This document shows, one piece after another, positions 1 to 64,000 of a stretch of DNA of 64,000 nt. The position numbers and the translations under genes were made by a program. The first letter of the stretch is position 1, and every line of letters starts with the position of its first letter. The stretch is from Opitutaceae bacterium (GTDB lineage: Bacteria; Verrucomicrobiota; Verrucomicrobiia; Opitutales; Opitutaceae), in NCBI GenBank assembly GCA_005792355.1, contig SXSC01000025.1, positions 1 to 64,000 of the forward strand. The letters run 5' to 3'. Below the pieces are notes generated by a model. It worked only from the letters and a program-made list of their open reading frames with translations. It was not told where the DNA came from and did not search any database.

Positions 1-2
1 AA

Positions 3-116
3 CGCTGGCTCGCTTCAACTGCGCCGCAGTTGAACCCGCAGCAAACCTTCGAACGTTATTTGTGCTGGAATAATCCGCTCAGTCCGGACGACTGGCTCCC
101 AAAACTGGCCCCCTGA
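3..116 (+). CDS. C-terminal tail of an unrecognised protein
   Basis: An open frame entering from the left edge ends at a TGA at 114-116. Its last residues read like ordinary protein (ending NPLSPDDWLPKLAP), but I do not recognise the family. About 20 bases after the stop, the truncated DUF4338 gene of the IS66 element begins, so this may be the end of another mobile element that cut into it. The segment is short and AT/GC balanced, so chance remains possible. Confidence 0.25.
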   Translation, partial: RWLASTAPQLNPQQTFERYLCWNNPLSPDDWLPKLAP

Positions 117-136
117 ACCTCAACTGCGGGATTTAG

Positions 137-610
137 GATCATTATCTCGGGCTGCGCGTCGTCGGCGAAAACCTCGGCTACCTCGTGCGCGATCGGCACG
201 GCCGCGACGTCGCCTGTCTGCTGTTCGGCGCCGCGGCGTGGCAGTGCGCGCCACGGGATCGCTACCTCGAATGGAGTGCGCCGGAGCGCTCGGCGCGTTT
301 GTCCGAGATCGCCAACAACACCCGGTTTTTGATTTTGCCGTGGGTGCGGGTGCCGCATTTGGCCAGTCACCTGTTGGGGCGGGTGGCGCGGCGGATCGAC
401 GCGGACTGGCGGGCGAAGTACGGCCACGGCCTGCGCTGGCTGGAGACCTTCGTCGAGCGCGACCGGTTTCAAGGGACGTGCTATCGGGCAGCCAACTGGC
501 ATTGCGTGGGGCAAACCAAAGGCCGCAGCCGGCAGGATCGGCGGCAGGAGCTGAGCGTGCCGGTGAAGGACATTTATCTTTTGGCGGTCCCCGCCCAGCG
601 CCAGCGATGA
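137..610 (+). pseudogene. DUF4338 protein, 5'-truncated
   Basis: The frame reads HYLGLRVVGENLGYLVRD, then a long conserved stretch (ACLLFGAAAW, NNTRFLILPWVRVPHLASH, FVERDRFQGTCYRAANW, DIYLL). I recognise this as the C-terminal part of DUF4338, a family of unknown role often found beside IS66-type transposases. An in-frame TAG at 134-136 and the loss of the N-terminal half show that the 5' part has been replaced. A GTG at 185 is the first available start, but the similarity begins upstream of it. The stop overlaps the ATG of the IS66 transposase by four bases (ATGA), as expected for translational coupling in an intact element. Confidence 0.75.
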
Positions 611-2190
611 GCGAGGTGGCTCGACTCAGAGCCGAGAACGCCCGATTGCGCGCCGCCCTCGCGCAACAGCAGGAAGCCCACCGGCAGGAAGTGGCGGTGG
701 AAAAAGGCCGGACAACGGCCCGCGAAACGGAGTTGCTGCAGCTGATCGCCCAGTTGAACCAGCGCAACCGGCAACTGGGGCGGCAAGCGTGGGGCCGAAA
801 GTCGGAACAGTCGGACCGAGGGAAGCCAGTCCCACGGGCGGCGGGCCTGCGGCCGCAGAAAACCAGCGAGCAGTTCCGTGGCCGGGTGAAGCCTGGCCCG
901 AAACCGTTCGACCCGGCGCTCCCCCGCGTGAAGATCAAACTGCCCGACCCGGACCCGCAGGCCCGGCTTTGTCCGCTGACAGGTGAGCCGATGCGCCCGG
1001 GCTTCACCGAGACGATCGAGGTGCTGCAATTGATCCCGGCGCAGGTCGTCGTCCAGGTGCTCGAACGCACGGTGTTCGTGAGCGCAGCCAAGTCCGCGCC
1101 GGTGTACACCCCGTGGCCGGACGACGTCCTGGCGCGCCAGCGCGTGCACGCGAGTGTTCTGGCCCATCTCGCGGCGGAGCATTATAGCGAGCACCAACCT
1201 TTCAACCGCCTCGAAAAGAAACTGCAGCGGGCCGGGGTGCGGTTGCCCCGGGCGACGCAGGTGGCCTGCATGGCCAAGCTCAACGAACTGGCCCAGCCGG
1301 TGGTCGCCGCCCTGAAGGACGATCTCATGCAGAAAGATTACCTGCATCTGGACGCGACCCCCATGCGTTTGTCCGATCCGGCCCGGCCGGGCCGCACGGT
1401 CGAAGCGACGATCTGGGGCTACCGGGCGAACGACGAACCGCTGGTCTGGGATCAGTTCGAGTATCAGCGGGGAAAATCGCCGGACCATCCCGACCGCGAA
1501 CTGAAAGCGGCCAACTTCGCTGGTCTGCTCCAAGTGGACGGGGCCGGCGGCTTGAACCAGATCGGGGCCGAGGGCCAGATTATCGCCCTTGGTTGCCTGG
1601 CCCACGGCAGGCGCTACGCCTATAACGCGGTCGTGGACGGGGATCAGGACGCGGGAGTTTACCTCGAACTCTATAACAAGATCTTCAAGATCGACCGCAT
1701 CGCGCAGCGCTTCCAGTTCGGCGCCGTCAAGCGGGACGAGTGGCGGCGGCGCTACAGCCTGCCGCTCTTCGAGCTGATGGTGGCGATCGCGGAAGGCGAA
1801 AAAGACGAGGTGATGCCCGGCACCCTGCGGGCGGACTGCATCCATTACCTGCTTGCGCAGCAGGAATACCTCCGCCGTTGCCTCACGGTCCCCGGGGCGG
1901 AACTCACCAACAACGCCTGCGAGCGGGCGCTGCGGCCACTGAAGACCGGCCTGCGCAACTGGCAGCGCATCGGCCATCCGAGTGCCGGCCCACGGTTCGG
2001 CAAACTCTTTACGCTGGTGGAAAACTGCCGGCAGGTCGGGGTGAATATCGAGGCGTACCTGACCGATTTGATCACGCGGTTGCCGAGCCATCCGGCGAAG
2101 AAGATCGCCGAACTGCTGCCGGCGGCCTGGCAACGCGCGCGGGTCGCAGAAAAAACGGAAAAGACCGCGGCGGATCCGCCGGCGGCTTAA
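607..2190 (+). CDS. tnpC: IS66-family transposase TnpC
   Basis: This 527-residue DDE transposase catalyses cut-and-join movement of the IS66 element. The N-terminus (about residues 1-45) is a Leu/Glu/Gln-rich coiled coil, followed by a basic region and a Cys-containing zinc-binding-like segment (about 105-125). The catalytic region shows Asp in YLHLDATPM, Asp in LLQVDGAGG and Glu in LTNNACERALRPLK, matching the DDE order of the family. Length is typical for TnpC. The start is the ATG at 607, overlapping the DUF4338 stop. It converges on tnpB: the two genes share the palindromic TTAA at 2187-2190 as stop codons on opposite strands. Usually tnpA, tnpB and tnpC run in one direction, so the convergent layout is odd. 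Confidence 0.95.
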   Translation: MSEVARLRAENARLRAALAQQQEAHRQEVAVEKGRTTARETELLQLIAQLNQRNRQLGRQAWGRKSEQSDRGKPVPRAAGLRPQKTSEQFRGRVKPGPKPFDPALPRVKIKLPDPDPQARLCPLTGEPMRPGFTETIEVLQLIPAQVVVQVLERTVFVSAAKSAPVYTPWPDDVLARQRVHASVLAHLAAEHYSEHQPFNRLEKKLQRAGVRLPRATQVACMAKLNELAQPVVAALKDDLMQKDYLHLDATPMRLSDPARPGRTVEATIWGYRANDEPLVWDQFEYQRGKSPDHPDRELKAANFAGLLQVDGAGGLNQIGAEGQIIALGCLAHGRRYAYNAVVDGDQDAGVYLELYNKIFKIDRIAQRFQFGAVKRDEWRRRYSLPLFELMVAIAEGEKDEVMPGTLRADCIHYLLAQQEYLRRCLTVPGAELTNNACERALRPLKTGLRNWQRIGHPSAGPRFGKLFTLVENCRQVGVNIEAYLTDLITRLPSHPAKKIAELLPAAWQRARVAEKTEKTAADPPAA

Positions 2191-2555
2191 CCCGCGGGCG
2201 GAGGCGGGAGGCTTTCCCGTCGCCACCACTGCCGCGCCCGGGTCTGTTTCAGATCGATGCCGCTCAGGAGCAGCTGCAACTGCGCCGGCGTGACCGCCAC
2301 CGTCTGCTCGCCGGCCTGCGGCCAGCGAAACGTCGAGGTGGGCAGGCGCTTCGCGAGGACGCACAGGCCCCCGTCGGCAAACCAAAACAGCTTCACCAGA
2401 TTCCGGCGTTTGTTGATGAAACCGAAGACGTCACCGTTGAGCGGCTGCGCGAATCCCAGCCGGTGCTCGGCGATCGTATAAAGACTGAAGCTGCGCCGCA
2501 AATCCGTCGCGCCAGTCGCCAGATAAACCTTGGTGCCTCCGCCGACGGTGAGCAT
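2187..2555 (-). CDS. tnpB: IS66 accessory protein TnpB
   Basis: A 122-residue protein with the hallmarks of the IS66 Orf2/TnpB family: VYLATGATDLRRSF near the start, GDVFGFINKRRNLVKLFWFADGG in the middle and the RLPTSTFRWP stretch. TnpB is required for IS66 transposition together with TnpA, but its biochemical role is poorly known. The length (about 115-125) is normal and the frame is intact. It lies four bases after the tnpA stop, so the two are co-transcribed on the minus strand, and it converges on tnpC with a shared TTAA stop. Confidence 0.93.
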   Translation of the reverse strand: MLTVGGGTKVYLATGATDLRRSFSLYTIAEHRLGFAQPLNGDVFGFINKRRNLVKLFWFADGGLCVLAKRLPTSTFRWPQAGEQTVAVTPAQLQLLLSGIDLKQTRARQWWRRESLPPPPAG

Positions 2556-2559
2556 CGGA

Positions 2560-2979
2560 TCAAGCGCTCGCCATCGCCTTCAGCAAGTGGGCCAGCCACA
2601 CCGGGTCGGTCCCGACGGCGGCCTCCACCTTCGTGCCGTCGCTGCTGTGGATGACCACCGACGGCACGCTGCCTATGACCGGCGCCAGCACCACTTCGGC
2701 AAAGGTCGGTTTGCCGCCGTCCCCGACTGGCCGATCACCCCGGGTGCGGGCCTGCCGGGCCCAGTAGCAAAAAGTCGCCGGACTCACTCCCGCTTGCCGG
2801 CAGTACTCCGCCTGACTGAGCCCTAGCGCCCCTTGCGCGGCGAAGCTCGCCAAGTGCCCCGCCTTCTCCGCCTCCGTCCTGTGCCGCGTGCACCGCCGCC
2901 GCTCAGCAGGGCCTATGGCCGCCGTCGGCGACGTAGCTATTTTTGCGTTCGTGGTCGGCCGCAGGGTCGCGAGTTTCAT
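2560..2979 (-). CDS. tnpA: IS66 accessory protein TnpA
   Basis: About 139 residues. Residues around 35-65 hold a helix-turn-helix of the IS66 Orf1/TnpA type (GLSQAEYCRQAGVSPATFCYWARQ region), and the C-terminal half contains VVIHSSDGTKVEA and DPVWLAHLLKAM, which is how these proteins usually end. It probably binds the element's ends. I chose the ATG at 2979; a GTG directly before it (2982) is equally possible. The N-terminal 30 residues are low-complexity and the true start may be internal. Forms an operon with tnpB. Confidence 0.88.
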   Translation of the reverse strand: MKLATLRPTTNAKIATSPTAAIGPAERRRCTRHRTEAEKAGHLASFAAQGALGLSQAEYCRQAGVSPATFCYWARQARTRGDRPVGDGGKPTFAEVVLAPVIGSVPSVVIHSSDGTKVEAAVGTDPVWLAHLLKAMASA

Positions 2980-3015
2980 CACCCGTGAGCATACCAGCCC
3001 GCGGACGCGGCGTCT

Positions 3016-3552
3016 TCACGTCCAAGTCTGACACTTACGACCCAACGTCACTTGGCTCACCCAGTTTCTAGCCCTGGAAGCAGCAGATTCGTGCTCCTTG
3101 GTCGCGGCCTCGACTTTGGCGCCGGCGGTCTGCAGCCGGGCGACGGCCTGATTTACGGCTTCTTCAAACCGCTTGGCGATGCGATCGAGCGAGTGCGCCG
3201 CGTTTTGCTCTCGGCTCTGCCAGGCAGCGACGTTCTGTTCGAAGAGTTTTTGTTGGGCGGCAAACATCGCCCGGACGTCGGCAGTGGCATTCGCGGTAGA
3301 GGTCTCGTGCTGGGTACACAACTTCGCAAAGTCGGCGAGCAGCTTCGCCCGCTCATCGGCCACTGCCTCCGGCAGCTGCCGCGAGATGCAGGTAAACACC
3401 GCCATGCCCTCGGCGAGGATGAGCAATTCATCTTTCGGGTTGAGCGTGCGCAGATGCGCCACGTAGCGGTAGTATGAGGCCCGCTGTTCCGCGGGCAGGT
3501 AGGCGGCGATGCGGTCGAAGGCCGAATCCGGGAATCGGTTGGAATCGTTCAC
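3016..3552 (-). pseudogene. TraM-like coiled-coil protein, 3' end cut by IS66
   Basis: 178 residues as read. Residues about 20-70 form a compact alpha-helical region (DELLILAEGMAVFTCISRQLPE), followed by a long Ala/Glu/Lys/Gln-rich coiled coil (about 75-165). The last residues (after about VSQVTLG) are encoded by the IS66 terminus, so the native C-terminus is missing; proteins of this kind often end in a membrane helix that would have been lost. The GTG start overlaps the stop of the ParA-like gene by four bases (GTGA). Third position after a small DNA-binding protein and a ParA-like ATPase resembles TraK-TraL-TraM of IncP plasmids or StbABC of R388. That assignment is from gene order and general features, not a clear family match. 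Confidence 0.6.
3022..3038 (-). repeat. IS66 right terminal inverted repeat
   Basis: Reading inward on the minus strand: GTAAGTGTCAGACTTGG. The partner copy is not in the window. It forms the last 12 or so codons and the stop of the interrupted TraM-like gene. Confidence 0.6.
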
Positions 3553-4277
3553 GGGTGGAGCATGCGCCGGGCGGAATCGAGCGCGCGGTCGATCTGGGCC
3601 GCGTAGGCCTGGGCGCGGATGCGCGCGGTCCCACTATTGAGCAGCGGCCCTCGCCGTTCGACATCGACCGACATCAGCTGCGCCGGAGTCAGGCCGCGGT
3701 TGTCGAGTTCGGTTTGGATTTCACGGGCACGGGCGCGGAGTCCGATGATAGCTGGCTTCGCGGCTTCGATGAACGCCCGGCCGGGTTCGGTGTCCTCAAA
3801 ATAGCCGAAGTCATCGCCAGCGATCCGATTTTTCACGACTAGGTATCGCACGCGGTCACGCAGCGCCGCCGACCAAGTAAAGAGCGTTTCCACGCTGCTG
3901 GCGGCGCTGGTGATCGTCGCGACGGCGGTGAAGCGGAAGCCCTCGGCGGCAAGGCCGTCGAACATCGTGTCAATCCACTCGAACGTGTCGCGACCGGAGC
4001 CCGCCGCGAGGTCCGCCAGCGCCACCGGGGTCTCGGCGTTGAGCATCGTGTCGACGAAGCGGTCGAGACCGCGCTCGACGCGGATGTCGAGTTTGGTGGC
4101 GGCGGGAAAGAAATGGCTCAGCGAGCCGCGCTGCTTGTTCTCGGTGTCGCAGTCGAACAAGGTGGCGGGAATGCCACGGCTGGCGTAGTAGTCGGCGATG
4201 GCGCAAGCGACGGTGGTCTTGCCGACGCCGCCTTTGCCGCCGCAGGAGAAGACGATGAGTTTGGATGGAGGAGTCAT
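3549..4277 (-). CDS. ParA/MinD-like ATPase (TraL- or StbB-like)
   Basis: A 242-residue deviant Walker ATPase. Residues about 10-20 read CGGKGGVGKTT, the ParA-type Walker A with the signature lysine, followed by a switch region with FDCDTENKQRG and a Walker B-like ADLAAGSG. In conjugative plasmids, such ATPases (TraL of IncP, StbB of R388) sit beside oriT and the relaxase genes and act in plasmid positioning or transfer. The ATG at 4277 is chosen because Walker A then falls at the usual distance from the N-terminus; the longer open frame upstream is the overlapping TraK-like gene read in another frame. It starts two bases after the upstream stop and overlaps the downstream GTG, so the three genes form an operon. 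Confidence 0.82.
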   Translation of the reverse strand: MTPPSKLIVFSCGGKGGVGKTTVACAIADYYASRGIPATLFDCDTENKQRGSLSHFFPAATKLDIRVERGLDRFVDTMLNAETPVALADLAAGSGRDTFEWIDTMFDGLAAEGFRFTAVATITSAASSVETLFTWSAALRDRVRYLVVKNRIAGDDFGYFEDTEPGRAFIEAAKPAIIGLRARAREIQTELDNRGLTPAQLMSVDVERRGPLLNSGTARIRAQAYAAQIDRALDSARRMLHP

Positions 4278-4279
4278 GG

Positions 4280-4615
4280 TCAGGATGGGAGTTTTTCGAG
4301 TGGTTTGTTCGGGTCGTAGAAGTGCCAATTGGCTGCCGTCGGCGTCTGGGCGGCAGGGCGCACGGGTGACGGAGGCGTTTGTTGGGTGGTCGCGCTGGGT
4401 GCCCGGCGCGACGGCTCCGTCGTGAGTAACGCGAATCCCGCGCGTCGTCGGGAGCGCACTTTCACGAAAGCGAAGATCGTCGACGGGGCGGCAGATAGGC
4501 CGAAGCGGGAGCGCAATTCGCCGGCAACCTGCGGATAACTCATGCCCTTGGCGCGGCACTCGCGGATGATTTCCAGGTGCGGAATCAGTTTCGACTGGAA
4601 CGGCTTTCGGATCAT
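4280..4615 (-). CDS. Small TraK-like DNA-binding protein
   Basis: 111 residues. The N-terminal 55 residues look like a helix-turn-helix or ribbon-helix unit: a basic start, then LEIIRECRAKGMSYPQVAGEL, then APSTIFAFVKVRSRRR. This resembles oriT-binding accessory proteins such as TraK, where a 'sequence-specific helper' helix pair precedes a disordered tail; the tail here is Pro/Thr-rich. It is the first gene of the trio with the ParA-like ATPase and coiled-coil protein. Immediately upstream of its ATG lie six TCGAG-containing boxes (4621-4711) that are good candidates for its own binding sites, implying autoregulation or relaxosome assembly. Confidence 0.65.
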   Translation of the reverse strand: MIRKPFQSKLIPHLEIIRECRAKGMSYPQVAGELRSRFGLSAAPSTIFAFVKVRSRRRAGFALLTTEPSRRAPSATTQQTPPSPVRPAAQTPTAANWHFYDPNKPLEKLPS

Positions 4616-4620
4616 ACCGC

Positions 4621-4711
4621 ATTCGAGGTTATTCGAGGAAATTCGAGGATTTCGGTCGAAAATGTGCGCCGGTGGCGGCGACCTCGAACGAAGCTCGAAT
4701 GAAGCTCGAAT
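4621..4711. promoter_or_regulatory. Symmetric cluster of six TCGAG boxes
   Basis: Three direct copies of ATTCGAGG start at 4621, 4631 and 4641 (10-bp period). They are mirrored by three inverted copies, CTCGAAC at 4683 and CTCGAAT at 4694 and 4705 (11-bp period). Helical-phase spacing and mirror arrangement suggest cooperative binding by one protein. It lies directly upstream of the TraK-like gene and thus in the leader or operator of the tra/stb-like operon. R388 StbA binds comparable short repeats near oriT, which is the analogy I use. Confidence 0.6.
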
Positions 4712-4958
4712 GGTTGGGGCGCCCGTGAGTGGGTCCGGCCCAACGCGCGAAAACGCGTTAGGGATATTGCGTCTCTATTCATCATGACTGGGATTCTCGA
4801 TGAGTCTTGTTGGCCAAAACCGGGTGGTCCGGTTCTTGGATACGCCGGTGATACGATGAGTCTGAGAGAACTCCTGTTTCCCCGTCTTTCTTGGACGTGA
4901 CATTGGAGGCTCTTGGTTGATTTCTGTGGTGGTTCTGCGAGGCAGATTTGAGCGGTGG
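4712..4958. other. Gene-free stretch, candidate oriT continuation
   Basis: No convincing gene. It holds a short hairpin, AACGCG-CGAAAA-CGCGTT (4742-4759), followed within 20 bases by ATATTGCGTCTCTATTC (4764-4780). This loosely recalls the R388 nic region, where a hairpin precedes the TATTGTCTATAGC cleavage site, but the match is partial and by eye. The rest shows no repeat or promoter that I can defend. Confidence 0.35.
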
Positions 4959-5366
4959 TTAATTGAGTTCGTTGGGGGTGGATCGAGAGTGGGGTCTGAT
5001 GATGATGCTGGAAATTCGCAGCGCTTCTTGGCCGTACAGACTGTAATAGCGCTCGTCTTTGGTGCAGAGGTGCAGGCCATGGTGTTTGCAGAGGTGTTCC
5101 AGAATCCGGTCGAGGTGTACCCCGCGGAGGGTGACCTCGTGCTCGGTTAGCGTGAGGGTGAGTACTTCGTCGGTGGCCTGCCTGCGCCACTGCCAGCGGT
5201 AGAGCCACGAAAGAGGAAACCCATCGGTGGTGCCATCGGGCTGAGTCAGGATTAGGCTGTGGTGCCGGTCGTCCGATTGACAGCACCCCGGGTCGTAGGG
5301 CTCGGGAAGGTCGCGGGGGCGGGCGGTGGAATTCTCAGAGGCGTCGGTACGTCGGTGTTGGGTCAT
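4959..5366 (-). CDS. Conserved-looking hypothetical protein of the mobile element
   Basis: About 135 residues with the ATG at 5366 (an in-frame start at 5420 would overlap the relaxase end). The core, from about residue 40, reads as a folded domain: HHSLILTQPDGTTDGFPLSW, then LTLTLTEHEVTLRG and ERYYSLYGQEALRISSI. Alternating hydrophobic strands suggest a small beta-rich domain. I do not recognise a named family. It starts 17 bases after the relaxase stop and is co-directional, so it is likely an accessory gene of the transfer operon. The first 35 residues are polar and probably disordered. Confidence 0.6.
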   Translation of the reverse strand: MTQHRRTDASENSTARPRDLPEPYDPGCCQSDDRHHSLILTQPDGTTDGFPLSWLYRWQWRRQATDEVLTLTLTEHEVTLRGVHLDRILEHLCKHHGLHLCTKDERYYSLYGQEALRISSIIIRPHSRSTPNELN

Positions 5367-7761
5367 AGGGAGAGTTGGTTGCTCAGATTCGCATTCTGAT
5401 GGTCTGCTGTGCGGCCTCATGCGCGCGCATACTGGATCGGCCGTGCGAATATGACTCGGTGATCCTCTCCTTGGCCGGAGTGACGGCTGGCGCGGGCGTT
5501 GTCAGGGTGACCATCACGGCTCGCAACGACTCGGGAAGGAAGGCGCCGATGAGCACGTTGGCGCGGAGGATGGCTTCTCTTGCCCACCTGAGCCGATGGA
5601 CCCGTGCTGGCGTCAGGAAATCGAGTGCGGCCGGGCGCGGTCGGTTGGAATCGGGCAACGCGGCCATCAACGCCGTCTTGTCCGGCGTGTAGCCGGTCGC
5701 CTGCTGACGGGCGCGGGAAAAGGCCACGTAGGTGGACTTCGCGTCGAGCTGCGCCGCGCAGACAATCACCTCGTCGCAGGTCCGACCCTGGGACTTGTGC
5801 GACGTGACGGCATATCCATGGGTAAATGCACGAAAGTCGGCTGGGATCTCCATCTCGCAGCCAGCCGCGTCCCGGGCGCGCCACGCGCCGGAAGCTTGTG
5901 GCGATTCGAGCGTCAGCACGGCACCGTTGACCAGCCCTGCGGCGCGATGGTTCTGGCGAATGAGCACGCGATCCCCCGTGGCAAGCTCGATGGTGCGTGG
6001 CGCGGCGACCGTCCAAGCAGCCGCCTGGCGGGCGGGTGCGACTGTCGCCTCCTGTCCGCTGGACGTACGGACCTGCAATCGGCCGCGTGCGACGGCGACC
6101 ACGGAAACAGTCTCGCCCGCTCGAAGGCCGGCCTCCGGCAGCGAACGGTGCAGCGTCATCAGGTAACCCAGGTGGTAGTTGGCGGATCTTGCTGCTTGCG
6201 CCTTCGTCCAGGCCATCGGCTCGGCGACGGTGGTGGGTGTCCCCTCGCCAAGCATCCGGCGTTTCTTCAATTCCGCGCGCACTGCCTCGGTCAGCCGGTT
6301 GATTTCTTCCCACCTGGGGGCGACGAGAATGACATCACGCTTTGCCGTGAGGCTGCTGACGTAGTGATCGGCGGCGCGTTGGATGTAGTCGCCACCGGCC
6401 TCCCGCAGCCAGCCGAGCCGGTCGATGGCCTCCAGGCCGGCTCGCGAATGGCCCTGTGCCATCAGCTTCACCGCGGCGCGGTATGCGGTCTCCGACTGTC
6501 GACGGATGTCGGTGAGTTCACAGGTCTTCAGCCGGGAGTGCCTTTCGAGAATCGAAAGGAAATCGCCGGCCTCGACGCCGGAGTGCTGGCGGGAGTCACC
6601 CACGAGAACCAGCCGAGCGTTGTTTCGCTGCACCAGATGGCACAACTCTGCGCCCTGGCGGTTGCTGGCGATCCCCGCCTCATCCACGATCAGGGTGGCC
6701 CGGCGCAGCCGCTCGCCGTGGACGGATTCTCCGTTCTTCAGCAGATCGGCCAGCGTCGTGGCGTTGGTGAATCCGTCGGCGCGCAGCACTCCGGCCGCCG
6801 AGGTAGTCGGCGCACAGGCGAAGACGGTGCGATCGGCCGTCTCCACGCTACGCTGAATCTCCTTGAGGGCGAAGGTCTTTCCGGCGCCGGCGACTCCGCG
6901 GAGCGCGCAAACGCGATCAGTCGAGGCGAGCAATGCCTGCACGACCTTGCGCTGCTCAGGGGAGAGTCGCTGGTCCGGCTCAAAACGCCGGGAGCCGAGT
7001 GGCGGGTAGATGTCGCGGCCGAAATCCACGCACCGAATGGCGTCCAATTCCAGCCAGAGGCCGGTGCGCGTCGCATAGTCGGAGTGGAGACAGGTGGGGC
7101 CGTTCGTCAGTGCCACGCAGTCGGAAGCGTGACCCTTGATGAGTTTCTGTTTCAGCGCATCGAGCGAGACCGAGCCGAGGCTTTGATTGAGCGCCTCGGC
7201 GATGATTTCATGGCCGCGCTGCACACTGGCCCGTTCGAAAAGATGATCGCAGGCGTGGCGCAACGCGGGGCTCTCGCAAGCGGGCTCCGGCCGGGCGACA
7301 GCAGCGCGCCGGGATGACTCCACTAATGCTTCGAGTGTTTGAAGGCGCTCTGGGGCAAAGTCGGCCCGCTGCCGGCGGCGGACTTCCGCGGTGGTGATTT
7401 CCGTCAGCTTACGGCTGCGGGTGCGTGTGGTAATGCCGTGGATCTCTTTGGTTGTCGGGGCGCGGCCATGCTTCTTCTTGAAGGCGGCGATGCCTGCCTC
7501 GATTTGCGCCCGACGCTTTGACGCCAACGCTCGATCCGCGGCGGTGACGCCGGCAATCTCGAAACCCTCAATTACGCCGTTTTCATCGAGCGCGGGCTCG
7601 ATCGTGTAGCCGGCCGAGAGAACGCCGCGGGCGAGTTCGTTCTGGTAGACTTTGCCCGCATAGCGAATGGCCGAGAACATTTCGCGTTCGGTGACCGCAT
7701 ACCAGCGGTCGGACTTCGCATCGAAGGTGGCGTTGGCCGTAACCAGGTGGGTGTGCAGGTG

Positions 7762-8080
7762 ATATGTGCAGAGCCGATTTATGTGACGAGGATGGCCTGG
7801 GTTCCTGCAAACACGACTGAATCGGTCGCGGATCGCTGCACATAGGTCGGACCGTAGAAGGCTGTGTGAGAATTTCCTTGTGGGTCTTCCACTTTGCGGG
7901 CGGTCCCCTGAAAGTTTGATTGTTTCAAGAGAAAGCCGCTGCAGAAAGGGCACGAAAATGCTTCCAAGTTATGTGAAGCGATCGCCACCGCCCGCTCGAG
8001 TGCACCGCGAGGCAATCCGACCGGTCCCGTCACATAGATCGGCTCTGCACATATCACCTGCTATGTGCTGCAGCACATAG
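7762..8080. mobile_element. 319-bp palindromic (MITE-like) insertion in the relaxase gene
   Basis: Left end (plus strand) GTGATATGTGCAGAGCCGAT starting at 7759 matches the reverse complement of the right part ATCGGCTCTGCACATATCAC ending at 8057; similarity continues inward through TATGTGACG. The host sequence CAGGTG occurs at both edges (7756-7761 and 8081-8086), whereas the uninterrupted gene would need it once, so it is a likely 6-bp target duplication. The right end has an extra 26 bases that form a perfect palindrome with the duplication. No transposase inside, so it would be moved in trans. The length is not a multiple of three, so it also shifts the frame. Confidence 0.75.
7779..8057 (-). 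CDS. Small ORF inside the MITE-like insertion
   Basis: A 92-residue open frame fills most of the insertion, starting within its terminal repeat. It has a CPFC pair near residue 36 and no recognisable domain. It may be a passenger gene or a chance frame; a single CxxC is not enough to infer a zinc site. Composition is a little less GC-rich than the flanking relaxase. Confidence 0.25.
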   Translation of the reverse strand: MICAEPIYVTGPVGLPRGALERAVAIASHNLEAFSCPFCSGFLLKQSNFQGTARKVEDPQGNSHTAFYGPTYVQRSATDSVVFAGTQAILVT

Positions 8081-8606
8081 CAGGTGGGCATCGAGCTCCC
8101 GGGAAGCGTCATGCTCAAATCGGGCAGCGCAGACGTTGCCGGTAATGGCGACCTCTTCAGACCAAGCCAAACGGCCACCTCGCACCCTCCGCGCGGTGAA
8201 ACGTTCCAACTCGGCAAAGGCAACGCCGACCGCTTCGTGGTGCGCTTGGCGCAACCGTTCGTCCCCAAAGGTGACGGCGAGCAAGGAAACGCTCTTGGGC
8301 GCCGAGCATTCAAAATCCAGAAAGGCGATCCGCCTCGCGCCCGTGCGAACGGTCAGCTTCCTTCCGGTGAGTGGGTGGCGATTGCAGCGGAGGTGTTCAA
8401 ATGCTTCGTCATGGGCTGCGATCGCGCGGCCCGCGAGGCCTAGTCGCTCCGCCCCCTGGCCCACCCACACTCCCGTGACCGACTCGTTTTCTGAATAGTA
8501 GTCGTTTGCGGTGAGATGAGTCGCGAGGTAGGTCGACCCGTTGTACAGCTTCGCCATCGTGAACATGACACCAACTTGCCACTGCCTGCACGATTCCCCA
8601 AACGAA

Positions 8607-8642
8607 GCCGGCGAACACCGGGACCGGGGCGGTGTTCGCCGA
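8607..8642. repeat. Inverted repeat, copy 1 (downstream of 8673-9584 gene)
   Basis: GCCGGCGAACA (8607-8617) pairs with TGTTCGCCGA (8633-8642) across a GC-rich 15-base spacer. The same arms recur at 9728-9766 on the other side of the gene. No T-tract follows, so a classical terminator is not supported. Confidence 0.6.
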
Positions 8643-8672
8643 ATAGTCTGAAGTGGCGCGGCAACTGGCCGC

Positions 8673-9584
8673 TCAGTTGTTGCCGTAAGTCGGCAGATCG
8701 AGTGGCTGGGCGGAAGCGAGGATCTGGCCGAGTGCCTTGGCGGCAGTATTCTGCACCTCCTCGTCGTTCTTGAACCCCGCGGCGTGGCGCTCGAACCAAG
8801 CGTTGACGCTCCGAAGTTTTCCTTCGGCGCGACGTTGCAACACCGGGAAATGGATGTCCTGCAGCAGCCCGTAGCGCTCGGCATTGGCCTCCCGCCATTC
8901 CTGCACCAAGGCGGTGAGGACGTATTTCTGACCTGGGTGCCTGGCGTCGGCTCGCAGGCGGGGCAGGGCCTGCAACATCCGGGCGTAGGAAGGATTGGCC
9001 TCACCAAGGACGGTTCGAAGCGCCCGAACGAAGAGCGCCCACCAGAGATCAAACCGAGCGCGCATGATCGCGAGGGCACCGTCCGCCGGGGCCTCGGCAA
9101 AAAAACCTTCGGGCACGCGACAGGCTGCGACACCGCGCCAGTATTCCACGGCGATGCGGCGGCCGGCCCGCCACGCCTTGTAGGCGACGGCGAGCTGACT
9201 GTCGTTGGGCTCGATGGCGTGCGATGTCAGAACCGTGCAGTGCTCAGTTGCGACAAAATTGCGGCTTGGAACTGCGCCGGGCGCAGATGGGGCATCGTCG
9301 ATCCAAAACTCGATGTTGCCGGCCTTGATGAGCCAATACTCGGCGCCCAAGTGCTGCTCATAGACGGTGTCAATCGCGCTCAAGACCCGCGCTTCCGCCT
9401 CCGCTTCCCGCCAGTCCAACGCGCGAAGTCGCACATAGGATGCCGCTTCCACCACGAAGGCGGCCTTCGCGGCCGGGGACCCGTTCAGTGGCTCAGGCCA
9501 CCCTGCCTTTTCGTCCAACGCCCGGATGACGCTCCATTCCGCGAGGACTTGGGGCCAATCAGGCTGGGTGGACGGTGAATGCAT
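8673..9584 (-). CDS. Hypothetical protein in the mobile element
   Basis: 303 residues from the ATG at 9584 (an upstream in-frame start at 9644 would add a low-quality 20 residues). Tryptophan-rich and mostly helical, for example FDLWWALFVRAL and VNAWFERHAAGF; central segment has GNIEFWIDDAP, suggesting an enzyme- or ligand-binding fold, but I recognise no family. No signal peptide or membrane helix. It lies between the relaxase and a divergent pair of plus-strand genes and is bracketed on both sides by the same inverted repeat, which suggests it may have arrived as a unit. Confidence 0.6.
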   Translation of the reverse strand: MHSPSTQPDWPQVLAEWSVIRALDEKAGWPEPLNGSPAAKAAFVVEAASYVRLRALDWREAEAEARVLSAIDTVYEQHLGAEYWLIKAGNIEFWIDDAPSAPGAVPSRNFVATEHCTVLTSHAIEPNDSQLAVAYKAWRAGRRIAVEYWRGVAACRVPEGFFAEAPADGALAIMRARFDLWWALFVRALRTVLGEANPSYARMLQALPRLRADARHPGQKYVLTALVQEWREANAERYGLLQDIHFPVLQRRAEGKLRSVNAWFERHAAGFKNDEEVQNTAAKALGQILASAQPLDLPTYGNN

Positions 9585-9727
9585 CAGGGAGAGGGGAGAG
9601 AGATTTCGGTGGTGTGAGGGTATTTTACCATAGAGCGCAACCATCGCAAGATGACGGCAGGAAACTGTTGCGAAAGCCGTGCGTTCATCCCGGGGACGTG
9701 CAGCCAGATGAAACTCGCGTCAAGTGG

Positions 9728-9766
9728 TGCCGGCGAACAGCGGACCTCGGCCCGTGTTCGCCGGCA
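9728..9766. repeat. Inverted repeat, copy 2 (upstream of 8673-9584 gene)
   Basis: TGCCGGCGAACA (9728-9739) pairs perfectly with TGTTCGCCGGCA (9755-9766) across a 15-base spacer containing GGACC. It lies in the divergent promoter region between the minus-strand gene at 9584 and the plus-strand gene at 9816, so it could be an operator as well as a mobile repeat. Confidence 0.6.
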
Positions 9767-9815
9767 TTGGTTCACGTAGGGGCACTTTGTGTGCGATACT
9801 TGCCGTTAAAGAAAT

Positions 9816-10226
9816 ATGTCGGCCTCCCTCAAAGACGCACTCCAACCACCAGCCGATGGCTGGAACAACCATTCTGCATGGCATCCGGCGGTGGACACCG
9901 TTGCCGACGTCCTGCGCGAGTGCGAAGCGAGCGGATTACTGGAGGATTTGCGTGCTGCGTTGGGATGCGCCGGGGAGGACCATCACGTGGTGACGCTCCG
10001 TGCGGTTCGGGACCTCGTGTATGAGTTGGCGGGATCCGAGAACCGCGACCTCGCCGTCGATGTCTTGATCTATGCCACGGGCGTCGCCGAGTTCGACCTC
10101 ACGAGCCTGCGCGATTACGCCCGTAAACACGGGCTTACCCCCGAAGGGTTTCGCCAGCAGGTTCTCAAAATGCAACGGCGGCTGCGGTTGATGCCCCGCG
10201 AGGCCCAGTCGATCGATGCAAATTGA
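9816..10226 (+). CDS. Hypothetical protein, first gene of a two-gene operon
   Basis: 136 residues, acidic N-terminal half. The C-terminal part (TSLRDYARKHGLTPEGFRQQVLKMQRRL region) looks like a helix-turn-helix with a basic recognition helix. A DNA-binding role is plausible but unproven. Its 3' end overlaps the next gene by 11 bases, indicating coupled translation. It is divergent from the gene ending at 8673. Confidence 0.55.
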   Translation: MSASLKDALQPPADGWNNHSAWHPAVDTVADVLRECEASGLLEDLRAALGCAGEDHHVVTLRAVRDLVYELAGSENRDLAVDVLIYATGVAEFDLTSLRDYARKHGLTPEGFRQQVLKMQRRLRLMPREAQSIDAN

Positions 10227-10920
10227 CCTCAAGCAGCTTCTGGCAGCGTTGCCGCCGAGCGGGATTGATCGGGCCACCCGGTTAGGCCTCGCCTTGGCGC
10301 CGAAGATTGAAACGGACGAGTGGCGCCGGCTGGCCGCCCATGTGGCTGGTTTGACTCGGCATGCCACCGGGGCGAGGCAGACGCTGACGGCCTGGCTCGG
10401 CGACGTTCTCGTCTACGGTGCCGACCGCGGTCGCGGGCTGATCGCCGAGTGTGCTCACGCCGCGGGCCTCGATCCCGGAACCTTGCGCAACGCCAAGATG
10501 GTCTGCTCACGAATCCCGGTGTCACGTCGTCATGACGCCCTCAGCTGGTCCCATCACTGTGAGGTGGGAATCGCTTTCCGTGATCCCGCGACCATCGAAC
10601 ATTGGTTGGCGCTGGCGGAGAAGGAGGCGCTTTCAACAGCGGAATTGCGGCGACGGGTGCGCGATCACGTGGCGGCATCGAAGCGCCAGGATCGGCGGCC
10701 CGGTCTGGGCGACTCGATTTCGACCTTTCGGTTGATGCGCGAACTCCGGGCGGCAAGCCGCTCCCTGGCGTACGGTCGGGAGTTGTGGCGGCACTGGTCA
10801 CCCGAGGCGGCCAGGCTGGCAACCGGCGAACTCCGAGAGATGTTCGACTTCGTCGACGCCGTGCGCGCGCGTGCCCTGCGGGACGGCCATCAAGCGCCCC
10901 GCAGCCTGGCGGCGAATTAG
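10216..10920 (+). CDS. Phage/plasmid-type hypothetical protein (ParB-like helical fold)
   Basis: 234 residues. The segment around residues 60-140 (WLGDVLVYGADRGRGLIAEC, GLDPGTLRNAKMVCSRIP, LSWSHHCEVGIAF, STAELRRRVR) matches the pattern of a family seen in phages and plasmids: tryptophan-led helix, 'LxNAxxVxxRxP' helix-turn-helix, then 'LSWSHH' and a final basic helix. Exact function is unknown to me; DNA binding is likely. Overlaps the upstream gene by 11 bases. Confidence 0.6.
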   Translation: MQIDLKQLLAALPPSGIDRATRLGLALAPKIETDEWRRLAAHVAGLTRHATGARQTLTAWLGDVLVYGADRGRGLIAECAHAAGLDPGTLRNAKMVCSRIPVSRRHDALSWSHHCEVGIAFRDPATIEHWLALAEKEALSTAELRRRVRDHVAASKRQDRRPGLGDSISTFRLMRELRAASRSLAYGRELWRHWSPEAARLATGELREMFDFVDAVRARALRDGHQAPRSLAAN

Positions 10921-10957
10921 CGGTCTACTGCCGCTCGCGATTGTTCTCGGCGGGCGA

Positions 10958-11188
10958 TCACCCTCGGGCGGGGATCTTCAATTTAGTGCGGATGTGAATC
11001 TGCACCTCACCGATGTCGAAAAGTACGAAGTGGCCGACCTTGTGGTAGGGGATCCGCCGCAGCTTCGTCCATGAGCGCAGTGTGCGAATCGATGGCTCCT
11101 TGCCGGTGGGAAAGATGCCGCTGGCGCGGAGACCGACGACGTCCGTGAGCTGAGTGGTGATGATGGGGGATGAAGGTGTCGTTTCCAT
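10958..11188 (-). CDS. Excisionase-like (MerR/AlpA-type) small DNA-binding protein
   Basis: 76 residues. The region SIRTLRSWTKLRRIPYHKVGHFVLFDI has the winged-helix layout of excisionases and AlpA-type proteins: a recognition helix with R-W, then IP(Y/F)xKxG, a beta hairpin and a final acidic F-D. It starts 21 bases after the integrase stop, on the same strand, the usual place for an element's directionality factor. Probably controls integrase direction or binds near the attachment site. Confidence 0.7.
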   Translation of the reverse strand: METTPSSPIITTQLTDVVGLRASGIFPTGKEPSIRTLRSWTKLRRIPYHKVGHFVLFDIGEVQIHIRTKLKIPARG

Positions 11189-11209
11189 GCCATCGGGGTC
11201 ACGTCAAGT

Positions 11210-12445
11210 TCACGCCGCGGTCTGGTGTTGCACGACGGGCGCCGGAGCTTCGGTCGGCAGTGGCGTGGCGCCGGGCGAATTCACGGCGACTGCCTGGTGT
11301 CGCGGCAGGATACTCCAGAACTCCTCGGCCTCCGCAGTCGTTTTCAAATCGAGGTAGTGGCGCCGGATGATGCTTTCCGAGTTGCCTGCCTGGATCGCCG
11401 CCTCGCCGATGGATCGGAATTTCGCAACGAACATCGAGATGAACGTGTGACGCATCACATCGTGCGAGAGGTTGAATCGCTTCGAAAACTTGGCGCGTTT
11501 CTTCTGAAAGTTGCCGACCACGATCGGATATTCTCCGAGCGGGTAGGCACGCAGCCATGCCAGAAGGTTCGGTTGGATTGTGATTCGGCGCGGTTCACGT
11601 GTTTTCGATACCTCTGACGAGACGTGAATCACCTCGGTGTCCAGATTCACCGCGTCCGGCTTGAGCTTCTTGATCTCGCCGTGCGGGACGCCAGGCCGGA
11701 TCCCGGCGAAAAGGCAAAGGACATAATACGGCACGAACTTTCCACCCTGGTAGTCTTCGAGGAACTCCAGCAGACCGCGCACTTGTGTAGCGTTAAGTGT
11801 TGCTGCCATCCCGCGGCGGCGACGGATGCGGTGCTGCGGAATCTTCGCGACCGGATTATCGGCGATCCAGCCTCGATGCATGGCGAAGCGGAAGAACGTC
11901 GAGAGGATGCCGCGTCGGTTATTCCACGTCTTTAATCCGGGCTGACCAAGTTCGAGGAATTCGATCAGCCGCGGTGCGTTAATCTCATCGAGTGAAACCG
12001 CGTCGAAGTGCGCGCTGAATCGCTTAAGATCGCCGCGAATCCGCTCCATCTGCGGCGGTGAAAGGTGGTCCTGCGCGAATTCGTGCTCTTTTGCCGCGAC
12101 GTAATCCGCCACGGCATCTTCGATCCTCTTGCGGTGTGCCGGCTCACGGTAGTTTGCGAGCGCGTAGTCGACGTAGAAGGAGAGCGAGTGCGGTTTGTCC
12201 CGCAGTCGAAGAAAAACGGCCTCTGCTTCGCGGGCTTGGTGATCGGCGAGGCTCGATAATAGTGCGCGCTGTCCAGTGGCGGCCTGCAGCGCCTTGATTT
12301 CGAGGGCCGATTTCTCCGCGGCCGCTTCCTCGCGCGTCTTGAAGTTCCGGCGGATGCGTTCGCCGTGAAGGTTGCCTGATACGCGCCACGAAACGGCACC
12401 ATTCCGATTCGCAAATCGGCTGATCGTGAAATCCGACTTATTCAT
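11210..12445 (-). CDS. int: Tyrosine recombinase (site-specific integrase)
   Basis: 411 residues. N-terminal arm-binding and SAM-like core-binding domain (about 100-205) precede the catalytic domain. Catalytic residues visible: Arg250 in FAGIRPG, Lys281 in SKTREPR, His328 and Arg332 in SHDVMRHTF, and Tyr364 in RRHYLDL. The usual third histidine position reads AGNSES (Asn), a tolerated change in some members. The gene ends towards the element and starts 76 bases from the 3' end of tRNA-Glu, the classic integration arrangement, so the element most likely recombined into the tRNA 3' end. The companion att site must lie beyond the left edge. Confidence 0.92.
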   Translation of the reverse strand: MNKSDFTISRFANRNGAVSWRVSGNLHGERIRRNFKTREEAAAEKSALEIKALQAATGQRALLSSLADHQAREAEAVFLRLRDKPHSLSFYVDYALANYREPAHRKRIEDAVADYVAAKEHEFAQDHLSPPQMERIRGDLKRFSAHFDAVSLDEINAPRLIEFLELGQPGLKTWNNRRGILSTFFRFAMHRGWIADNPVAKIPQHRIRRRRGMAATLNATQVRGLLEFLEDYQGGKFVPYYVLCLFAGIRPGVPHGEIKKLKPDAVNLDTEVIHVSSEVSKTREPRRITIQPNLLAWLRAYPLGEYPIVVGNFQKKRAKFSKRFNLSHDVMRHTFISMFVAKFRSIGEAAIQAGNSESIIRRHYLDLKTTAEAEEFWSILPRHQAVAVNSPGATPLPTEAPAPVVQHQTAA

Positions 12446-12489
12446 GCATAGGTTGCCGCGACAACTGGCAACCTAGCTTCCTTGTTTTC

Positions 12490-12515
12490 TTAAGTGCTTA
12501 TAGTTAAGCACTTAA
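12490..12515. repeat. Perfect AT-rich inverted repeat between int and tRNA-Glu
   Basis: TTAAGTGCTTA (12490-12500) and TAAGCACTTAA (12505-12515) with a 4-base spacer. It sits between the tRNA 3' end and the integrase start, where an attachment core, an integrase arm site or the int operator would be expected. No T-tract follows on either strand that would make it a good terminator. Confidence 0.6.
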
Positions 12516-12520
12516 CGTGG

Positions 12521-12595
12521 CGTCCCCACGGGGATTCGAACCCCGGTTCTTACCGTGAAAGGGTAGTGTCCTGGACCAGGCTAGACGATGGGGAC
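12521..12595 (-). tRNA. tRNA-Glu (anticodon TTC)
   Basis: Read on the minus strand, it begins GTCCCCATCGTCTAGCC, with the D-arm CTAGCCTGGTCCAGGACA, the anticodon stem ACTACCC-TTTCACG-GTA and the T-arm GGGGTTCGAATCCCC, then GTGGGGAC plus discriminator G. The 7-bp acceptor stem is complete. CCA is not encoded. The intact 3' half next to the integrase marks one boundary of the integrated element. Confidence 0.95.
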
Positions 12596-12719
12596 CAACC
12601 ATGGAGCCGGGAACCCTACGGCGCACGCTCCTCTGCGCAACTCCAAATTTCATTTTCGAAAATGCCTTACGTTTTGCTCGCGGACCCGCCCCTCTCCCGC
12701 TCAGAAAAGAACCTCCGCC

Positions 12720-13634
12720 ATGAAATTCTCCGCCATCGCCGCCGCCCTGCCGAAAACCGCCGTCACCACCATCGAGGGTCTGCCTTTCCCCCACCTCGCC
12801 TCGGGCAAGGTCCGCGAAATTTTCGACCTCGGGGACGCCCTGCTCCTCACCGCCACGGATCGGTTGTCGGCCTTCGACGTCGTCCTGCCCGATGGCATCC
12901 CCGGCAAGGGCGCCATTCTCACCCAGATGAGCAACTGGTGGTTTGCCCAGACCGGCAGCATCATCCCGGGCCACCTGCTGCCCGACCAGGCCGGCGAATT
13001 TGCCCGCCGTGGGATTACCGGCGCTGATCTCCAGCTCCGCAGCATGATCGTGCGCAAGCTGAAGCCCCTCACCATCGAGTGCGTCGCGCGCGGCTACCTC
13101 ATCGGCAGCGGCTGGAGCGCGTATCAGAAAACTGGATCCGTCTGCGGCATCCGCCTGCCCGCGGGGCTGCGCCAGGCTGACAAGCTGCCCGAGCCGATCT
13201 TCACCCCGACCACCAAGGCGCCCAAGGGCCAGCACGACGAACCGATCGACGACGCCCAGGGTGCCGCCACGATTGGCGCCGCCCTCTACGAGCGCGTGAA
13301 GGCGACCAGCCTCGCGCTCTACCGCTTCGGCCACGAGCGCGCGAAACAGGCGGGCATGATTCTCGCCGACACCAAATTCGAATTCGGCACCGACGCCGCC
13401 GGCAATTTGTTTCTCATCGACGAGGTGCTCACCCCCGATTCGTCGCGCTACTGGCCGGCCGACAGCTACGCCCCCGGCATGTCGCCGCCGAGCTACGACA
13501 AGCAGTTCGTCCGCGATCATCTCGTCGCCATCAAATGGAATCAAACGCCGCCGGGGCCGCCCCTGCCCGCGGACGTGATCGCGCGCACGCAGGGAAAATA
13601 CCTGGCCGCGCTGAAAAATCTGTTGGGCGCCTGA
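12720..13634 (+). CDS. purC: Phosphoribosylaminoimidazole-succinocarboxamide synthase
   Basis: SAICAR synthase joins CAIR and aspartate using ATP in purine biosynthesis (cytoplasm). 304 residues, the longer yeast-like form. Family signatures: SGKVREIFDLGD near residue 30, ATDRLSAFDVVLPDGIPGKG, LTIECVARGYLIGSGWSAY, KLPEPIFTPTTKAP, GMILADTKFEFG and LIDEVLTPDSSRYWP. The ATG at 12720 follows a short leader; an open frame reaching back into the tRNA is not credible. Convergent with the tricorn gene 65 bases on; it is the first ordinary chromosomal gene after the mobile element. Confidence 0.96.
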   Translation: MKFSAIAAALPKTAVTTIEGLPFPHLASGKVREIFDLGDALLLTATDRLSAFDVVLPDGIPGKGAILTQMSNWWFAQTGSIIPGHLLPDQAGEFARRGITGADLQLRSMIVRKLKPLTIECVARGYLIGSGWSAYQKTGSVCGIRLPAGLRQADKLPEPIFTPTTKAPKGQHDEPIDDAQGAATIGAALYERVKATSLALYRFGHERAKQAGMILADTKFEFGTDAAGNLFLIDEVLTPDSSRYWPADSYAPGMSPPSYDKQFVRDHLVAIKWNQTPPGPPLPADVIARTQGKYLAALKNLLGA

Positions 13635-13698
13635 GCGGTGACGGGGTCGTGAGCTCCGGCCCGGTCCCGCGGCGGGACTGCCGGGTTCCGGGGATGGC

Positions 13699-16600
13699 CT
13701 ACGGGTTCGCGCGCTTGGTGGCTTCGGGGCGATCGGTGGATTTGCGCAAGCTTGGCGTCGGGCGTTTCTTCACCGCCGCCACTTCCTCACCCAACACCTC
13801 GACGGCTTTCTTGAGTTGCACGTCCTGATCCGGGGCATTCTGGCCCGGTTGGGGCCACACGATGTGCTGCGGGACCGCGCCGTTCATTTCCATGTCCTCG
13901 CCCGTGTCCTTGAGATACCAGCCGCGTGCGGGGAGCCGCAGTGTCCCCAGATCCATGATGGTGCGGGCGCCGGTGCTGACGACTCCGCCGGCCGTCGGCA
14001 CGCCGATCAGCTGGCCGCGCTGCAGGGTCTTGATCGCGTGGCTGAAAATTTCCGCGTTGCTGAAGCTGTTTTGATTGCAGAGCACCGCGATCGGTTTCGA
14101 CCAGGTGGCGTAGACCTTGCGATCCTGCGGATAGCCGGGGCTGCCGCCGCGCGGTACGGTGAGGGCGTGGAACGGCTGCGTCAGCGCAGTGAGCAGATGG
14201 TCGGCGGTGGAACCACCGCCATTGTCGCGGACGTCGATGACGAGGCCTTCCTTGCCGACTCCGGCGGCGTAGAGGTCCTGTTCGAATTGGAGAAAACTCG
14301 CCTCGCTCATCGCCCGGACGTGGAGGTACCCCAGCTTGCCGTTGGACTGAGCCTCGACGGCGGCCCGATTGTCGCGCACCCATTTCGGGTAGAGGAGCGA
14401 CTGCACGGCGGAGTAGCGCACCGGGCGGAGTACGACCGCGCGCTCCTGACCGCCGGAGTTGCGCACGCGGAGGTGGATATCCCGATCCGGGAGCCCGTTT
14501 AAGACGCGGGCGAGGTCGGTGGCGGCCTCCACGGCGATGCCGTCGATCGTGAGAACGATTTCTCCCGCGGCCACTCCGTTGATTTTGCGATCAGCCGGTC
14601 CGTCCGGAATAACATCGCGCACTTTGAGACCGGGCCCGCGATGCGCCGGATCCCAACGCAAACCCAGGTGGGCGGTGACGGGACTCCAGCCGGCCGGCGA
14701 CTCCGTCGGCGAGGGCCGCGGCGAGAAACCCAGATGAGACCCGTTGAGTTCGCCCAACATCAGGTTGATCACGGTGCTCAGGGTGGGGAGATCCGCGGTG
14801 GAGGCGGCGTCAAGATACTTGAGCCGAATCTCATCCCAGTTCCGATTGCCCAACCGTTCATCATACCACGAGTCGCGCATGGTGCGCCAGGCGAGGTCGA
14901 AGGCGGCGCGGTGCCTGGCCGCGAGGTCGATCTGCTGGGGAACGCGGAAAGTGTAGTTGGTCACCCGGCCGGCGTCCGTCACGCTGGCGGGGACCCCGCC
15001 GGTGCTTGCGCCCGCGGGTGTGGACGGAGCCGGTGGCGTGCCGGGGGGCGTGGCCGGCGGCGTGGCGGGAGGCGGACCACGGGGTGCGACCGGCATGGCG
15101 TCGGCCGGCGCGGATGGGCGACCGGAGCTGGTGAGCCAGACAATCTGGTTTCCCGTCTCGATCCAGCGGCCTTGCGTGCCGGTCTCGGCGCAGAGAAATT
15201 TCGGTTTTAGGTCATCCGGGAAATCAACCGTGTACGTGCCGCGCCGACCCTCGACGGTGGCGGTGAAGGCGAGCTTCTTCGAGTCCGGCGACCAGAACAG
15301 TTCGCGTTCGGTCGAATTGGGGATCGAGATCCGGTGCACGCGTTCGTGCAGGCGATCGAAGTCGATCTTCACTTCGGGCAGTTTTTTCGCGCGACGGGCC
15401 GCGGGAGGTCTTGCCTCGGTACCCGCTTCCTTTTCTTCGGAGGCGGTGGCGGCGACTTCCGGCGTGGGCGTGGCATCGTCCTTGACGGCGGCGGGCGGAC
15501 TCGGGCGCTTTTTGGCCGGTGGGCCGGCGTCCTTCTTCCGTGTTTTCGTCATTTTCTCGAGAGCCTTGTCGAGCGTGCGGTCGCGCTTGTTGCGCACTTC
15601 ATCGTCCGCCCGCAGCCAGACGTAATGGATATCGACTTCCGTTTCCACCCGGCGGCCGGTGAACGCGATCACGCGCCCGTCGGGGGACCAGGCCGGATTG
15701 AACTCGTTGTCGGGATGTTTGGAAATATTCACCGGCTCGCCGGAGCCGTCGGAGGGCAGCAGCCAGATGTCGCGGTTAAAATCCGCATCTTCCATCGCGG
15801 CGACAAACCACTTGCCGTCGGGCGACCACTGAAATTGCGGGGCACTCCAGGATTTCAGGATGCGCTGCGCCGAATTCGCGCCGGGCTCGAGGGTCCAGAG
15901 ATCGCCGTTCCCCTTGAGGAAGGCGAGCCGTTTGCCGTCGGGGCTCCATTGGAGATCGTGCTCGACGTCGGCATCGTTCGTGAGCCGCGTGAGCCTGAAG
16001 CGATCGTTGCGCCACCAGAATTCGTCCGCGCGTTCGCGCGTCGCCTGCCAAAGATCGCTCTGCCCGCCCTGATCGCTGGCGAACAGGATTGAGTTGCCGT
16101 CGGGGGCGAATTGCGGGTCGCGCTCCAATTCCGGCGTGGAGGTGACCTGCCGGGGTTCGCGCAACAGGGTGTCCATCACCCAGAGGTCGCCGCCCGCGAT
16201 AAATGCCACTTCCAGTCCGTCATCTGCAAACGCGACCTCCGTCGCCGTCGCGAGGATGCGGCGCTCCACCGGCGAGGCTTTGGCGTCGGATTCGTTCCAG
16301 ATCTCCAATCGCACCGGGGGCAGATTTTTTCCGACTTGGAGGCGGTAGAGATCAAACAAATGGCGGAACACGATGGTTTGTCCGTCGCGCGAGAGGCACG
16401 GCGTGGTCACGGCATCGTCGTCAAACTTCGTCAGCTGGGTCGCCTTGCCACCGGCCAGTTCGTACTCCCACAGATTGAACGAGCCGCTGCGGGCGCTGAC
16501 GAAGTAGAAGCCCTTCCCATCCGGGCGCCAGCGCGGTGCACGGGCGCTGGTGGCTTCGGCGATGAGCTGGGTGAACTTTCCCGTGGTGGCATCGTGCAGC

Positions 16601-17244
16601 CAAATCTGGGCTGCCTGCGAGCCGCGGTAGCCCTTGCGACTCGACTGCTCGCCCTCGCGGGTAAACAGAAGGCGTTTCCCCTCGGGAGAGATCGCGCCTT
16701 CGCGCCCGTAGTCATCAAACAGCATCCGCTCGGTTGCCGGGGTCCCGACCTGCACGGAGAAAAACCGCTGGTTGGATCGTGGATAGTAAGAGGAATCGCG
16801 GCCGGTGTTCACGAGCAACGCCGAGCCGTCCGGATACCAGCCCTCCAGGGTGTAGCCTTCGCTGTGCGCGGTGAGTTGTTCCGGCGCGCCGCCCGCGGCG
16901 GGCATCAGGAACACCTGGGGCCCGGCCTGCCGATCGCTGAGAAAGGCCAGCCGGCGTCCGTCCGGGGAAAAACTCGGCGCCGTATCCCGGCCCGGATGCT
17001 GGGTGAGCGGACGCGCGACGCCGCCGGTGCTGGGCACCGACCAGAGATCGCCGCGCCAGGAGAACGCCAGGGTCTTCCCGTCCGGGGAGAGCGCCGGATC
17101 CTGCGCCAGTTGGATGGGCGATCGGGCGCCGAGGGTTGCCGCGGTGAGCAACAGGCCGAGGGTGAGACCGGCGACCAGGCGAGCGGATCGCCGCAGCGCA
17201 GAGGTCGACGGGGAGGGGAGGGCGGAGGCGGAGGGAGGAAGCAT
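13699..17244 (-). CDS. tri: Tricorn protease homologue (S41 family), secreted
   Basis: 1181 residues. A signal sequence (RLVAGLTLGLLLTAATLGA, about 23-41) leads into repeated beta-propeller blades of the WD40-like PD40 type (SPDGKTLAFSWRGDL, SPDGRRLAFLSD, SPDGKRLAFLKG and more) through about residue 700. An Ala/Pro/Lys-rich linker follows, and another Pro-rich linker precedes the protease half: C1 helices, a PDZ domain (about 860-945, GLKVRDVIPDGPA) and the S41 core with VIDVRDNGGG and the serine motif NSFSNAE near residue 1060. Tricorn enzymes trim peptides produced by other proteases; the export signal suggests a periplasmic role. It is a single-gene unit, divergent from the prepilin gene. 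Confidence 0.92.
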   Translation of the reverse strand: MLPPSASALPSPSTSALRRSARLVAGLTLGLLLTAATLGARSPIQLAQDPALSPDGKTLAFSWRGDLWSVPSTGGVARPLTQHPGRDTAPSFSPDGRRLAFLSDRQAGPQVFLMPAAGGAPEQLTAHSEGYTLEGWYPDGSALLVNTGRDSSYYPRSNQRFFSVQVGTPATERMLFDDYGREGAISPEGKRLLFTREGEQSSRKGYRGSQAAQIWLHDATTGKFTQLIAEATSARAPRWRPDGKGFYFVSARSGSFNLWEYELAGGKATQLTKFDDDAVTTPCLSRDGQTIVFRHLFDLYRLQVGKNLPPVRLEIWNESDAKASPVERRILATATEVAFADDGLEVAFIAGGDLWVMDTLLREPRQVTSTPELERDPQFAPDGNSILFASDQGGQSDLWQATRERADEFWWRNDRFRLTRLTNDADVEHDLQWSPDGKRLAFLKGNGDLWTLEPGANSAQRILKSWSAPQFQWSPDGKWFVAAMEDADFNRDIWLLPSDGSGEPVNISKHPDNEFNPAWSPDGRVIAFTGRRVETEVDIHYVWLRADDEVRNKRDRTLDKALEKMTKTRKKDAGPPAKKRPSPPAAVKDDATPTPEVAATASEEKEAGTEARPPAARRAKKLPEVKIDFDRLHERVHRISIPNSTERELFWSPDSKKLAFTATVEGRRGTYTVDFPDDLKPKFLCAETGTQGRWIETGNQIVWLTSSGRPSAPADAMPVAPRGPPPATPPATPPGTPPAPSTPAGASTGGVPASVTDAGRVTNYTFRVPQQIDLAARHRAAFDLAWRTMRDSWYDERLGNRNWDEIRLKYLDAASTADLPTLSTVINLMLGELNGSHLGFSPRPSPTESPAGWSPVTAHLGLRWDPAHRGPGLKVRDVIPDGPADRKINGVAAGEIVLTIDGIAVEAATDLARVLNGLPDRDIHLRVRNSGGQERAVVLRPVRYSAVQSLLYPKWVRDNRAAVEAQSNGKLGYLHVRAMSEASFLQFEQDLYAAGVGKEGLVIDVRDNGGGSTADHLLTALTQPFHALTVPRGGSPGYPQDRKVYATWSKPIAVLCNQNSFSNAEIFSHAIKTLQRGQLIGVPTAGGVVSTGARTIMDLGTLRLPARGWYLKDTGEDMEMNGAVPQHIVWPQPGQNAPDQDVQLKKAVEVLGEEVAAVKKRPTPSLRKSTDRPEATKRANP

Positions 17245-17444
17245 GGAGGGGAGGAACTGATCCGGAAGGGATCAGTAGAGTGGAAATTCGGCCGGTGTGT
17301 CCATCTCCCCGTGACACTCGGAGCCGCCCTGACCGTGCCGGTGGCCGCGGGGATCGTTGGCGTAACAACACCCACGATACGGTAGTTGTTTCCGCGAAGG
17401 GAAAGCATTGCACCCGGCGCGACCGTGACTCCAGCCTTGGAGCA

Positions 17445-17954
17445 ATGCAGGGTCGTCAAGGGAGACTGGGGCCGGCCGCTCGACGAGGGTTCTCCCTCGT
17501 GGAGGTGATGGTCGTTGTGCTGATTATCAGTGTCCTCGCGACCCTTGCGGTGCCGGCGATCCAGCGGACGAGGATGAAGGCGAAGACCGCGGCGATCGTC
17601 GGCGATTTCCGGACGTTTGCCTCCGCGTTCGAAACCTACGCGCAGGAGACGGGCAAGTGGCCGGCGGAAGCCGCCGCGGGGTCGATTCCTTCCGGGATGG
17701 GCGGTCGCCTCAGCAGGACCGCCTGGCGGCGGAAAACGCCGATGGGGGGTTGCTACAATTGGGAATATGACCGGGTGCACTTTGGGGTGCGCTACAAAGC
17801 CGCCATCGCGATCAGTGCCACAGCCGCCGCGCCGCTGCCGCTGGATGTCGCTCAGCTGACCGACATCGATGAGCGGATCGACGACGGCAACTTGATGAGC
17901 GGGTCGTTTCGTTTGGGCACGGGTAACATTCCGCTTTTCATCATTCAGCCATGA
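17445..17954 (+). CDS. Prepilin-type N-terminal cleavage/methylation protein
   Basis: 169 residues. A short basic leader ending in RRG is followed by FSLVEVMVVVLIISVLATLAVPA, the type IV prepilin/type II pseudopilin signature with Glu at position +5, cleaved by prepilin peptidase before Phe. The remaining 130 residues form the soluble head, including WPAEAAAGSIP and GNIPLFIIQP. The ATG at 17445, with GGAG just upstream, fits the leader length. It overlaps the next gene by four bases (ATGA). It could be a minor pseudopilin of a secretion or adhesion system; no assembly ATPase is nearby. Confidence 0.85.
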   Translation: MQGRQGRLGPAARRGFSLVEVMVVVLIISVLATLAVPAIQRTRMKAKTAAIVGDFRTFASAFETYAQETGKWPAEAAAGSIPSGMGGRLSRTAWRRKTPMGGCYNWEYDRVHFGVRYKAAIAISATAAAPLPLDVAQLTDIDERIDDGNLMSGSFRLGTGNIPLFIIQP

Positions 17955-18721
17955 GCGAGTTGCCGGTCGCCTTTTCCGTCGTCCTGCACCATCTCTCGCC
18001 TGATGCGCGGCGGGCCGGAATCGAGCTGGCCGAGGTGCAGCTGACGGACGTCAGCCTCTGGCAATTGCGGGCGCTGTTGAATGCGCTGACCGAACTCGCG
18101 CCCAAGGTGGCGTATCCGGTGACGCCCGAAATGCGAATCACCAGCGAGGGGCGACAGTTCTTGGTGCAGGTGCGGGACGGGCGGGTGCGCTTCAGCAGTT
18201 GGTCGGTGCGCAGCGGTGGCGGCGATCTGACTCCCGCCCAGATCCTCGCCTTGATTGCGGGGACGGATGAGGCCGCGGCTGCGCCGGCGGGGGCCACGGC
18301 CGGGGCGGGCGACAAGCGGCGTCGGCGCCGGATCTGGCTGATCGCGTTCATCGCCGGGGGCGTGCTCGGCTCCAACGGCCTCACGGCTTGGATGCTGACG
18401 CGACCCGCCCCGGATTTGCTGCCAGTCCATCGTTTGCTGGAGCCGGACCCGGCGCAGCGATTGCTCGAACGCGCCGCCGGGGTGTACGAAACCGGCCAGA
18501 CGGATGGTGATCGCCGCCTGAATCTGCGTCGCGACGGTACCGTGCAGTGGTTCCTCCTCGGGGAGGGGAAGATGGTGGTGGAGGAGACCACGCTCTCCAC
18601 CGTGGCGGCCGAGGCCGGCGGCCAGCCGGCCCTGCTCGCCGGCAACCGCACGATGATCGAGGTCAGGAATGCGGCGACATTGGTGTATTTTGGCGACACC
18701 TACCGGCGCGTGCCGCCGTGA
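17951..18721 (+). CDS. Membrane-anchored hypothetical protein in the prepilin operon
   Basis: 256 residues: a soluble N-terminal domain (about 1-100), a basic KRRRRR stop, one membrane helix (about residues 117-138, IWLIAFIAGGVLGSNGLTAWML) and a C-terminal domain with GDRRLNLRRDGTVQWFL. No family recognised. The overlap with the prepilin gene suggests that the two proteins act together, perhaps in pilus or pseudopilus assembly. Confidence 0.7.
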   Translation: MSELPVAFSVVLHHLSPDARRAGIELAEVQLTDVSLWQLRALLNALTELAPKVAYPVTPEMRITSEGRQFLVQVRDGRVRFSSWSVRSGGGDLTPAQILALIAGTDEAAAAPAGATAGAGDKRRRRRIWLIAFIAGGVLGSNGLTAWMLTRPAPDLLPVHRLLEPDPAQRLLERAAGVYETGQTDGDRRLNLRRDGTVQWFLLGEGKMVVEETTLSTVAAEAGGQPALLAGNRTMIEVRNAATLVYFGDTYRRVPP

Positions 18722-18746
18722 GCGGCAAATTGCGCCGGCGGAAAAC

Positions 18747-18767
18747 GGCGTCTGCCAGACAGACGCC
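18747..18767. terminator. Hairpin downstream of the prepilin operon
   Basis: GGCGTCTG (18747-18754) pairs perfectly with CAGACGCC (18760-18767) around a 5-base loop, 25 bases after the operon stop. There is no following T-run, so it would be at best a weak or Rho-assisted terminator. Confidence 0.35.
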
Positions 18768-18883
18768 CTGCGCTCGGCGGGGTACCGGGAACCGCGTCCG
18801 TTCAAAACGCCGGTGGTGTTCGACGCTCGCATTTTATTTTGGGTTGCGGCCAACTCGGGCTGGCCGATGACGTCGGCCGCGGA

Positions 18884-20191
18884 ATGAAAAAAGTTCTCAT
18901 CGTCTCACCGCATTTCCCGCCGATCAACGCCCCCGACATGCAGCGTGTCCGGCTGGCGCTGCCGTCTCTGCGGGCGCACGGCTGGGAGCCGACGGTGCTG
19001 GCGATTGCCCCCGATTTCATCGAGGGCGGAGTGCGGGAGCCGTTGCTGGAGGCAACCTACCCGGCCGATGTGCGCGTGGTACGGGTCGGCGGGCTGCAGC
19101 CGCGGTACACCCGCTGGGCGGGCGTCGGGCAATTGTGGTGGCGTTGCGGCCGCGCCCTGCGGCGGGCGGGAGAACAGCTGCTGGGCACGGAACGCTTCGA
19201 CGCGGTGTTGTTCAGCACGACGCAATTCTCCGCCTTTGCGCTCGGCCCGCGCTGGCGGGGAAAATTTGGCGTACCCTACGTGCTCGATTACCAGGATCCC
19301 TGGGTGAGCGACTACTACCAGCGCACGAAGACGCGACCTCCGGGCGGCCCGCTGAAGTATGCGCTCAGCCAGTGGTCCGCGCGTCGGACCGAGCCCCGGG
19401 TTTTGCGGGGGGCGAGTGGCGTGATCGCGGTGTCCGATTCCTACGGCGGAATGCTGGCGCGCTTGTATCCGTGGTTCGACGCCGGGCGCGTTCGCGTGCT
19501 GCCGTTCGGGGCTTCGCCCGCTGATCTCGCCGTGGCGGATCGCCATCGGCCGGCGCAGCCGTTGATCGACTTCGACGATGGCAACCTTCACCACGTCTAC
19601 ACGGGGCGAGGCGGCCCCGACATGGTGGCTGCGCTCACGATCCTCTTTCGGGCGTTCCGGCGGTTCCGCGCCACGGCGCCCAACCTCGCGGCGCGGATGC
19701 GTTTTCATTTCATCGGCACCGGCTACGCGCCGCCGCCCCTGGGCGTCGACACGGTGCTGCCGGTGGCGCGGGTGGAAGGCGTGGCCGAGGCGGTGCACGA
19801 ACACCGTTACCGCGTGACGTATTTCGACGCGCTCCACTACCTGCGGCGCGCCCACGCCCTCGTCGCCGTGGGCTCGAACGATCCGGGGTATTCGGCGTCG
19901 AAGATCTTCCCCTGCCTCCTCGCCCGCCGGCCCCTGCTGGTGATTTTTCACGAGCAGAGCCTGGTGCTGAAAATGACTGAACACCTCGGCGCGGGCCGGT
20001 GTTTCAAGTTTGCCGCGCCGGAGGCGCTCGACGCGGTCGCGGCGCAGGTGCACGACCAGTGGTTTGCCGGTCGCGGCTACGAACAGGCGGGGACGCTCAA
20101 CGAGGCCGCGTTTGCGCCATTTTCCGCCGCGACCATGACGGCCGCGCTCGCGGGGGTGCTCGACGAGGCCGCGGCGTCGACGAAGCACTAA
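18884..20191 (+). CDS. GT4-like glycosyltransferase
   Basis: 435 residues. Starts with the nucleotide-sugar transferase pattern KKVLIVSPHFPPINAPDMQR, typical of the N-terminal domain of group 1 glycosyltransferases, and later shows the C-terminal donor-binding region around PGYSASKIFPCLLARRPLL. The ATG at 18884 puts the Rossmann strand at the N-terminus. It is the first gene of a tight four-gene run with the two ArnA halves and ArnD. In the Ara4N pathway, ArnC (GT2) normally attaches the sugar to undecaprenyl phosphate; a GT4 here may build the acceptor glycan or move the modified sugar, which is inference. Confidence 0.82.
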   Translation: MKKVLIVSPHFPPINAPDMQRVRLALPSLRAHGWEPTVLAIAPDFIEGGVREPLLEATYPADVRVVRVGGLQPRYTRWAGVGQLWWRCGRALRRAGEQLLGTERFDAVLFSTTQFSAFALGPRWRGKFGVPYVLDYQDPWVSDYYQRTKTRPPGGPLKYALSQWSARRTEPRVLRGASGVIAVSDSYGGMLARLYPWFDAGRVRVLPFGASPADLAVADRHRPAQPLIDFDDGNLHHVYTGRGGPDMVAALTILFRAFRRFRATAPNLAARMRFHFIGTGYAPPPLGVDTVLPVARVEGVAEAVHEHRYRVTYFDALHYLRRAHALVAVGSNDPGYSASKIFPCLLARRPLLVIFHEQSLVLKMTEHLGAGRCFKFAAPEALDAVAAQVHDQWFAGRGYEQAGTLNEAAFAPFSAATMTAALAGVLDEAAASTKH

Positions 20192-20194
20192 TTC

Positions 20195-21097
20195 ATGGCT
20201 CCACGCATCCTCTTCTTCGGCTACAGCGAGGTCGGCTACGACTGCCTCATGCTGCTCCTCGAACGCGGCGACAACGTGGTGGCCCTGATCACGCACGAGG
20301 ACAACCCCCACGAAAAGATCTGGTTCAAGACGCCCGCCGCCGCCGCGCGTGAGCGAGGGCTCCCGGTCTTCGCCCCGGAAAATGTCAACACCCCGGAATG
20401 GCGGGAGCGCATCGCGGCCCTGCGGCCCGACCTGATTCTTTCGGTCTATTATCGCCACCTGATCGGCACGAAGATTCTCGCGCTGCCCCGGCTGGGAGCC
20501 TGGAACATGCACGGCTCGCTGTTGCCCAAATACCGCGGCCGCGCCCCGATCAACTGGGCGGTGCTCCACGGCGAACCGCGGATCGGCATGACGCTCCATC
20601 GCATGGTCCGGAGCGCGGATGCCGGCGCGATCGTGGATCAGGATGGAGTGGAAATCGGGGCGCGCGACACGGCGGAGCAGGCGTTTCGCCAGGTGCTGCC
20701 TTGTGCGCGCCGCGTGCTCGCACGGCAAATTGACGCGCTTCTCGCGGGCACGGTGCGGGAGACGCCGCAGGACGATGCGCTTGCGACCACTTTTGGCGGT
20801 CGCCGGCCCGAGGACGGCCGCATCGTCTGGACCCAGACCTCGGCGGAGATCTTTAATTTGATCCGGGCGGTGACCGACCCGTATCCGGGCGCGTTCACCG
20901 ACCTCGGCGAGGCGCGCTTGATGGTGTGGTGGGCGGAGCCGGATTCGGCGGCCACGCATGGCCGAAGCGGTGCACCGGGCGAGCTATTGTCGGTTTCGCC
21001 GCTCGTCGTGGCGACGGGCGACGGCGCCCTCGAACTCACGCGCACCGCCTGGCGCGGCGGCGCGGTGCCGGAGTTGCGGATTGGTCAACTGGTCTGA
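20195..21097 (+). CDS. arnA: UDP-4-amino-4-deoxy-L-arabinose formyltransferase (ArnA N-terminal half)
   Basis: 300 residues homologous to the formyltransferase domain of ArnA, which N-formylates UDP-Ara4N using 10-formyl-tetrahydrofolate. Catalytic Asn104, His106 and Asp142 are visible in NMHGSLLPKYRGRAPIN and SADAGAIV. In E. coli this domain is fused to the decarboxylase; here it is a free-standing gene. The start lies three bases after the glycosyltransferase stop. Confidence 0.9.
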   Translation: MAPRILFFGYSEVGYDCLMLLLERGDNVVALITHEDNPHEKIWFKTPAAAARERGLPVFAPENVNTPEWRERIAALRPDLILSVYYRHLIGTKILALPRLGAWNMHGSLLPKYRGRAPINWAVLHGEPRIGMTLHRMVRSADAGAIVDQDGVEIGARDTAEQAFRQVLPCARRVLARQIDALLAGTVRETPQDDALATTFGGRRPEDGRIVWTQTSAEIFNLIRAVTDPYPGAFTDLGEARLMVWWAEPDSAATHGRSGAPGELLSVSPLVVATGDGALELTRTAWRGGAVPELRIGQLV

Positions 21098-21142
21098 GTT
21101 TTTGAGTTTCCAAAGTCTCCTTTCTCCCCGTCTGCTCCCGCC

Positions 21143-22180
21143 ATGCCTCTTCGTGTGCTCATCCTCGGTGCCAACGGTTTCATCGGCAGCTCGCTGACGC
21201 GCGCCATTTTGCTGCAAAAAGACTGGGAGGTTTTCGGCATGGACGTCGGCAGCCACAAACTCGAGGACAGCCTCGGCGATCCGCGCTTCAAGTTCGTCGA
21301 GGGCGACATCACCATTAACCGCGAGTGGATCGAGTACCACGTCAAGAAGTGCGACGTGATCATCCCGCTCGTCGCGATCGCCAACCCGATCCAGTACGTG
21401 AAGGATCCCCTGCGGGTCTTCGAACTCGATTTCGAGGCCAACCTCGGAATCGTCCGCTCGGCCGCGAAATACAAGAAGCGCATCATCTTTCCCTCGACTT
21501 CCGAGGTCTACGGCATGTGCCCCGATGCCAGGCTCGACGAGGCCACCAGCCCGCTCGTCTATGGACCGATCGATCGGCAGCGCTGGATTTACGCGTGCTC
21601 GAAGCAACTCCTCGATCGTGTGATCTACGCCTACGGCGTGCGGGACGGGGTCGATTACACGTTGTTCCGGCCGTTCAACTGGATCGGGCCGAAGCTCGAC
21701 GATGTGATGGAGCCGAAGGAAGGCAGCTCCCGGCTGTTCACGCAGTTCATCTCCAATGTGATCTTCAAGAAGCCGCTGCAACTGGTCGACGGCGGCAAGC
21801 AGAGCCGCTCGTTCACGTTTATTGACGACGGCGTCGACGCGCTCCTGCGCATCATTGAAAACAAGAACGGCTGCGCCTCGCGGCAGATTTTCAACCTCGG
21901 CAATCCGCGCAACGAGGTGAGTGTGGCCGATCTCGCGAAACTGATCATCGCCGCGTTCAGGGATTTTCCGGGTTATGCGGAGCATGCGGCGCGGGCGAAG
22001 ACCGTCGTGGTGCCGTCGGGCAAGTACTTCGGAAAATATTATCAGGACATCCAGAAACGCGTGCCGTCGATCGCCAACGCGAAACAGCGGCTGGGTTGGG
22101 CGCCAAAGGTGAACCTGAAAAAGGCGATCAAGCTCACGCTCGACTATCATCTCGCGCACCAGGATTACCGGTTGGAGTGA
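21143..22180 (+). CDS. arnA: UDP-glucuronate decarboxylase (ArnA C-terminal half)
   Basis: 345 residues of the extended short-chain dehydrogenase type. Rossmann motif GANGFIGSSL at residues 9-18, catalytic Ser in PSTSEVYG, and Tyr150-x-x-x-Lys154 in YACSKQ. The family oxidises and decarboxylates UDP-glucuronate to UDP-4-keto-pentose, the step before amination by ArnB. The sequence is closest in pattern to the ArnA decarboxylase domain (FRPFNWIGPKLD, SRLFTQFI). Coupled to the preceding formyltransferase gene, with only 45 bases between them. Confidence 0.9.
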   Translation: MPLRVLILGANGFIGSSLTRAILLQKDWEVFGMDVGSHKLEDSLGDPRFKFVEGDITINREWIEYHVKKCDVIIPLVAIANPIQYVKDPLRVFELDFEANLGIVRSAAKYKKRIIFPSTSEVYGMCPDARLDEATSPLVYGPIDRQRWIYACSKQLLDRVIYAYGVRDGVDYTLFRPFNWIGPKLDDVMEPKEGSSRLFTQFISNVIFKKPLQLVDGGKQSRSFTFIDDGVDALLRIIENKNGCASRQIFNLGNPRNEVSVADLAKLIIAAFRDFPGYAEHAARAKTVVVPSGKYFGKYYQDIQKRVPSIANAKQRLGWAPKVNLKKAIKLTLDYHLAHQDYRLE

Positions 22181-22182
22181 CC

Positions 22183-23100
22183 ATGCCCGTCCGTCTCGCC
22201 CTGAAAGTCGATGTCGACACCGACCGCGGCACGCGTGAGGGCGTGCCCAATCTCGTCGCCGACCTCCAGGAATTTCGGGCGGCGGCGTGTTTCCTTTTTT
22301 CGCTCGGCCCGGATCAGACCGGGCGGGCGATCACACGCGTGTTGCGCCCGGGTTTTTTCCAAAAAGTCAGCCGGACCAGCGTCGTGGAGATCTATGGCCT
22401 GCGCACGCTGCTCCACGGGACGTTGCTGCCGGCGCCGCACATCGGGCGGCGCAACGGGCACATCATGCGCGCGGTGCGCGAGGCCGGGTTCGAGGTGGGC
22501 ATCCACTGCTACAATCACTATCGGTGGCAGGACTTCCTGGCCACAATGTCGCCGACCGAGGTGGCCGCGGAATTTGAGGCGGCCCGCGCGGAGTTCCGGC
22601 GGATCTTCGGCGCCGACACCCATACCGCCGGCGCCGCCGGCTGGCAGAGCAATGCGCTCAGCCGCGCCGCTTACGACCAGGCCGGGTTGCTCTACGCGAG
22701 CGACACTCGCGGCTCGGTGCCGTTTTTCCCGCGCCTCGCCGGGCACGTTTTCCCCACGCTCGAAATCCCGAGCACGCTGCCCACGTTGGACGAGCTGATG
22801 GGCCGGCCGGAATTCCCGGACGACGCCATCGCGGATCATCTCATGTCGCTGCTGCGGGAGGATCGGACGAATGTCTTTACGCTCCACGCGGAAATCGAGG
22901 GGATGGGCCGTCGCGGGGTGTTCCGTGAACTTCTCACCGCGTGCAAACGGAAGCGCGTGCATTTCATCCGGCTCGATGAACTGGCCCGTGAGTTGCTCGC
23001 GAAGCGCGACACGATACCGGTGTGCGATCAGGTGATGACCGCGATCGACGGGCGCAGCGGCCTGGTGGCGACGCAGGCGGGTGGCGCCCCGACGAGTTGA
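22183..23100 (+). CDS. arnD: 4-deoxy-4-formamido-arabinose-phosphoundecaprenol deformylase ArnD
   Basis: 305 residues, polysaccharide-deacetylase (NodB) fold. Metal-binding region at the N-terminus (LKVDVDTDRGTREGVP), then GFEVGIHCYNHYRWQD with the His-x-x-x-His pattern, and the C-terminal FTLHAEIEGM typical of ArnD. ArnD removes the formyl group so that Ara4N can be transferred to lipid A. The ATG at 22183 is two bases after the previous stop. ArnB (aminotransferase), ArnC and ArnT are not in the window. Confidence 0.9.
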   Translation: MPVRLALKVDVDTDRGTREGVPNLVADLQEFRAAACFLFSLGPDQTGRAITRVLRPGFFQKVSRTSVVEIYGLRTLLHGTLLPAPHIGRRNGHIMRAVREAGFEVGIHCYNHYRWQDFLATMSPTEVAAEFEAARAEFRRIFGADTHTAGAAGWQSNALSRAAYDQAGLLYASDTRGSVPFFPRLAGHVFPTLEIPSTLPTLDELMGRPEFPDDAIADHLMSLLREDRTNVFTLHAEIEGMGRRGVFRELLTACKRKRVHFIRLDELARELLAKRDTIPVCDQVMTAIDGRSGLVATQAGGAPTS

Positions 23101-23591
23101 CGTCTTTCTGAATCTGCGGGAGGCCAAAACCAGGAACCAGGACCAATCCCATGGCAAAGGAATCGGTGGCAGGGGAATAAAACCACAAGCCGCCAATCAT
23201 TTTGGCAAAAAGATGGCGGGTAAGAGATGCCGGCGTCGCGCTTGGATTTTTTACCCCACATTTTTTTGCCTCCAGGCTGGTCGGCGGAGAGTGCGGATGC
23301 GCGACGTCGTCGGGCGGTTCTGCGTCGGGCTATTCCCTGAAGGCGGATGCCGTTTTTTTCTCAGTGATGGCGGCGGCGATCCAATAATCTTCCTGCCTTC
23401 ACTCCTCGATCGTCTTCCACTGCGGAGACGGGACGCCCCGCCGGGGTCGGAGAAAGCCTGAGCCCATTCTTGCCCCACGCTTGGCCCGGACCCGATGGGT
23501 TCGCTGCCGCCAGCCGACCGGAAAAGTATGCACTCGCCACTGATGGGGCGGCTTTGAAGTGTTGGGCCGTTTCCAGCCTCGTCCCACTCCC
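23101..23591. other. 491-bp gene-free region upstream of T1
   Basis: No credible coding sequence on either strand. It contains A/T-rich runs such as GCAAAAAGATGGCGGG (23206-23221) and the conserved TATGCACTCGCCA box (23527-23539) that precedes T1. The remainder looks like decayed intergenic repeats; part of it (CCATGGCAAAGGAATCGG, 23150-23167) reads like a copy of a longer dispersed sequence. Confidence 0.5.
23527..23539 (+). promoter_or_regulatory. TATGCACTCGCCA box upstream of T1
   Basis: 13-base element identical to those at 28992-29004 and 39601-39613, each 52-64 bases before the first codon of a TIR gene or fragment. Only the first gene of each transcription unit has it. Likely part of a promoter, operator or leader, or simply inherited flank of duplicated genes. 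Confidence 0.5.
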
Positions 23592-26500
23592 GTGTCAGAG
23601 CCAATCAAAGCCGTTTTTCTCTCGTACGCTTCCCAGGATGCGGACGCGGCGCGGCGCATCTGCGAGGCCTTGCGTGCCGCTGGTGTGGAGGTGTGGTTCG
23701 ACCAAAATGAGCTCGTGGGCGGCGATGCGTGGGATGCGAAGATCCGGAAACAGATCGCCGAGTGTGCGCTGTTCGTGCCGATCATCTCGGCAAGCACGCA
23801 GGCGCGTGGCGAAGGGTATTTCCGGATCGAGTGGCGGCTGGCGGCTCAGCGCACGCACGCGATGTCTGAACGCGTGGCGTTTCTCCTGCCGGTGGTGATC
23901 GACGAGACCCGCGATGCCGAGGCTGACGTGCCGGCGGAGTTCAAGGCGGTGCAATGGACCCGCCTGCCGGGCGGCGAAAAGGCGGAGAAGATTTGCGCAC
24001 GCGTGAAGAAATTGCTGGGTGGTTCGGAGATAGGTTCGACGGTGGGAAGGGCTTTACGCCCCGACAACGCAGTTCGAGCCACAGAGTCGGGGCGTAGCGC
24101 CCCTCCCGCAGCCGGACATCGGGCGCGCTGGCTGGTGCCGGCACTCATCGGGGCTGTGGTCCTTGGGGCGTTGGCGGTATGGCGCCCGTGGGCGGGACCG
24201 ACGGCGCCGCCTTCACCTGCCGCCGGCGCTCCGGCCACTTCGAAAAAATCCGCCGCGCCGCCTGCCTTGAGCCTGCCGAATGGGCTCTCCGAGGCTCGCC
24301 AACTGGTGGCCAAGGCGTGGGTCCAGTTGAACAAGCCCTGGTTCGGCCGCGCTGAATTGGAGGTCGCCGACGATTTCTGCAGACGGGCCGCCGCGCTGGA
24401 TGGGACCGACGCCGAGGTCTGGGCCGCGTGGTCGCAGGTGGATTCGTGGTATGTCAGTACGAATCTCGACGCCACCCCGGCCCGACGAGAAAGTGCGCGC
24501 ACGAAGGCGGCGCGGGCCCTGCAACTTTCAGCGGAGTCCTACGAGGCACGTCTGGCGCACGCCTGCCATCTCGTACGGGGAGGAGCCAATGACATGGTGT
24601 CACTGTTTCCCGCAGAGGCGGACGCTCTCCTGCGCAAGCTGTTGCAGGAAGCACCCGGGGAGCCGCGCGCTTTGCTGGCGTTCGGCAAGGTGTCGGCCAA
24701 TGCCGGCAAACTCGACGAAGCCCGGACGGCCTACGGCCTGCTGGCGAAGCAGCCCGCCGTCGCCGCCCTGGCGACCAGCGAACTCGGGTGGACGGAATAC
24801 CTGTATGCGGGCGACTACCGGGCGGCCGAACTCGCCGCGGATGCGTCGCTCGTCCGGGAACCGTTCTATGGCAATCTCATCTTGAAGTTTTGTGTCGCTC
24901 TTTGTTGGCGGGGTGATCTCGCACTCGCCAAGGCGACCCTGGATCGAATTCCGGCCACGGATCTGCAGCAGGATGAAGGAGTGTCGATGTCCGCCGGGCT
25001 TCACTATTGGCGACGCGATCCGGAGAGCATGCTCCGCGTCTTGGGCGGCGTTTCGCGCGATTGGCTGCGGTCAAACGATTTCGACGGCCCCAAGGCTTGG
25101 TGGTCCGGGCTGGCTCATCAACTTGCGGGCCGCAACGAGCCCGCCCAGCTCCAGTGGCGGACGGCTTTGATTGTGGTCGAGCGCAGGCTCGCGGAGCAGC
25201 CCGATTCCGCCGAGCTCCTGCGCTGGAAGGGCCGACTCCAGGCCGCAACGGGAGATCTCAAGGGAGCGGAAACCACGCTCCGTCTCGCAGACGGCACAAG
25301 CACCCAACCTTCCCTTTGGTGGTGGTGGTCGATCAGGGATCAAATCCTCCTCGGTAAACGGGACACCGCATTGACGCTGCTGGAGCAGGTCGCCGAGAAA
25401 CGGCCATTCCAAATGAGTCTGGCAACCTGCCAGCTCGATCCGAATTTCGATGCCTTGCGTGACCAGCCGCGTTTCAAGGCCCTGCTCGCCCGCCTGGCCG
25501 CCGATCCGAAGATGTCGCCGAACGCCACCCCGCCTCCCTCCGCGGCGCAGCCGCCTACGGAATTGGCGTCCGCGAAATCCGTCGCCGTGCTGCCGTTCAC
25601 CAACCTCAGTCCCGATCCGGAGAACGCGTTTTTCTGCGAGGGCATGCACGAGGATGTCCTGACGACGCTGGCCAAGATTCGGGAGCTGAAGGTCATCTCG
25701 CGCACGTCGACCCTCCGGTATCGCAATCACACCAAGTCGCTGCGCGAGGTGGCGAGTGAACTCGGGGCGGCGCATGTGCTGGAGGGCTCCGTGCGCCGGG
25801 AGGGCAAGCGCGTGCGCATCAACGTAAAATTAATCAAAGCCGCGACGGATGAACACGTCTGGGGCAATACCATCGACAAGACCCTCGACGACGTTTTTGC
25901 GATCCAAAGCGAAATCGCGCAGGAAATCGCCAAAGCACTCCAGGCGGCCATATCGCCGGTCGAGCGCGCCCGGATCGAGAAGCTCCCGACGCAGAATCAG
26001 GTCGCCTACGATCGTTACCTGCAGGGACGGGATTTGTTCAACAAAGGCACCAAGGCCGACAACGACCGCGCCCGCGCCCTGTTGCGCGAAGCCCTGGCGC
26101 TCGATCCGAAGTTCGCGCTGGCATGGTCGGCGTTGGCCGACACCTACGTGCTGCTCCTGGTCTCCGAAATGGATCCACCGAGCGTCGCGCGGTTGGAGGG
26201 GCGCAAAGCGGTGGAACGGGCCCTCGAGTTGGATCCCAACCTGCCGGAAGCCCATCTTTCCCTGGCGGTGATCATGCTCAATTTCGAATGGGATTGGGAC
26301 CGCGCGGAGCAGCACTTCCGGCGTGCGCTGGAACTGAATGACCGCATCGCCTTGATTCATCATCAATACGGCTGGCTCCTCGTGCTTCGGCGGCGGTTTG
26401 AGGAGGCGAAGGTGCATATGGAGAAAGCCATCGATCTGAATCCGCGGGATCCGTTCTTCGTGCTGGATCTTAGCGCGCCCCTTCGCGCCCTGGGCCGGCG

Positions 26501-26963
26501 GACGGAAGTGCGGGCGCTGGTGGAGAAAGCGATCGCGATCGATCCGGAGTTGGGCTTCGGCTACGCCGTGCGGGGCATGGAGGAGATGCACGCCAAGCGG
26601 TGGGCGCCGGCCCGGGCGGCGCTGGCCAAGGCGCGGGCGATGGACCCGGCGCCGATGGTGCTCGGCTGGTCCGGAGTGGCGGCGGCCGGAGCGGGCACGG
26701 CGGAAGGCCGAGCCGAGGCCCGGGAGATGCTGCAGCAATTGGAGCGCCTGAGCCAAACCCGCTACGTCTCGCCGTTTGATCGGGCCGTGATTCATGCTGC
26801 GCTGAACGAGTTCGACCAGGCCTTCTTCCAACTCGAAAAATGTTACCAGGAACGCAGCGTCTTCATGCTCTATCTCCCCATGGAACATCACCTGGAAAAC
26901 TTGCGCGCCGACCCCCGGTTCGCGGTGCTGTGGGACAAGATGAAATTCAACCTGCCGCGATGA
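23592..26963 (+). CDS. T1: TIR-TM-TolB-like-TPR protein
   Basis: 1123 residues from the GTG at 23592, which aligns with the paralogues' start (MSxxxxAVFLSYASQD); an ATG at 23559 would add 11 residues. Order: TIR domain (about 6-145) with the BB-loop-like FDQNELVGGDAWD and Glu80 in EGYFRIEWRLAAQR; palindromic linker (about 150-172); one membrane helix (about 180-197); a helical, TPR-like middle region (about 240-640); TolB-N/FlgO-like domain (about 661-785, KSVAVLPFTNLS and later VLEGSVRREGKRVRI); C-terminal TPRs (about 800-1030). The TIR end faces the cytoplasm if the helix is inserted with the C-terminus out. Its middle region pairs with T2. Function is unknown; TIR domains often cleave NAD or signal on sensing. 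Confidence 0.88.
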   Translation: MSEPIKAVFLSYASQDADAARRICEALRAAGVEVWFDQNELVGGDAWDAKIRKQIAECALFVPIISASTQARGEGYFRIEWRLAAQRTHAMSERVAFLLPVVIDETRDAEADVPAEFKAVQWTRLPGGEKAEKICARVKKLLGGSEIGSTVGRALRPDNAVRATESGRSAPPAAGHRARWLVPALIGAVVLGALAVWRPWAGPTAPPSPAAGAPATSKKSAAPPALSLPNGLSEARQLVAKAWVQLNKPWFGRAELEVADDFCRRAAALDGTDAEVWAAWSQVDSWYVSTNLDATPARRESARTKAARALQLSAESYEARLAHACHLVRGGANDMVSLFPAEADALLRKLLQEAPGEPRALLAFGKVSANAGKLDEARTAYGLLAKQPAVAALATSELGWTEYLYAGDYRAAELAADASLVREPFYGNLILKFCVALCWRGDLALAKATLDRIPATDLQQDEGVSMSAGLHYWRRDPESMLRVLGGVSRDWLRSNDFDGPKAWWSGLAHQLAGRNEPAQLQWRTALIVVERRLAEQPDSAELLRWKGRLQAATGDLKGAETTLRLADGTSTQPSLWWWWSIRDQILLGKRDTALTLLEQVAEKRPFQMSLATCQLDPNFDALRDQPRFKALLARLAADPKMSPNATPPPSAAQPPTELASAKSVAVLPFTNLSPDPENAFFCEGMHEDVLTTLAKIRELKVISRTSTLRYRNHTKSLREVASELGAAHVLEGSVRREGKRVRINVKLIKAATDEHVWGNTIDKTLDDVFAIQSEIAQEIAKALQAAISPVERARIEKLPTQNQVAYDRYLQGRDLFNKGTKADNDRARALLREALALDPKFALAWSALADTYVLLLVSEMDPPSVARLEGRKAVERALELDPNLPEAHLSLAVIMLNFEWDWDRAEQHFRRALELNDRIALIHHQYGWLLVLRRRFEEAKVHMEKAIDLNPRDPFFVLDLSAPLRALGRRTEVRALVEKAIAIDPELGFGYAVRGMEEMHAKRWAPARAALAKARAMDPAPMVLGWSGVAAAGAGTAEGRAEAREMLQQLERLSQTRYVSPFDRAVIHAALNEFDQAFFQLEKCYQERSVFMLYLPMEHHLENLRADPRFAVLWDKMKFNLPR
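24044..24107. repeat. In-frame palindrome in the T1 TIR-TM linker
   Basis: 22-base arms (24044-24065 and 24086-24107, 19 of 22 paired) around ACGCCCCGAC...GTCGGGGCGT. Lies inside the coding frame, in the disordered linker between the TIR domain and the membrane helix, and is translated without breaking the frame. Confidence 0.7.
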
Positions 26964-26979
26964 GCGCCGGAGATTGCCC

Positions 26980-27072
26980 ATTGCCGAATGCCGATTGCCG
27001 AGTGGGAAAACACTGGGGTGGGATTTTTGGCGCCAGCTGCTTGCGGATGCCTTGCAATCGGCAATCGGCGAT
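26980..27072. repeat. Inverted repeat of GCCGATTGCC units
   Basis: ATTGCCGAATGCCGATTGC (26980-26998) pairs with GCAATCGGCAATCGGCGAT (27054-27072). It directly follows the T1 stop and precedes TIR fragment A; the copies of ATGAGCG flanking it (26960 and 27074) hint that the element inserted at the start of a following TIR gene. Confidence 0.55.
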
Positions 27073-27073
27073 C

Positions 27074-27199
27074 ATGAGCGGAGCGCATCCAGCCGTTTTC
27101 CTGTCCTACGCGACGCAAGACGCGCAGGCGGTGGCGCGCATTTGCGACGACCCCACTGGCGCTGGGGCTGAAGTGTCGCTCGATCCGCGCGCTCAGACG
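27074..27199 (+). pseudogene. TIR fragment A
   Basis: Starts MSGAHPAVFLSYATQDAQAV, the paralogues' N-terminal signature, then DPTGAGAEVSLDPRAQ, a decayed form of the GVEVWFDQ region, after which similarity is lost. The open frame continues by chance antisense to the amidohydrolase gene. The TIR core, including the catalytic-glutamate region, is missing, so it is a dead 5' remnant. Confidence 0.7.
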
Positions 27200-27385
27200 T
27201 GGAGCGTGATCGCGAGGCGGTTTATTTCCACGAAATCATGGTCAAGGAAGGCGGATTCGAGCCGGCTGAGATTCGGCGCCAGCAGGTGCCAGAGTTCGTC
27301 GTTGGAAATATTGCCGGTGGAAATCAACCGCAACTTTGGCGGCAATCGTCGCAGCCAGGAGCGTCGCTCGCCGTCGCTTCTCCGT

Positions 27386-28501
27386 TCACACGCGCATCGT
27401 CAGTCGCTCCCAGTTGCCGTGCGCCATCTTGGCCTTCTCGGCCTCGGACAACGGCGCCTGCGCGATGAATTGCCGGGCGCCCCCGGGCGGCACTGTGACG
27501 AAGGGATCATCCGCGGAGAACATGATGCGGTCGGCGCCCATCAACTCGATCGCTTGCGGCAGAAATCCGCCGGTGAACATGCCGCTCGGCGTCACGTAAA
27601 AGTTGTGGCGAAAATAGTCCGGGATGGTCCGCGCCAGCCTTCCCGGCGTGGCCCGCGCGACCCCGTCGAGCCGATCCATGTACGGAACGACGGTTTCGCC
27701 CCAGTGCCCGAGAATGATCTGAAGCTCGGGCAGGCGATCCAGGATTCCCGAAAGAATCAGGCGTACCGCTTCGATGCCGGTTTCGACATGCCAGCCGAAC
27801 CCGGGGCCGGCAAAGCGGGTTTCGGCCGCGGGTCCGCCGAGGCGTCCTTCGGGGTTCGCATAATAGGCATCGCGGACCGGCTTGGCCGGCAGTTGCGGAT
27901 GAAGGTAGACGGGAACGCGGAGCTTGGCCGCCGCTTCGAAAATGGGGACGAAGTCAGGATGATCGAGGTGCCGATCGAGCGAGCGGCCGTTGACGAGCCA
28001 GCCCTTGCAGCCGAGCTCCTCCACGGAGCGTTTCAGTTCGGCGACCGACTCGGCCGCGGGTGCGGTGGTGGGCAGGGTGGCAAAAAGTTGGAAGCGCTTG
28101 GGGTGCGCCGCGACCGCCCGGGCTCCGGCATCGTTGCTCGCCCGCGCGAGGGTAATTGCTGTTGCTGGATCAAAAACCTGGGTGCCGGGAGTGGTTAGCG
28201 AGAGGACCTGGACATCCACGCCCATGGCGTCCATCCGCGCCAGCCGCGGTTCGGCCAGGTCTTCCAGCTTCTGCGCCAAGGCATCCCGATGAAACAGAAT
28301 GCCGCCCTTGATCTCGGGCGAAAGACGTCCCCACGCATCGGATACCGCCGCCAGGCTGTAGTGCTCCTCGAGGGCGATGATCTTCAGTTTGGGATCCCCC
28401 GCGCCGGCAGCGGAGGGTTGGGCGGGCGCGCGGCCGGGAGCGCTCGTGCTCCCGAGGGCGCCGACGGCGGCAAGTTGGAGCAGTTCTCGACGGGAGATCA
28501 T
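27386..28501 (-). CDS. Secreted amidohydrolase (amidohydrolase_2 / ACMSD-type)
   Basis: 371 residues. The N-terminus MISRRELLQLAAVGALG has a twin-arginine pattern followed by a hydrophobic stretch, suggesting Tat export. The body is a TIM-barrel metal-dependent hydrolase of the COG2159 group: LEEHY near the start in place of the usual HxH, GILDRLPELQIILGHWGE, DYFRHNFYVTPSG and SADDPFVTV with the metal-site aspartate, ending HGNWERLT. Such enzymes include gamma-resorcylate and aminocarboxymuconate decarboxylases; the exact substrate is unclear. The ATG at 28501 is used. It sits between T1 and T2, on the opposite strand to the TIR genes. Confidence 0.85.
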   Translation of the reverse strand: MISRRELLQLAAVGALGSTSAPGRAPAQPSAAGAGDPKLKIIALEEHYSLAAVSDAWGRLSPEIKGGILFHRDALAQKLEDLAEPRLARMDAMGVDVQVLSLTTPGTQVFDPATAITLARASNDAGARAVAAHPKRFQLFATLPTTAPAAESVAELKRSVEELGCKGWLVNGRSLDRHLDHPDFVPIFEAAAKLRVPVYLHPQLPAKPVRDAYYANPEGRLGGPAAETRFAGPGFGWHVETGIEAVRLILSGILDRLPELQIILGHWGETVVPYMDRLDGVARATPGRLARTIPDYFRHNFYVTPSGMFTGGFLPQAIELMGADRIMFSADDPFVTVPPGGARQFIAQAPLSEAEKAKMAHGNWERLTMRV

Positions 28502-28991
28502 GGAGGAAATGTTCGGTCCCGGAAACCAGGTGGGGTAGGTGGGGAGCGGGGAACGCAATCCTAACCATGAAGTGACTCCAAGCCCGGAATCCGCACGCTC
28601 GTTCGCTTTGGGTGTTACTCCAAACCGACAGAGCCGTCCTCCGCCGTCTCTGCGGTGCCAAACTCCGTGGGCCGCAAAGAGGCACCGGCGGCGCAAAAAG
28701 GACTGGATTGGTTCTTGCGCCTTCTTGCGGCCACAGCCTTGGCTCCCGGCTTCCAGCCCAGGAGTTGCCCACGGAATCCATGGAAGCGGCCTCAATCCCA
28801 GCCAAGGCCTTTGGCCGAAAAAAACGTAAGAGGACGAAGAAACGAGCCAGCCCTCGCGCCTCCGCGGCGGCTTTGGCCGCCAAGCCAATCCTCGCCCGGC
28901 CCTATCCGCCCCTTTTCGTTTTTTTCGGCCGTTCTTCCGAGGCTTGGTCTTCTTCCTGCATACGCGGTGCACCGGAGGCTATCAGGGGAAC
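28502..28991. other. Gene-free region between the amidohydrolase and TIR fragment B
   Basis: Divergent intergenic space. It holds dispersed-looking strings such as TTCTTGCGCCTTCTTGCGG and GCTTTGGCCGCCAAGCC (a short palindrome), and no credible gene. The TATGCACTCGCCA box (28992) starts just after it. Confidence 0.4.
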
Positions 28992-29004
28992 TATGCACTC
29001 GCCA
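28992..29004 (+). promoter_or_regulatory. TATGCACTCGCCA box upstream of TIR fragment B and T2
   Basis: Second copy of the box. It is followed by GTCTTGTTTTCAGCGT (29011-29026), which also follows the box at 39601 before T4. It is 63 bases upstream of fragment B, and T2 lies downstream of that fragment. Confidence 0.5.
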
Positions 29005-29066
29005 GCACGGGGTCTTGTTTTCAGCGTTCAGTCGCGCACACCCGCCTCCTGCGATCGTCCCTTTTC

Positions 29067-29156
29067 ATGCCCGCGTCCTCCCACCAGGCCGTCTTTCTGT
29101 GTTGCGCGTCCCAAGACGCGGCGGTTGCGCCTGTCCGGAGGTTAAGAGTCGTGTGA
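29067..29156 (+). pseudogene. TIR fragment B
   Basis: A 29-codon reading frame MPASSHQAVFLCCASQDAAV, then stop (29154-29156). The DNA before and after closely matches the T4 upstream region and start codons, so it is a truncated copy of a T4-like gene. T2 begins 75 bases later with its own intact TIR domain. Confidence 0.75.
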
Positions 29157-29172
29157 CGGCTTCGCGTCACAC
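29151..29172. repeat. Hairpin between TIR fragment B and T2
   Basis: GTGTGACG (29151-29158) pairs perfectly with CGTCACAC (29165-29172) around GCTTCG. The stop codon of fragment B lies in the left arm. No T-run, so it is more likely an RNA structure or a repeat than a terminator. Confidence 0.5.
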
Positions 29173-29230
29173 AACTCTCCGGGTCAGACGTCAGAGGCCG
29201 GAGGTCAGCTCAAGGCACCGGAGGTGTGCG

Positions 29231-32200
29231 ATGAGCGCGTCGGATCGGGCCGTCTTCTTGAGTTACGCTTCGCAGGACGCTGAAGCAGCCAAGCGGATAT
29301 GCGACGCGTTGAGATCGGCGGGCGTCGAGGTGTGGTTTGACCAGAGCGAGCTGGTCGGCGGCGACGCATGGGATGCGAAGATCCGGAAGCAGATTGCGGA
29401 GTGCGCGCTCTTCGTGCCGATCATCTCGGCCAACACGCAGGCGAGGGGCGAGGGGTATTTTCGGATCGAGTGGCGGCTGGCGGCGCAGCGCACCCACGCG
29501 ATGGCAGAGGACCAGGCGTTTTTGCTCCCGGTGGTGATCGACGCGACGACCGATGCGGCGGCGCGCGTGCCGAGCGAGTTCAAGGCGGTGCAGTGGTCCC
29601 GGCTTCGCCCTGCGGGCTACGCCGGGCAGGCCCGGCAGGGTGAAGAGAGGCGCGACGAGGCGATTGAAGCATTCTGCGGACGCGTTGGGAAACTGCTCGG
29701 TGGTAGCGCGGGGCTTCAGCCCGCGCTCGAAACGCCTGAGCGCGGGCTGAAGTCCCGCGCTACGCCGGAGCCGCGCCGCCGCGTGCCGGTGGCGGTTGGG
29801 ATCGCCGCGGCGGTGCTGCTCGTTGGCGCCGGTCTGTGGCTGACGCGTCCCGCCGCAGTGCCAACCCCGGACCTAAGGCGGAACGCCTTAGCCCCGACTC
29901 CTGCCGCCGCGTCGCCTGCCCTGAGCCCGTCGAACAAGCTTTCCGAAGCCCGCCAGCTGGTGGCCCAGGCTTGGATGCAGATGAACAAGAACGGCCGGGG
30001 CCGCGCGGATTTGGAGGTGGCCGACAGTCTCTGCAAGCGCGCACACGACTTGGATCCGAATGATGCCGGCGTCTGGGCGGCGTGGTCGCAGGTGGATTCG
30101 CTGTATGTGCGGGGCAATTTCGACGCCACGCCGGCCCGCCGCGAAAATGCGCGGGCGAAGGCCGCCCGGGCGTTGCGTCTGGCCCCGCAATCCTATGAGG
30201 CTCGCCTGGCGCAAGCCTGCTATCTCTTGCGGGGAGGTAACGAGGGACAGGCTCCGGTTTTTCCCGCGGAGGTGGAAAATCTGCTGCGCCAGCTCTTGCG
30301 GGAACAGCCGAACGAGCCGCGCGCGTTGGCGGCGCTCGCCATTTTGGCGAACAGCAACGGCAATCCCGACGAAGCCCGGACGTTAGTCCGACAGCTAACC
30401 TATGATCCCGTTTTCGGGACCGAGGCATGGACCCAGCTCGGGTGGACCGAATTCCTGTACGCGGCCGATTACCGGGCGGCCGAACTTGCCGCGGAGGCCT
30501 CGCTCGCGCGGGAGCGTTACACGGGTAATCTTCTGCTGTGGCTCTACCTCGCGCTCTACTGGCGGGGCGATCTGGAGCTCGCCAAGGCAACCCTGGAACA
30601 AATTCCGGCCGCGGGGCAGCAGGAGGATGTTGGGATGACGGCTGCCGCGCTGGTCCATTATTGGCGACGCGACGCCGACGCCATGCTCCGCGTGGTCGGC
30701 GGCTTTCCGCGTGATTGGGTGCAGTCGAACCCGTTCGATGGCCCCAAGGCGTGGTGGGGCGGACTGGCCCATCAACTTGCGGGCCGTCCCGAGCCGGCCC
30801 AGTTGCAGTGGCGCACGGCGTTGAGCGTCGTCGAGCGCAAGCTGGCGGAGCAGCCGGATGCCGCCGTGCTCCTCCGGTGGAAGGCCCGATTGCTGGCCAT
30901 CATGGGTGACCGGCGGGGAGCGGAAACCGTGCTGCAACTCGCCCATGGCCCGAATCCCCTCTGGGCCGAAATCGCCTACGTGGTCCCAGATCAAATCCGC
31001 CTCGGCAACTTCGACGCCGCCCTCTCGTTGCTCGAGCAGCGGGTGGAGCAGCGGGCAACGCACATCACCCTGGCGAGATTTCAGCGCGATCCCAGCTTCG
31101 ATGGCTTGCGCGACCAACCCCGCTTCCAAGCCCTGCTCGCCCGCCTCGCCGCCGACCCACGGACCTCGCCCCACGCTCCCACACCGCCTTCCACCCGAGC
31201 GGACAGCTCCGCTGTCCCGTCCTCCGTCTCGTCCCCCGTCTCGTCCCCCGTCTCGTCCCCCGTAGGCTTGGCGAATGGGGAAGGCTTGGCGAAGGGGGAA
31301 GGCCTGGCGAAGGCGGAAGCCAAATCCGCCCCGGCGGACCCGTCCTCCGTAGTCCCGGCGAAGGAGGACAAGTCCGTCGCCGTGCTGCCGTTCAGAAATC
31401 TCAGCAACGACCCGGAGCAGGACTATTTTTCCGACGGGCTCACCGAGGAGGTGCTCGGGGCGCTGCGGCGCGAGCGCGATCTGATCGTGCCGGGCAACAC
31501 CTCATGTTTTTCGTTCAAGGGCAAAAACGTCGCCCTGACGGAAATCGCCCGGTTCCTCAACGTCGCTCGCCTCGTCGAGGGCAGCGTGCAGCGCGTCGGC
31601 AGTCGCGTGCGCATCCGCGTGACGCTCGCGCGGCCCGCCGACAATTCCAGCGAGGACCTCGGCACGATTACAAAGGAACTCACCGACATCTTTGCGTTGC
31701 AGGACGAGGTCGCCCGTGCCGTCGTCGCGAAACTCACCCGCCGCGCCACCACGGCGCCGGTGGCCGGGCTGACGAAGAATCCCGCGGCCTACGACGCCTA
31801 CCTGCGCGGCCGGGCCGTGCAGGCGCGGGGATTCTTTTCGGTTCCTGCAGCCATCAAGCAGCTCGAGCAGGCGGTGGCGCTCGATCCTGATTTTGCGCTG
31901 GCTTTGGTGTCACTGGCGGAGGCGAAAGTATTTCGCTATGCTGCGAATAGCGACCGCAGTCCGGAACTGGCCGATGAAGCCCGCCGCCTGATCGACCGGG
32001 CGCTGGAGCGGCAACCGAACTTTCCTGAGGCGCTGGTCCAACGGGCCAACTGGGAGCGGCACGTGAAATCGGATTACGCGGCGGCGCAGCGCGATCTCGC
32101 CCGCGCGGAAGCCTTGCAGCCGGCCACGGTGGAGTTGCGAAATATTCAGGCCTTTGTCGCGCGTGACCTCGGGCAATGGGACGAGGCGTTTCGTTTTTCA

Positions 32201-33007
32201 CGGGAAATGGTGCAGATCGATCCGAACAACGTCGAATATATGGTAGGCCATGCGACGGACATTTTCTGGCGCAAAGGCCGCTTTGCCGAGGCCGACCGAC
32301 TGCTCGCGCGGTCCGAAGAGCTGCAAGAGAAAATTTTTTCCCATCGGGTCACGCTGCGCCTGATCTGGCGGGGACCGGAGGCCGCGCTGCGGCTGTTCAA
32401 CCGCGCGGCGGCCGATTCGCCGGAGAGGAATATGCAGCGCATCGACTTGCTGCTGGCCCTGGATCGCCCGCAGGAGGCTCGCGCCCTCGCCACCGAAAAA
32501 GCGAGCGACCTGTTACCCGGGGTGACGGACGGCCTGGTATTTCCCGCGTTGCACGGCGCGTCGCTCAGCCGATTGCTCGCCCTCGGACACAAAGAGGCGG
32601 CCCGTCGTCTGGCGGAAGAGATTAGCGCCTGGGCGGCGAAGGAACTCGCACGGGGCAATCGCGCGACGTCGCCGCAATCCTTGTTCATCCGGGCTGAGCT
32701 CGTCCTGGGACGTCGCGACGCGGCCGTCGCCGCGTTGGAGCAATGGCGGCGGGAATATCAGTTGGTGCAAAACCACTATCAGCGTATGGTCCGGGGATGG
32801 CACCTCGCCTCGGTGTGCGCCCTGCTCGGCCAGGTGGAGCTGGCGATTGAGCTGCTGCGCGAGTATGCGGCGAGCGGTCTCCATTTTCCCAGCAGCCTGC
32901 GCTACAATCCCGATTTCGCGCTGGTTAGGAACGATCCACGTTTTCAGGAATTGACACGGCAGCAGGAGGCGTGGGCGAAGGCGCAGCCGGACCCGGTGGA
33001 TCTATGA
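29231..33007 (+). CDS. T2: TIR-TM-TolB-like-TPR protein
   Basis: 1258 residues, the longest paralogue. TIR domain (about 6-155, Glu80 in EGYFRIEWRLAAQR) contains an extra 11 residues at its end. Then a palindromic linker, membrane helix (about 184-203), a second palindromic segment giving PDLRRNA, and a helical middle region like T1's. Tandem repeats follow (SSPV, then GLANGEGLAKGEG) just before the TolB-N-like domain (about 713-835, DKSVAVLPFRNLSNDPEQDYF). C-terminal TPRs run to about 1240. ATG at 29231. It shares its ATGA stop with T3, so the two are coupled. The TolB-like domain here is divergent (GNTSCFSFKGKNVAL). Confidence 0.9.
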   Translation: MSASDRAVFLSYASQDAEAAKRICDALRSAGVEVWFDQSELVGGDAWDAKIRKQIAECALFVPIISANTQARGEGYFRIEWRLAAQRTHAMAEDQAFLLPVVIDATTDAAARVPSEFKAVQWSRLRPAGYAGQARQGEERRDEAIEAFCGRVGKLLGGSAGLQPALETPERGLKSRATPEPRRRVPVAVGIAAAVLLVGAGLWLTRPAAVPTPDLRRNALAPTPAAASPALSPSNKLSEARQLVAQAWMQMNKNGRGRADLEVADSLCKRAHDLDPNDAGVWAAWSQVDSLYVRGNFDATPARRENARAKAARALRLAPQSYEARLAQACYLLRGGNEGQAPVFPAEVENLLRQLLREQPNEPRALAALAILANSNGNPDEARTLVRQLTYDPVFGTEAWTQLGWTEFLYAADYRAAELAAEASLARERYTGNLLLWLYLALYWRGDLELAKATLEQIPAAGQQEDVGMTAAALVHYWRRDADAMLRVVGGFPRDWVQSNPFDGPKAWWGGLAHQLAGRPEPAQLQWRTALSVVERKLAEQPDAAVLLRWKARLLAIMGDRRGAETVLQLAHGPNPLWAEIAYVVPDQIRLGNFDAALSLLEQRVEQRATHITLARFQRDPSFDGLRDQPRFQALLARLAADPRTSPHAPTPPSTRADSSAVPSSVSSPVSSPVSSPVGLANGEGLAKGEGLAKAEAKSAPADPSSVVPAKEDKSVAVLPFRNLSNDPEQDYFSDGLTEEVLGALRRERDLIVPGNTSCFSFKGKNVALTEIARFLNVARLVEGSVQRVGSRVRIRVTLARPADNSSEDLGTITKELTDIFALQDEVARAVVAKLTRRATTAPVAGLTKNPAAYDAYLRGRAVQARGFFSVPAAIKQLEQAVALDPDFALALVSLAEAKVFRYAANSDRSPELADEARRLIDRALERQPNFPEALVQRANWERHVKSDYAAAQRDLARAEALQPATVELRNIQAFVARDLGQWDEAFRFSREMVQIDPNNVEYMVGHATDIFWRKGRFAEADRLLARSEELQEKIFSHRVTLRLIWRGPEAALRLFNRAAADSPERNMQRIDLLLALDRPQEARALATEKASDLLPGVTDGLVFPALHGASLSRLLALGHKEAARRLAEEISAWAAKELARGNRATSPQSLFIRAELVLGRRDAAVAALEQWRREYQLVQNHYQRMVRGWHLASVCALLGQVELAIELLREYAASGLHFPSSLRYNPDFALVRNDPRFQELTRQQEAWAKAQPDPVDL
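29604..29636. repeat. 28-bp insert in the T2 TIR end with 5-bp duplication
   Basis: CCGGC occurs on both sides (29599-29603 and 29632-29636) of a 28-base segment starting TTCGCC and ending CTACGCCGGGCAGGC. A related segment, flanked by a different 5-bp duplication, is found at the same place in T4. Insert plus duplication is 33 bases, so the frame is kept. Confidence 0.65.
29703..29763. repeat. In-frame palindrome in the T2 TIR-TM linker
   Basis: 26-base arms, 29703-29728 and 29738-29763, with one mismatch (GTAGCGCGGG.CTTCAGCCCGC type). It belongs to a different sequence family from those in T3, T5 and T6 but at the equivalent protein position. Confidence 0.8.
29836..29895. repeat. Degenerate palindrome after the T2 membrane helix
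   Basis: Arms at 29836-29858 and 29873-29895 are a decayed version of the GTGGCTGAGGCG family seen at the same position in T4 and T8. It encodes the PDLRRNA stretch. Confidence 0.55.
31220..31318 (+). repeat. Tandem repeats before the T2 TolB-like domain
   Basis: Three and a half 12-base units (TCCCCCGTCTCG type, 31220-31263), then three 18-base units (GGCTTGGCGAAGGGGGAA type, 31265-31318). Both unit lengths are multiples of three. They encode SSPV and GLAKGE repeats in a flexible linker. Confidence 0.8.
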
Positions 33008-35367
33008 GCGCAGCGGACAACAAAGCCGTCTTCCTCAGCTACGCGTCGCAGGATGCGGCCGTGGCGCAGCGCATCTGCACGGCGCTGCGCGCCGCCGGCG
33101 TCGAGGTATGGTTCGACCAGAGCGAACTCGTCGGCGGTGATGCGTGGGATCGGAAAATCCGCGAGCAAATCGCGGCGTGTGCACTGTTCGTCCCGATCAT
33201 CTCGGCAAACACGCAGGCGCGCAAGGAGGGCTATTTCCGGCTGGAGTGGAAACTCGCCGCGCAGCGCACCCACATGATGTCGGAGCGCTCGGCGTTCCTT
33301 CTACCCGTCGTGATCGACGCGACGCGCGATGCCGACGCCGACGTGCCCGCGGAATTTCGCGCCGTGCAGTGGACGCGCCTGCCGGGCGGCGACACGAGCG
33401 CCGCGTTTTGCGCTCGGGTGACAACGTTGCTCAGCGGCGCTGACGTGGCCCGGGTCTCCCGACCCGTGGGTTTGGGCAACACGGGTCAGGAGACCCGTGC
33501 CACGCCGGAGGTGGGTCGCCGCATCCCGGCGGCGGCCTGGGTGGGCGCGCTGGCCGTCATCGCCATCGGGGTGGGTGCGACCTTTCTTGCCACGCGCAAA
33601 TCCGAATCGGCTGCGCCGAATGCGGGCGCAGGCCCGCGCCCGGCGACCCCTCAATCCCCGACCCTCGACCCGAGACCCTCGGATCAACCGAAGGTCGACC
33701 AGAAATCCCTCGCCGTCCTCCCGTTTGACAATCTCAGCACCGAAAAGGAAAACGAGTTCTTCGCCGACGGCATGCACGACGAGTTGCTCACCGCGCTCGC
33801 GAAGGTCGGCGCCCTCAAGGTCATCTCGCGCACGACCGTGCTCGCCTACCGCGATCCGGCGAAGCGCGGCCTCACGCTCAAGCAGATCGCCGCCGAACTC
33901 GGCGTGGCCAATATCCTCGAAGGCACCGTGAGCCGTGCGGCGGGCAGCGTGCGTATCAAAGTGAAGTTGATCGACGCCGCGACCGACCAGTCGCGCTGGG
34001 AAGAAACCATCATCCTCAAGGCCGTGACGGACGTTTTCGAGGCGCAGGCCGACATCTCCGGCAAGATCGCGCAGGCTCTCGCCGCCACACTTTCGCCCGA
34101 GCTGAAACTCGCGCTCGCCAAGAAACTCACGAACGACCCCGCCGCCTACGACCTCTACCTCCGCGCGCGTCGCTGGCGGGAGATGAAAGAAATCGGAAAC
34201 CCCGCCAAATATGAGGAGGTCGTAGTGGCCCCCCTCGAACAGGCCGTCGCGCTCGATCCGAAATTCGCCGTCGCCTACGCCGAGCTCAGCCAGGCTCACT
34301 CGTATCTCTATTGGTTCAAGACTATGGATCCCACGCCCGCCCGGCTGGCGAAGGCGAAGCAGGCCGTCGACACGGCCTTGCGGCTCGATTCGGCGCTGCC
34401 GGTCGCGCATAGCGCCCTCGGGTATTACCATTATGTCGGCTCGCTCGACTACGCGCGCGCGACGGAGGAATACGCCATTGCCCTCGCGGGGATGCCCGGA
34501 GACTCCGATGTTCTAGATCTTCTCGCGATGACGCAACGCCGGCAAGGCCGATGGGCGGAAGCGACCGTCAACCTCGAGCGGGCGTTCGCCATCAACCCGC
34601 GTAACCTGAGCATTTCCTCGTCGTTGGTGGAGTGCCTCCTCGCTCAGCGCTACTACGCGCGGGCCGAACAGGCCGCGGAACGAGCACTGGCCATCGATTC
34701 TGCGAATGGCCCAATGCAGGCCTATAAGGCGCAGGCTCGCTTCGCCCGCGATGGAGATCGGGTGCGGTATCGATCTGCTTTCGCTGCCACCCCCCCCGCG
34801 GCACAGGTACCGGAGACGCGGGATCAGCGACTCAGGCAGTTTGCAGAGGCGATTGAGGATGGGCGGTTTGCGGACGCCGTTAAGATCGGCGATGCAGTGC
34901 CGGATTGGCGCGGGATAGGGACCTTCGATGTCAACCTGCACCGTCACTTTTTTGCCCTGAAGGCCGTCGGGGAACACGAGCAGGCGCGCGTCCGTGCGCT
35001 GGCCGCGATCGCCGGAACGACGGCGGAAGGGACGCACCACCGGCTTGAATGGCAACGGGTCGCGCGGCTAGCGATGCTCAATGCCTACGCGGGACAGCCC
35101 GACGAGGCGCGACGGCTCGCGGACCGCGCTCTGGAGTTGATGCCTTTGAAACGCGATGCGCTGGAAGGCGTGCCCACGCTCGAGGCAGTGGCGCAGGTCC
35201 ACCTCGCGCTCGGCGATCGCGACCGCGCGCTCGCTCTGCTCGACCAGGCACTGGGCGTCCCTGGCATGTTGATCGCAAACGTGCTCCGCCTCGAACCGTG
35301 GTGGGCCCCGCTGCGCGACGACCCGCGCTTCCAGGCCGCCCTCGCGAAAGCCGCCCCGCGGGATTGA
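33004..35367 (+). CDS. T3: short TIR-TM-TolB-like-TPR protein
   Basis: 787 residues; lacks the 400-residue helical middle region. TIR domain 7-145 with Glu81; palindromic linker (about 147-167); membrane helix (about 178-198); Pro-rich linker; TolB-N-like domain about 234-360 (KSLAVLPFDNLSTEKENEFFADGMHDELL); TPRs about 380-760. Its TolB and TPR parts are nearly the same as those of T6, so the two are recent relatives. ATG at 33004 overlaps the T2 stop. The next gene is 490 bases on, so it ends this transcription unit. Confidence 0.9.
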   Translation: MSAADNKAVFLSYASQDAAVAQRICTALRAAGVEVWFDQSELVGGDAWDRKIREQIAACALFVPIISANTQARKEGYFRLEWKLAAQRTHMMSERSAFLLPVVIDATRDADADVPAEFRAVQWTRLPGGDTSAAFCARVTTLLSGADVARVSRPVGLGNTGQETRATPEVGRRIPAAAWVGALAVIAIGVGATFLATRKSESAAPNAGAGPRPATPQSPTLDPRPSDQPKVDQKSLAVLPFDNLSTEKENEFFADGMHDELLTALAKVGALKVISRTTVLAYRDPAKRGLTLKQIAAELGVANILEGTVSRAAGSVRIKVKLIDAATDQSRWEETIILKAVTDVFEAQADISGKIAQALAATLSPELKLALAKKLTNDPAAYDLYLRARRWREMKEIGNPAKYEEVVVAPLEQAVALDPKFAVAYAELSQAHSYLYWFKTMDPTPARLAKAKQAVDTALRLDSALPVAHSALGYYHYVGSLDYARATEEYAIALAGMPGDSDVLDLLAMTQRRQGRWAEATVNLERAFAINPRNLSISSSLVECLLAQRYYARAEQAAERALAIDSANGPMQAYKAQARFARDGDRVRYRSAFAATPPAAQVPETRDQRLRQFAEAIEDGRFADAVKIGDAVPDWRGIGTFDVNLHRHFFALKAVGEHEQARVRALAAIAGTTAEGTHHRLEWQRVARLAMLNAYAGQPDEARRLADRALELMPLKRDALEGVPTLEAVAQVHLALGDRDRALALLDQALGVPGMLIANVLRLEPWWAPLRDDPRFQAALAKAAPRD
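33445..33503. repeat. In-frame palindrome in the T3 TIR-TM linker
   Basis: 24-base arms 33445-33468 and 33480-33503 (two mismatches), CACGGGTC...GACCCGTG family, the same family as in T8. Confidence 0.8.
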
Positions 35368-35857
35368 CCGCGCGCGGCGCGCGGAACCCGCCACCGGCGG
35401 GCAAGCGCTCAACCCTCAACTTTCAACGTTCAACGCTCAAGTGATGAAATGGAAATTCATCCTTCGGGGGCGGAGACGATGGGGTCAGGTCGCGGATCGC
35501 GTATTCAGCTGCGAATCCGCGATCCGCGACGTGACCCCCTTCGCGCTTCTGTTAATAAGAGGGCGTCGGAAAGGCCCACACTATTCCTGTTTTCGGAGGG
35601 CGCTGGTCTCTCAGCGCCGCTCTGGCGGGTCACGGCGGCGACGAAGCGCCGCCCTCCGAAAGAACGGGTTTTTCGACGCCTTCTCCGCGCTTCTCAGAGA
35701 GCTTCCGGCCCGGACATTTCGCAGCGCGGTCCGAAACCGCCACAAGACTTGGAGGGCTGGGCTGCTCCCCGGCCGAATCCCGTTTCTCCTTCGATTGCGG
35801 TTGCCGCGGTGCGAAAAATGCGGGCTAGACTTTTTCCGGCCTGGCCTCGGCGACTCG
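35368..35857. other. Intergenic region with a REP-like element
   Basis: About 490 bases without a credible gene. It contains a large hairpin (see 35481-35538) and a CTCAACTTTCAACGTTCAACG string (35410 onwards) resembling one after T8 (56905). The rest shows a Phe/Lys-rich chance frame only. Confidence 0.5.
35481..35538. repeat. REP-like hairpin GGGGTCAGGTCGCGGATCGCG
   Basis: GGGGTCAGGTCGCGGATCGC (35481-35500) pairs with GCGATCCGCGACGTGACCCC (35519-35538) with one mismatch; the inner bases TATTC and GAAT extend the stem. The GGGGTCAGGTCG end resembles sequences that accompany REP-associated tyrosine transposases (RAYTs). No RAYT gene is in the window. Confidence 0.65.
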
Positions 35858-37144
35858 TTACCGAGTCGCCTTCCGCGCGGCGTCACGCTCCGGGTGCTCA
35901 AAGGCTTCGGTGAACGCTTCCAGTTCCCGCACCGTCAAGCCGAGGGCGCGACCGAGTTTCCGCCAGCCGCTCACCGCCCGTTCGACCTCCCGCAATATCT
36001 CCTTTGCCCGTCGCCCCGTTACTCGGAAGTAGGCGGTGACAGATAGCAGGGCGTTGATCGTCGCTTCCGGACCGGTTTCTTGGGAAACCCAAGTCTTCAG
36101 TTCCCGGGCGCGGTCCGGAAACGGATTGAGGTCGAAGGCCGGGGCCAACCGCCAGAGCCCGCGCTCGACGTGCAGAAAGCCGTGGTTGTGGAGGTGATCA
36201 TCGACGTTCGTGATCAAGATGGAAAACGCCATGCGCCGCCAAAGCTCTTCGCAGTCGGCGCGGAAGTCGGCCCCATGAACGCGCAAGGCATCGACGATCT
36301 CCGTGTAGAAGTGCTCCTCCGTTGTCCCACGTTCGACTCCCATCAGCGTGGCGGCCGAGACATACAGCAAACGCCGCCCCTCACCGGTCCGGTCGAACCG
36401 CTGTATCAGTGCCACCGGCACACCGTCGCTGTCGATCAACCTCGTGTCGGCGGCAGTGATGCCCGCTTTTCGGGCCAGGTGCATCGCCAGCACCTCGCCT
36501 TTGGTCACCGCCCGCTCATCCTGCACGCTGGGGAACTTCCCGATGGCCAGCCGGCCATCGCCGTCAACGACGGTGCATTTTGGCCGGAGTCCGCCGAGCG
36601 AAGTCCCCCGGCCCCTGAGAAAGGCGAGATCTGCGAGCGTCTCCGTCTCCGTTTCAACCGCGCGCGTGGCGGCCAGCAGATGCCCCAGTTCTACCAAGGG
36701 CGGAACCGTGCGTTTTCCCGGTTCCGAGGCGCGCCGGAAGACTCCGTCCTCAGCTTTAAACCTCAGTGCCCCGACCCGGCTGCCGTCATCCACCGCGAGC
36801 AGGAAGTCCACCGCATTGAGCTGCGCAGGCGCCGCATCGCCGCCAGTCCGACGGGCGGCTTGGCGGCGTTTGGCGTGGTCGCGCACGATCACCCGTCGGC
36901 CCCAGCCATCGGGTTCGGTGTCGGCGATGGCAGAAGGGAACACCGAGCCATCGGGGATCTTGCGCTGAAACTGTGGGCCCGCCACCAGCGGCAAATCCGG
37001 TGCCAGGGCAAACCGATCCGGCGCCGCCAGCCACGATTCATCATAGGCAAATGCCGCCCACTCCCTGGCGCCGTTCAGATCGCAGTGCAGCGTGCCGACC
37101 CGGCGCGCCTCAGCCCCGAGCAAGACGTGAAGCGCGCGTTTCAC
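35858..37144 (-). CDS. hipA: HipA-type serine/threonine kinase toxin
   Basis: 428 residues. HipA kinases phosphorylate glutamyl-tRNA synthetase or related targets and cause growth arrest. Visible: the N-terminal domain (FAYDESWLAAPDRFALAP), the Gly-rich loop region GTSLGGLRPKC, the catalytic loop TNVDDHLHNHGFLH with Asp and Asn, and the metal-binding APAFDLNPFP. The full length suggests an active kinase. It overlaps the upstream hipB stop by four bases, antitoxin first, the standard order. Located between TIR genes T3 and T4. Confidence 0.93.
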   Translation of the reverse strand: MKRALHVLLGAEARRVGTLHCDLNGAREWAAFAYDESWLAAPDRFALAPDLPLVAGPQFQRKIPDGSVFPSAIADTEPDGWGRRVIVRDHAKRRQAARRTGGDAAPAQLNAVDFLLAVDDGSRVGALRFKAEDGVFRRASEPGKRTVPPLVELGHLLAATRAVETETETLADLAFLRGRGTSLGGLRPKCTVVDGDGRLAIGKFPSVQDERAVTKGEVLAMHLARKAGITAADTRLIDSDGVPVALIQRFDRTGEGRRLLYVSAATLMGVERGTTEEHFYTEIVDALRVHGADFRADCEELWRRMAFSILITNVDDHLHNHGFLHVERGLWRLAPAFDLNPFPDRARELKTWVSQETGPEATINALLSVTAYFRVTGRRAKEILREVERAVSGWRKLGRALGLTVRELEAFTEAFEHPERDAARKATR

Positions 37145-37485
37145 AACGAGGTGGGAATTTTTCTGATTCTGACGCGTTTCGGCAGCCGCTCTTCCTCCAA
37201 CTGCAAGCCCACGTCGTCGCGGCGGGCATCGACCAAGTCGCCAAGGGGCCCGCCGAATCCCAGGACAAACAGCGCCATCGCATAGGCGCCCATCGTTACG
37301 GTTGGGTCTCCCTGCTCAACGCGCCGGTAGGTGCTGGGCGCCACTCCCATCCGTTCGGCCATCATGGCCATGGTAAGGTGCCGCCGACGCCGGGCATTCC
37401 CGAGATCCTGGCCGAACTTCGCCAGGGAACGTCGCACGGCAGGCGGCATGAAGGCATGGAAGGAGGGTTTCATATAAGCATTCAT
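37141..37485 (-). CDS. hipB: HipB-type antitoxin
   Basis: 114 residues; a Xre/Cro-like helix-turn-helix about residues 28-62 (LGNARRRRHLTMAMMAERMGV) followed by a beta-rich C-terminus that likely contacts HipA. The start may be the ATG at 37485 or the one at 37473. Its stop overlaps the hipA start. Likely represses its own promoter through the palindrome at 37480-37493. Confidence 0.85.
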   Translation of the reverse strand: MNAYMKPSFHAFMPPAVRRSLAKFGQDLGNARRRRHLTMAMMAERMGVAPSTYRRVEQGDPTVTMGAYAMALFVLGFGGPLGDLVDARRDDVGLQLEEERLPKRVRIRKIPTSL

Positions 37486-37493
37486 TTATGAAT
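37480..37493. promoter_or_regulatory. Candidate HipB operator
   Basis: ATTCAT-TT-ATGAAT, a perfect 14-base palindrome covering the start of hipB, in an unusually AT-rich patch. Antitoxins of this type usually repress their own operon by binding such sites. Confidence 0.45.
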
Positions 37494-37707
37494 TACTGCG
37501 CACCTTAGCAAGCAATAGATGAGGTGTAATGATGCCGTCTTGCTCCGAGGAAACTACCGGGATCAATCCAATTTCACTTGGTTAAGTCGGCGAAATCCCC
37601 CCGGTGAAAACTTCGGGATTGGAGGCGGGGTGAGATGCACCCCGCCCCCATTCATTCGTAACCAAGCAGAACGAATCGCCGGCTCGCCGGGATCTCACGC
37701 CCGAGAA

Positions 37708-39129
37708 TCATCTGGCGGCGGCCATCCGCGCCTTGAACTGCTCCCGCGCCGTTTTCAGCACGCCGGCATACTCGGGTTGGCCGACGACGTTCGTGTACTG
37801 GTGGGGGTCCTTGACCATGTCGTAGAGTTCTTCCCCACCCTCTCCGTAGTTCAAGTAATGCCAGTTGGCCGCGCGCAGCCCGCCGCCCGTACGAGGATGA
37901 ATCGACAACGCCGCATCGCGCCCAGTGGCCTCCGGATTTCGCAGGATTGACGCCAGACTCCGGCCATGCAGGCCGGCCGGCGTTGGCAGGCGGAGGAGAT
38001 CGGTGCAGGTGGGATAAAAATCCACCAGCTCCACCAGCGACTTCGTCCGGCCCGGCTTCAGGCCGGGCGCACAGACGATGAACGGTACGCGCGCAACCTC
38101 CTCGTGCAGGTTCGATTTCTGCCAGAATCCATGTTCGCCGAGATGGTAGCCGTGGTCAGTGGTAAAGACGATGGCCGTCGAGTCGCGTAATCCGAGGCGT
38201 TCCAGTTCATCGAGCACCCGGCCGAGTTGTTCATCCATGAACGAAACCGACGCGTAATACGCCTGCCACATGCGGCGGCGGCCCTCCTCGTTGTCGTTGA
38301 GCCCATTGCCATCGGATCCGCGGCCGGCCGGAGGAATATCGTCCAGGTCTCCGGAAATCTGGGGAGGAATCTCGAGCTTGTCGTGCGGGTACAGATCAAA
38401 GAACCGCTTCGGCTGCACCAGCGGGAAATGCGGCCGGACAAAACCCACCGCCAGGAAGAAGGGCTTGCCCGCCGCCTTGCGCTCTTGGAGCACCTGAATG
38501 GCCTTCGTCGCGACCAGGTAGTCCGCCTGATCCGAGCCATCGTTTACATCCGTCTCGACGGTCGCCCACATGCGATCGGGGCCCTTGGCGTCACGGCCTT
38601 CGGTCTGGCGGGTCACGACGCCAGAATTGAGCAGCCGGTAAAGCCCCGGAGAAAACGTCTCGGCCGAGGTGGTGTTGTGGCGTTCAGTCCAGCATTCCGG
38701 CACGTCCGCGCCGTTGCTCCCGTCGAGTTGCGCATGTGGCACCGGCATGTGAAACACCTTCCCCACCCGGGCGGTGTGCAGGCCGAACTGTTGCAGGTGT
38801 TCGCCCAGGGTGGGCGCGCTGGCCGTGGACTTCGGGTAAATGCTCCGCATGAATGACGGCCGGGACGGGGCGCAGACCAGTCCTTGGCAATAGGCGCGTT
38901 CGAAGACCATCCCGGACGTCGCCAATCGGTCGAGATTGGGCGTCCGGCAAACGGTGTTGCCGTAGGCCGGAAGCACGCTGGCCTTGAGGTCGTCGGACAG
39001 GAGAAAGAGGATGTTCCTGATCTTGCCCGGGGGGAAACTCGGAACCGCGGCCGAGAGGACGGGAGTGATGCCGAACACAACCAGGCAGCAACGGAGCAAC
39101 CAAATAAACCCGGGAGACGGCGATGTCAT
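37708..39129 (-). CDS. Secreted sulfatase (iduronate-2-sulfatase-like)
   Basis: 473 residues. Signal peptide (FIWLLRCCLVVFGITPVLSA, about 8-27). Formylglycine motif CAPSR with Cys86 and metal-binding Asp46-Asp47 (NILFLLSDDLKAS). Further family marks: GKVFHMP, KPFFLAVGFVRPHFPL, and TTDHGYHLGEHG with metal and catalytic residues. It hydrolyses a sulfate ester of a glycan or glycosaminoglycan-like polymer. An anaerobic-type or FGE maturation enzyme would be needed; none is in view. The ATG at 39129 is the one that puts the signal peptide at the N-terminus. Confidence 0.92.
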   Translation of the reverse strand: MTSPSPGFIWLLRCCLVVFGITPVLSAAVPSFPPGKIRNILFLLSDDLKASVLPAYGNTVCRTPNLDRLATSGMVFERAYCQGLVCAPSRPSFMRSIYPKSTASAPTLGEHLQQFGLHTARVGKVFHMPVPHAQLDGSNGADVPECWTERHNTTSAETFSPGLYRLLNSGVVTRQTEGRDAKGPDRMWATVETDVNDGSDQADYLVATKAIQVLQERKAAGKPFFLAVGFVRPHFPLVQPKRFFDLYPHDKLEIPPQISGDLDDIPPAGRGSDGNGLNDNEEGRRRMWQAYYASVSFMDEQLGRVLDELERLGLRDSTAIVFTTDHGYHLGEHGFWQKSNLHEEVARVPFIVCAPGLKPGRTKSLVELVDFYPTCTDLLRLPTPAGLHGRSLASILRNPEATGRDAALSIHPRTGGGLRAANWHYLNYGEGGEELYDMVKDPHQYTNVVGQPEYAGVLKTAREQFKARMAAAR

Positions 39130-39676
39130 GGGATCGAACTCACGGCGGCAGCATGCTGAGTGCAAGGTTGGAGATTGAAAATGCACGCAAGAAAACAGCA
39201 GATTCAGATATAGCAGCGCGGCCTTTTTTCGAGACCGCGCTCGAAAAAAGTGGCGTGCTTCGCACGCAGCCGGATTTGCACCACCGAGACGCAGAGGACA
39301 CAGAGAATACCGCCTGCCGAAAAGCCCGGCCAAGGCGACTCACTGACGGGGTGAAGCACTTTCCCTTCAATTTCTTGGTCTTCTCCTCTGTGGTAAAATG
39401 GTCTGGTTATGCCGTTAAGCACTAGAACCAACATGTTGGTCTCTACGCTCGAATTGCTAGGCAGATAAAGGCAGATGAATCTCCGGGCATCTGCGCCATC
39501 TGCGTCATCTGCGGTTAATGCCTTGGTTCTTGCCTTTGGTTGAGGATCCCGGGCCGCGTTGGGAACTTTCCGGGCCAGCCGTGGCCGGCCGGCGGGGAAC
39601 TATGCACTCGCCAGCCATGGGTCTTGTTTTCAGCGTGGGATCGTCTCTTTCCGCACCCACCGATTGGCATTTTTTG
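39130..39676. other. 547-bp repeat-rich intergenic region upstream of T4
   Basis: No gene. It contains ACCGAGACGCAGAGGACACA (39282-39301), CATCTGCGCCATCTGCGTCA (39488-39507) style strings that look like dispersed repeats, a perfect 14-base palindrome ACCAACATGTTGGT (39428-39441), and the conserved box at 39601 with the following GTCTTGTTTTCAGCG. Confidence 0.55.
39601..39613 (+). promoter_or_regulatory. TATGCACTCGCCA box upstream of T4
   Basis: Third copy of the box, 64 bases before the T4 ATG, followed by GTCTTGTTTTCAGCGT as in fragment B. Precedes the whole T4-to-T8 run. Confidence 0.5.
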
Positions 39677-42600
39677 ATGTCCGCGTCCGCCCACCAGGCC
39701 GTTTTCCTCAGCTACGCGTCCCAGGACGCCGCGGCGGCCGCGCGCATCTGCGAGGCGCTGCGGGCCGCGGGCGTCGAGGTGTGGTTCGACCAAAACGAAC
39801 TCGTCGGCGGCGATGCGTGGGATGCGAAAATCCGGAAACAAATCGCGGATTGCGCGCTGTTTGTGCCGGTGATCTCGGCGGCGACGCAGGCGCGGCTCGA
39901 GGGGTATTTCCGGATCGAGTGGAAGCTCGCGGCGCGACGCACGCACGCCATGGCGACCGCCAAGGCGTTTCTGCTTCCGGTCGTCATCGACGACACGCGC
40001 GACGCCGAGGCCCACGTGCCGGATGAATTTCGCGACGTGCAATGGACCCGCCTTCGCCAAGCCTACGGCGGGCAGGCCCGCCTGCCCGGCGGCGAGGCGC
40101 CGGAGAAATTCTGCGCGCGGGTGCAGGCTCTCCTGGCTGGCGAAGGTAGGGACGCCTCTCTCCCTCGACAGGCTCGGGACGCTGAGCTTGTCGAACGCGC
40201 GAGGCGTCCGGCGTCCGATGCCGGCGAGAGCCCCGGACGTCTCGGAGAGACGTCCCTACCCACAAAACCCGCGGGCCGCGTCCCAGCGGCGGCATGGATC
40301 GCCGCGGCTGCATTGACGCTCGTCGTCGCGGCCGGTGCTTGGCTGTGGCTGAGGCGCCCCGCCTCAGGTCCGGGGCCTGAACTGAGGCGAGACGCCTCAG
40401 CCACGACTACGACCACCGCCACGCCCCTTTCCGAGGCGCGGAAACTCACCCTCCAGGCGCGCGCGTTGATCGACGACGACCCGGTGGCGGTGCGGCAAAA
40501 TTTCATCCTCGCGGAGGAGCTGTGCAAAAAGGCCGTCGCCCTCGATGTGTCGGATGGCGAGGCCTGGGCCACCTATGCGCGGGTGAGCCTGGGGTTTTGG
40601 GAATGGGGCTACGACGATACGCCCCGCCGGCGGGAGTTGGCCCGAAGCCAGAGCCAGAGAGCCATCCGGCTCGCGCCCGACTCGATCGAGGCCGGTTTGG
40701 CCGAGGCTGGTCTCGCCTATTTTTCACGGCCACGGTACGAACTGACCGAAGTGGGTGCCGAGCCGGAAAGGCGTTTACGTTCACTTCTGCGCCAGGCTCC
40801 GACCGATCGGAGGATTTATCGTCTGCTGGCGAACACCGTTGCTCGCTCCGGTCAGGCTGAGGAAGCCTCGGCCCTCCGCCAAAAATCTAACGCGCTGCCC
40901 GGTGGAGATCCCCAGGCGCTTTCCGACGATGCTGTGATCGATTCTTCCCGCAATCCATGGGAGGCCGACCAAATGCTCGATCGCGTATTTGCGGCTACTC
41001 CCACCAAGGCGGCCTATTATTGGCGGCTGGGCATTCGCGTCCATCGGAAGGGCGATTTGGACGCCGCCCGGATGTTTCTTGCGACGATTCCGGAGCAGTT
41101 GATGAGCGAAGACCTCTTCGCCGCCCAAGCCTATATTCTCTGGCTGCGCCTGGGCGACCCGGCGAAGGCGCTCGCTGCGATTGAAAAGATCCCGCGCGAT
41201 TTCATTGAGGAGCGGCGGCAAATATATCCCCGCGCAACGCTGGTAGGACTTGCTCATGCCCTCGCAGGCCGGGATGCAGCCGCCAAGATCAAGTGGAGAG
41301 AAGCGCTGCGTCTCGTCGACCAACGCCTCACGACTGAGTCCAACCAGCCCGTTTGGGTTTTCAACAAGGCCCTGTTGCTGGCCTTGCTTGGGGATAAGAC
41401 GGCGGCGAAGGAGCAGTTGGATGCGTTTCGCCAGCTCGGAGCCTATGCGGAATTCCTCGCTTCCGACGGGACGCCAATCGTCCTTCTCTTGCTGGGCGAA
41501 ACCAACGAAGCGATCGGCGAGTATCAACGCCTCATGGCTAGAACTGGGATTTTGCGGATGCTGCCGTTGAGCGCCCTGCGCTTTGATCCGCTGCTCAAGC
41601 CCATCCGCGACGACCCGCGCGTGCAGGCGATGATCAAGGAAGGCCTGGCCTGGCTCGAAGAAAGGCGCCTCGCGGCGGCGACGAATCCCGCCACCACGAC
41701 CAACGCACCTGCCCCCACTGCCCCATCTCCTTCGCGTCAGCCCGAGGGGGACGCGAAGTCCGTCGCCGTGCTCGCCTTCAAAAACCTCAGCGGCGATCCG
41801 GCGCGCGAATTTTTCTCCGATGGGTTGAGCGAGGCGGTGACGGATGTGCTCGGGCGCGTGCCGGGCCTGAAGGTCGTCGGCAGCGCCTCGGCGTTTTCCT
41901 TCAAGGGCAAGTTTGTGCCGATCCCGGAAATCGCGCGGCAGCTCGGCGTGACTCATCTCGTCGAAGGCACCGTGTTGCAGGAGGGGCAGACGGTGCGCAT
42001 CACGGCGAAGCTCATTCAGGCCGACGGATTTCAAGTGTGGGTCTCCGACAAACTCGACCGCGAGCTGAAGAACATCTTCGCCCTGCACGACGAGGTCGCC
42101 GGGCTCATTGCGAAAAATCTCTCGCTGAAACTCGGGGCGAGTTCCGCCGCGTCGAAGGCCGCGGTGAATCCGGAAGCCTTCGAACTCTACGTGCAAGCCC
42201 GTCAGGCGTTGAATCTGCTGACGCCGGAGGGGTATGATCGGGCCGAAAGCGCGCTCGACCAGGCGCTGAAGCGCGAACCGAACTTCGCCCGCGCCCACGC
42301 CGCGCTCGCTGACGTTTGGAAGGAACGTTACCGTCGCGGCCGGCAGGCGGTCGAAGCGGAGGATCAGAACGAGACCGCGCGCATCCTGGCGAAGATCAGA
42401 CAGGCGCTCGCCCTCGATCCCGATTCGACCGAAGCCCACGTTTCGCACGGAGTGTTGCTCATGGTAAACCGCAAGTATTCCGAGGCGGAGCCGATCCTCC
42501 GCCGGGCCGTGGCCCTCAACCCGAACGATGCAGCGGCCCGGGATGCGCTCGGACGGGCGCTGCTCAACCGCGGCAAAATGGATGAGGCGTTGGTCCAACT

Positions 42601-43162
42601 CAAGCTCTCGACCGAACTCGATCCGCTGTCTTGGTATTTCTGGGGCTATTACGGCGAAGTGCTGCGCATCGCCGGCCGAACTTCGGATGGAATCAAGGCT
42701 TTGGATCGCTCCCTCGGGTTGAGGCCGGATTTTAGCTATACGGTCGCGTGCAAGAGCTTTGCTCTGCTCGAACTCGCTCGTGTCACCGAGGCCGTCGCAC
42801 TCGTCAGAGGCATTTCAGGCGGACCCTGGACCACCGAGGGCGCCAGACTCCGCGTCTTTGCCCGGGCGGGCTTGAAGGCCGAAGCGGAAGCACTGCTCGC
42901 CGCGTCCCGACCTCCCGGCTATACCTCCTTCCGCTGGGAGGCCGGCAGCCTCGTCGCGCTGGGACGAATCGAAGAGGCAATGGCGCTCCTGACCTCGCAA
43001 TGGAGCAGTTCTGGTGACCTCTGGGACTCAATCTACGACCCGGTGCGCAACGATCCACGCTGGGTGAAGTTCCTTGCGGACGCCGGCCTGACCGAAGCCC
43101 ACGCCCGCGCGCAGGCGTGGCGGAAGGCGCATCCGGCGGAGAAGGCGGTGGCCAGACCTTGA
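39677..43162 (+). CDS. T4: TIR-TM-TolB-like-TPR protein
   Basis: 1161 residues; ATG at 39677 gives the paralogue start MSASAHQAVFLSYASQD. TIR domain 7-155 with Glu81 and a 10-residue insert near its end (RQAYGGQARL). Palindromic linker with a second repeat nested inside, membrane helix (about 203-223), and a palindrome-encoded segment RPASGPGPELRRDAS. Helical middle region to about 680. TolB-N-like domain 692-815 (KSVAVLAFKNLSGDPAREFFSDGLSEAVTDVLGRVPGLK), then TPRs to about 1140. TolB and TPR parts pair with T8. First gene of the long run that ends with T8. Confidence 0.9.
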   Translation: MSASAHQAVFLSYASQDAAAAARICEALRAAGVEVWFDQNELVGGDAWDAKIRKQIADCALFVPVISAATQARLEGYFRIEWKLAARRTHAMATAKAFLLPVVIDDTRDAEAHVPDEFRDVQWTRLRQAYGGQARLPGGEAPEKFCARVQALLAGEGRDASLPRQARDAELVERARRPASDAGESPGRLGETSLPTKPAGRVPAAAWIAAAALTLVVAAGAWLWLRRPASGPGPELRRDASATTTTTATPLSEARKLTLQARALIDDDPVAVRQNFILAEELCKKAVALDVSDGEAWATYARVSLGFWEWGYDDTPRRRELARSQSQRAIRLAPDSIEAGLAEAGLAYFSRPRYELTEVGAEPERRLRSLLRQAPTDRRIYRLLANTVARSGQAEEASALRQKSNALPGGDPQALSDDAVIDSSRNPWEADQMLDRVFAATPTKAAYYWRLGIRVHRKGDLDAARMFLATIPEQLMSEDLFAAQAYILWLRLGDPAKALAAIEKIPRDFIEERRQIYPRATLVGLAHALAGRDAAAKIKWREALRLVDQRLTTESNQPVWVFNKALLLALLGDKTAAKEQLDAFRQLGAYAEFLASDGTPIVLLLLGETNEAIGEYQRLMARTGILRMLPLSALRFDPLLKPIRDDPRVQAMIKEGLAWLEERRLAAATNPATTTNAPAPTAPSPSRQPEGDAKSVAVLAFKNLSGDPAREFFSDGLSEAVTDVLGRVPGLKVVGSASAFSFKGKFVPIPEIARQLGVTHLVEGTVLQEGQTVRITAKLIQADGFQVWVSDKLDRELKNIFALHDEVAGLIAKNLSLKLGASSAASKAAVNPEAFELYVQARQALNLLTPEGYDRAESALDQALKREPNFARAHAALADVWKERYRRGRQAVEAEDQNETARILAKIRQALALDPDSTEAHVSHGVLLMVNRKYSEAEPILRRAVALNPNDAAARDALGRALLNRGKMDEALVQLKLSTELDPLSWYFWGYYGEVLRIAGRTSDGIKALDRSLGLRPDFSYTVACKSFALLELARVTEAVALVRGISGGPWTTEGARLRVFARAGLKAEAEALLAASRPPGYTSFRWEAGSLVALGRIEEAMALLTSQWSSSGDLWDSIYDPVRNDPRWVKFLADAGLTEAHARAQAWRKAHPAEKAVARP
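40054..40083. repeat. 25-bp insert in the T4 TIR end with 5-bp duplication
   Basis: CGCCT at 40049-40053 and 40079-40083 flanks a 25-base segment (TCGCCAAGCCTACGGCGGGC and so on) that is absent from T5 to T8 and related to the T2 insert at the same protein position. Insert plus duplication is 30 bases, so the frame is kept. Confidence 0.7.
40145..40260. repeat. Nested palindromes in the T4 TIR-TM linker
   Basis: Outer arms GGTAGGGACGCCTCTC (40145-40160) and GAGAGACGTCCCTACC (40245-40260) are the same family as T5. Between them lies a different repeat, CTCGACAGGCTCGGGACGCT...GAGCTTGTCGAACGC (40163-40198), itself self-complementary. One repeat inserted in another, all in frame. Confidence 0.7.
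40345..40404. repeat. Palindrome after the T4 membrane helix
   Basis: GTGGCTGAGGCGCCCCGCCT and following (40345-40367) pairs with 40382-40404, two mismatches. Same family and position as in T8 and (decayed) T2. Confidence 0.75.
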
Positions 43163-43231
43163 GCCGGGTGCGACGCGCCAAGCCGGCCTGCGCGCTTGCT
43201 TGCCGATTAGAAATCGCTTTCTGTTTTGCAA

Positions 43232-44383
43232 ATGATCGAGCGGCTCATCGTTGACCTCGTGCAGGACCGGCTGGCGGCCAATCCGGCCGTCGGCCTCGTC
43301 GGGCCCCGGCAGGCGGGCAAGACCACGCTCGCGCGGGCGTTGTCGCCGGTGTATTTCGATCTGGAGCAGCCGGCGGAGCGCCTGCGGCTGGATGTGCAGT
43401 GGGCGGCACTGATGCGGCAGCGCAAGGTTGTGGTGCTCGACGAGGCGCAGGCCTGGCCGGAGGTGTTTCCGCGGTTGCGCGGCGCAATCGATGCGGAGCG
43501 CAAGCGCGACGGGCGGTTCCTGCTGCTCGGCTCGGTGTCGCCGGCGCTGATGCGGCAGGTGTCGGAGTCGCTGGCCGGGCGGCTGTCGCTGGTCGAACTG
43601 GCGCCGTTGCTCGCGTCGGAATTGCCCAGCGTGCCGCTGGCGAAGCGCTGGCTGCGGGGCGGTTTCCCGGATGGCGGCGTGCTCGGCGGCAACGGGTTTC
43701 CCCAGTGGCAGGCCGACTATCTCACGCTCCTCGCCCAGCGCGATCTGCCAGGGTGGGGCCTGCCCGCGAAACCGGCGGTCACGGAACGGCTGCTGCGCAT
43801 GACGGCGGCGGTGCACGGGCAGATTTGGAACGCGAGCCAGGTGGGCCAGAGCCTCGGGCTGAGCTATCACACGGTGAACAGTTACCTGGATTTTCTCGAG
43901 GGCGCGTATCTCCTCCGCCGGCTGCCGCCGTGGCTGCCCAATTTGAAGAAGCGCCTCGTCCGGTCGCCGCGGATATACTGGCGCGACAGCGGCCTCCTCC
44001 ATGCTTTGCTCGGCGTTCGCGACGCCGACGAACTCCTGCACCAGCCGTGGGTGGGTGCCAGTTGGGAGGGATTCGTGATCGGACAGGTTGTGGAATTCCT
44101 GGCGGCGCGCGGCGCGACGGTCGCGCCGCACTATTTCCGCACGAGCGACGGCTACGAGGTGGACCTCGTGTTCCAACTCGGCCGCCACCTCTGGGCCGTG
44201 GAGGTGAAACTCACGACGAGCCCCGCGCAGGCGGATTTCGCGCGCTTCAACACGGCGGCGGACCTCATCGGCGCCGACCGCCGCGTGCTCGTGGCGCAGG
44301 TGGGGGAGACGGTGTTCAATGGCCGGAGCGGGATTGCGTCGCCCGGCGGATTGCTGGAGCTGTTGACCAGGGAAATCCCATGA
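43232..44383 (+). CDS. AAA-type ATPase with DUF4143-like C-terminus
   Basis: 383 residues. Walker A GPRQAGKTTLARAL (about 25-38), Walker B VVVLDEAQ (about 66-73) and sensor LLLGSVSPALM. The C-terminal half (WRDSGLLHALLGV, EGFVIGQVVEFL, GYEVDLVF, VEVKLT) is typical of COG1373/DUF4143 proteins, whose roles are mostly unknown and which sometimes partner toxins or restriction modules. It starts 69 bases after T4 and its stop overlaps the T5 start (ATGA), so it is translated as part of the TIR operon. An ATG at 43232 is preferred over a TTG at 43226. Confidence 0.88.
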   Translation: MIERLIVDLVQDRLAANPAVGLVGPRQAGKTTLARALSPVYFDLEQPAERLRLDVQWAALMRQRKVVVLDEAQAWPEVFPRLRGAIDAERKRDGRFLLLGSVSPALMRQVSESLAGRLSLVELAPLLASELPSVPLAKRWLRGGFPDGGVLGGNGFPQWQADYLTLLAQRDLPGWGLPAKPAVTERLLRMTAAVHGQIWNASQVGQSLGLSYHTVNSYLDFLEGAYLLRRLPPWLPNLKKRLVRSPRIYWRDSGLLHALLGVRDADELLHQPWVGASWEGFVIGQVVEFLAARGATVAPHYFRTSDGYEVDLVFQLGRHLWAVEVKLTTSPAQADFARFNTAADLIGADRRVLVAQVGETVFNGRSGIASPGGLLELLTREIP

Positions 44384-47300
44384 GCGCTGTGCCCAAGGCC
44401 GTGTTCCTGAGCTACGCCTCCCAGGACGCCGAGGTGGCGAAAAAAATTTGCGAGACCCTGCGCGCCGCGGGCGTCGAGGTGTGGTTCGATCAAAGCGAAC
44501 TCGTCGGCGGCGATGCGTGGGATGCGAAGATCCGGAAGCAAATCGCGGATTGCGCGCTGTTCGTGCCGGTGATCTCCGCGGCGACGCAAGCGCGCACGGA
44601 AGGCTATTTTCGGCTGGAGTGGAAACTCGCCGCGCAACGCACGCACATGATCGCGGACGATGCAGCGTTCGTGCTGCCCATCGTGATCGACGACACGCGC
44701 GATGCGGACGCCCGCGTGCCGGCGGAGTTCAAGGCGGTGCAATGGACGCGGCTGCCGGGCGGGGAACCCGCGGAGAAGTTTTGCACCCGCGTGCAGGCGC
44801 TGCTCGGGGGAGAAGGTAGGGACGCCTCTCCGAGGCGTCCGTCGTCGGATACGAGCGCAAGTCCCGGACGTCTCGGAGAGACGTCCCTACCCGCGAAACC
44901 GTCCCGCCGCGTCCGTGCGATGGCATGGATCGCCGCGGCCGCGGTCATCGGCCTCGGCGTTCTTTACTTCGCATTGCGTCCCGAAAGAAATGCCGGTGCC
45001 GGAACGCGCCCCTCCGCCGCGCCGCTCTCCGAGGCGCGCAAGCTGGTCGCGCAAGCCCGCCAGCTTTTCGAGGAGGGCGACGATGCGAATCGGCAGAATT
45101 TTTTCACGGCCGAGGAATTGCTCAAGCGCGCGCTGGCGCTCGACCCCACCGACGGCGAGGTCTGGGCGGCGCAGGCCCAGCTCTCCGGCGTTTTCGAGCT
45201 TTTCTCCTACGATCGCACCCCGGCCCGGCGTGAGGCGCGGCAGATGCAGGCGGAGCGGGCGCTCAAGCTGGCCCCGAACTCGTTCGAAGCCGAGCTCGCC
45301 TACGTGGGACACCTCCGTCAAGTGCGCACTCCCGCCGCGATTGCCGAGGCCATTGCGCGTGGTCAGGCGTTGATTGCCCAGCGGCCCGCCGATTCACGCG
45401 TGCGCCGCGCCCTTGGGCTGATTCTCTCAAACACCGCTGAGCATTTTGAAGCGGCGCTCACCGAATTCGACCGGGCCCATGCACAACCTGGCGGCGATCC
45501 CGTAGCGCTGACCACCAAGGCGGCCGTGCTCTTCACCGCCGGGCGCTGCGCCGAGGCGGAGCAAACGGTGGCCACCGCGTTCGCCGCCCGTCCGCTCGGC
45601 CGGTTGCTGGTGCAGGATGCCCTGCTGAAACTCTGCTGGCGAGGCGATCTCGACGGCGCGGCCGCCGCGCTCGATCGGTGGCCCGCGTGGCTTTTTCTCG
45701 AGGACCGCGGCGCGTTTGCGGCCGGCTCCGTCTGGTTGTGGCGCGGTGAATTCGACCGGGCACTGGCCGTTTTTCGAGCAGCCCCGCGGGACTATTTCCA
45801 AGATCACATTTTCACGGGACCGCGCAGCGCACTTGTTGCCATCGCGCTCGAACTCGCCGGACGCCCGGACGCCGCCCGCGAGGAATGGGTCAAGGCGCTG
45901 CACGTGGCGGAGGCTGCGCGGGCCAACGATGACTATCGGCTGAGCGCGGCGACCTGGCGGGCGGTGGCGTTGAGCAGAACCGGAGACGCCACCGCGGCGA
46001 CGGCCGCCTTCCGCAGCCTTGAGCAGAACGGCAATGGCTCGCTCGGTCGCCCCGGAGCGTTTTGGTGGCCGCTCACGGTCTTCGAGGATGGCTATGCGGT
46101 GCTGGGTCGAGCCGAGGAGGCCCTGCCGGCGTTTCAACGCTTCGCCGTCACGTCGTCGGGGCAGTATCCCCGGGCCGCGCTGCAGTTGAACCCCGCGTTT
46201 GCCGGATTCCGCAAGGATCCACGCTTTGCTGCACTCCTCACCGGCGCCACCGCTCCCGCTGGGCCGAAGTCCGCCGATGATCGGGTCGTTGCGACCGCCG
46301 CCCCGGCGGATAAATCCGTCGCCGTGCTCGCCTTCGCCAATCTCTCCGACGACAAGGCCAACGAGTATTTCTCCGACGGCATCAGCGAGGAACTGCTCAA
46401 TGTGCTGGCGAAGGTGCCGGGCCTGGCTGTGCGCGGGCGATCCTCGGGTTTTTATTTCAAGGGCAAGCAGGTCAAATCCGCTGAGATCGGCCAGCAGATC
46501 AACGTGGCTTACCTCGTGCAAGGCAGTGTGCGCCGCGCCGGCGACCGCGTGCGCATCTCGGCCCAGCTCATCCGCAGCGCGACCGACGAGGTCGTCTGGT
46601 CCTCCGGCTCACTCGACCGCGACGTGAAAGACATCTTCGCTGTGCAGGACGAGATCGCCGCGAAGATCGCCGCTGCCCTCACCGACAAGCTCGGGATGAC
46701 CTTGCCGGTGTCGGCCAAGACCATGCCCGAGGCCTACACCCTCTATCTGCAGGCCCGGGCCACCCTGGCGAAGCGTGGTGTGTCCAACCTCCGCGAAGCC
46801 GTCCGCATGTTTGAAAAGGTGACCACAATGGATCCCGACTACCTGCCCGCCCGTTCAGGGATGGCCATCACCTTGGCGTTACTGCCCGCCTGGAGCCGCT
46901 CCTTGAGTTTGGGCGAGGGTCTGGACTTGATCAACCGGGCCAGGCGCGAAGCCCGGCTGGTGATCGACCGCCAGCCCGGCAATGCCGAGGCTTGGTCCGC
47001 CTTGGGGCTAATCTACTCCTCTTATGACTGGCGCTGGCAGGAGGCCGGCGAGGCGGTCGTCCGCTCCCTGGCTTTGGCACCGAATGACGCGGAAATTGTG
47101 AATTTCGCGGGCGACTACTACCGCCTCGTGCTCGCCGACCCGCAGGCGGTTGCGACGGAAAAACGGGCGGTAGAGCTAAATCCCTTGCAAGTGGTCAACC
47201 ACAACGACCTCGCCGTTTGTCATTTGGCCTTTCGCCAATACGAACTCGTCATCGAGCCGGGGCGCCGGGCCATCTCCATCGCGCCGGAGCAGGTGGAGAA

Positions 47301-47739
47301 CTATGATACCTTGTTCCGGGCCTTCGGTTTCTTGCGGCGCTTCGACGAAATGCGGGAGGTGATGGCCGCCGCGCGCCGCAACACTCCCGCCGGGTCGGCC
47401 ATCCTCGCCAACATGGAGATATTGGCCGCTATCTTCGAAGGCCGAGCCGCGGAAGCCCTGCGCCTCCTCGGGGAATTCCGCCCGCACGTAGAGCAAGGGG
47501 GATATTCACCGGCCGAATATGGTTACAACTATCTCTGGCTTGGTCATCCGGACAAGGCCCTCCCTTGGCTGACGCTCGGCGTCAAGGGACACGACCTCAG
47601 CTTGGTCGACCGTTTCACGGTCGACCTCGAGCTTGTCGCCGCCCATCCCGTGACCCGAGTGGTGCTGGAGGAACCGGGCTTGAAGGAGTTGATGGAAATC
47701 CGCGCCCGCCACGCCCGCGCCGCCAAGGCCCAGAAATGA
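44380..47739 (+). CDS. T5: TIR-TM-TolB-like-TPR protein
   Basis: 1119 residues. TIR domain 6-145 with Glu80 (EGYFRLEWKLAAQRTHM), palindromic linker (about 146-172), membrane helix about 181-200 (AWIAAAAVIGLGVLYFAL), helical middle region (about 212-620), TolB-N-like domain about 645-765 (KSVAVLAFANLSDDKANEYFSDGISEELLNVLAKVPGL), and TPRs to the end. TolB part closely matches T7. Start overlaps the ATPase stop and its own stop overlaps T6. No palindrome after its membrane helix. Confidence 0.92.
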   Translation: MSAVPKAVFLSYASQDAEVAKKICETLRAAGVEVWFDQSELVGGDAWDAKIRKQIADCALFVPVISAATQARTEGYFRLEWKLAAQRTHMIADDAAFVLPIVIDDTRDADARVPAEFKAVQWTRLPGGEPAEKFCTRVQALLGGEGRDASPRRPSSDTSASPGRLGETSLPAKPSRRVRAMAWIAAAAVIGLGVLYFALRPERNAGAGTRPSAAPLSEARKLVAQARQLFEEGDDANRQNFFTAEELLKRALALDPTDGEVWAAQAQLSGVFELFSYDRTPARREARQMQAERALKLAPNSFEAELAYVGHLRQVRTPAAIAEAIARGQALIAQRPADSRVRRALGLILSNTAEHFEAALTEFDRAHAQPGGDPVALTTKAAVLFTAGRCAEAEQTVATAFAARPLGRLLVQDALLKLCWRGDLDGAAAALDRWPAWLFLEDRGAFAAGSVWLWRGEFDRALAVFRAAPRDYFQDHIFTGPRSALVAIALELAGRPDAAREEWVKALHVAEAARANDDYRLSAATWRAVALSRTGDATAATAAFRSLEQNGNGSLGRPGAFWWPLTVFEDGYAVLGRAEEALPAFQRFAVTSSGQYPRAALQLNPAFAGFRKDPRFAALLTGATAPAGPKSADDRVVATAAPADKSVAVLAFANLSDDKANEYFSDGISEELLNVLAKVPGLAVRGRSSGFYFKGKQVKSAEIGQQINVAYLVQGSVRRAGDRVRISAQLIRSATDEVVWSSGSLDRDVKDIFAVQDEIAAKIAAALTDKLGMTLPVSAKTMPEAYTLYLQARATLAKRGVSNLREAVRMFEKVTTMDPDYLPARSGMAITLALLPAWSRSLSLGEGLDLINRARREARLVIDRQPGNAEAWSALGLIYSSYDWRWQEAGEAVVRSLALAPNDAEIVNFAGDYYRLVLADPQAVATEKRAVELNPLQVVNHNDLAVCHLAFRQYELVIEPGRRAISIAPEQVENYDTLFRAFGFLRRFDEMREVMAAARRNTPAGSAILANMEILAAIFEGRAAEALRLLGEFRPHVEQGGYSPAEYGYNYLWLGHPDKALPWLTLGVKGHDLSLVDRFTVDLELVAAHPVTRVVLEEPGLKELMEIRARHARAAKAQK
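44815..44891. repeat. In-frame palindrome in the T5 TIR-TM linker
   Basis: 27-base arms 44815-44841 and 44865-44891, two mismatches, GGTAGGGACG...CGTCCCTACC family. Longest and cleanest example of the set. Confidence 0.85.
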
Positions 47740-50108
47740 GCGCCGCGGAAAACAAAGCCGTCTTCCTTTCCTACGCGTCGCAGGACGCGGTGGCCGCGCA
47801 GCGCATCTGCGACGCGCTGCGCACCGCGGGCATCGAGGTGTGGTTCGACCAGAACGAGCTCGGCGGCGGCGATGCGTGGGATCGGAAGATCCGCAAACAG
47901 ATCGCGGACTGCGCGCTGTTCGTGCCGGTGATCTCGGCGGCCACGCAGGCGAGGCACGAGGGATATTTCCGGCTGGAGTGGAAGCTCGCGGCGCAGCGCA
48001 CGCACATGATGTCGGGGGTGCGGGCGTTCTTGCTCCCGGTCGTCGTCGACGGCACGCGCGACGCCGAGGCCCACGTGCCGGACGAGTTTCGCGAGGTGCA
48101 GTGGACCCGTCTGCCGGGCGGAGAAACGCCACAGGCGTTTTCGGCGCGGGTGAACAAATTGCTGGGTGGTTCGGAGGTGGAGCCGGGACGCCCTCGTCCC
48201 GCTCAACGCGACGAGGGCGTCGCGTCTCCAGCCTCAGCGCCAGCCCAGGTGGGCCGCCGCGTCCCGGCGGCGGCATGGGGCATCGCCGCGCTCGCGGCCG
48301 TGTTTGCGGCCGGCGGTTATTTTTGGTCAACGCGCACGCCGGTCCCCGCGCAGAATGCAGGCTCCGGGCCGCGCCCGCCCACCTCAGAAAAGGCCGCGGT
48401 CACTTCCGCTATTTCCGAGAAATCCCTCGCTGTCCTCCCGTTTGCCAATCTCAGCACCGAAAAGGAAAACGAGTTCTTCGCCGACGGCATGCACGACGAG
48501 CTGCTCTCCGCGCTCGCGAAGGTCGGCACCCTCAAGGTCATCTCGCGCACCTCTGTGCTCGCCTACCGCGATCCCGCGAAGCGCGGCCTCACGCTCCGGC
48601 AGATCGCCGCCGAGCTTGGGGTGGCCAATATCCTCGAGGGCACCGTGAGCCGCGCGGCCGGCAGCGTGCGCATCAAGGTGAAGCTGATCGACGCCGCGAC
48701 TGACCAGCCGCGTTGGGAAGACACCATCAACCTCAAGGCCGTGACGGACGTTTTCCAGGCGCAGGCCGACATCTCCGCGCAGATCGCGCAAGCGCTCGCC
48801 GCCACGCTTTCGCCCGAGCTGAAGCTCGCCCTCGCCAAAAAGCTCACGACCAATCCCGCCGCCTACGACCTCTACCTCCGCGCGCGCCGCTGGTGGGAGC
48901 TGGGGCGCGCCAAGCTTCGGACGATCGCCGACTATGACGAAGCCGCGATCGGCCCTCTCGAACAGGCCGTCGCGCTCGATCCGAAGTTCGCCGCCGCCTA
49001 CGCCGAGCTCAGCCAGGTTCACTCTCATCTCTACTTTTGGCCCGATCGCGATCCCACGCCGGAGCGGCTGAAAAAGGCGAAGGAGACCGCCGACAAGGCC
49101 CTGCTTATCGATCCGGCGCTGCCGGTCGCTCACCTCGCCCTCGGTTACTACTATTACGCCGGCCCCGCCGACTACGCGCGGGCGACGGAGGAATTCGCCA
49201 CCGCCCTCGTGGCGATGCCCGGTGATGCCGACGCTCTCTTTTATCTCGGGCTCACGCAACGCCGGCAGGGCCGATGGGCGGAAGCGACCGTGAACCTCGA
49301 GCGAGCGTTTGCCATCAACCCGCGCAATCAGGAGATTTCGGGGAATTGGGTTACGGTCCTGAGCGCGCAACGTTTCTACGCGCGCGCGGAGCAAGCGGCA
49401 GACCGGGTGCTGGCGATTGATCCGGCGAACAACGCGCAGCTCCGCAACAAGGCACTGGCTCGTTTTGCGCGGGACGGCGATCGGGCGCGGTATCGAGCTG
49501 CGCTCGAGGCCACGCGGATGGAGGCCGGCGAGCAGCCGCCGGACCCGCGGATCGGGCAGTTTCGAATCGCGATTGAGGACGGGCATTACCCCGAGGCCGT
49601 CGGGATTTTCGTAGCAGCGCCGGAGTTGCTCGACCGGGACTCGCCAATGGCACGTCAGTACCCCGTGGGGGCCGATCTACATCGCTACTTTTCTGCCGCG
49701 ACCGCGACCGGCGAACAGGCAAAGGTGCGCGTCCGAGCCTTGGCCGCGATCGGCCGGACGAGGGTGGAGGCGACGGAGCGGCGGGACGAATGGCGACAGG
49801 GCGCGCGGCTGGCGATACTCCACGCCTACGCACGCCAGCCCGACGAAGCCCGAAGGCTCGCGGACCGCGTCCTGGAACTGATGCCCATGAAACGCGATAG
49901 CCTGGATGGCACGTTCGCACTCCATGCGGTTTCGCTCGTGCATCTCGCACTCAACGATCGCGACCGCGCGCTCGCGTTGCTCGACCAGGCGCTGAGTGTT
50001 CCAAGCCTTCTGATCGCCAACGAGCTCCGCCTCGAACCGTGGTGGGCGCCGCTGCGCGACGACCCGCGGTTCAAGGCCGCACTCGCGAAGGCCGCGCCGC
50101 GGGACTGA
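47736..50108 (+). CDS. T6: short TIR-TM-TolB-like-TPR protein
   Basis: 790 residues. TIR 7-145 with Glu81; its BB region reads NELGGGDAW instead of NELVGGDAW. Palindromic linker, membrane helix about 180-200, TolB-N-like domain about 229-355 and TPRs about 375-765. Lacks the middle helical region; TolB and TPR parts match T3 closely, but the TIR domain shares the HMMSGVRAFLLPVV segment with T8, pointing to domain exchange. Start overlaps T5 stop (ATGA). Confidence 0.92.
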   Translation: MSAAENKAVFLSYASQDAVAAQRICDALRTAGIEVWFDQNELGGGDAWDRKIRKQIADCALFVPVISAATQARHEGYFRLEWKLAAQRTHMMSGVRAFLLPVVVDGTRDAEAHVPDEFREVQWTRLPGGETPQAFSARVNKLLGGSEVEPGRPRPAQRDEGVASPASAPAQVGRRVPAAAWGIAALAAVFAAGGYFWSTRTPVPAQNAGSGPRPPTSEKAAVTSAISEKSLAVLPFANLSTEKENEFFADGMHDELLSALAKVGTLKVISRTSVLAYRDPAKRGLTLRQIAAELGVANILEGTVSRAAGSVRIKVKLIDAATDQPRWEDTINLKAVTDVFQAQADISAQIAQALAATLSPELKLALAKKLTTNPAAYDLYLRARRWWELGRAKLRTIADYDEAAIGPLEQAVALDPKFAAAYAELSQVHSHLYFWPDRDPTPERLKKAKETADKALLIDPALPVAHLALGYYYYAGPADYARATEEFATALVAMPGDADALFYLGLTQRRQGRWAEATVNLERAFAINPRNQEISGNWVTVLSAQRFYARAEQAADRVLAIDPANNAQLRNKALARFARDGDRARYRAALEATRMEAGEQPPDPRIGQFRIAIEDGHYPEAVGIFVAAPELLDRDSPMARQYPVGADLHRYFSAATATGEQAKVRVRALAAIGRTRVEATERRDEWRQGARLAILHAYARQPDEARRLADRVLELMPMKRDSLDGTFALHAVSLVHLALNDRDRALALLDQALSVPSLLIANELRLEPWWAPLRDDPRFKAALAKAAPRD
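48185..48221. repeat. In-frame palindrome in the T6 TIR-TM linker
   Basis: GACGCCCTCGTC (48187-48198) and GACGAGGGCGTC (48210-48221) perfectly paired. A fourth sequence family at the same linker position. Confidence 0.7.
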
Positions 50109-50110
50109 CG

Positions 50111-53100
50111 ATGAGCGCCGCACCCAAAGCCGTCTTTCTCTCGTATGCGTCGCAAGACGCGGAGGCCGCGCTTCGCCTCGGCGCGGCGCTGCGGGCCGCG
50201 GGCGTGGAGGTCTGGCTCGATCAAGAGGGCGGGCTCGTCGGGGGCGACGCGTGGGATCGCAAGATCCGCGACCAGATCGCGACGTGCGCGCTGTTCGTGC
50301 CGATGATCTCGGCCAACACACAGGCGCGGCGCGAAGGGTATTTCCGGATTGAGTGGCGGCTCGCCGCGCAGCGGACCCACGCGATGTCCGACGACACGGC
50401 CTTCCTGCTGCCCGTCGTGATTGACGACACGCGCGATGCGGACGCGCGCGTGCCGGTGGAGTTCAAGGCGGTGCAGTGGACGCGGTTGCCCGCTGATGAA
50501 ACGGCGGAGAAATTTTGTGCGCGGGTGAGGAAACTGCTCGGCGACGAAGGCACGCCGGTGCCCAGCACGCCAGTGATCGGGGTGCCGCCTGACGATCCCC
50601 GGGGGCGCGAACGAGCCGCAACCGCGCCTTCGCAGCGTGGTCCTTGGTTCGTGCCAGTGGTGCTCGCTGGCGCCGTCATCATGGCGCTCGCGCTCTGGCA
50701 GCCGTGGCGCGAGAAAGAAAATCCCGTTTCGACGGCGGCCGGGCCGAAGGCCGCCGCACCACTGTCCGACGCACAACGACTGGTGCGGCAGGCCCGCGTG
50801 CTGATCGACGACGACCCGCTGGTCGTGAGGGAGAGCTACAAGTCCGCGGTCGACCTTTGCGAACGGGCGACGCAACTCAGTCCCGATGACGGCGAGGCTT
50901 GGGCGACCCTGGCCCGCGCCAACCACCGCCTCGCCACCGAATACCGGGAGGACACCGGGAAGCGCCGGGCCGCACTCCGCGGCCAAGCCGAGCGGGCGAT
51001 CCGGCTCGCCCCGGATTCAATCGAAGCCGGCCTCGCGATGGCTGAATACGAACTGTCCTTTGAGGACAATGTCGCGGCCGCCCGGACCCGGCTGTTGCGC
51101 CTGATCGAGCGGGCCCCCACCGACCGCCGGCTGCTGCGCATGCTGGTATCCCTCGAGGAGGATCGCGGGCAGGACGTGCGGGAAGCCCGGCGTTGGACCG
51201 ACCGGGCGAATGCGCTGCCGGGTGGCGATGCCGGCACTTTGCTGTCCCTGGCGTGGGTGCATTGGGGGCGCAACGAGTTTCCGCAGGTGCGCGAAGCCGT
51301 GGAAAAATCCCTCGCGATCCGGCCGATGACGGAATCCTGCCAACTCCGGCTCATGCTGTTCAACCAATCGGGCGACTTCGAGGGCGCCCGGCGATTCCTG
51401 CGGGAGATGCCGGCGGCGATCCTCCGCGAAGACCGCACGGCAATGGTCGGCTACGAGGTGCAGCTTTTCGCTGGCGATTACGAAGGCGCGCTACGCACCA
51501 TCACGGCCGTCCCGCGCGAGATTCTCGAAGAGGGCCTTTTTTTCTCCGCGCGCGGCTATCTGGCGGGCAACGCCCTGCTGCTCGCCGGCAAAGCCAACGC
51601 CGCCAAGGTCGAGTTTGGCGCCGCGTCGAAAGCCCTCGACGAGCGACTCGCGGAGACGCCCCGGGACAGTCGGGTCGTCTACCACCGGGCGATGGTTCTC
51701 GCCCGGTTGGGTGAGACCGCGAAAGCCGAACAACAGCTCGTCACCGCGCGCGAGCTCGGTCGTGACGACTGGTATGAGCCCGATGCCTGCATGCTGCTCG
51801 GCCGCATCGACGAGGCGCTCGCGAGCTTCACCCGCACGATCGACCGGACGCAGTCGCGCTGGCCCGGTCGCCTGCGCTACCTCAAATACGACCCGCTACA
51901 CGAGCCGCTGCGCCGCACTGCCCGCGGAGCCGCAATCGTGATCCAAGGCGATGGTTGGTTGCGGGAGATGCTCGCCGGGGGGAGTAAAGGCGATGGTGCC
52001 GCACCAGCCGTTTCGCAAGTTTCCGAACAATCCGTCGCGGTCCTCGCCTTCGCCAACCTCAGCGACGACAAGGCCAACGAGTATTTCTCCGACGGCATCA
52101 GCGAGGAGCTGCTCAACGTGCTCGCCAAGGTGCCGGGCCTGACCGTGCGCGGCCGTTCCTCGGGGTTCTATTTCAAGGGCAAGCAGATCACATCGGCCGA
52201 GATCGGCCGGCAGTTAAACGTGAATCATCTCGTGCAGGGCAGCGTGCGCCGCGCCGGCGACCGGGTGCGGATCTCCGCCCAGCTCATCCGCGCCGCGACG
52301 GACGAGGTCGTCTGGTCCTCCGGTTCGCTCGAGCGCGAGCTGAAGGACATCTTTGCCGTGCAGGATGAGATCGCGGGGCTGATCGCGAAAAATCTCTCGG
52401 TGGGCATGGGCGTGGCGGCGCGCGCGCCACATCAGGTGAACCCGGAGGCGCTCACGGCGTTGCTGGAGGGCCGGCATTTCTGGGTGTTGCGCACGACGGA
52501 GGGTTTTGCCCGCGCGCGGGAGTTGTTCAACCGGGCGGTCGCGCTCGATCCGAACTGGGCGCCAGCGCACGCGGCGCTGGCCAATCTGCTGACGATCGAG
52601 GCGTCGTTCCTCAAGGGCGGCGGCGGGTCGTTCAGCGAACTCATGGCCGCCGGGGCGCGCGAAGCAAGACGGGCGATTGAGCTCGATCCGACGCTGGGCG
52701 AGCCGTACGCCGCGCTGGGGAAAATCGCGATGGAGGAACGGCGCTTCGCGGAGGCGGAGCAGGAATTTCGCCGCGCGCTGGCGCTCGAGCCGAACAATGC
52801 GCTGGTGCGGGACTGGTATGGCGACCTTGCGGTTACGCAGGGCCGGCTCGATGTGGCGATCGCGGAATACCGGCGGGCGCTGGAACTCGAACCGCTGTCG
52901 CCCTACATCCAGTGGGACCTTGCGTGGGAATTGATGCACATCCGCCGCTACGCCGAGGCGCTGACTCTGGTGGAGCGGGCGGCGGCGCTGACGCCCAACG
53001 GTTCGGCCCGCCTCTCGTTGCGGCGCGCGCGGCTCCTGATGGAACTCGGCCGCACGGCCGAGGCAGAGGCACGCGCCGCGCTGCAGGCCTATCTGGAGGG

Positions 53101-53455
53101 ACGGCGGACGGGCAGCGATCCGCAATTTGCCAACGAAGCGGTGTATTGTCTGCGCGCGCTGGGCTCGCCCGCGGAACGCGAGCGGTGGACGAATGAGTTG
53201 TTGCGGCTCTACCCGGACAGTTTCGCCAGCGGGGTGATCCTGCTCATGCTCGGGCAGCCGGAGAAGGCGTATCCGTTGCTCGAAAAAACCCCGGCGATTT
53301 TTTGGCAGCAACTCTACTGGGATCCCGTATTCGACCCGGCGCGCGACACGCCGCGCTTCCGGCAACTGCTGGAGAAGCTCGGCTGCGCGGAAGAATACAA
53401 AGTCGCGCGGGCGACCCAGGCCCGCCTGCTCAAGGAAGGTGGAACGGGCAAATGA
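50111..53455 (+). CDS. T7: TIR-TM-TolB-like-TPR protein
   Basis: 1114 residues. TIR with Glu81; the BB-loop region has an extra residue (LDQEGGLVGGDAW). The linker (GDEGTPVPSTPVIGV) shows no palindrome, the only one of the eight without it. Membrane helix about 178-197, helical middle region, TolB-N-like domain about 641-760 matching T5, TPRs to the end. Starts two bases after T6 and its stop overlaps T8. Confidence 0.92.
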   Translation: MSAAPKAVFLSYASQDAEAALRLGAALRAAGVEVWLDQEGGLVGGDAWDRKIRDQIATCALFVPMISANTQARREGYFRIEWRLAAQRTHAMSDDTAFLLPVVIDDTRDADARVPVEFKAVQWTRLPADETAEKFCARVRKLLGDEGTPVPSTPVIGVPPDDPRGRERAATAPSQRGPWFVPVVLAGAVIMALALWQPWREKENPVSTAAGPKAAAPLSDAQRLVRQARVLIDDDPLVVRESYKSAVDLCERATQLSPDDGEAWATLARANHRLATEYREDTGKRRAALRGQAERAIRLAPDSIEAGLAMAEYELSFEDNVAAARTRLLRLIERAPTDRRLLRMLVSLEEDRGQDVREARRWTDRANALPGGDAGTLLSLAWVHWGRNEFPQVREAVEKSLAIRPMTESCQLRLMLFNQSGDFEGARRFLREMPAAILREDRTAMVGYEVQLFAGDYEGALRTITAVPREILEEGLFFSARGYLAGNALLLAGKANAAKVEFGAASKALDERLAETPRDSRVVYHRAMVLARLGETAKAEQQLVTARELGRDDWYEPDACMLLGRIDEALASFTRTIDRTQSRWPGRLRYLKYDPLHEPLRRTARGAAIVIQGDGWLREMLAGGSKGDGAAPAVSQVSEQSVAVLAFANLSDDKANEYFSDGISEELLNVLAKVPGLTVRGRSSGFYFKGKQITSAEIGRQLNVNHLVQGSVRRAGDRVRISAQLIRAATDEVVWSSGSLERELKDIFAVQDEIAGLIAKNLSVGMGVAARAPHQVNPEALTALLEGRHFWVLRTTEGFARARELFNRAVALDPNWAPAHAALANLLTIEASFLKGGGGSFSELMAAGAREARRAIELDPTLGEPYAALGKIAMEERRFAEAEQEFRRALALEPNNALVRDWYGDLAVTQGRLDVAIAEYRRALELEPLSPYIQWDLAWELMHIRRYAEALTLVERAAALTPNGSARLSLRRARLLMELGRTAEAEARAALQAYLEGRRTGSDPQFANEAVYCLRALGSPAERERWTNELLRLYPDSFASGVILLMLGQPEKAYPLLEKTPAIFWQQLYWDPVFDPARDTPRFRQLLEKLGCAEEYKVARATQARLLKEGGTGK

Positions 53456-56400
53456 GCACCGCGGAGTACAAAGCCGTTTTCCTTAGCTACGCGTCGCAGG
53501 ACGCGGCGGCCGCGCAGCGCATCTGTGCGGCGCTGCGGGCGGCAGGCGTCGAGGTATGGTTCGATCAAAACGAACTCACGGGCGGCGACGCGTGGGATGC
53601 GAAGATCCGGAAACAAATTGCCGAGTGCGCGCTCTTCGTGCCGGTGATTTCGACGGCGACGCAGGCGCGGCACGAAGGGTATTTTCGCTTGGAGTGGAAG
53701 CTCGCGGCGCAACGCACACACATGATGTCGGGTGTCAGGGCTTTTTTGCTGCCGGTCGTGATCGATGATACGCGCGACGTTGAGGCGCACGTGCCGGAGG
53801 AGTTCCGCCCGGTGCAGTGGACGCGCCTGCCGGGCGGCGAGACGCCGGACAAATTTTGTGCGCGGGTGAAAACGTTGCTCGGGGGCTCAGCCGACGTGGC
53901 ACGGGTCTCCCGACCCGTGGGCTCGGACGACACGGGTCAGGAAACCCGTGCCACGCCCAAGGCACCCCGCCGCGTCCCAACTCCGGCGTGGATCGCGCTC
54001 GCCTTGCTCATCATCGGCGTCGCGGCCGCCAGTCTGTGGTTGAGGCGTCCCGCCTCAGTTTCTGCTCCGGACCTGAGGCGGGACGCCTCAGCCACGACTG
54101 ACGCCGCCGCTCCCCTTTCCGAAGCGCGCAAACTCACCCTCCAGGCCCGCGCGCTGCTCGACGAAGACCTACTTGCGGTGCGCGAAAACTACCGGCTCGC
54201 GGAGGAGCTGTGCCAGCGCGCGACGAAACTCGATCCGGCGGACGGCGAAGCGTGGGCGACCCTCGGGCGGATTTCCACGGCGATGATCAGCCGGAACTAC
54301 GACACCACGCCGCAACGCCGCGAAGCTGCGCGGAGCCAGGCCGAGCGCGCCATCCGGCTGGCGCCGGATTCGATTGAGGCCGGGCTGGCGATCGGAACCT
54401 ACCTCTCGTTGGACGGTATGACGCCGGACATCGAGCGGCGCTATCGCGCGTTGCTCGCTCGCGCACCCGCAGATTCGCGCGTGGCGCTGCATCTGGCGTC
54501 GGCGCTGGAGGGTCTCGGCCGTGAGACCGAGGCGACAGATATCCGGTTCAATCATCCAGCCTTCGCCGCGAACAATCCGCGTCCCCTCGTCGCCGAGGCT
54601 TTCGCGCTCCGCAACCGAAACCGCCGGACAGAAGCCGAGGCGCTCGTGGATCGAGCGCAGGCGATGGCTCCGAGTTTCGGCGGTTTTCAATTGAAAGTGC
54701 TGCTGGCCAACTCGTGGGCCGATCTGGACGCTTCCAAGCGCGCGATCGAGGCGGTGCCGCCGCAGCTCTTGCTGGAGGACGTTTTCGTGAGTCTCGCCGC
54801 CCGGACATGGATTTATGCCGGCGAAGCAGACAAGGCGGGCGAACTGCTGCGGCGCGTGCCCCGGGATTTTTTCGAGGAAGCGCGCCAGTTCGTGCCCAAG
54901 GGCTACCTCAGCGGCTGGGTCATGCAGATCTCGGGCCGGCCGGCGGCGGCGCAAGCCGAGTGGAAGCAGGCCCTGGTCGTCATCGAAAAGCGCCTCACGA
55001 CCGAGCCGAGCCGGACGGAGTTCCTGCGCTACAAGGCGCTGCTGCTGGCGCTGACCGGACAAAAGCCCGCGGCGGAAACGGCCTGGAACCTCTATGTCGA
55101 GTATGCCCCGGTGACGTCGCCGCAACAGCCGGGCAAGCGCCAGCGCGGCGCGGCCGGGCGCAGCGGGATGCCGGACGAGGAATTCCTGCTGACGATGGGC
55201 CAGCGCGAGGAGGCGCTCCAAGGGATCGCCCAGCGGCGCGGGGCGATGCCCGCGCGCACCAAGGCCTTCGATCTGCGCTACGCCCCGTGGTATGCGTCGA
55301 TCCGCGATGATCCGCTCGTGCAGGAATTCATCGCCGAGGGCGTGGCCGAACTCGCGGCCCAGCGGCAGACCGGAGTGAGACCGGGTAGATCGCGAGCAAC
55401 CGAGGCGCCGGCGCAGGCCAGCGACAAATCCGCCCTAGCGGACAAATCCGCCCTAGCGGACAAGTCCTCCCCGGCAGACAAGTCCGTCGCCGTGCTCGCC
55501 TTCAAGAATCTCAGCGGCGATCCGGCGCGCGAGTTTTTCTCCGATGGACTCAGCGAGGCGGTGACGGATGTGCTCGGACGCGTGCCGGGCCTGAAGGTCG
55601 TGGGCAGCGCCTCGGCGTTTTCCTTCAAGGGCAAGCCAACCTCGATCCCGGAAATCGCGCGGCAGCTCGGCGTGACCCATCTCGTAGAGGGCACGGTGCT
55701 CCAGGAAGGCCAGACCGTGCGCATCACGGCAAAGCTCATCACGGCCGACGGGTTTCAGGTGGGGCCTCCTGAAAAAGCCGACAGCGAGCTGAAGAACATC
55801 TTCGCCCTGCACGACGAGGTGGCCGGGCTGATCGCGAAAAATCTCTCGCTGAAACTCGGCGCGAGTTCCGCCGCCTCGAAGATCGCGGTGAACCCGCAAG
55901 CCTTCGAACTCTACGTGCAGGCCCGTCAGGCCTGGAGTCTTCGCACGACGGCCGGATTCGACCGGGCCGAAAGCGCGCTCAATCGCGCGCTGGAGCTTGA
56001 GCCAAACTTCGCCCGCGCCCACGCGGCGCTCGTCGACGTGTGGGTGGCGCGCGGATTCCGCAGCCAGCAGTCGAGGGAGGCGGCAGACCAAGCCCACTCC
56101 GCCATGATCGCGCGCGGCAGGGCGACGATTACCCGGGCGCTCGCGCTCGATCCCGATTCGGCCGAAGCCCGCGCTTCGCTCGGGCATGTGCTCCACAATG
56201 ACGGCAAGGCAGCGGGGGCCGAGACGGAGCTTCGGCGCGCCTTGGCGCTCAACCCGAACAATGCCTCAGCCCATAGTTGGCTGAGCCGCGTGCTGGTCTC
56301 ATCCGGGCGAATGGATGAGGCGCTCGAGCACTCGCGGATCGCGACCAAACTCGACCCGCTGGCGCCGGTAATCTGGAACAATCACGCGACTTGGCTCGTA

Positions 56401-56904
56401 TACACGGGGCGGCCCACGGAGGCCATCATCGCTTGCGAGCGAGCGCTCAGCGTGCAGCCGAGTTTCCTCCAACCGCTCGCGGTCAAGAGTTTTGCCTTGG
56501 CCGCACTCGGTCGCCTGAGCGAGGCCGTCGCCCTGGTGAAATCGCTGCCCAACGAGGGCGCCGGGGTCGGGCGCAACGAACTTTTCGTCTACGCCCTGGC
56601 GGGTCTAACGGCCGAACTGGAGGCAATCCTTGCCGCGCCCCGTTTTGACGGGAGCGGGACCGATCAACGGCATTTTGCCCTCCTTGCGCTGGGACGAAAC
56701 GACGAGGCTCTGGCGCTCCTGTCCCAGAGTGGCATAAAGCACGGTGGTGGGGTGGCCCATTACCTCTGGAGCCAAATCTACGATCCCGTGCGCAACGATC
56801 CGCGCTGGGAAAAGTTCATCGCCGCCGCCGGGCTGACTGAAGCGCACGCCCGCGCGCAGGCGTGGCGTCTTGCGAACCCGCCGGAGAAGGCGGCGGCGCG
56901 GTGA
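53452..56904 (+). CDS. T8: TIR-TM-TolB-like-TPR protein
   Basis: 1150 residues. TIR 7-145 with Glu81, palindromic linker (about 148-168), membrane helix about 178-198, palindrome-encoded RPAS and LRRDAS stretch, helical middle region, then DKSALA-DKSALA-DKSSPA tandem repeats leading into the TolB-N-like domain (about 676-800, KSVAVLAFKNLSGDPAREFF). TPRs to about 1130. TolB and TPR parts match T4. Last gene of the run; its stop is followed by a CTCAACGCTAAACGC string also found after T3. Confidence 0.92.
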   Translation: MSTAEYKAVFLSYASQDAAAAQRICAALRAAGVEVWFDQNELTGGDAWDAKIRKQIAECALFVPVISTATQARHEGYFRLEWKLAAQRTHMMSGVRAFLLPVVIDDTRDVEAHVPEEFRPVQWTRLPGGETPDKFCARVKTLLGGSADVARVSRPVGSDDTGQETRATPKAPRRVPTPAWIALALLIIGVAAASLWLRRPASVSAPDLRRDASATTDAAAPLSEARKLTLQARALLDEDLLAVRENYRLAEELCQRATKLDPADGEAWATLGRISTAMISRNYDTTPQRREAARSQAERAIRLAPDSIEAGLAIGTYLSLDGMTPDIERRYRALLARAPADSRVALHLASALEGLGRETEATDIRFNHPAFAANNPRPLVAEAFALRNRNRRTEAEALVDRAQAMAPSFGGFQLKVLLANSWADLDASKRAIEAVPPQLLLEDVFVSLAARTWIYAGEADKAGELLRRVPRDFFEEARQFVPKGYLSGWVMQISGRPAAAQAEWKQALVVIEKRLTTEPSRTEFLRYKALLLALTGQKPAAETAWNLYVEYAPVTSPQQPGKRQRGAAGRSGMPDEEFLLTMGQREEALQGIAQRRGAMPARTKAFDLRYAPWYASIRDDPLVQEFIAEGVAELAAQRQTGVRPGRSRATEAPAQASDKSALADKSALADKSSPADKSVAVLAFKNLSGDPAREFFSDGLSEAVTDVLGRVPGLKVVGSASAFSFKGKPTSIPEIARQLGVTHLVEGTVLQEGQTVRITAKLITADGFQVGPPEKADSELKNIFALHDEVAGLIAKNLSLKLGASSAASKIAVNPQAFELYVQARQAWSLRTTAGFDRAESALNRALELEPNFARAHAALVDVWVARGFRSQQSREAADQAHSAMIARGRATITRALALDPDSAEARASLGHVLHNDGKAAGAETELRRALALNPNNASAHSWLSRVLVSSGRMDEALEHSRIATKLDPLAPVIWNNHATWLVYTGRPTEAIIACERALSVQPSFLQPLAVKSFALAALGRLSEAVALVKSLPNEGAGVGRNELFVYALAGLTAELEAILAAPRFDGSGTDQRHFALLALGRNDEALALLSQSGIKHGGGVAHYLWSQIYDPVRNDPRWEKFIAAAGLTEAHARAQAWRLANPPEKAAAR
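53896..53954. repeat. In-frame palindrome in the T8 TIR-TM linker
   Basis: 24-base arms 53896-53919 and 53931-53954 (two mismatches), same CACGGGTC family as T3. Confidence 0.8.
54036..54095. repeat. Palindrome after the T8 membrane helix
   Basis: Arms 54036-54058 and 54073-54095, one mismatch, GAGGCG(T)CCCGCCTC family, as in T4. Confidence 0.8.
55423..55494 (+). repeat. 18-bp tandem repeats before the T8 TolB-like domain
   Basis: Units at 55423, 55441, 55459 and 55477, each starting GACAA(A/G)TCC. The first two are identical (GACAAATCCGCCCTAGCG). They encode DKSALA repeats; the fourth unit is the DKSVAV start of the TolB-like domain, so the repeats grew from the domain boundary itself. Confidence 0.85.
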
Positions 56905-57120
56905 ACGCTCAACGCTAAACGCTCAAGTGACCAAACCAAATTCAACCCAGCGGAGGGCGAGACCTTGAGCATGGAGCGAAACGGTGGCCGCGCCTCGGGT
57001 GTTGGCCCCGCAGAAAACCCAGGCGGAGTATGGCAAAAAAATGGGATTATGAAAATCCTCCAACCTCGGCGACCGGCAATTCTTCTTTTTCCATTTTTCT
57101 GCCAAAAGGATTGGTCGGTG

Positions 57121-58644
57121 ATGTGGCGGCGGCGTTTTTCCAACGGCACCCGTTGGTTCAGGATCGCGCTGTGGGCCATCGGCCCGGCCGCGGTCGGGTT
57201 CGCCGCCGATCAACCCCAATGGGGCGAGCCCCACTCGCGCAACATGGTTTCGGGCGAAAAGGGACTGCCCGCGACGTTTGATCCCGCGACCGGCGCCAAC
57301 CTCAAGTGGTCGGCGCGGCTGGGCAGTGAGACGAATGCGACGCCCGTGATTGCCGCCGGCCGGGTCTATCTTGGCACCAACAACCACCTGCCACGCGATC
57401 CCCGGCACCGCGGCGACCGGGGCGTGCTCCTCTGCCTCGATGAGCGCACGGGAGAATTGATCTGGCAGCTGGTGGTGCCGAAAATCACCACGAGCAGGTA
57501 TTGGGACTGGCCCTACATGGGCATCAATTCACCGGTGACGGTAGTCGATGGCCGCGTCTACGGGATCAGCAACCGGGGCGAGGTGCTGTGCCTCGATCCG
57601 GCCGGGCTGGCGAACGGCAACCAGGGACCTTTTCTTGACGAGGCGCGGCACCAGACACCCGCGGAGGAGGCGCCGATTCCGATCGGAGAACGCGATGCGG
57701 ACATCCTGTGGTTATACGATGTGGTGGGGCAACTGGGCGTGCGGCAGCACGACGCGGCGCATGGCTCGATTCTCTCCCACGGCCCGTATCTGTATGTGAA
57801 CACGTCCAACGGCGTGAGTGACACGCACCGGACGATCGAGGCCCCCGACGCCCCGAGCCTGATCGTGCTTGAGCGCGCCACGGGCCGGCTGGTGGCCACG
57901 GACGGAGAGCGCATCGGGCCGCGGATTTTCCATGGCACGTGGTCGTCTCCCGCGGTGATCGAACTGGGCGGGCGACCGGTGATCGTGTTCGCGGGCGGGG
58001 ACGGGGTGGTCTACGGATTCGAGCCGCCGGCCTCGCCACCGCCCCTCGGCGAGGTCCGGCGGCTGCGCAAGCTCTGGCAATTCGACTGTGATCCGACGGC
58101 ACCCAAGGAAGACATCCACCGCTACGTGAGCAACCGGACGGAGGGCCCGAGTTCCATCAAGAGCCTGCCGGTCGTGCACGGCGGGCGGATTCATGTCACG
58201 GTCGGTGGCGAACCGTTTTGGGGCAAGAACGAGTCCTGGTTGAAGGTCATCGAGCCGCCCGTCTCCGGCCCGGGCGAGCCCCGCGAAGTCTGGACGTTTC
58301 GGCTCAACAAACAGGTGATGAGCAGTGCCGTGGTGCACGACGGGCTGGTCTATGTGGGCGACACGGGGCGCAAGTTGTATTGCCTGGACGCCGCGACCGG
58401 CCGGCCGGTGTGGAGCCACGAGGTGAAGGGCGAACTCTGGGCCACGCCGTTGGTCGCGGACGGCAAGGTGTATTTTGCCACGCGACGCGGCGAGGTGCTG
58501 GTCTTTGCGGCCGGCCGGGAGCAGCGGCTGCTCGGCGAAACGGCGCTGGGGGCTCCGATCAGTGCGACGCCGGTGGCGGCCAACGGGGTGCTCTATATCA
58601 CGACGATGACGCACCTGTATGCGGTCCAGGCGGCGGGGAGGTGA
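57121..58644 (+). CDS. PQQ-type beta-propeller protein, exported
   Basis: 507 residues from the ATG at 57121, giving a basic N-terminus and hydrophobic stretch (FRIALWAIGPAAVGFAA, about 13-29) that looks like a signal peptide. Repeated blades of the quinoprotein/PQQ-enzyme type: VYLGTNNHL, VYGISNRGEVLCLDP, VYVGDTGRKLYCLDAATGRPVW, VYFATRRGEVLVF, LYITTMTHLYAV. Without PQQ-binding alcohol dehydrogenase active-site residues that I can see, a BamB-like or sensor-like propeller is as likely as an enzyme. No gene neighbour suggests a partner. Confidence 0.78.
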   Translation: MWRRRFSNGTRWFRIALWAIGPAAVGFAADQPQWGEPHSRNMVSGEKGLPATFDPATGANLKWSARLGSETNATPVIAAGRVYLGTNNHLPRDPRHRGDRGVLLCLDERTGELIWQLVVPKITTSRYWDWPYMGINSPVTVVDGRVYGISNRGEVLCLDPAGLANGNQGPFLDEARHQTPAEEAPIPIGERDADILWLYDVVGQLGVRQHDAAHGSILSHGPYLYVNTSNGVSDTHRTIEAPDAPSLIVLERATGRLVATDGERIGPRIFHGTWSSPAVIELGGRPVIVFAGGDGVVYGFEPPASPPPLGEVRRLRKLWQFDCDPTAPKEDIHRYVSNRTEGPSSIKSLPVVHGGRIHVTVGGEPFWGKNESWLKVIEPPVSGPGEPREVWTFRLNKQVMSSAVVHDGLVYVGDTGRKLYCLDAATGRPVWSHEVKGELWATPLVADGKVYFATRRGEVLVFAAGREQRLLGETALGAPISATPVAANGVLYITTMTHLYAVQAAGR

Positions 58645-58802
58645 TGGGTGGGAAACTCGTTTTTCGGCGAATGGCAGGCGCACCTGCACGTTGACGTTTG
58701 CCCGTAGCTGCGAGCGCCAGCAGCCCGTCGGACTTGGAAGATCACGTTTCGGATGCTGCGCGAGTTTTTGCCGGCAACGCGCCGGACAACTCGGACGGGC
58801 TG
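58645..58802. other. Intergenic, no feature seen
   Basis: Short GC-rich space after the propeller gene; no hairpin with a T-tract and no repeat recognised. Confidence 0.4.
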
Positions 58803-58949
58803 CTAAATGCCGTGCGGAGCACGGCGGGAGAAACGGGATTTTCGAGTATTTCTTGTTTGGGTACGGAGTGGTCCGGCGATTTCATCATCGAACCGCAGCG
58901 CAACACTGAAGGCAGTCAGGGCGAAGAGGATCTTCACGAGCGTTTTCAT
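58803..58949 (-). CDS. Possible 48-residue peptide with signal-like N-terminus
   Basis: Starts MKTLVKILFALTAFSVALRF, a plausible export signal, then a basic tail ending RAPHGI. Too short to judge; it may be the truncated 5' end of a secreted protein gene. No clear ribosome site. Confidence 0.3.
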   Translation of the reverse strand: MKTLVKILFALTAFSVALRFDDEIAGPLRTQTRNTRKSRFSRRAPHGI

Positions 58950-59034
58950 GGCATTCTCTTGGTCTGGAACAATTCTCATGCCGCGGCACCGGTCGCCCGA
59001 CTGGCCGGGACTCGGGGACACCGCCCCCGGTCCG

Positions 59035-59550
59035 CTAAGAGCGAAGGGTTTTCCGAGCGTCCTTGAGGAGGAGGTAGAGTGCCAGCGGATCGCCCGGTAG
59101 CGGTTCGAAGCCCGCCAGCCGACGGTAAAAATCTCTTGCCCGTTCGTGTTTGGCGTGGACGAGCAGCGCGCCAATGCCGAGGGATTCGGCCACCTCAAGC
59201 ACCCGGCGGATGGCATCGAGCAGCAGGCTCTGGCCGAGACGGTGCCCTTGCGCGGTTTTGTCCACGGCCAATCGGGCGAGCAGCACCACGGGGATCGGAT
59301 GGCGGGCCGCGCCTCTCGCGAGGCGTTCGCTCGCGTCTTCGTGCAACACCTGACTTGCGGTCAGCGTATAGTAGCCAAACACGGTGTCCGCCTCGCCGCA
59401 GACGACGAAGGTTCGGGCGTACCCCGCTTGGTGATTGGCGAGCGCGAATTTCCGCAGATACGCGTTCAAGGCCTCCTCTCCGCAGTCGAAGGCGGAGACC
59501 CGATGCTGCGCAGCAATGGGGACCGGGTGGTTAGGCGCTGCGGAAGACAC
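59035..59550 (-). CDS. GNAT-family toxin (TacT/AtaT-like acetyltransferase)
   Basis: 171 residues with GNAT motifs: FDCGEEALNAYLRKFA at the start, VFGYYTLTASQV, VVLLARLAVDKTAQGHRLGQSLLLDA (acetyl-CoA binding region with GxG) and AKHERARDFYRRLAGF near the end. Paired with a DUF1778 antitoxin upstream (20-base overlap). Such toxins acetylate aminoacyl-tRNA and block translation. Complete length suggests function. Confidence 0.9.
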   Translation of the reverse strand: MSSAAPNHPVPIAAQHRVSAFDCGEEALNAYLRKFALANHQAGYARTFVVCGEADTVFGYYTLTASQVLHEDASERLARGAARHPIPVVLLARLAVDKTAQGHRLGQSLLLDAIRRVLEVAESLGIGALLVHAKHERARDFYRRLAGFEPLPGDPLALYLLLKDARKTLRS

Positions 59551-59806
59551 CGCCAGTCGCGGCTAGCTGCTTCAAGGCCGGTAGGACGCGCGCGGGACGG
59601 TCCAAGAGGGCGTTGAACGCGTCCCAGTCCTTACCCTTCATCGTGAAGGTGCGGCGTTCAAGCAAGTCCTGCTCGGCTTGGCGCAGGGCTGAGCTGACGA
59701 CGTATTCTGTCAGCGTTGAGGCGTGCGCCACGTTGGCGGCCTGTTGCAGCAGCTGCTTCTTTTTCGGCGTGATGCGGAGGTGAAGGTGGGCGGTGGCGGT
59801 CGGCAT
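59531..59806 (-). CDS. DUF1778-type antitoxin
   Basis: 91 residues. The N-terminal ribbon-helix-helix (TATAHLHLRITPKKKQLLQ, then TEYVVSSALRQAEQ) is typical of TacA/AtaR antitoxins, and the C-terminal LERRTFTMKGKDWDAFNALLDRPA matches the toxin-neutralising tail with the W-x-x-F motif. Likely represses its own promoter. Confidence 0.9.
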   Translation of the reverse strand: MPTATAHLHLRITPKKKQLLQQAANVAHASTLTEYVVSSALRQAEQDLLERRTFTMKGKDWDAFNALLDRPARVLPALKQLAATGGVFRSA

Positions 59807-59860
59807 GGAGGCAGAGAATCGACTGTGTTGCCACTGTCAAAACAGAGACAGCAGGGGGCG
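59807..59860 (-). promoter_or_regulatory. Possible promoter of the GNAT toxin-antitoxin operon
   Basis: On the minus strand, TTGACA (59835-59840) lies at a suitable distance upstream of the antitoxin ATG. The -10 position reads TCTCTG, a poor match. CTGTC and GACAG halves around it could be the antitoxin operator. Confidence 0.3.
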
Positions 59861-60073
59861 CCAAAACTCGGCGCGACGGACCCGGAAACGCGAGCAAACG
59901 ATCAAGCGTGTCGCAGCAGGCGGAGGCAGTCCTTACCTGTTCACAAAAAGTTGGATTGAACGCGCGAAGATCGGGGGCAGCCTCCCGCCGGCCACGCGGA
60001 AACCACGAACTCGCCACCGGTGGAGGCGATTTTCAGTGTGCCGGCGTTTCCGGCCCACCCACTCAGCCCCGCC

Positions 60074-60160
60074 ATGTCCGAATCCGCCAGGGCCGTCTTC
60101 CTTCGCTACGCGTCGCAAGACGCGGAGGCGGCGCGGCGCATCGCCGAGGCGTTGCGCGTG
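60074..60160 (+). pseudogene. TIR fragment C
   Basis: Starts MSESARAVFLRYASQDAEAA and RRIAEALRVGG, then loses similarity. The 60 bases upstream (ACTCGCCACCGG...GATTTTCAGTGTG) look like a diverged version of the conserved TIR-gene leader. The frame then runs into tandem repeats and stops at 60361. Confidence 0.75.
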
Positions 60161-60267
60161 GGTGGAACCCAGGCCCGCTCGGAGATCGGGCCCGACCTGA
60201 ACAGTCCAGGCCAATCGACCTGGATGATCTGCCTTGATTCACCCGCTGTGGGTCCGATACCCCGAAG

Positions 60268-60359
60268 TTTACCCGCCGGAGGCGGCGCCAAAGGCGACCA
60301 GGGTTTACCCGCCGGAGGCGGCGCCAAAGGCGACCAGGGCTTGCCCGCCGGAGGCGGGT
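60268..60359 (+). repeat. 36-bp direct repeat, two copies plus a partial third
   Basis: Units TTTACCCGCCGGAGGCGGCG and so on at 60268-60303 and 60304-60339, then a partial copy. Each contains the palindromic CCGCCGGAGGCGG. A REP-like cluster. Not CRISPR: no spacers. Confidence 0.8.
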
Positions 60360-60361
60360 GA

Positions 60362-60500
60362 ACTTCGGCTTGGTTGTAGCCGGCCTCGCTGAGGCCGGAC
60401 CGGGGTCAGCCTACTTCGCCAAGCCTTCCACCTTCGCCAAGTCTTCGGCGGACAGGTCGAAGGCCAGGCCGACCCCGGCTACACGGTCCGGCTTTCCGAA
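60362..60500. repeat. REP-like palindrome cluster
   Basis: GCCGGCCTC-GCT-GAGGCCGG (60380-60399) is self-complementary; TTCGCCAAGCCTTCC and TTCGCCAAGTCTTCG copies follow; GGTCAGCCT pairs with AGGCCGACC further on. Dense repeat region upstream of the S9 peptidase gene. Confidence 0.55.
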
Positions 60501-60503
60501 ATG

Positions 60504-60529
60504 CCCCGGAGCTTGCTCCGGGGATTTTT
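60504..60529 (+). terminator. Rho-independent terminator-like hairpin
   Basis: CCCCGGAGC (60504-60512) pairs perfectly with GCTCCGGGG (60515-60523), followed by ATTTTT. It lies about 145 bases before the S9 peptidase start, so it would end transcription coming from fragment C. Confidence 0.6.
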
Positions 60530-60673
60530 ACTCGGTGGTGGCTGCGCCGCCTTGGGCCCTCTGTGACCCAAAATCACTGCGGAAAACAGGACGATTCCAC
60601 TGTCACCTTTGCCGTTTTGGTTTCAGGCAAAAAGCTCTGGCCTCGCGGCCTTCGTCTGCGCCATCGTCGTCCG

Positions 60674-62767
60674 ATGAACCTCCGACTCCTTGCCTGCGTC
60701 GCGGCCTTTGGCATTTCGGCCTCGCTGCTGCCGGCCCAAACCCGCCCGATCGAGCTCGCGGACTTGTTCCGCCTGAAACGCGTCTCCGATTCGCAGATCT
60801 CGCCGGATGGGAAACGCGTGGCCTACGTTGTCACCGAGGTCCTCAAGGACGAGAACCGCACCAACAGCGATGTGTGGCTCGCGGCCGCCGACGGCTCCGG
60901 CGGGCCGCGCAAGCTCACGAATTCGCCGAAACACGACCGCCATCCGCGCTGGTCGCCGGATGGAAAGTGGATCGCGTTTGAGTCCACCCGCGACGGCACC
61001 TCGCAGATCTGGCTGCTACCCGTCGACGGCGGCGAGGCCCGGAAGCTCACGACGATTTCGACCGGCGCGGCGCAGGCGAACTGGTCGCCGGATGGCAAGG
61101 CGATCGCGTTTGTGTCGGCGGTGTTTCCCGAGTTTTCGGCGAAGCCGTTCAAGGAGTCGGACAAGCTGAATCAGGAAAAGCAGGAGGCGCGGGAAAAATC
61201 GAAGGTGAAGGCCCGCGTGATCGACCGGCTGCTCTACCGGCACTGGGACGAGTGGGTGGACGACAAGCGCCAGCATCTCTTTGTCGTGAAGGTGAAGGCC
61301 GACGGTGCGGCCGACGGCGGATTCGACGGGCTCACCGCAGGCGAACCGCGCGACGTGACGCCGGGCGAAAACGACGCGGTGCCGACCTCGAGCACGTTCA
61401 GCGCGGGCGACGAGTTTGCGTTTTCGCCCGACGGAAAGGAGCTCGCATTCACGGCGCCGCCGCTGCCGATCCGCGAGCAGGCGTGGCGGACGAATCACGA
61501 CATCTGGACGGTGAATCTCGCCAGCGGCGAGCGCACGCAGGTCACGACTGCGCCAGGCGCGGACGGTTTCCCGCGTTACTCCCCGGATGGAAAATCGATC
61601 GCGTATCGGGCGCAGAAACGAGCCGGCTTCGAAGCCGACAAATGGGATCTCTGGGTGCTTGATCGGGCCAGCGGCGAAAGTCGCAGCCTGACGACGAACT
61701 GGCCGGAATCGGTGGATGCGTTGGCCTGGTCGCCGGACAGCCAGACCATATACCTTGAGGCGCAGGAAAAGGGGCGTGGTCCGCTTTGGAGCGTGGCGGC
61801 GAATGGCGGCGAGGTGAAGCGGCTGTTCAACGATGGCGTGAACAGCGATCTTTCGGTTTCACCGGACGGGCGCTGGCTGGCCTTCACGCAAAGCCGGCTG
61901 AACCGTCCACCGGAGATCGGCCGGCTCGTGCTGGGCGAGACCGCGCCCCGATCGCTGACGCTGGCGAACGGCGAGTTGCTCGGAAAGCTGGCGATGAATT
62001 CGCCGGAGTCGGTGACCGTGCCCGGGGCGGGCGGCACGCCGGTGCAAATGTGGATCCTGAAGCCGCCGGGCTTCGAAGCGGCGAAGAAATATCCGCTGGT
62101 CTTCTGGGTGCATGGCGGACCGCAAAGCGCGTTTCTCGATTCGTGGTCGACGCGCTGGAACGCCCAGCTCTGGGCCGCGCAGGGTTACGTGATCGCGCTG
62201 CCGAATCCGCGCGGCTCGACGGGTTTTGGCCAGAAGTTCACGGACGAGATCTCGCACGACTGGGGCGGGAAGGTGTTCGACGATTTGATGGCGTGTCTCG
62301 CGCACCTGGAGAAGCAGCCGTACCTTGACACCGCGCGGATGGCTTCGGCGGGTGCGAGTTATGGTGGCTACATGATGAACTGGTTTCAGGGGCACACGGA
62401 CAAGTTCAAGACGCTCGTGACCCACTGTGGCGTCTACGATTTCGTGAGCATGTATGGCACCACGGAGGAGGTCTGGTTTGACGAGTGGGACCACGGCATT
62501 CCGTGGGAGAATCCGGATTTCGAAAAATGGTCGCCGCACAAGCACGCGGCGAAGTTCAAGACGCCCAATCTGATCATTCATAACGAACTCGATTTCCGGG
62601 TGCCGATTGGGCAGGGGCTGAGCCTCTTCACGACGCTGCAGCGCCGGGGGGTGCCATCGAAACTGCTCTACTTCCCCGACGAGGGCCACTGGGTGCTCAA
62701 GCCGCAGAACAGCGAACTCTGGCACCAGACGATTTTCGAGTGGCTCGAAGGTTATTTGAAAAAATGA
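60674..62767 (+). CDS. Secreted S9-family peptidase (dipeptidyl/acylaminoacyl type)
   Basis: 697 residues. Signal peptide MNLRLLACVAAFGISASLLPA with cleavage near AQT. WD40/PD40-like propeller blades in the first two-thirds (SPDGKRVAYVVTE, SPDGKWIAFEST, SPDGKSIAYRA), then the alpha/beta-hydrolase domain: GASYGGY with the nucleophile Ser562, Asp about 640 in NELDFRVP and His about 671 in DEGHW. Cleaves short peptides; a periplasmic or extracellular role is implied. The ATG at 60674 places the signal sequence first. Confidence 0.92.
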   Translation: MNLRLLACVAAFGISASLLPAQTRPIELADLFRLKRVSDSQISPDGKRVAYVVTEVLKDENRTNSDVWLAAADGSGGPRKLTNSPKHDRHPRWSPDGKWIAFESTRDGTSQIWLLPVDGGEARKLTTISTGAAQANWSPDGKAIAFVSAVFPEFSAKPFKESDKLNQEKQEAREKSKVKARVIDRLLYRHWDEWVDDKRQHLFVVKVKADGAADGGFDGLTAGEPRDVTPGENDAVPTSSTFSAGDEFAFSPDGKELAFTAPPLPIREQAWRTNHDIWTVNLASGERTQVTTAPGADGFPRYSPDGKSIAYRAQKRAGFEADKWDLWVLDRASGESRSLTTNWPESVDALAWSPDSQTIYLEAQEKGRGPLWSVAANGGEVKRLFNDGVNSDLSVSPDGRWLAFTQSRLNRPPEIGRLVLGETAPRSLTLANGELLGKLAMNSPESVTVPGAGGTPVQMWILKPPGFEAAKKYPLVFWVHGGPQSAFLDSWSTRWNAQLWAAQGYVIALPNPRGSTGFGQKFTDEISHDWGGKVFDDLMACLAHLEKQPYLDTARMASAGASYGGYMMNWFQGHTDKFKTLVTHCGVYDFVSMYGTTEEVWFDEWDHGIPWENPDFEKWSPHKHAAKFKTPNLIIHNELDFRVPIGQGLSLFTTLQRRGVPSKLLYFPDEGHWVLKPQNSELWHQTIFEWLEGYLKK

Positions 62768-63217
62768 CCGCCGGGCGTCCGCCAAACCAAAATCCGGCGA
62801 ACCAGGTAACCACTAATCAGCACTAATGATGAACTACGACCAATCGGTCGGGCACATAGGTACTGCTCATTTTGGTGACGAGCGCAGTTCGAAAAGACCA
62901 ACCGCATCAGTGTTCATTGGTGCCCATTAGTGGTTCGACTGCATTTGCTGTGCTGAATTGGCCGGCCGCTCAGGGGCTGGAGAGCTTCTTCAACTCGGAC
63001 TGGATTGCGGCGGCGGTGGTGCGATCGCCGTGGTTGCGACTGACTTTCGCGAAGTGTACGGTGCCCTGATACCGCGCAATCGTTCGAACGGCGGGTGGGG
63101 GCACCCGCGTTCCATCGCACGGCCAACGCCAATCGCAGTTTCTCCTCGAGCGGGTTTCAATGCTGCCCCCGGGAATCGCTTGGAAATGCGACGATCGTGC
63201 GCTCTAATCGTTCGGAC
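62768..63217. other. Intergenic region with an inverted dispersed repeat
   Basis: AACCACTAATCAGCACTAAT (62808-62827) pairs with the inverted copy GTGCCCATTAGTGGTT (62920-62935) in a 128-base span. No credible gene; a minus-strand frame ending at 62969 might be a gene remnant. Confidence 0.5.
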
Positions 63218-64000
63218 ATGTCGCCTGATCTTGTTGGACAACGTTGCCTGAGCGAGCGCGAGCCCGAGCTCGGGCTCGGCGTGGTCGCGCGGGTCGATCC
63301 CGCCGCCAAACGCATCGGGGTCAATTTCGCCGCCAGCGGCGAGATGCGCCTTTATGCGCTCGGCACGGTCGTGCTCAAGCGGGTGCAGTTCCGGGCGGGC
63401 GAGACCGTCGCCACGCGCGACGGCGCGCCGCTGATCATCGAGACCGTGGAGGAACATGCCGGGCTGCTGACCTATCTCGGCCAGGGCCGGCGCGTGCGGG
63501 AGGATGCGATCTCGGATGTCACCAGCGTGAATCTTCCGTCCGAACGCCTGCTGGCGGGGCAGACGGATCCGGGCGAGGTGTTCGATCTGCGTTACCGGGC
63601 GCTGCAGGCGCAGGCGCGGTTCCGGCAGTCGGAGGTGAGGGGATTTCTCGGCGGGCGGATCGATCTGATTCCGCATCAGTTTTTCATTCTGCGGGAAGTC
63701 GCGGCGCGGCAGATTCCGCGCGTGTTGCTCGCCGACGAAGTGGGCCTGGGCAAGACGATCGAGGCGTGCCTGATTCTGCAGCGCCTGCTCGCGGTCGGCC
63801 AGGCGCGGCGGGTGCTCATCCTTGTGCCCGAGTCGCTGACGCACCAGTGGTTCGTGGAGCTGCTGCGGCGGTTCAATCTGTGGTTCAGCATCTACGACGA
63901 GGAGCGCTGCCTCGCCGGTGAACAGAGCGACCCGGGGCAGAATCCGTTTCTCGCCACGCAACTCGCGCTCGGCAGCGTGACGTTTCTCGCGGGCAACGCG
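63218..64000 (+). CDS. rapA: RapA/HepA-like RNA-polymerase-associated helicase, 5' part
   Basis: First 261 codons; the gene continues past the window. N-terminal GQRCLSEREPELGLG and the following beta barrel segment match RapA's Tudor-like domain. Residues about 145-200 hold LIPHQFFILREVAARQIPRV, then LLADEVGLGKTIEACLIL (SNF2 motif I) and LVPESLTHQWFVELLRRFN. RapA recycles RNA polymerase. The ATG at 63218 is used; length of the missing part should be about 700 residues. Confidence 0.93.
   Translation, partial: MSPDLVGQRCLSEREPELGLGVVARVDPAAKRIGVNFAASGEMRLYALGTVVLKRVQFRAGETVATRDGAPLIIETVEEHAGLLTYLGQGRRVREDAISDVTSVNLPSERLLAGQTDPGEVFDLRYRALQAQARFRQSEVRGFLGGRIDLIPHQFFILREVAARQIPRVLLADEVGLGKTIEACLILQRLLAVGQARRVLILVPESLTHQWFVELLRRFNLWFSIYDEERCLAGEQSDPGQNPFLATQLALGSVTFLAGNA

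Follow-up and report, generated by a model that had tools for sequence, protein, structure and literature searches.

Why do two TIR-domain genes of one contig carry short inserts at the end of the domain, and are the direct repeats around these inserts duplicated target sites? The window, which is the whole stretch of 64,000 nucleotides analysed here, is part of contig C223 in an 8.4-Mb genome of 416 contigs. All eight of the genes T1-T8 have a TIR domain, and TPRs are additionally present in T2 (28655-33007, plus strand) and T4 (39518-43162, plus strand), the two genes scanned for them. The genome holds 96 matches to the TIR alignment of T1-T8. PADLOC, run on T1, T2, and T4, returned nothing beyond partial TIR-domain matches. 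Among the best 80 of 375 matches, the closest named records for the window's TIR genes are MAGs labelled Opitutaceae, Opitutia, Opitutus etc., or just Verrucomicrobia, and two of those records bear a proteobacterial label.

Inserts at the TIR end of T2 and T4

The T2 insert is 33 bp long (29598-29630, plus strand) and consists of a left arm (CCCGGC), TTC, an inner stem (GCCC-TGC-GGGC), TAC, a right arm (GCCGGG), and a CAGG tail. The 30-bp insert of T4 (40047-40076, plus strand), matched by the covariance model R1 at C223:40045-40078, has the arm CCCGCC, the core TTCGCCAAGCCTAC, the arm GGCGGG, and the tail CAGG. Both inserts keep the reading frame, as the initial annotation had stated. Its claim of one element type holds in that the cores are related and both belong to small elements of a mobile type, but the loop segment is 7 nt with an inner GCCC/GGGC stem in T2 and 4 nt in T4, which makes two subtypes.

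The T2 insert stands after TGGT (29594-29597, plus strand), the W codon and the first base of the next codon, and the T4 insert after TGGA (40043-40046, plus strand), where the paralogue L045 has the empty site ACCCGCCTGCCCGG. Both follow TGG[A/T] behind a conserved QW, in the loop preceding the last TIR helix. In the structure model of T4, a rough guide only with a mean pLDDT of 60.6 from 8 sequences, the stretch ahead of the last helix (residues 115-132) has pLDDT values below 50. A PDB search with the TIR profile gave three matches reaching positions 3-65 at most, so that by sequence none of them covers the insert loop. Uninterrupted LPGGE is kept in T5, T6, and T8, while T7, for which the same had been claimed, reads LPADE. 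T3 reads LPGGD at the LPGGE position. The single-stranded DNA fold of the T2 insert (-10 kcal/mol) is not exceptional by energy, and the z values of the T2 and T4 copies (-1.2 and -0.6) are unremarkable; the case for a hairpin therefore rests on covariation.

The inserts were originally described as framed by 5-bp duplications, CCGGC-28 bp-CCGGC in T2 (29599-29636) and CGCCT-25 bp-CGCCT in T4 (40049-40083). These repeats are present exactly as described, but they are longer than 5 bp, namely CCCGGC (29598-29603 and 29631-29636) and CCCGCCT (40047-40053 and 40077-40083). In both genes the left copy is the hairpin's own 5' arm, which pairs with the right arm ahead of CAGG. The right copy in T2 (plus strand) equals the left arm, and judged from T2 alone it may be either native or duplicated. 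The right copy in T4 (plus strand) matches native TIR codons of L045, and CCCGCCTGCCCGG, the sequence to the right of the T4 insert, is found at the equivalent place in this uninterrupted paralogue. Since L045 already reads ACCCGCCTGCCC at the T4 site, native sequence and arm coincide in T4.

A dispersed hairpin family and its recurring site

Copies of the 30-bp type, a REP-like hairpin with compensatory stem changes, are scattered over the genome and the genus. Its consensus runs YCCNNC, TTCGCC, NNNN, CTWC, GNNGGR, and CAGG. When the genome was searched for the core, as had been proposed for the inserts, a 26-nt consensus of the T4 type gave 33 matches with up to three mismatches, and the reversed control gave 0. 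The covariance model, used with strict filters and rough E-values, has 61 matches in this genome and finds the element in 35 of 54 genomes, this one included. One copy lies in the window outside the TIR genes T1-T8 (60427-60456, plus strand; model match C223:60425-60458). Right flanks were analysed in a 5-mer test for 28 of the 33 consensus matches (three near-identical copies and two unfetched places left out), and stems were aligned for 27 copies (the 28 minus L020). In these 27 copies the six outer stem pairs are formed in 95.1% of cells. Cells with a double change number 20, against 6.4 ± 2.4 in shuffled alignments, a count reached in none of 500 shuffles, and sliding the stem partner abolishes the pairing signal. 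A 14-nt core and the CAGG tail are common to unrelated loci and genomes. Five of the 33 consensus places are within 500 bp of a TIR match, with 0.5 expected (copies at TIR ends counted).

The 33-bp pattern has five matches in this genome and 0 in the control, and all five are at TIR ends. Among relatives, G015 (two copies) and G025 have it at TIR ends, and the copies of G003 and G009 lie elsewhere. Such near-confinement to TIR ends is odd for a freely moving element.

All 15 tabulated TIR copies, six of the 30-bp and nine of the 33-bp type, sit directly behind TGG[A/T]. The 30-bp set comprises T4, C50, C196, and the TIR remnant C400 in this genome, one gene in G025, whose hairpin is decayed and was missed by the covariance model, and one in JACRKC; the 33-bp set comprises T2 and eight others. 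L079 and L156 are decayed and were left out of this table. Visual inspection underlies the assignment of the C400 remnant, of L216 as a TIR end, and of the seven tRNA 3'-end remnants mentioned below. Something is inserted in this loop in 15 of the 79 TIR genes examined in this genome: three inserts of 30 bp, six of 33 bp, five other repeats a few bases further on, and one that is unclear. The 33-bp copy of the C2 gene has a 30-bp copy nested within it. Among 81 TIR ends of 80 loci, the best 80 of 375, there were four such inserts, of which three are the known L094, L079, and L156. By chance, at least three of 61 copies would fall on the exact nucleotide of 85 such sites with P of about 4e-11, a value that presumes independent events and an equally open genome, which this genome is not. 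The recurrence must be due in part to survival in a loop that tolerates inserts, although this hardly accounts for the single shared nucleotide. The exact recurring site, together with arms that fit the target, is what is new here.

We consider it probable that copies of a non-autonomous REP-like hairpin were inserted repeatedly and in frame at one nucleotide of the TIR loop. The inserts of T2 and T4 would be copies of this 30-bp repeat, with a 33-bp subtype that has a longer inner stem. The protein would survive because the insert length is a multiple of three, the frames used contain no stop codon, and the loop is flexible.

A doubtful but serious alternative is that one old insertion was spread among the TIR paralogues by gene conversion or by module shuffling at the loop. 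The near-restriction of the 33-bp type to TIR ends would fit such sharing, and some helix-plus-linker modules do recur with different TIR domains. The right flank CAC[GA]AATCG is common to three 30-bp copies, making a sharing of downstream modules by recombination possible. However, the exact junction is kept ahead of unlike sequences, and the 30-bp type occurs at dozens of other loci. Nor is identity raised in the 60 bp upstream of the inserts: it is 0.764 for inserted and 0.760 for uninserted pairs of the 30-bp type (6 pairs), and 0.697 and 0.693 for the 33-bp type (45 pairs), the uninserted pairs being matched for identity further upstream. No conversion tract was found in these 60 bp for either subtype. 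On a TIR tree of 107 genes (79 from this genome and 28 from relatives), built from only 119 columns and with many forks open, the 30-bp label requires four changes, at least three of them forced by starred branches, and the 33-bp label seven, at least three of them forced. The changes are no fewer than with shuffled labels, so that neither label clusters beyond shuffles, and the host genes scatter across the tree. The frequencies in relatives are biased, since five of them had been selected for a match length suggestive of an insert. The scatter of the host genes and the lack of an upstream conversion tract support separate insertions. The initial annotation had inferred independent insertion of the two elements, with gene conversion as its counter-explanation, and separate events indeed fit better.

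Direct repeats and tRNA 3' ends

To look for target duplications, the bases of the left arm that recur to the right of CAGG were counted. Among the 15 TIR copies, all 6 arm bases are repeated there in T4, T2, L144, L064, and L216, 5 in L154, 4 in L094, 3 in JACRKC, and no more than 1 in the remaining seven. Thus at least 4 arm bases are repeated in 7 of the 15 copies and 0-3 in 8. We extended the comparison to 77 copies drawn from 106 matches, leaving out 11 same-place or near-identical ones, L250:1167, and 17 above about E 1e-5. The 77 are not all independent (e.g., L019/L020 and two of L210), and they are no random sample because loci were chosen as best matches or by the CCA-arm pattern. 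At least 4 arm bases are repeated in 16 of these copies, against 3.7 expected with shuffled partners, and at most 3 in the remaining 61. Without the CCA-armed and TIR copies the count is 7 of 50, with 1.95 expected. In dispersed copies the first arm base is also strongly linked to the right flank, as a T follows in 10 of 21 T-armed and 1 of 27 C-armed copies (p = 0.0004). In a looser test, some 5-mer was shared in 8 of 28 copies, compared with 8.6 under shuffling of the partners; the excess in the sharper prefix test weakens the reading of that result as a lack of duplication signal. The direct repeat is a real minority feature, above chance and of variable length. The length ranges from 0 to 9 bases across copies, and from 4 to 9 in the minority with a repeat.

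The view in the initial annotation, a classical miniature transposon with a target-site duplication of 5 bp (or 6-7 bp) whose outer copies decayed in old insertions, appears unlikely to us. It is favoured by repeats of at least 4 bases in T2, T4, and five more of the 15 TIR copies, by the excesses among the 77 and the 50 dispersed copies, and by L249 and L144, in which the arm bases left without a stem partner agree with the right flank. It is opposed by the 61 copies with short or no repeats, the absence of a fixed length, and the 5-mer result. Arm and right-flank bases also differ at several TIR ends: CCCACC and CGCGGC in C50, CCCGCC and CACAAA in C196, CCCGCC and CACGAA in C400, CCCTCC and CCCGCC in JACRKC, and CGCGGC and CACGAA in G025, where the hairpin is decayed. 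As the intact hairpins of the first four face bases unlike their arms, the arm there looks like the element's own. A fixed 5-bp duplication was rejected as a rule and kept as a minority feature, and the duplications in T2 and T4 are better explained by the hairpin arm. A preference of the element for inserting at arm-like places would produce the same repeat statistics.

The 3' end of tRNA genes is a second hot spot of the element. Among the 77 copies 23 are CCA-armed. In 13 of these the element starts precisely with the CCA of an intact tRNA gene (Glu, Ser, Leu, Met, or Arg), and one (L235) abuts a partial copy that starts at a tRNA CCA; another seven stand behind the remnant of a tRNA 3' end, and the last two are next to neither. 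Because the element begins at the tRNA CCA, its first three bases serve as CCA. In the genus, 3 of 19 full-length copies of tRNA-Glu have the element right at the 3' end and 16 lack it. The two CCA-armed matches in this genome show no intact tRNA with the element (C202 has a remnant, C230 neither). Rfam searches of four loci (L006, L007, L229, and L246) reached the gathering score for tRNAs only, not for the element, and at the two tRNA loci among them the tRNA match stops at the base just before the element. Literature searches on palindromic repeats at tRNA ends, or on Opitutaceae with TIR domains and REPs, listed no pertinent paper.

Mode of insertion and relation to known repeats

Under repeated insertion of a REP-like hairpin, the element may move as a single strand through an enzyme acting in trans, and may land immediately upstream of bases that agree with its 5' arm over one to nine positions. 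As candidates for a RAYT-type mobiliser, this genome has 23 Y1 transposase matches. At the 20 places examined, some in stretches ending at contig ends, weak element matches occur in three only (L184, L176, and L183, with 2, 3, and 4 mismatches), none of the 20 has a good copy, and no mobilising enzyme was identified. Across 18 genomes, the numbers of Y1 matches and elements show no clear correlation (rho 0.31, p 0.21), and element and TIR numbers give rho -0.06.

A stricter version, which we put forward only tentatively, is that the stem of a mobile hairpin specifies where it inserts, namely upstream of bases identical to the left arm. If so, the arm would rebuild the displaced bases, the tRNA CCA or the T-R-L codons of the TIR gene, the element could enter tRNA and protein genes without destroying them, and changes in the stem would retarget it. 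If the match between arm and target is causal, it would provide a testable targeting rule for repeats of a kind whose spread, according to the abstract of PMC8266576, is poorly understood. The TIR loop offers a natural experiment on the insertion rule of a REP-like repeat, in which a single site can be compared across several genomes and scores of paralogues that either carry or lack the insert. The repeats also build new loops in a greatly expanded TIR family.

An origin of the hairpins on the spot, through template switching during replication (quasi-palindrome formation), is highly improbable. Some copies do have arms that match the flank, and stems remain paired while changing, but in-place copying could not have given unrelated loci and genomes the same 14-nt core and CAGG tail.

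The inserted hairpin has likenesses among several known repeats. IS200/IS605 elements select their target through a short stretch of pairing with a part of the element and make no fixed target duplication. This is no more than an analogy for the present element, which is known here from sequence. The very small mobile repeats of cyanobacteria, reportedly described by Elhai in 2008, are said to be 20-30 bp long and nested in other repeats. Size and nesting are alike, but the lineage is another one and the hairpin here has variable arms. MITEs of DDE transposases have a fixed-length target-site duplication, which the element lacks, and a length of 70-300 bp in the range quoted within PMC3733652, compared with 30 or 33 bp here. 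Rickettsia palindromic elements, as outlined in part of the same source, are palindromic DNA in frame in many ORFs, as here; they are CGTC-tagged at one end, whereas the present element shows no such tag and its insertion is repeated at one site of paralogues.

The element works like the known tagged REPs but lacks their end tag. Sections of PMC3733652 describe GTAG- and CGTC-tagged REPs as abundant in Opitutus terrae, with intragenic and in-frame copies, and mention different REPs at about the same recB site in two Xanthomonas species as well as REPs with alternative complementary stem bases. Like GTAG-tagged REPs, the element is a short palindrome in many copies, and like CGTC-tagged REPs and RPEs it has in-frame copies in ORFs. 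GTAG-tagged REPs carry GTAG at one end, whereas the 30-mer ends in CAGG and has CTAC (the reverse of GTAG) or CTTC internally only; the CGTC found at one end of the CGTC-tagged REPs and RPEs is likewise missing. As it lacks these end tags, we filed the element as neither type; it may still correspond to one of the O. terrae families. GTAG-tagged REPs are associated with a RAYT gene; here no transposase gene was found adjoining the element at the 20 of 23 Y1 places examined, three of which hold weak matches to it. The reuse of one exact nucleotide in one gene family, with tRNA 3' ends as a second site, distinguishes it from the tagged REPs.

TIR genes and the repeats in their linkers and loops

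One TIR type is very largely expanded in the genome to which the window belongs. This genome has 96 TIR matches, 85 of which span at least 107 of 139 positions, and part of the expansion lies within the window as tandem genes. An inverted repeat with arms of at least 9 was found in the post-TIR linker of 33 of the 73 TIR genes of this genome, compared with 6 of 73 for the TIR part. Within the window, the linker is partly made of other palindromic repeats which are translated in frame (29700-29764, 40146-40259, 44816-44890, and 53896-53954). The TIR loop, the stretch between the conserved QW and the last TIR helix, also holds other in-frame repeats of the CTTCGACAGGCTCAGG and TTCGACCAGCTCAGG types, a few bases further downstream (loci L057, L123, L136, L066, and L127 of the same genome, and L157 of the related genome G018).

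The 30-bp element in putative kinase genes and at tRNA genes

In-frame copies of the 30-bp REP-like hairpin element are present near position 1500 of loci L019, L020, and L022. Inspection of these sequences by eye suggests that the host genes are putative protein kinases with the element in their N-terminal part, where DLSAxGxAKxEE precedes IGRYKL. The element also occupies the 3' ends of tRNA genes, including those in L203 (1503), L246, L229, and L233 (each 1501), and L225 and L249 (1530, minus strand), and supplies the CCA of these genes. Several tRNA 3'-end remnants carry it as well. In the window itself a single tRNA was detected, a tRNA-Glu (12518-12595, minus strand); it is without the element, unlike tRNA-Glu in the related genomes G008, G011, and G014.

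Nested and element-like repeats

The 30-bp element is also nested within a larger repeat, where it is flanked by GGGGTTCC and, at the opposite side, by an end that resembles GGG..CACCCCGC (L005, 1363-1396, minus strand; L031 and L032, each 1501). The TIR-domain gene T2 contains an 18-bp tandem repeat, CCTTCGCCAAGCCTTCCC (31265-31313, minus strand), with GLAKGE-like units, which is similar to the left half of the element.
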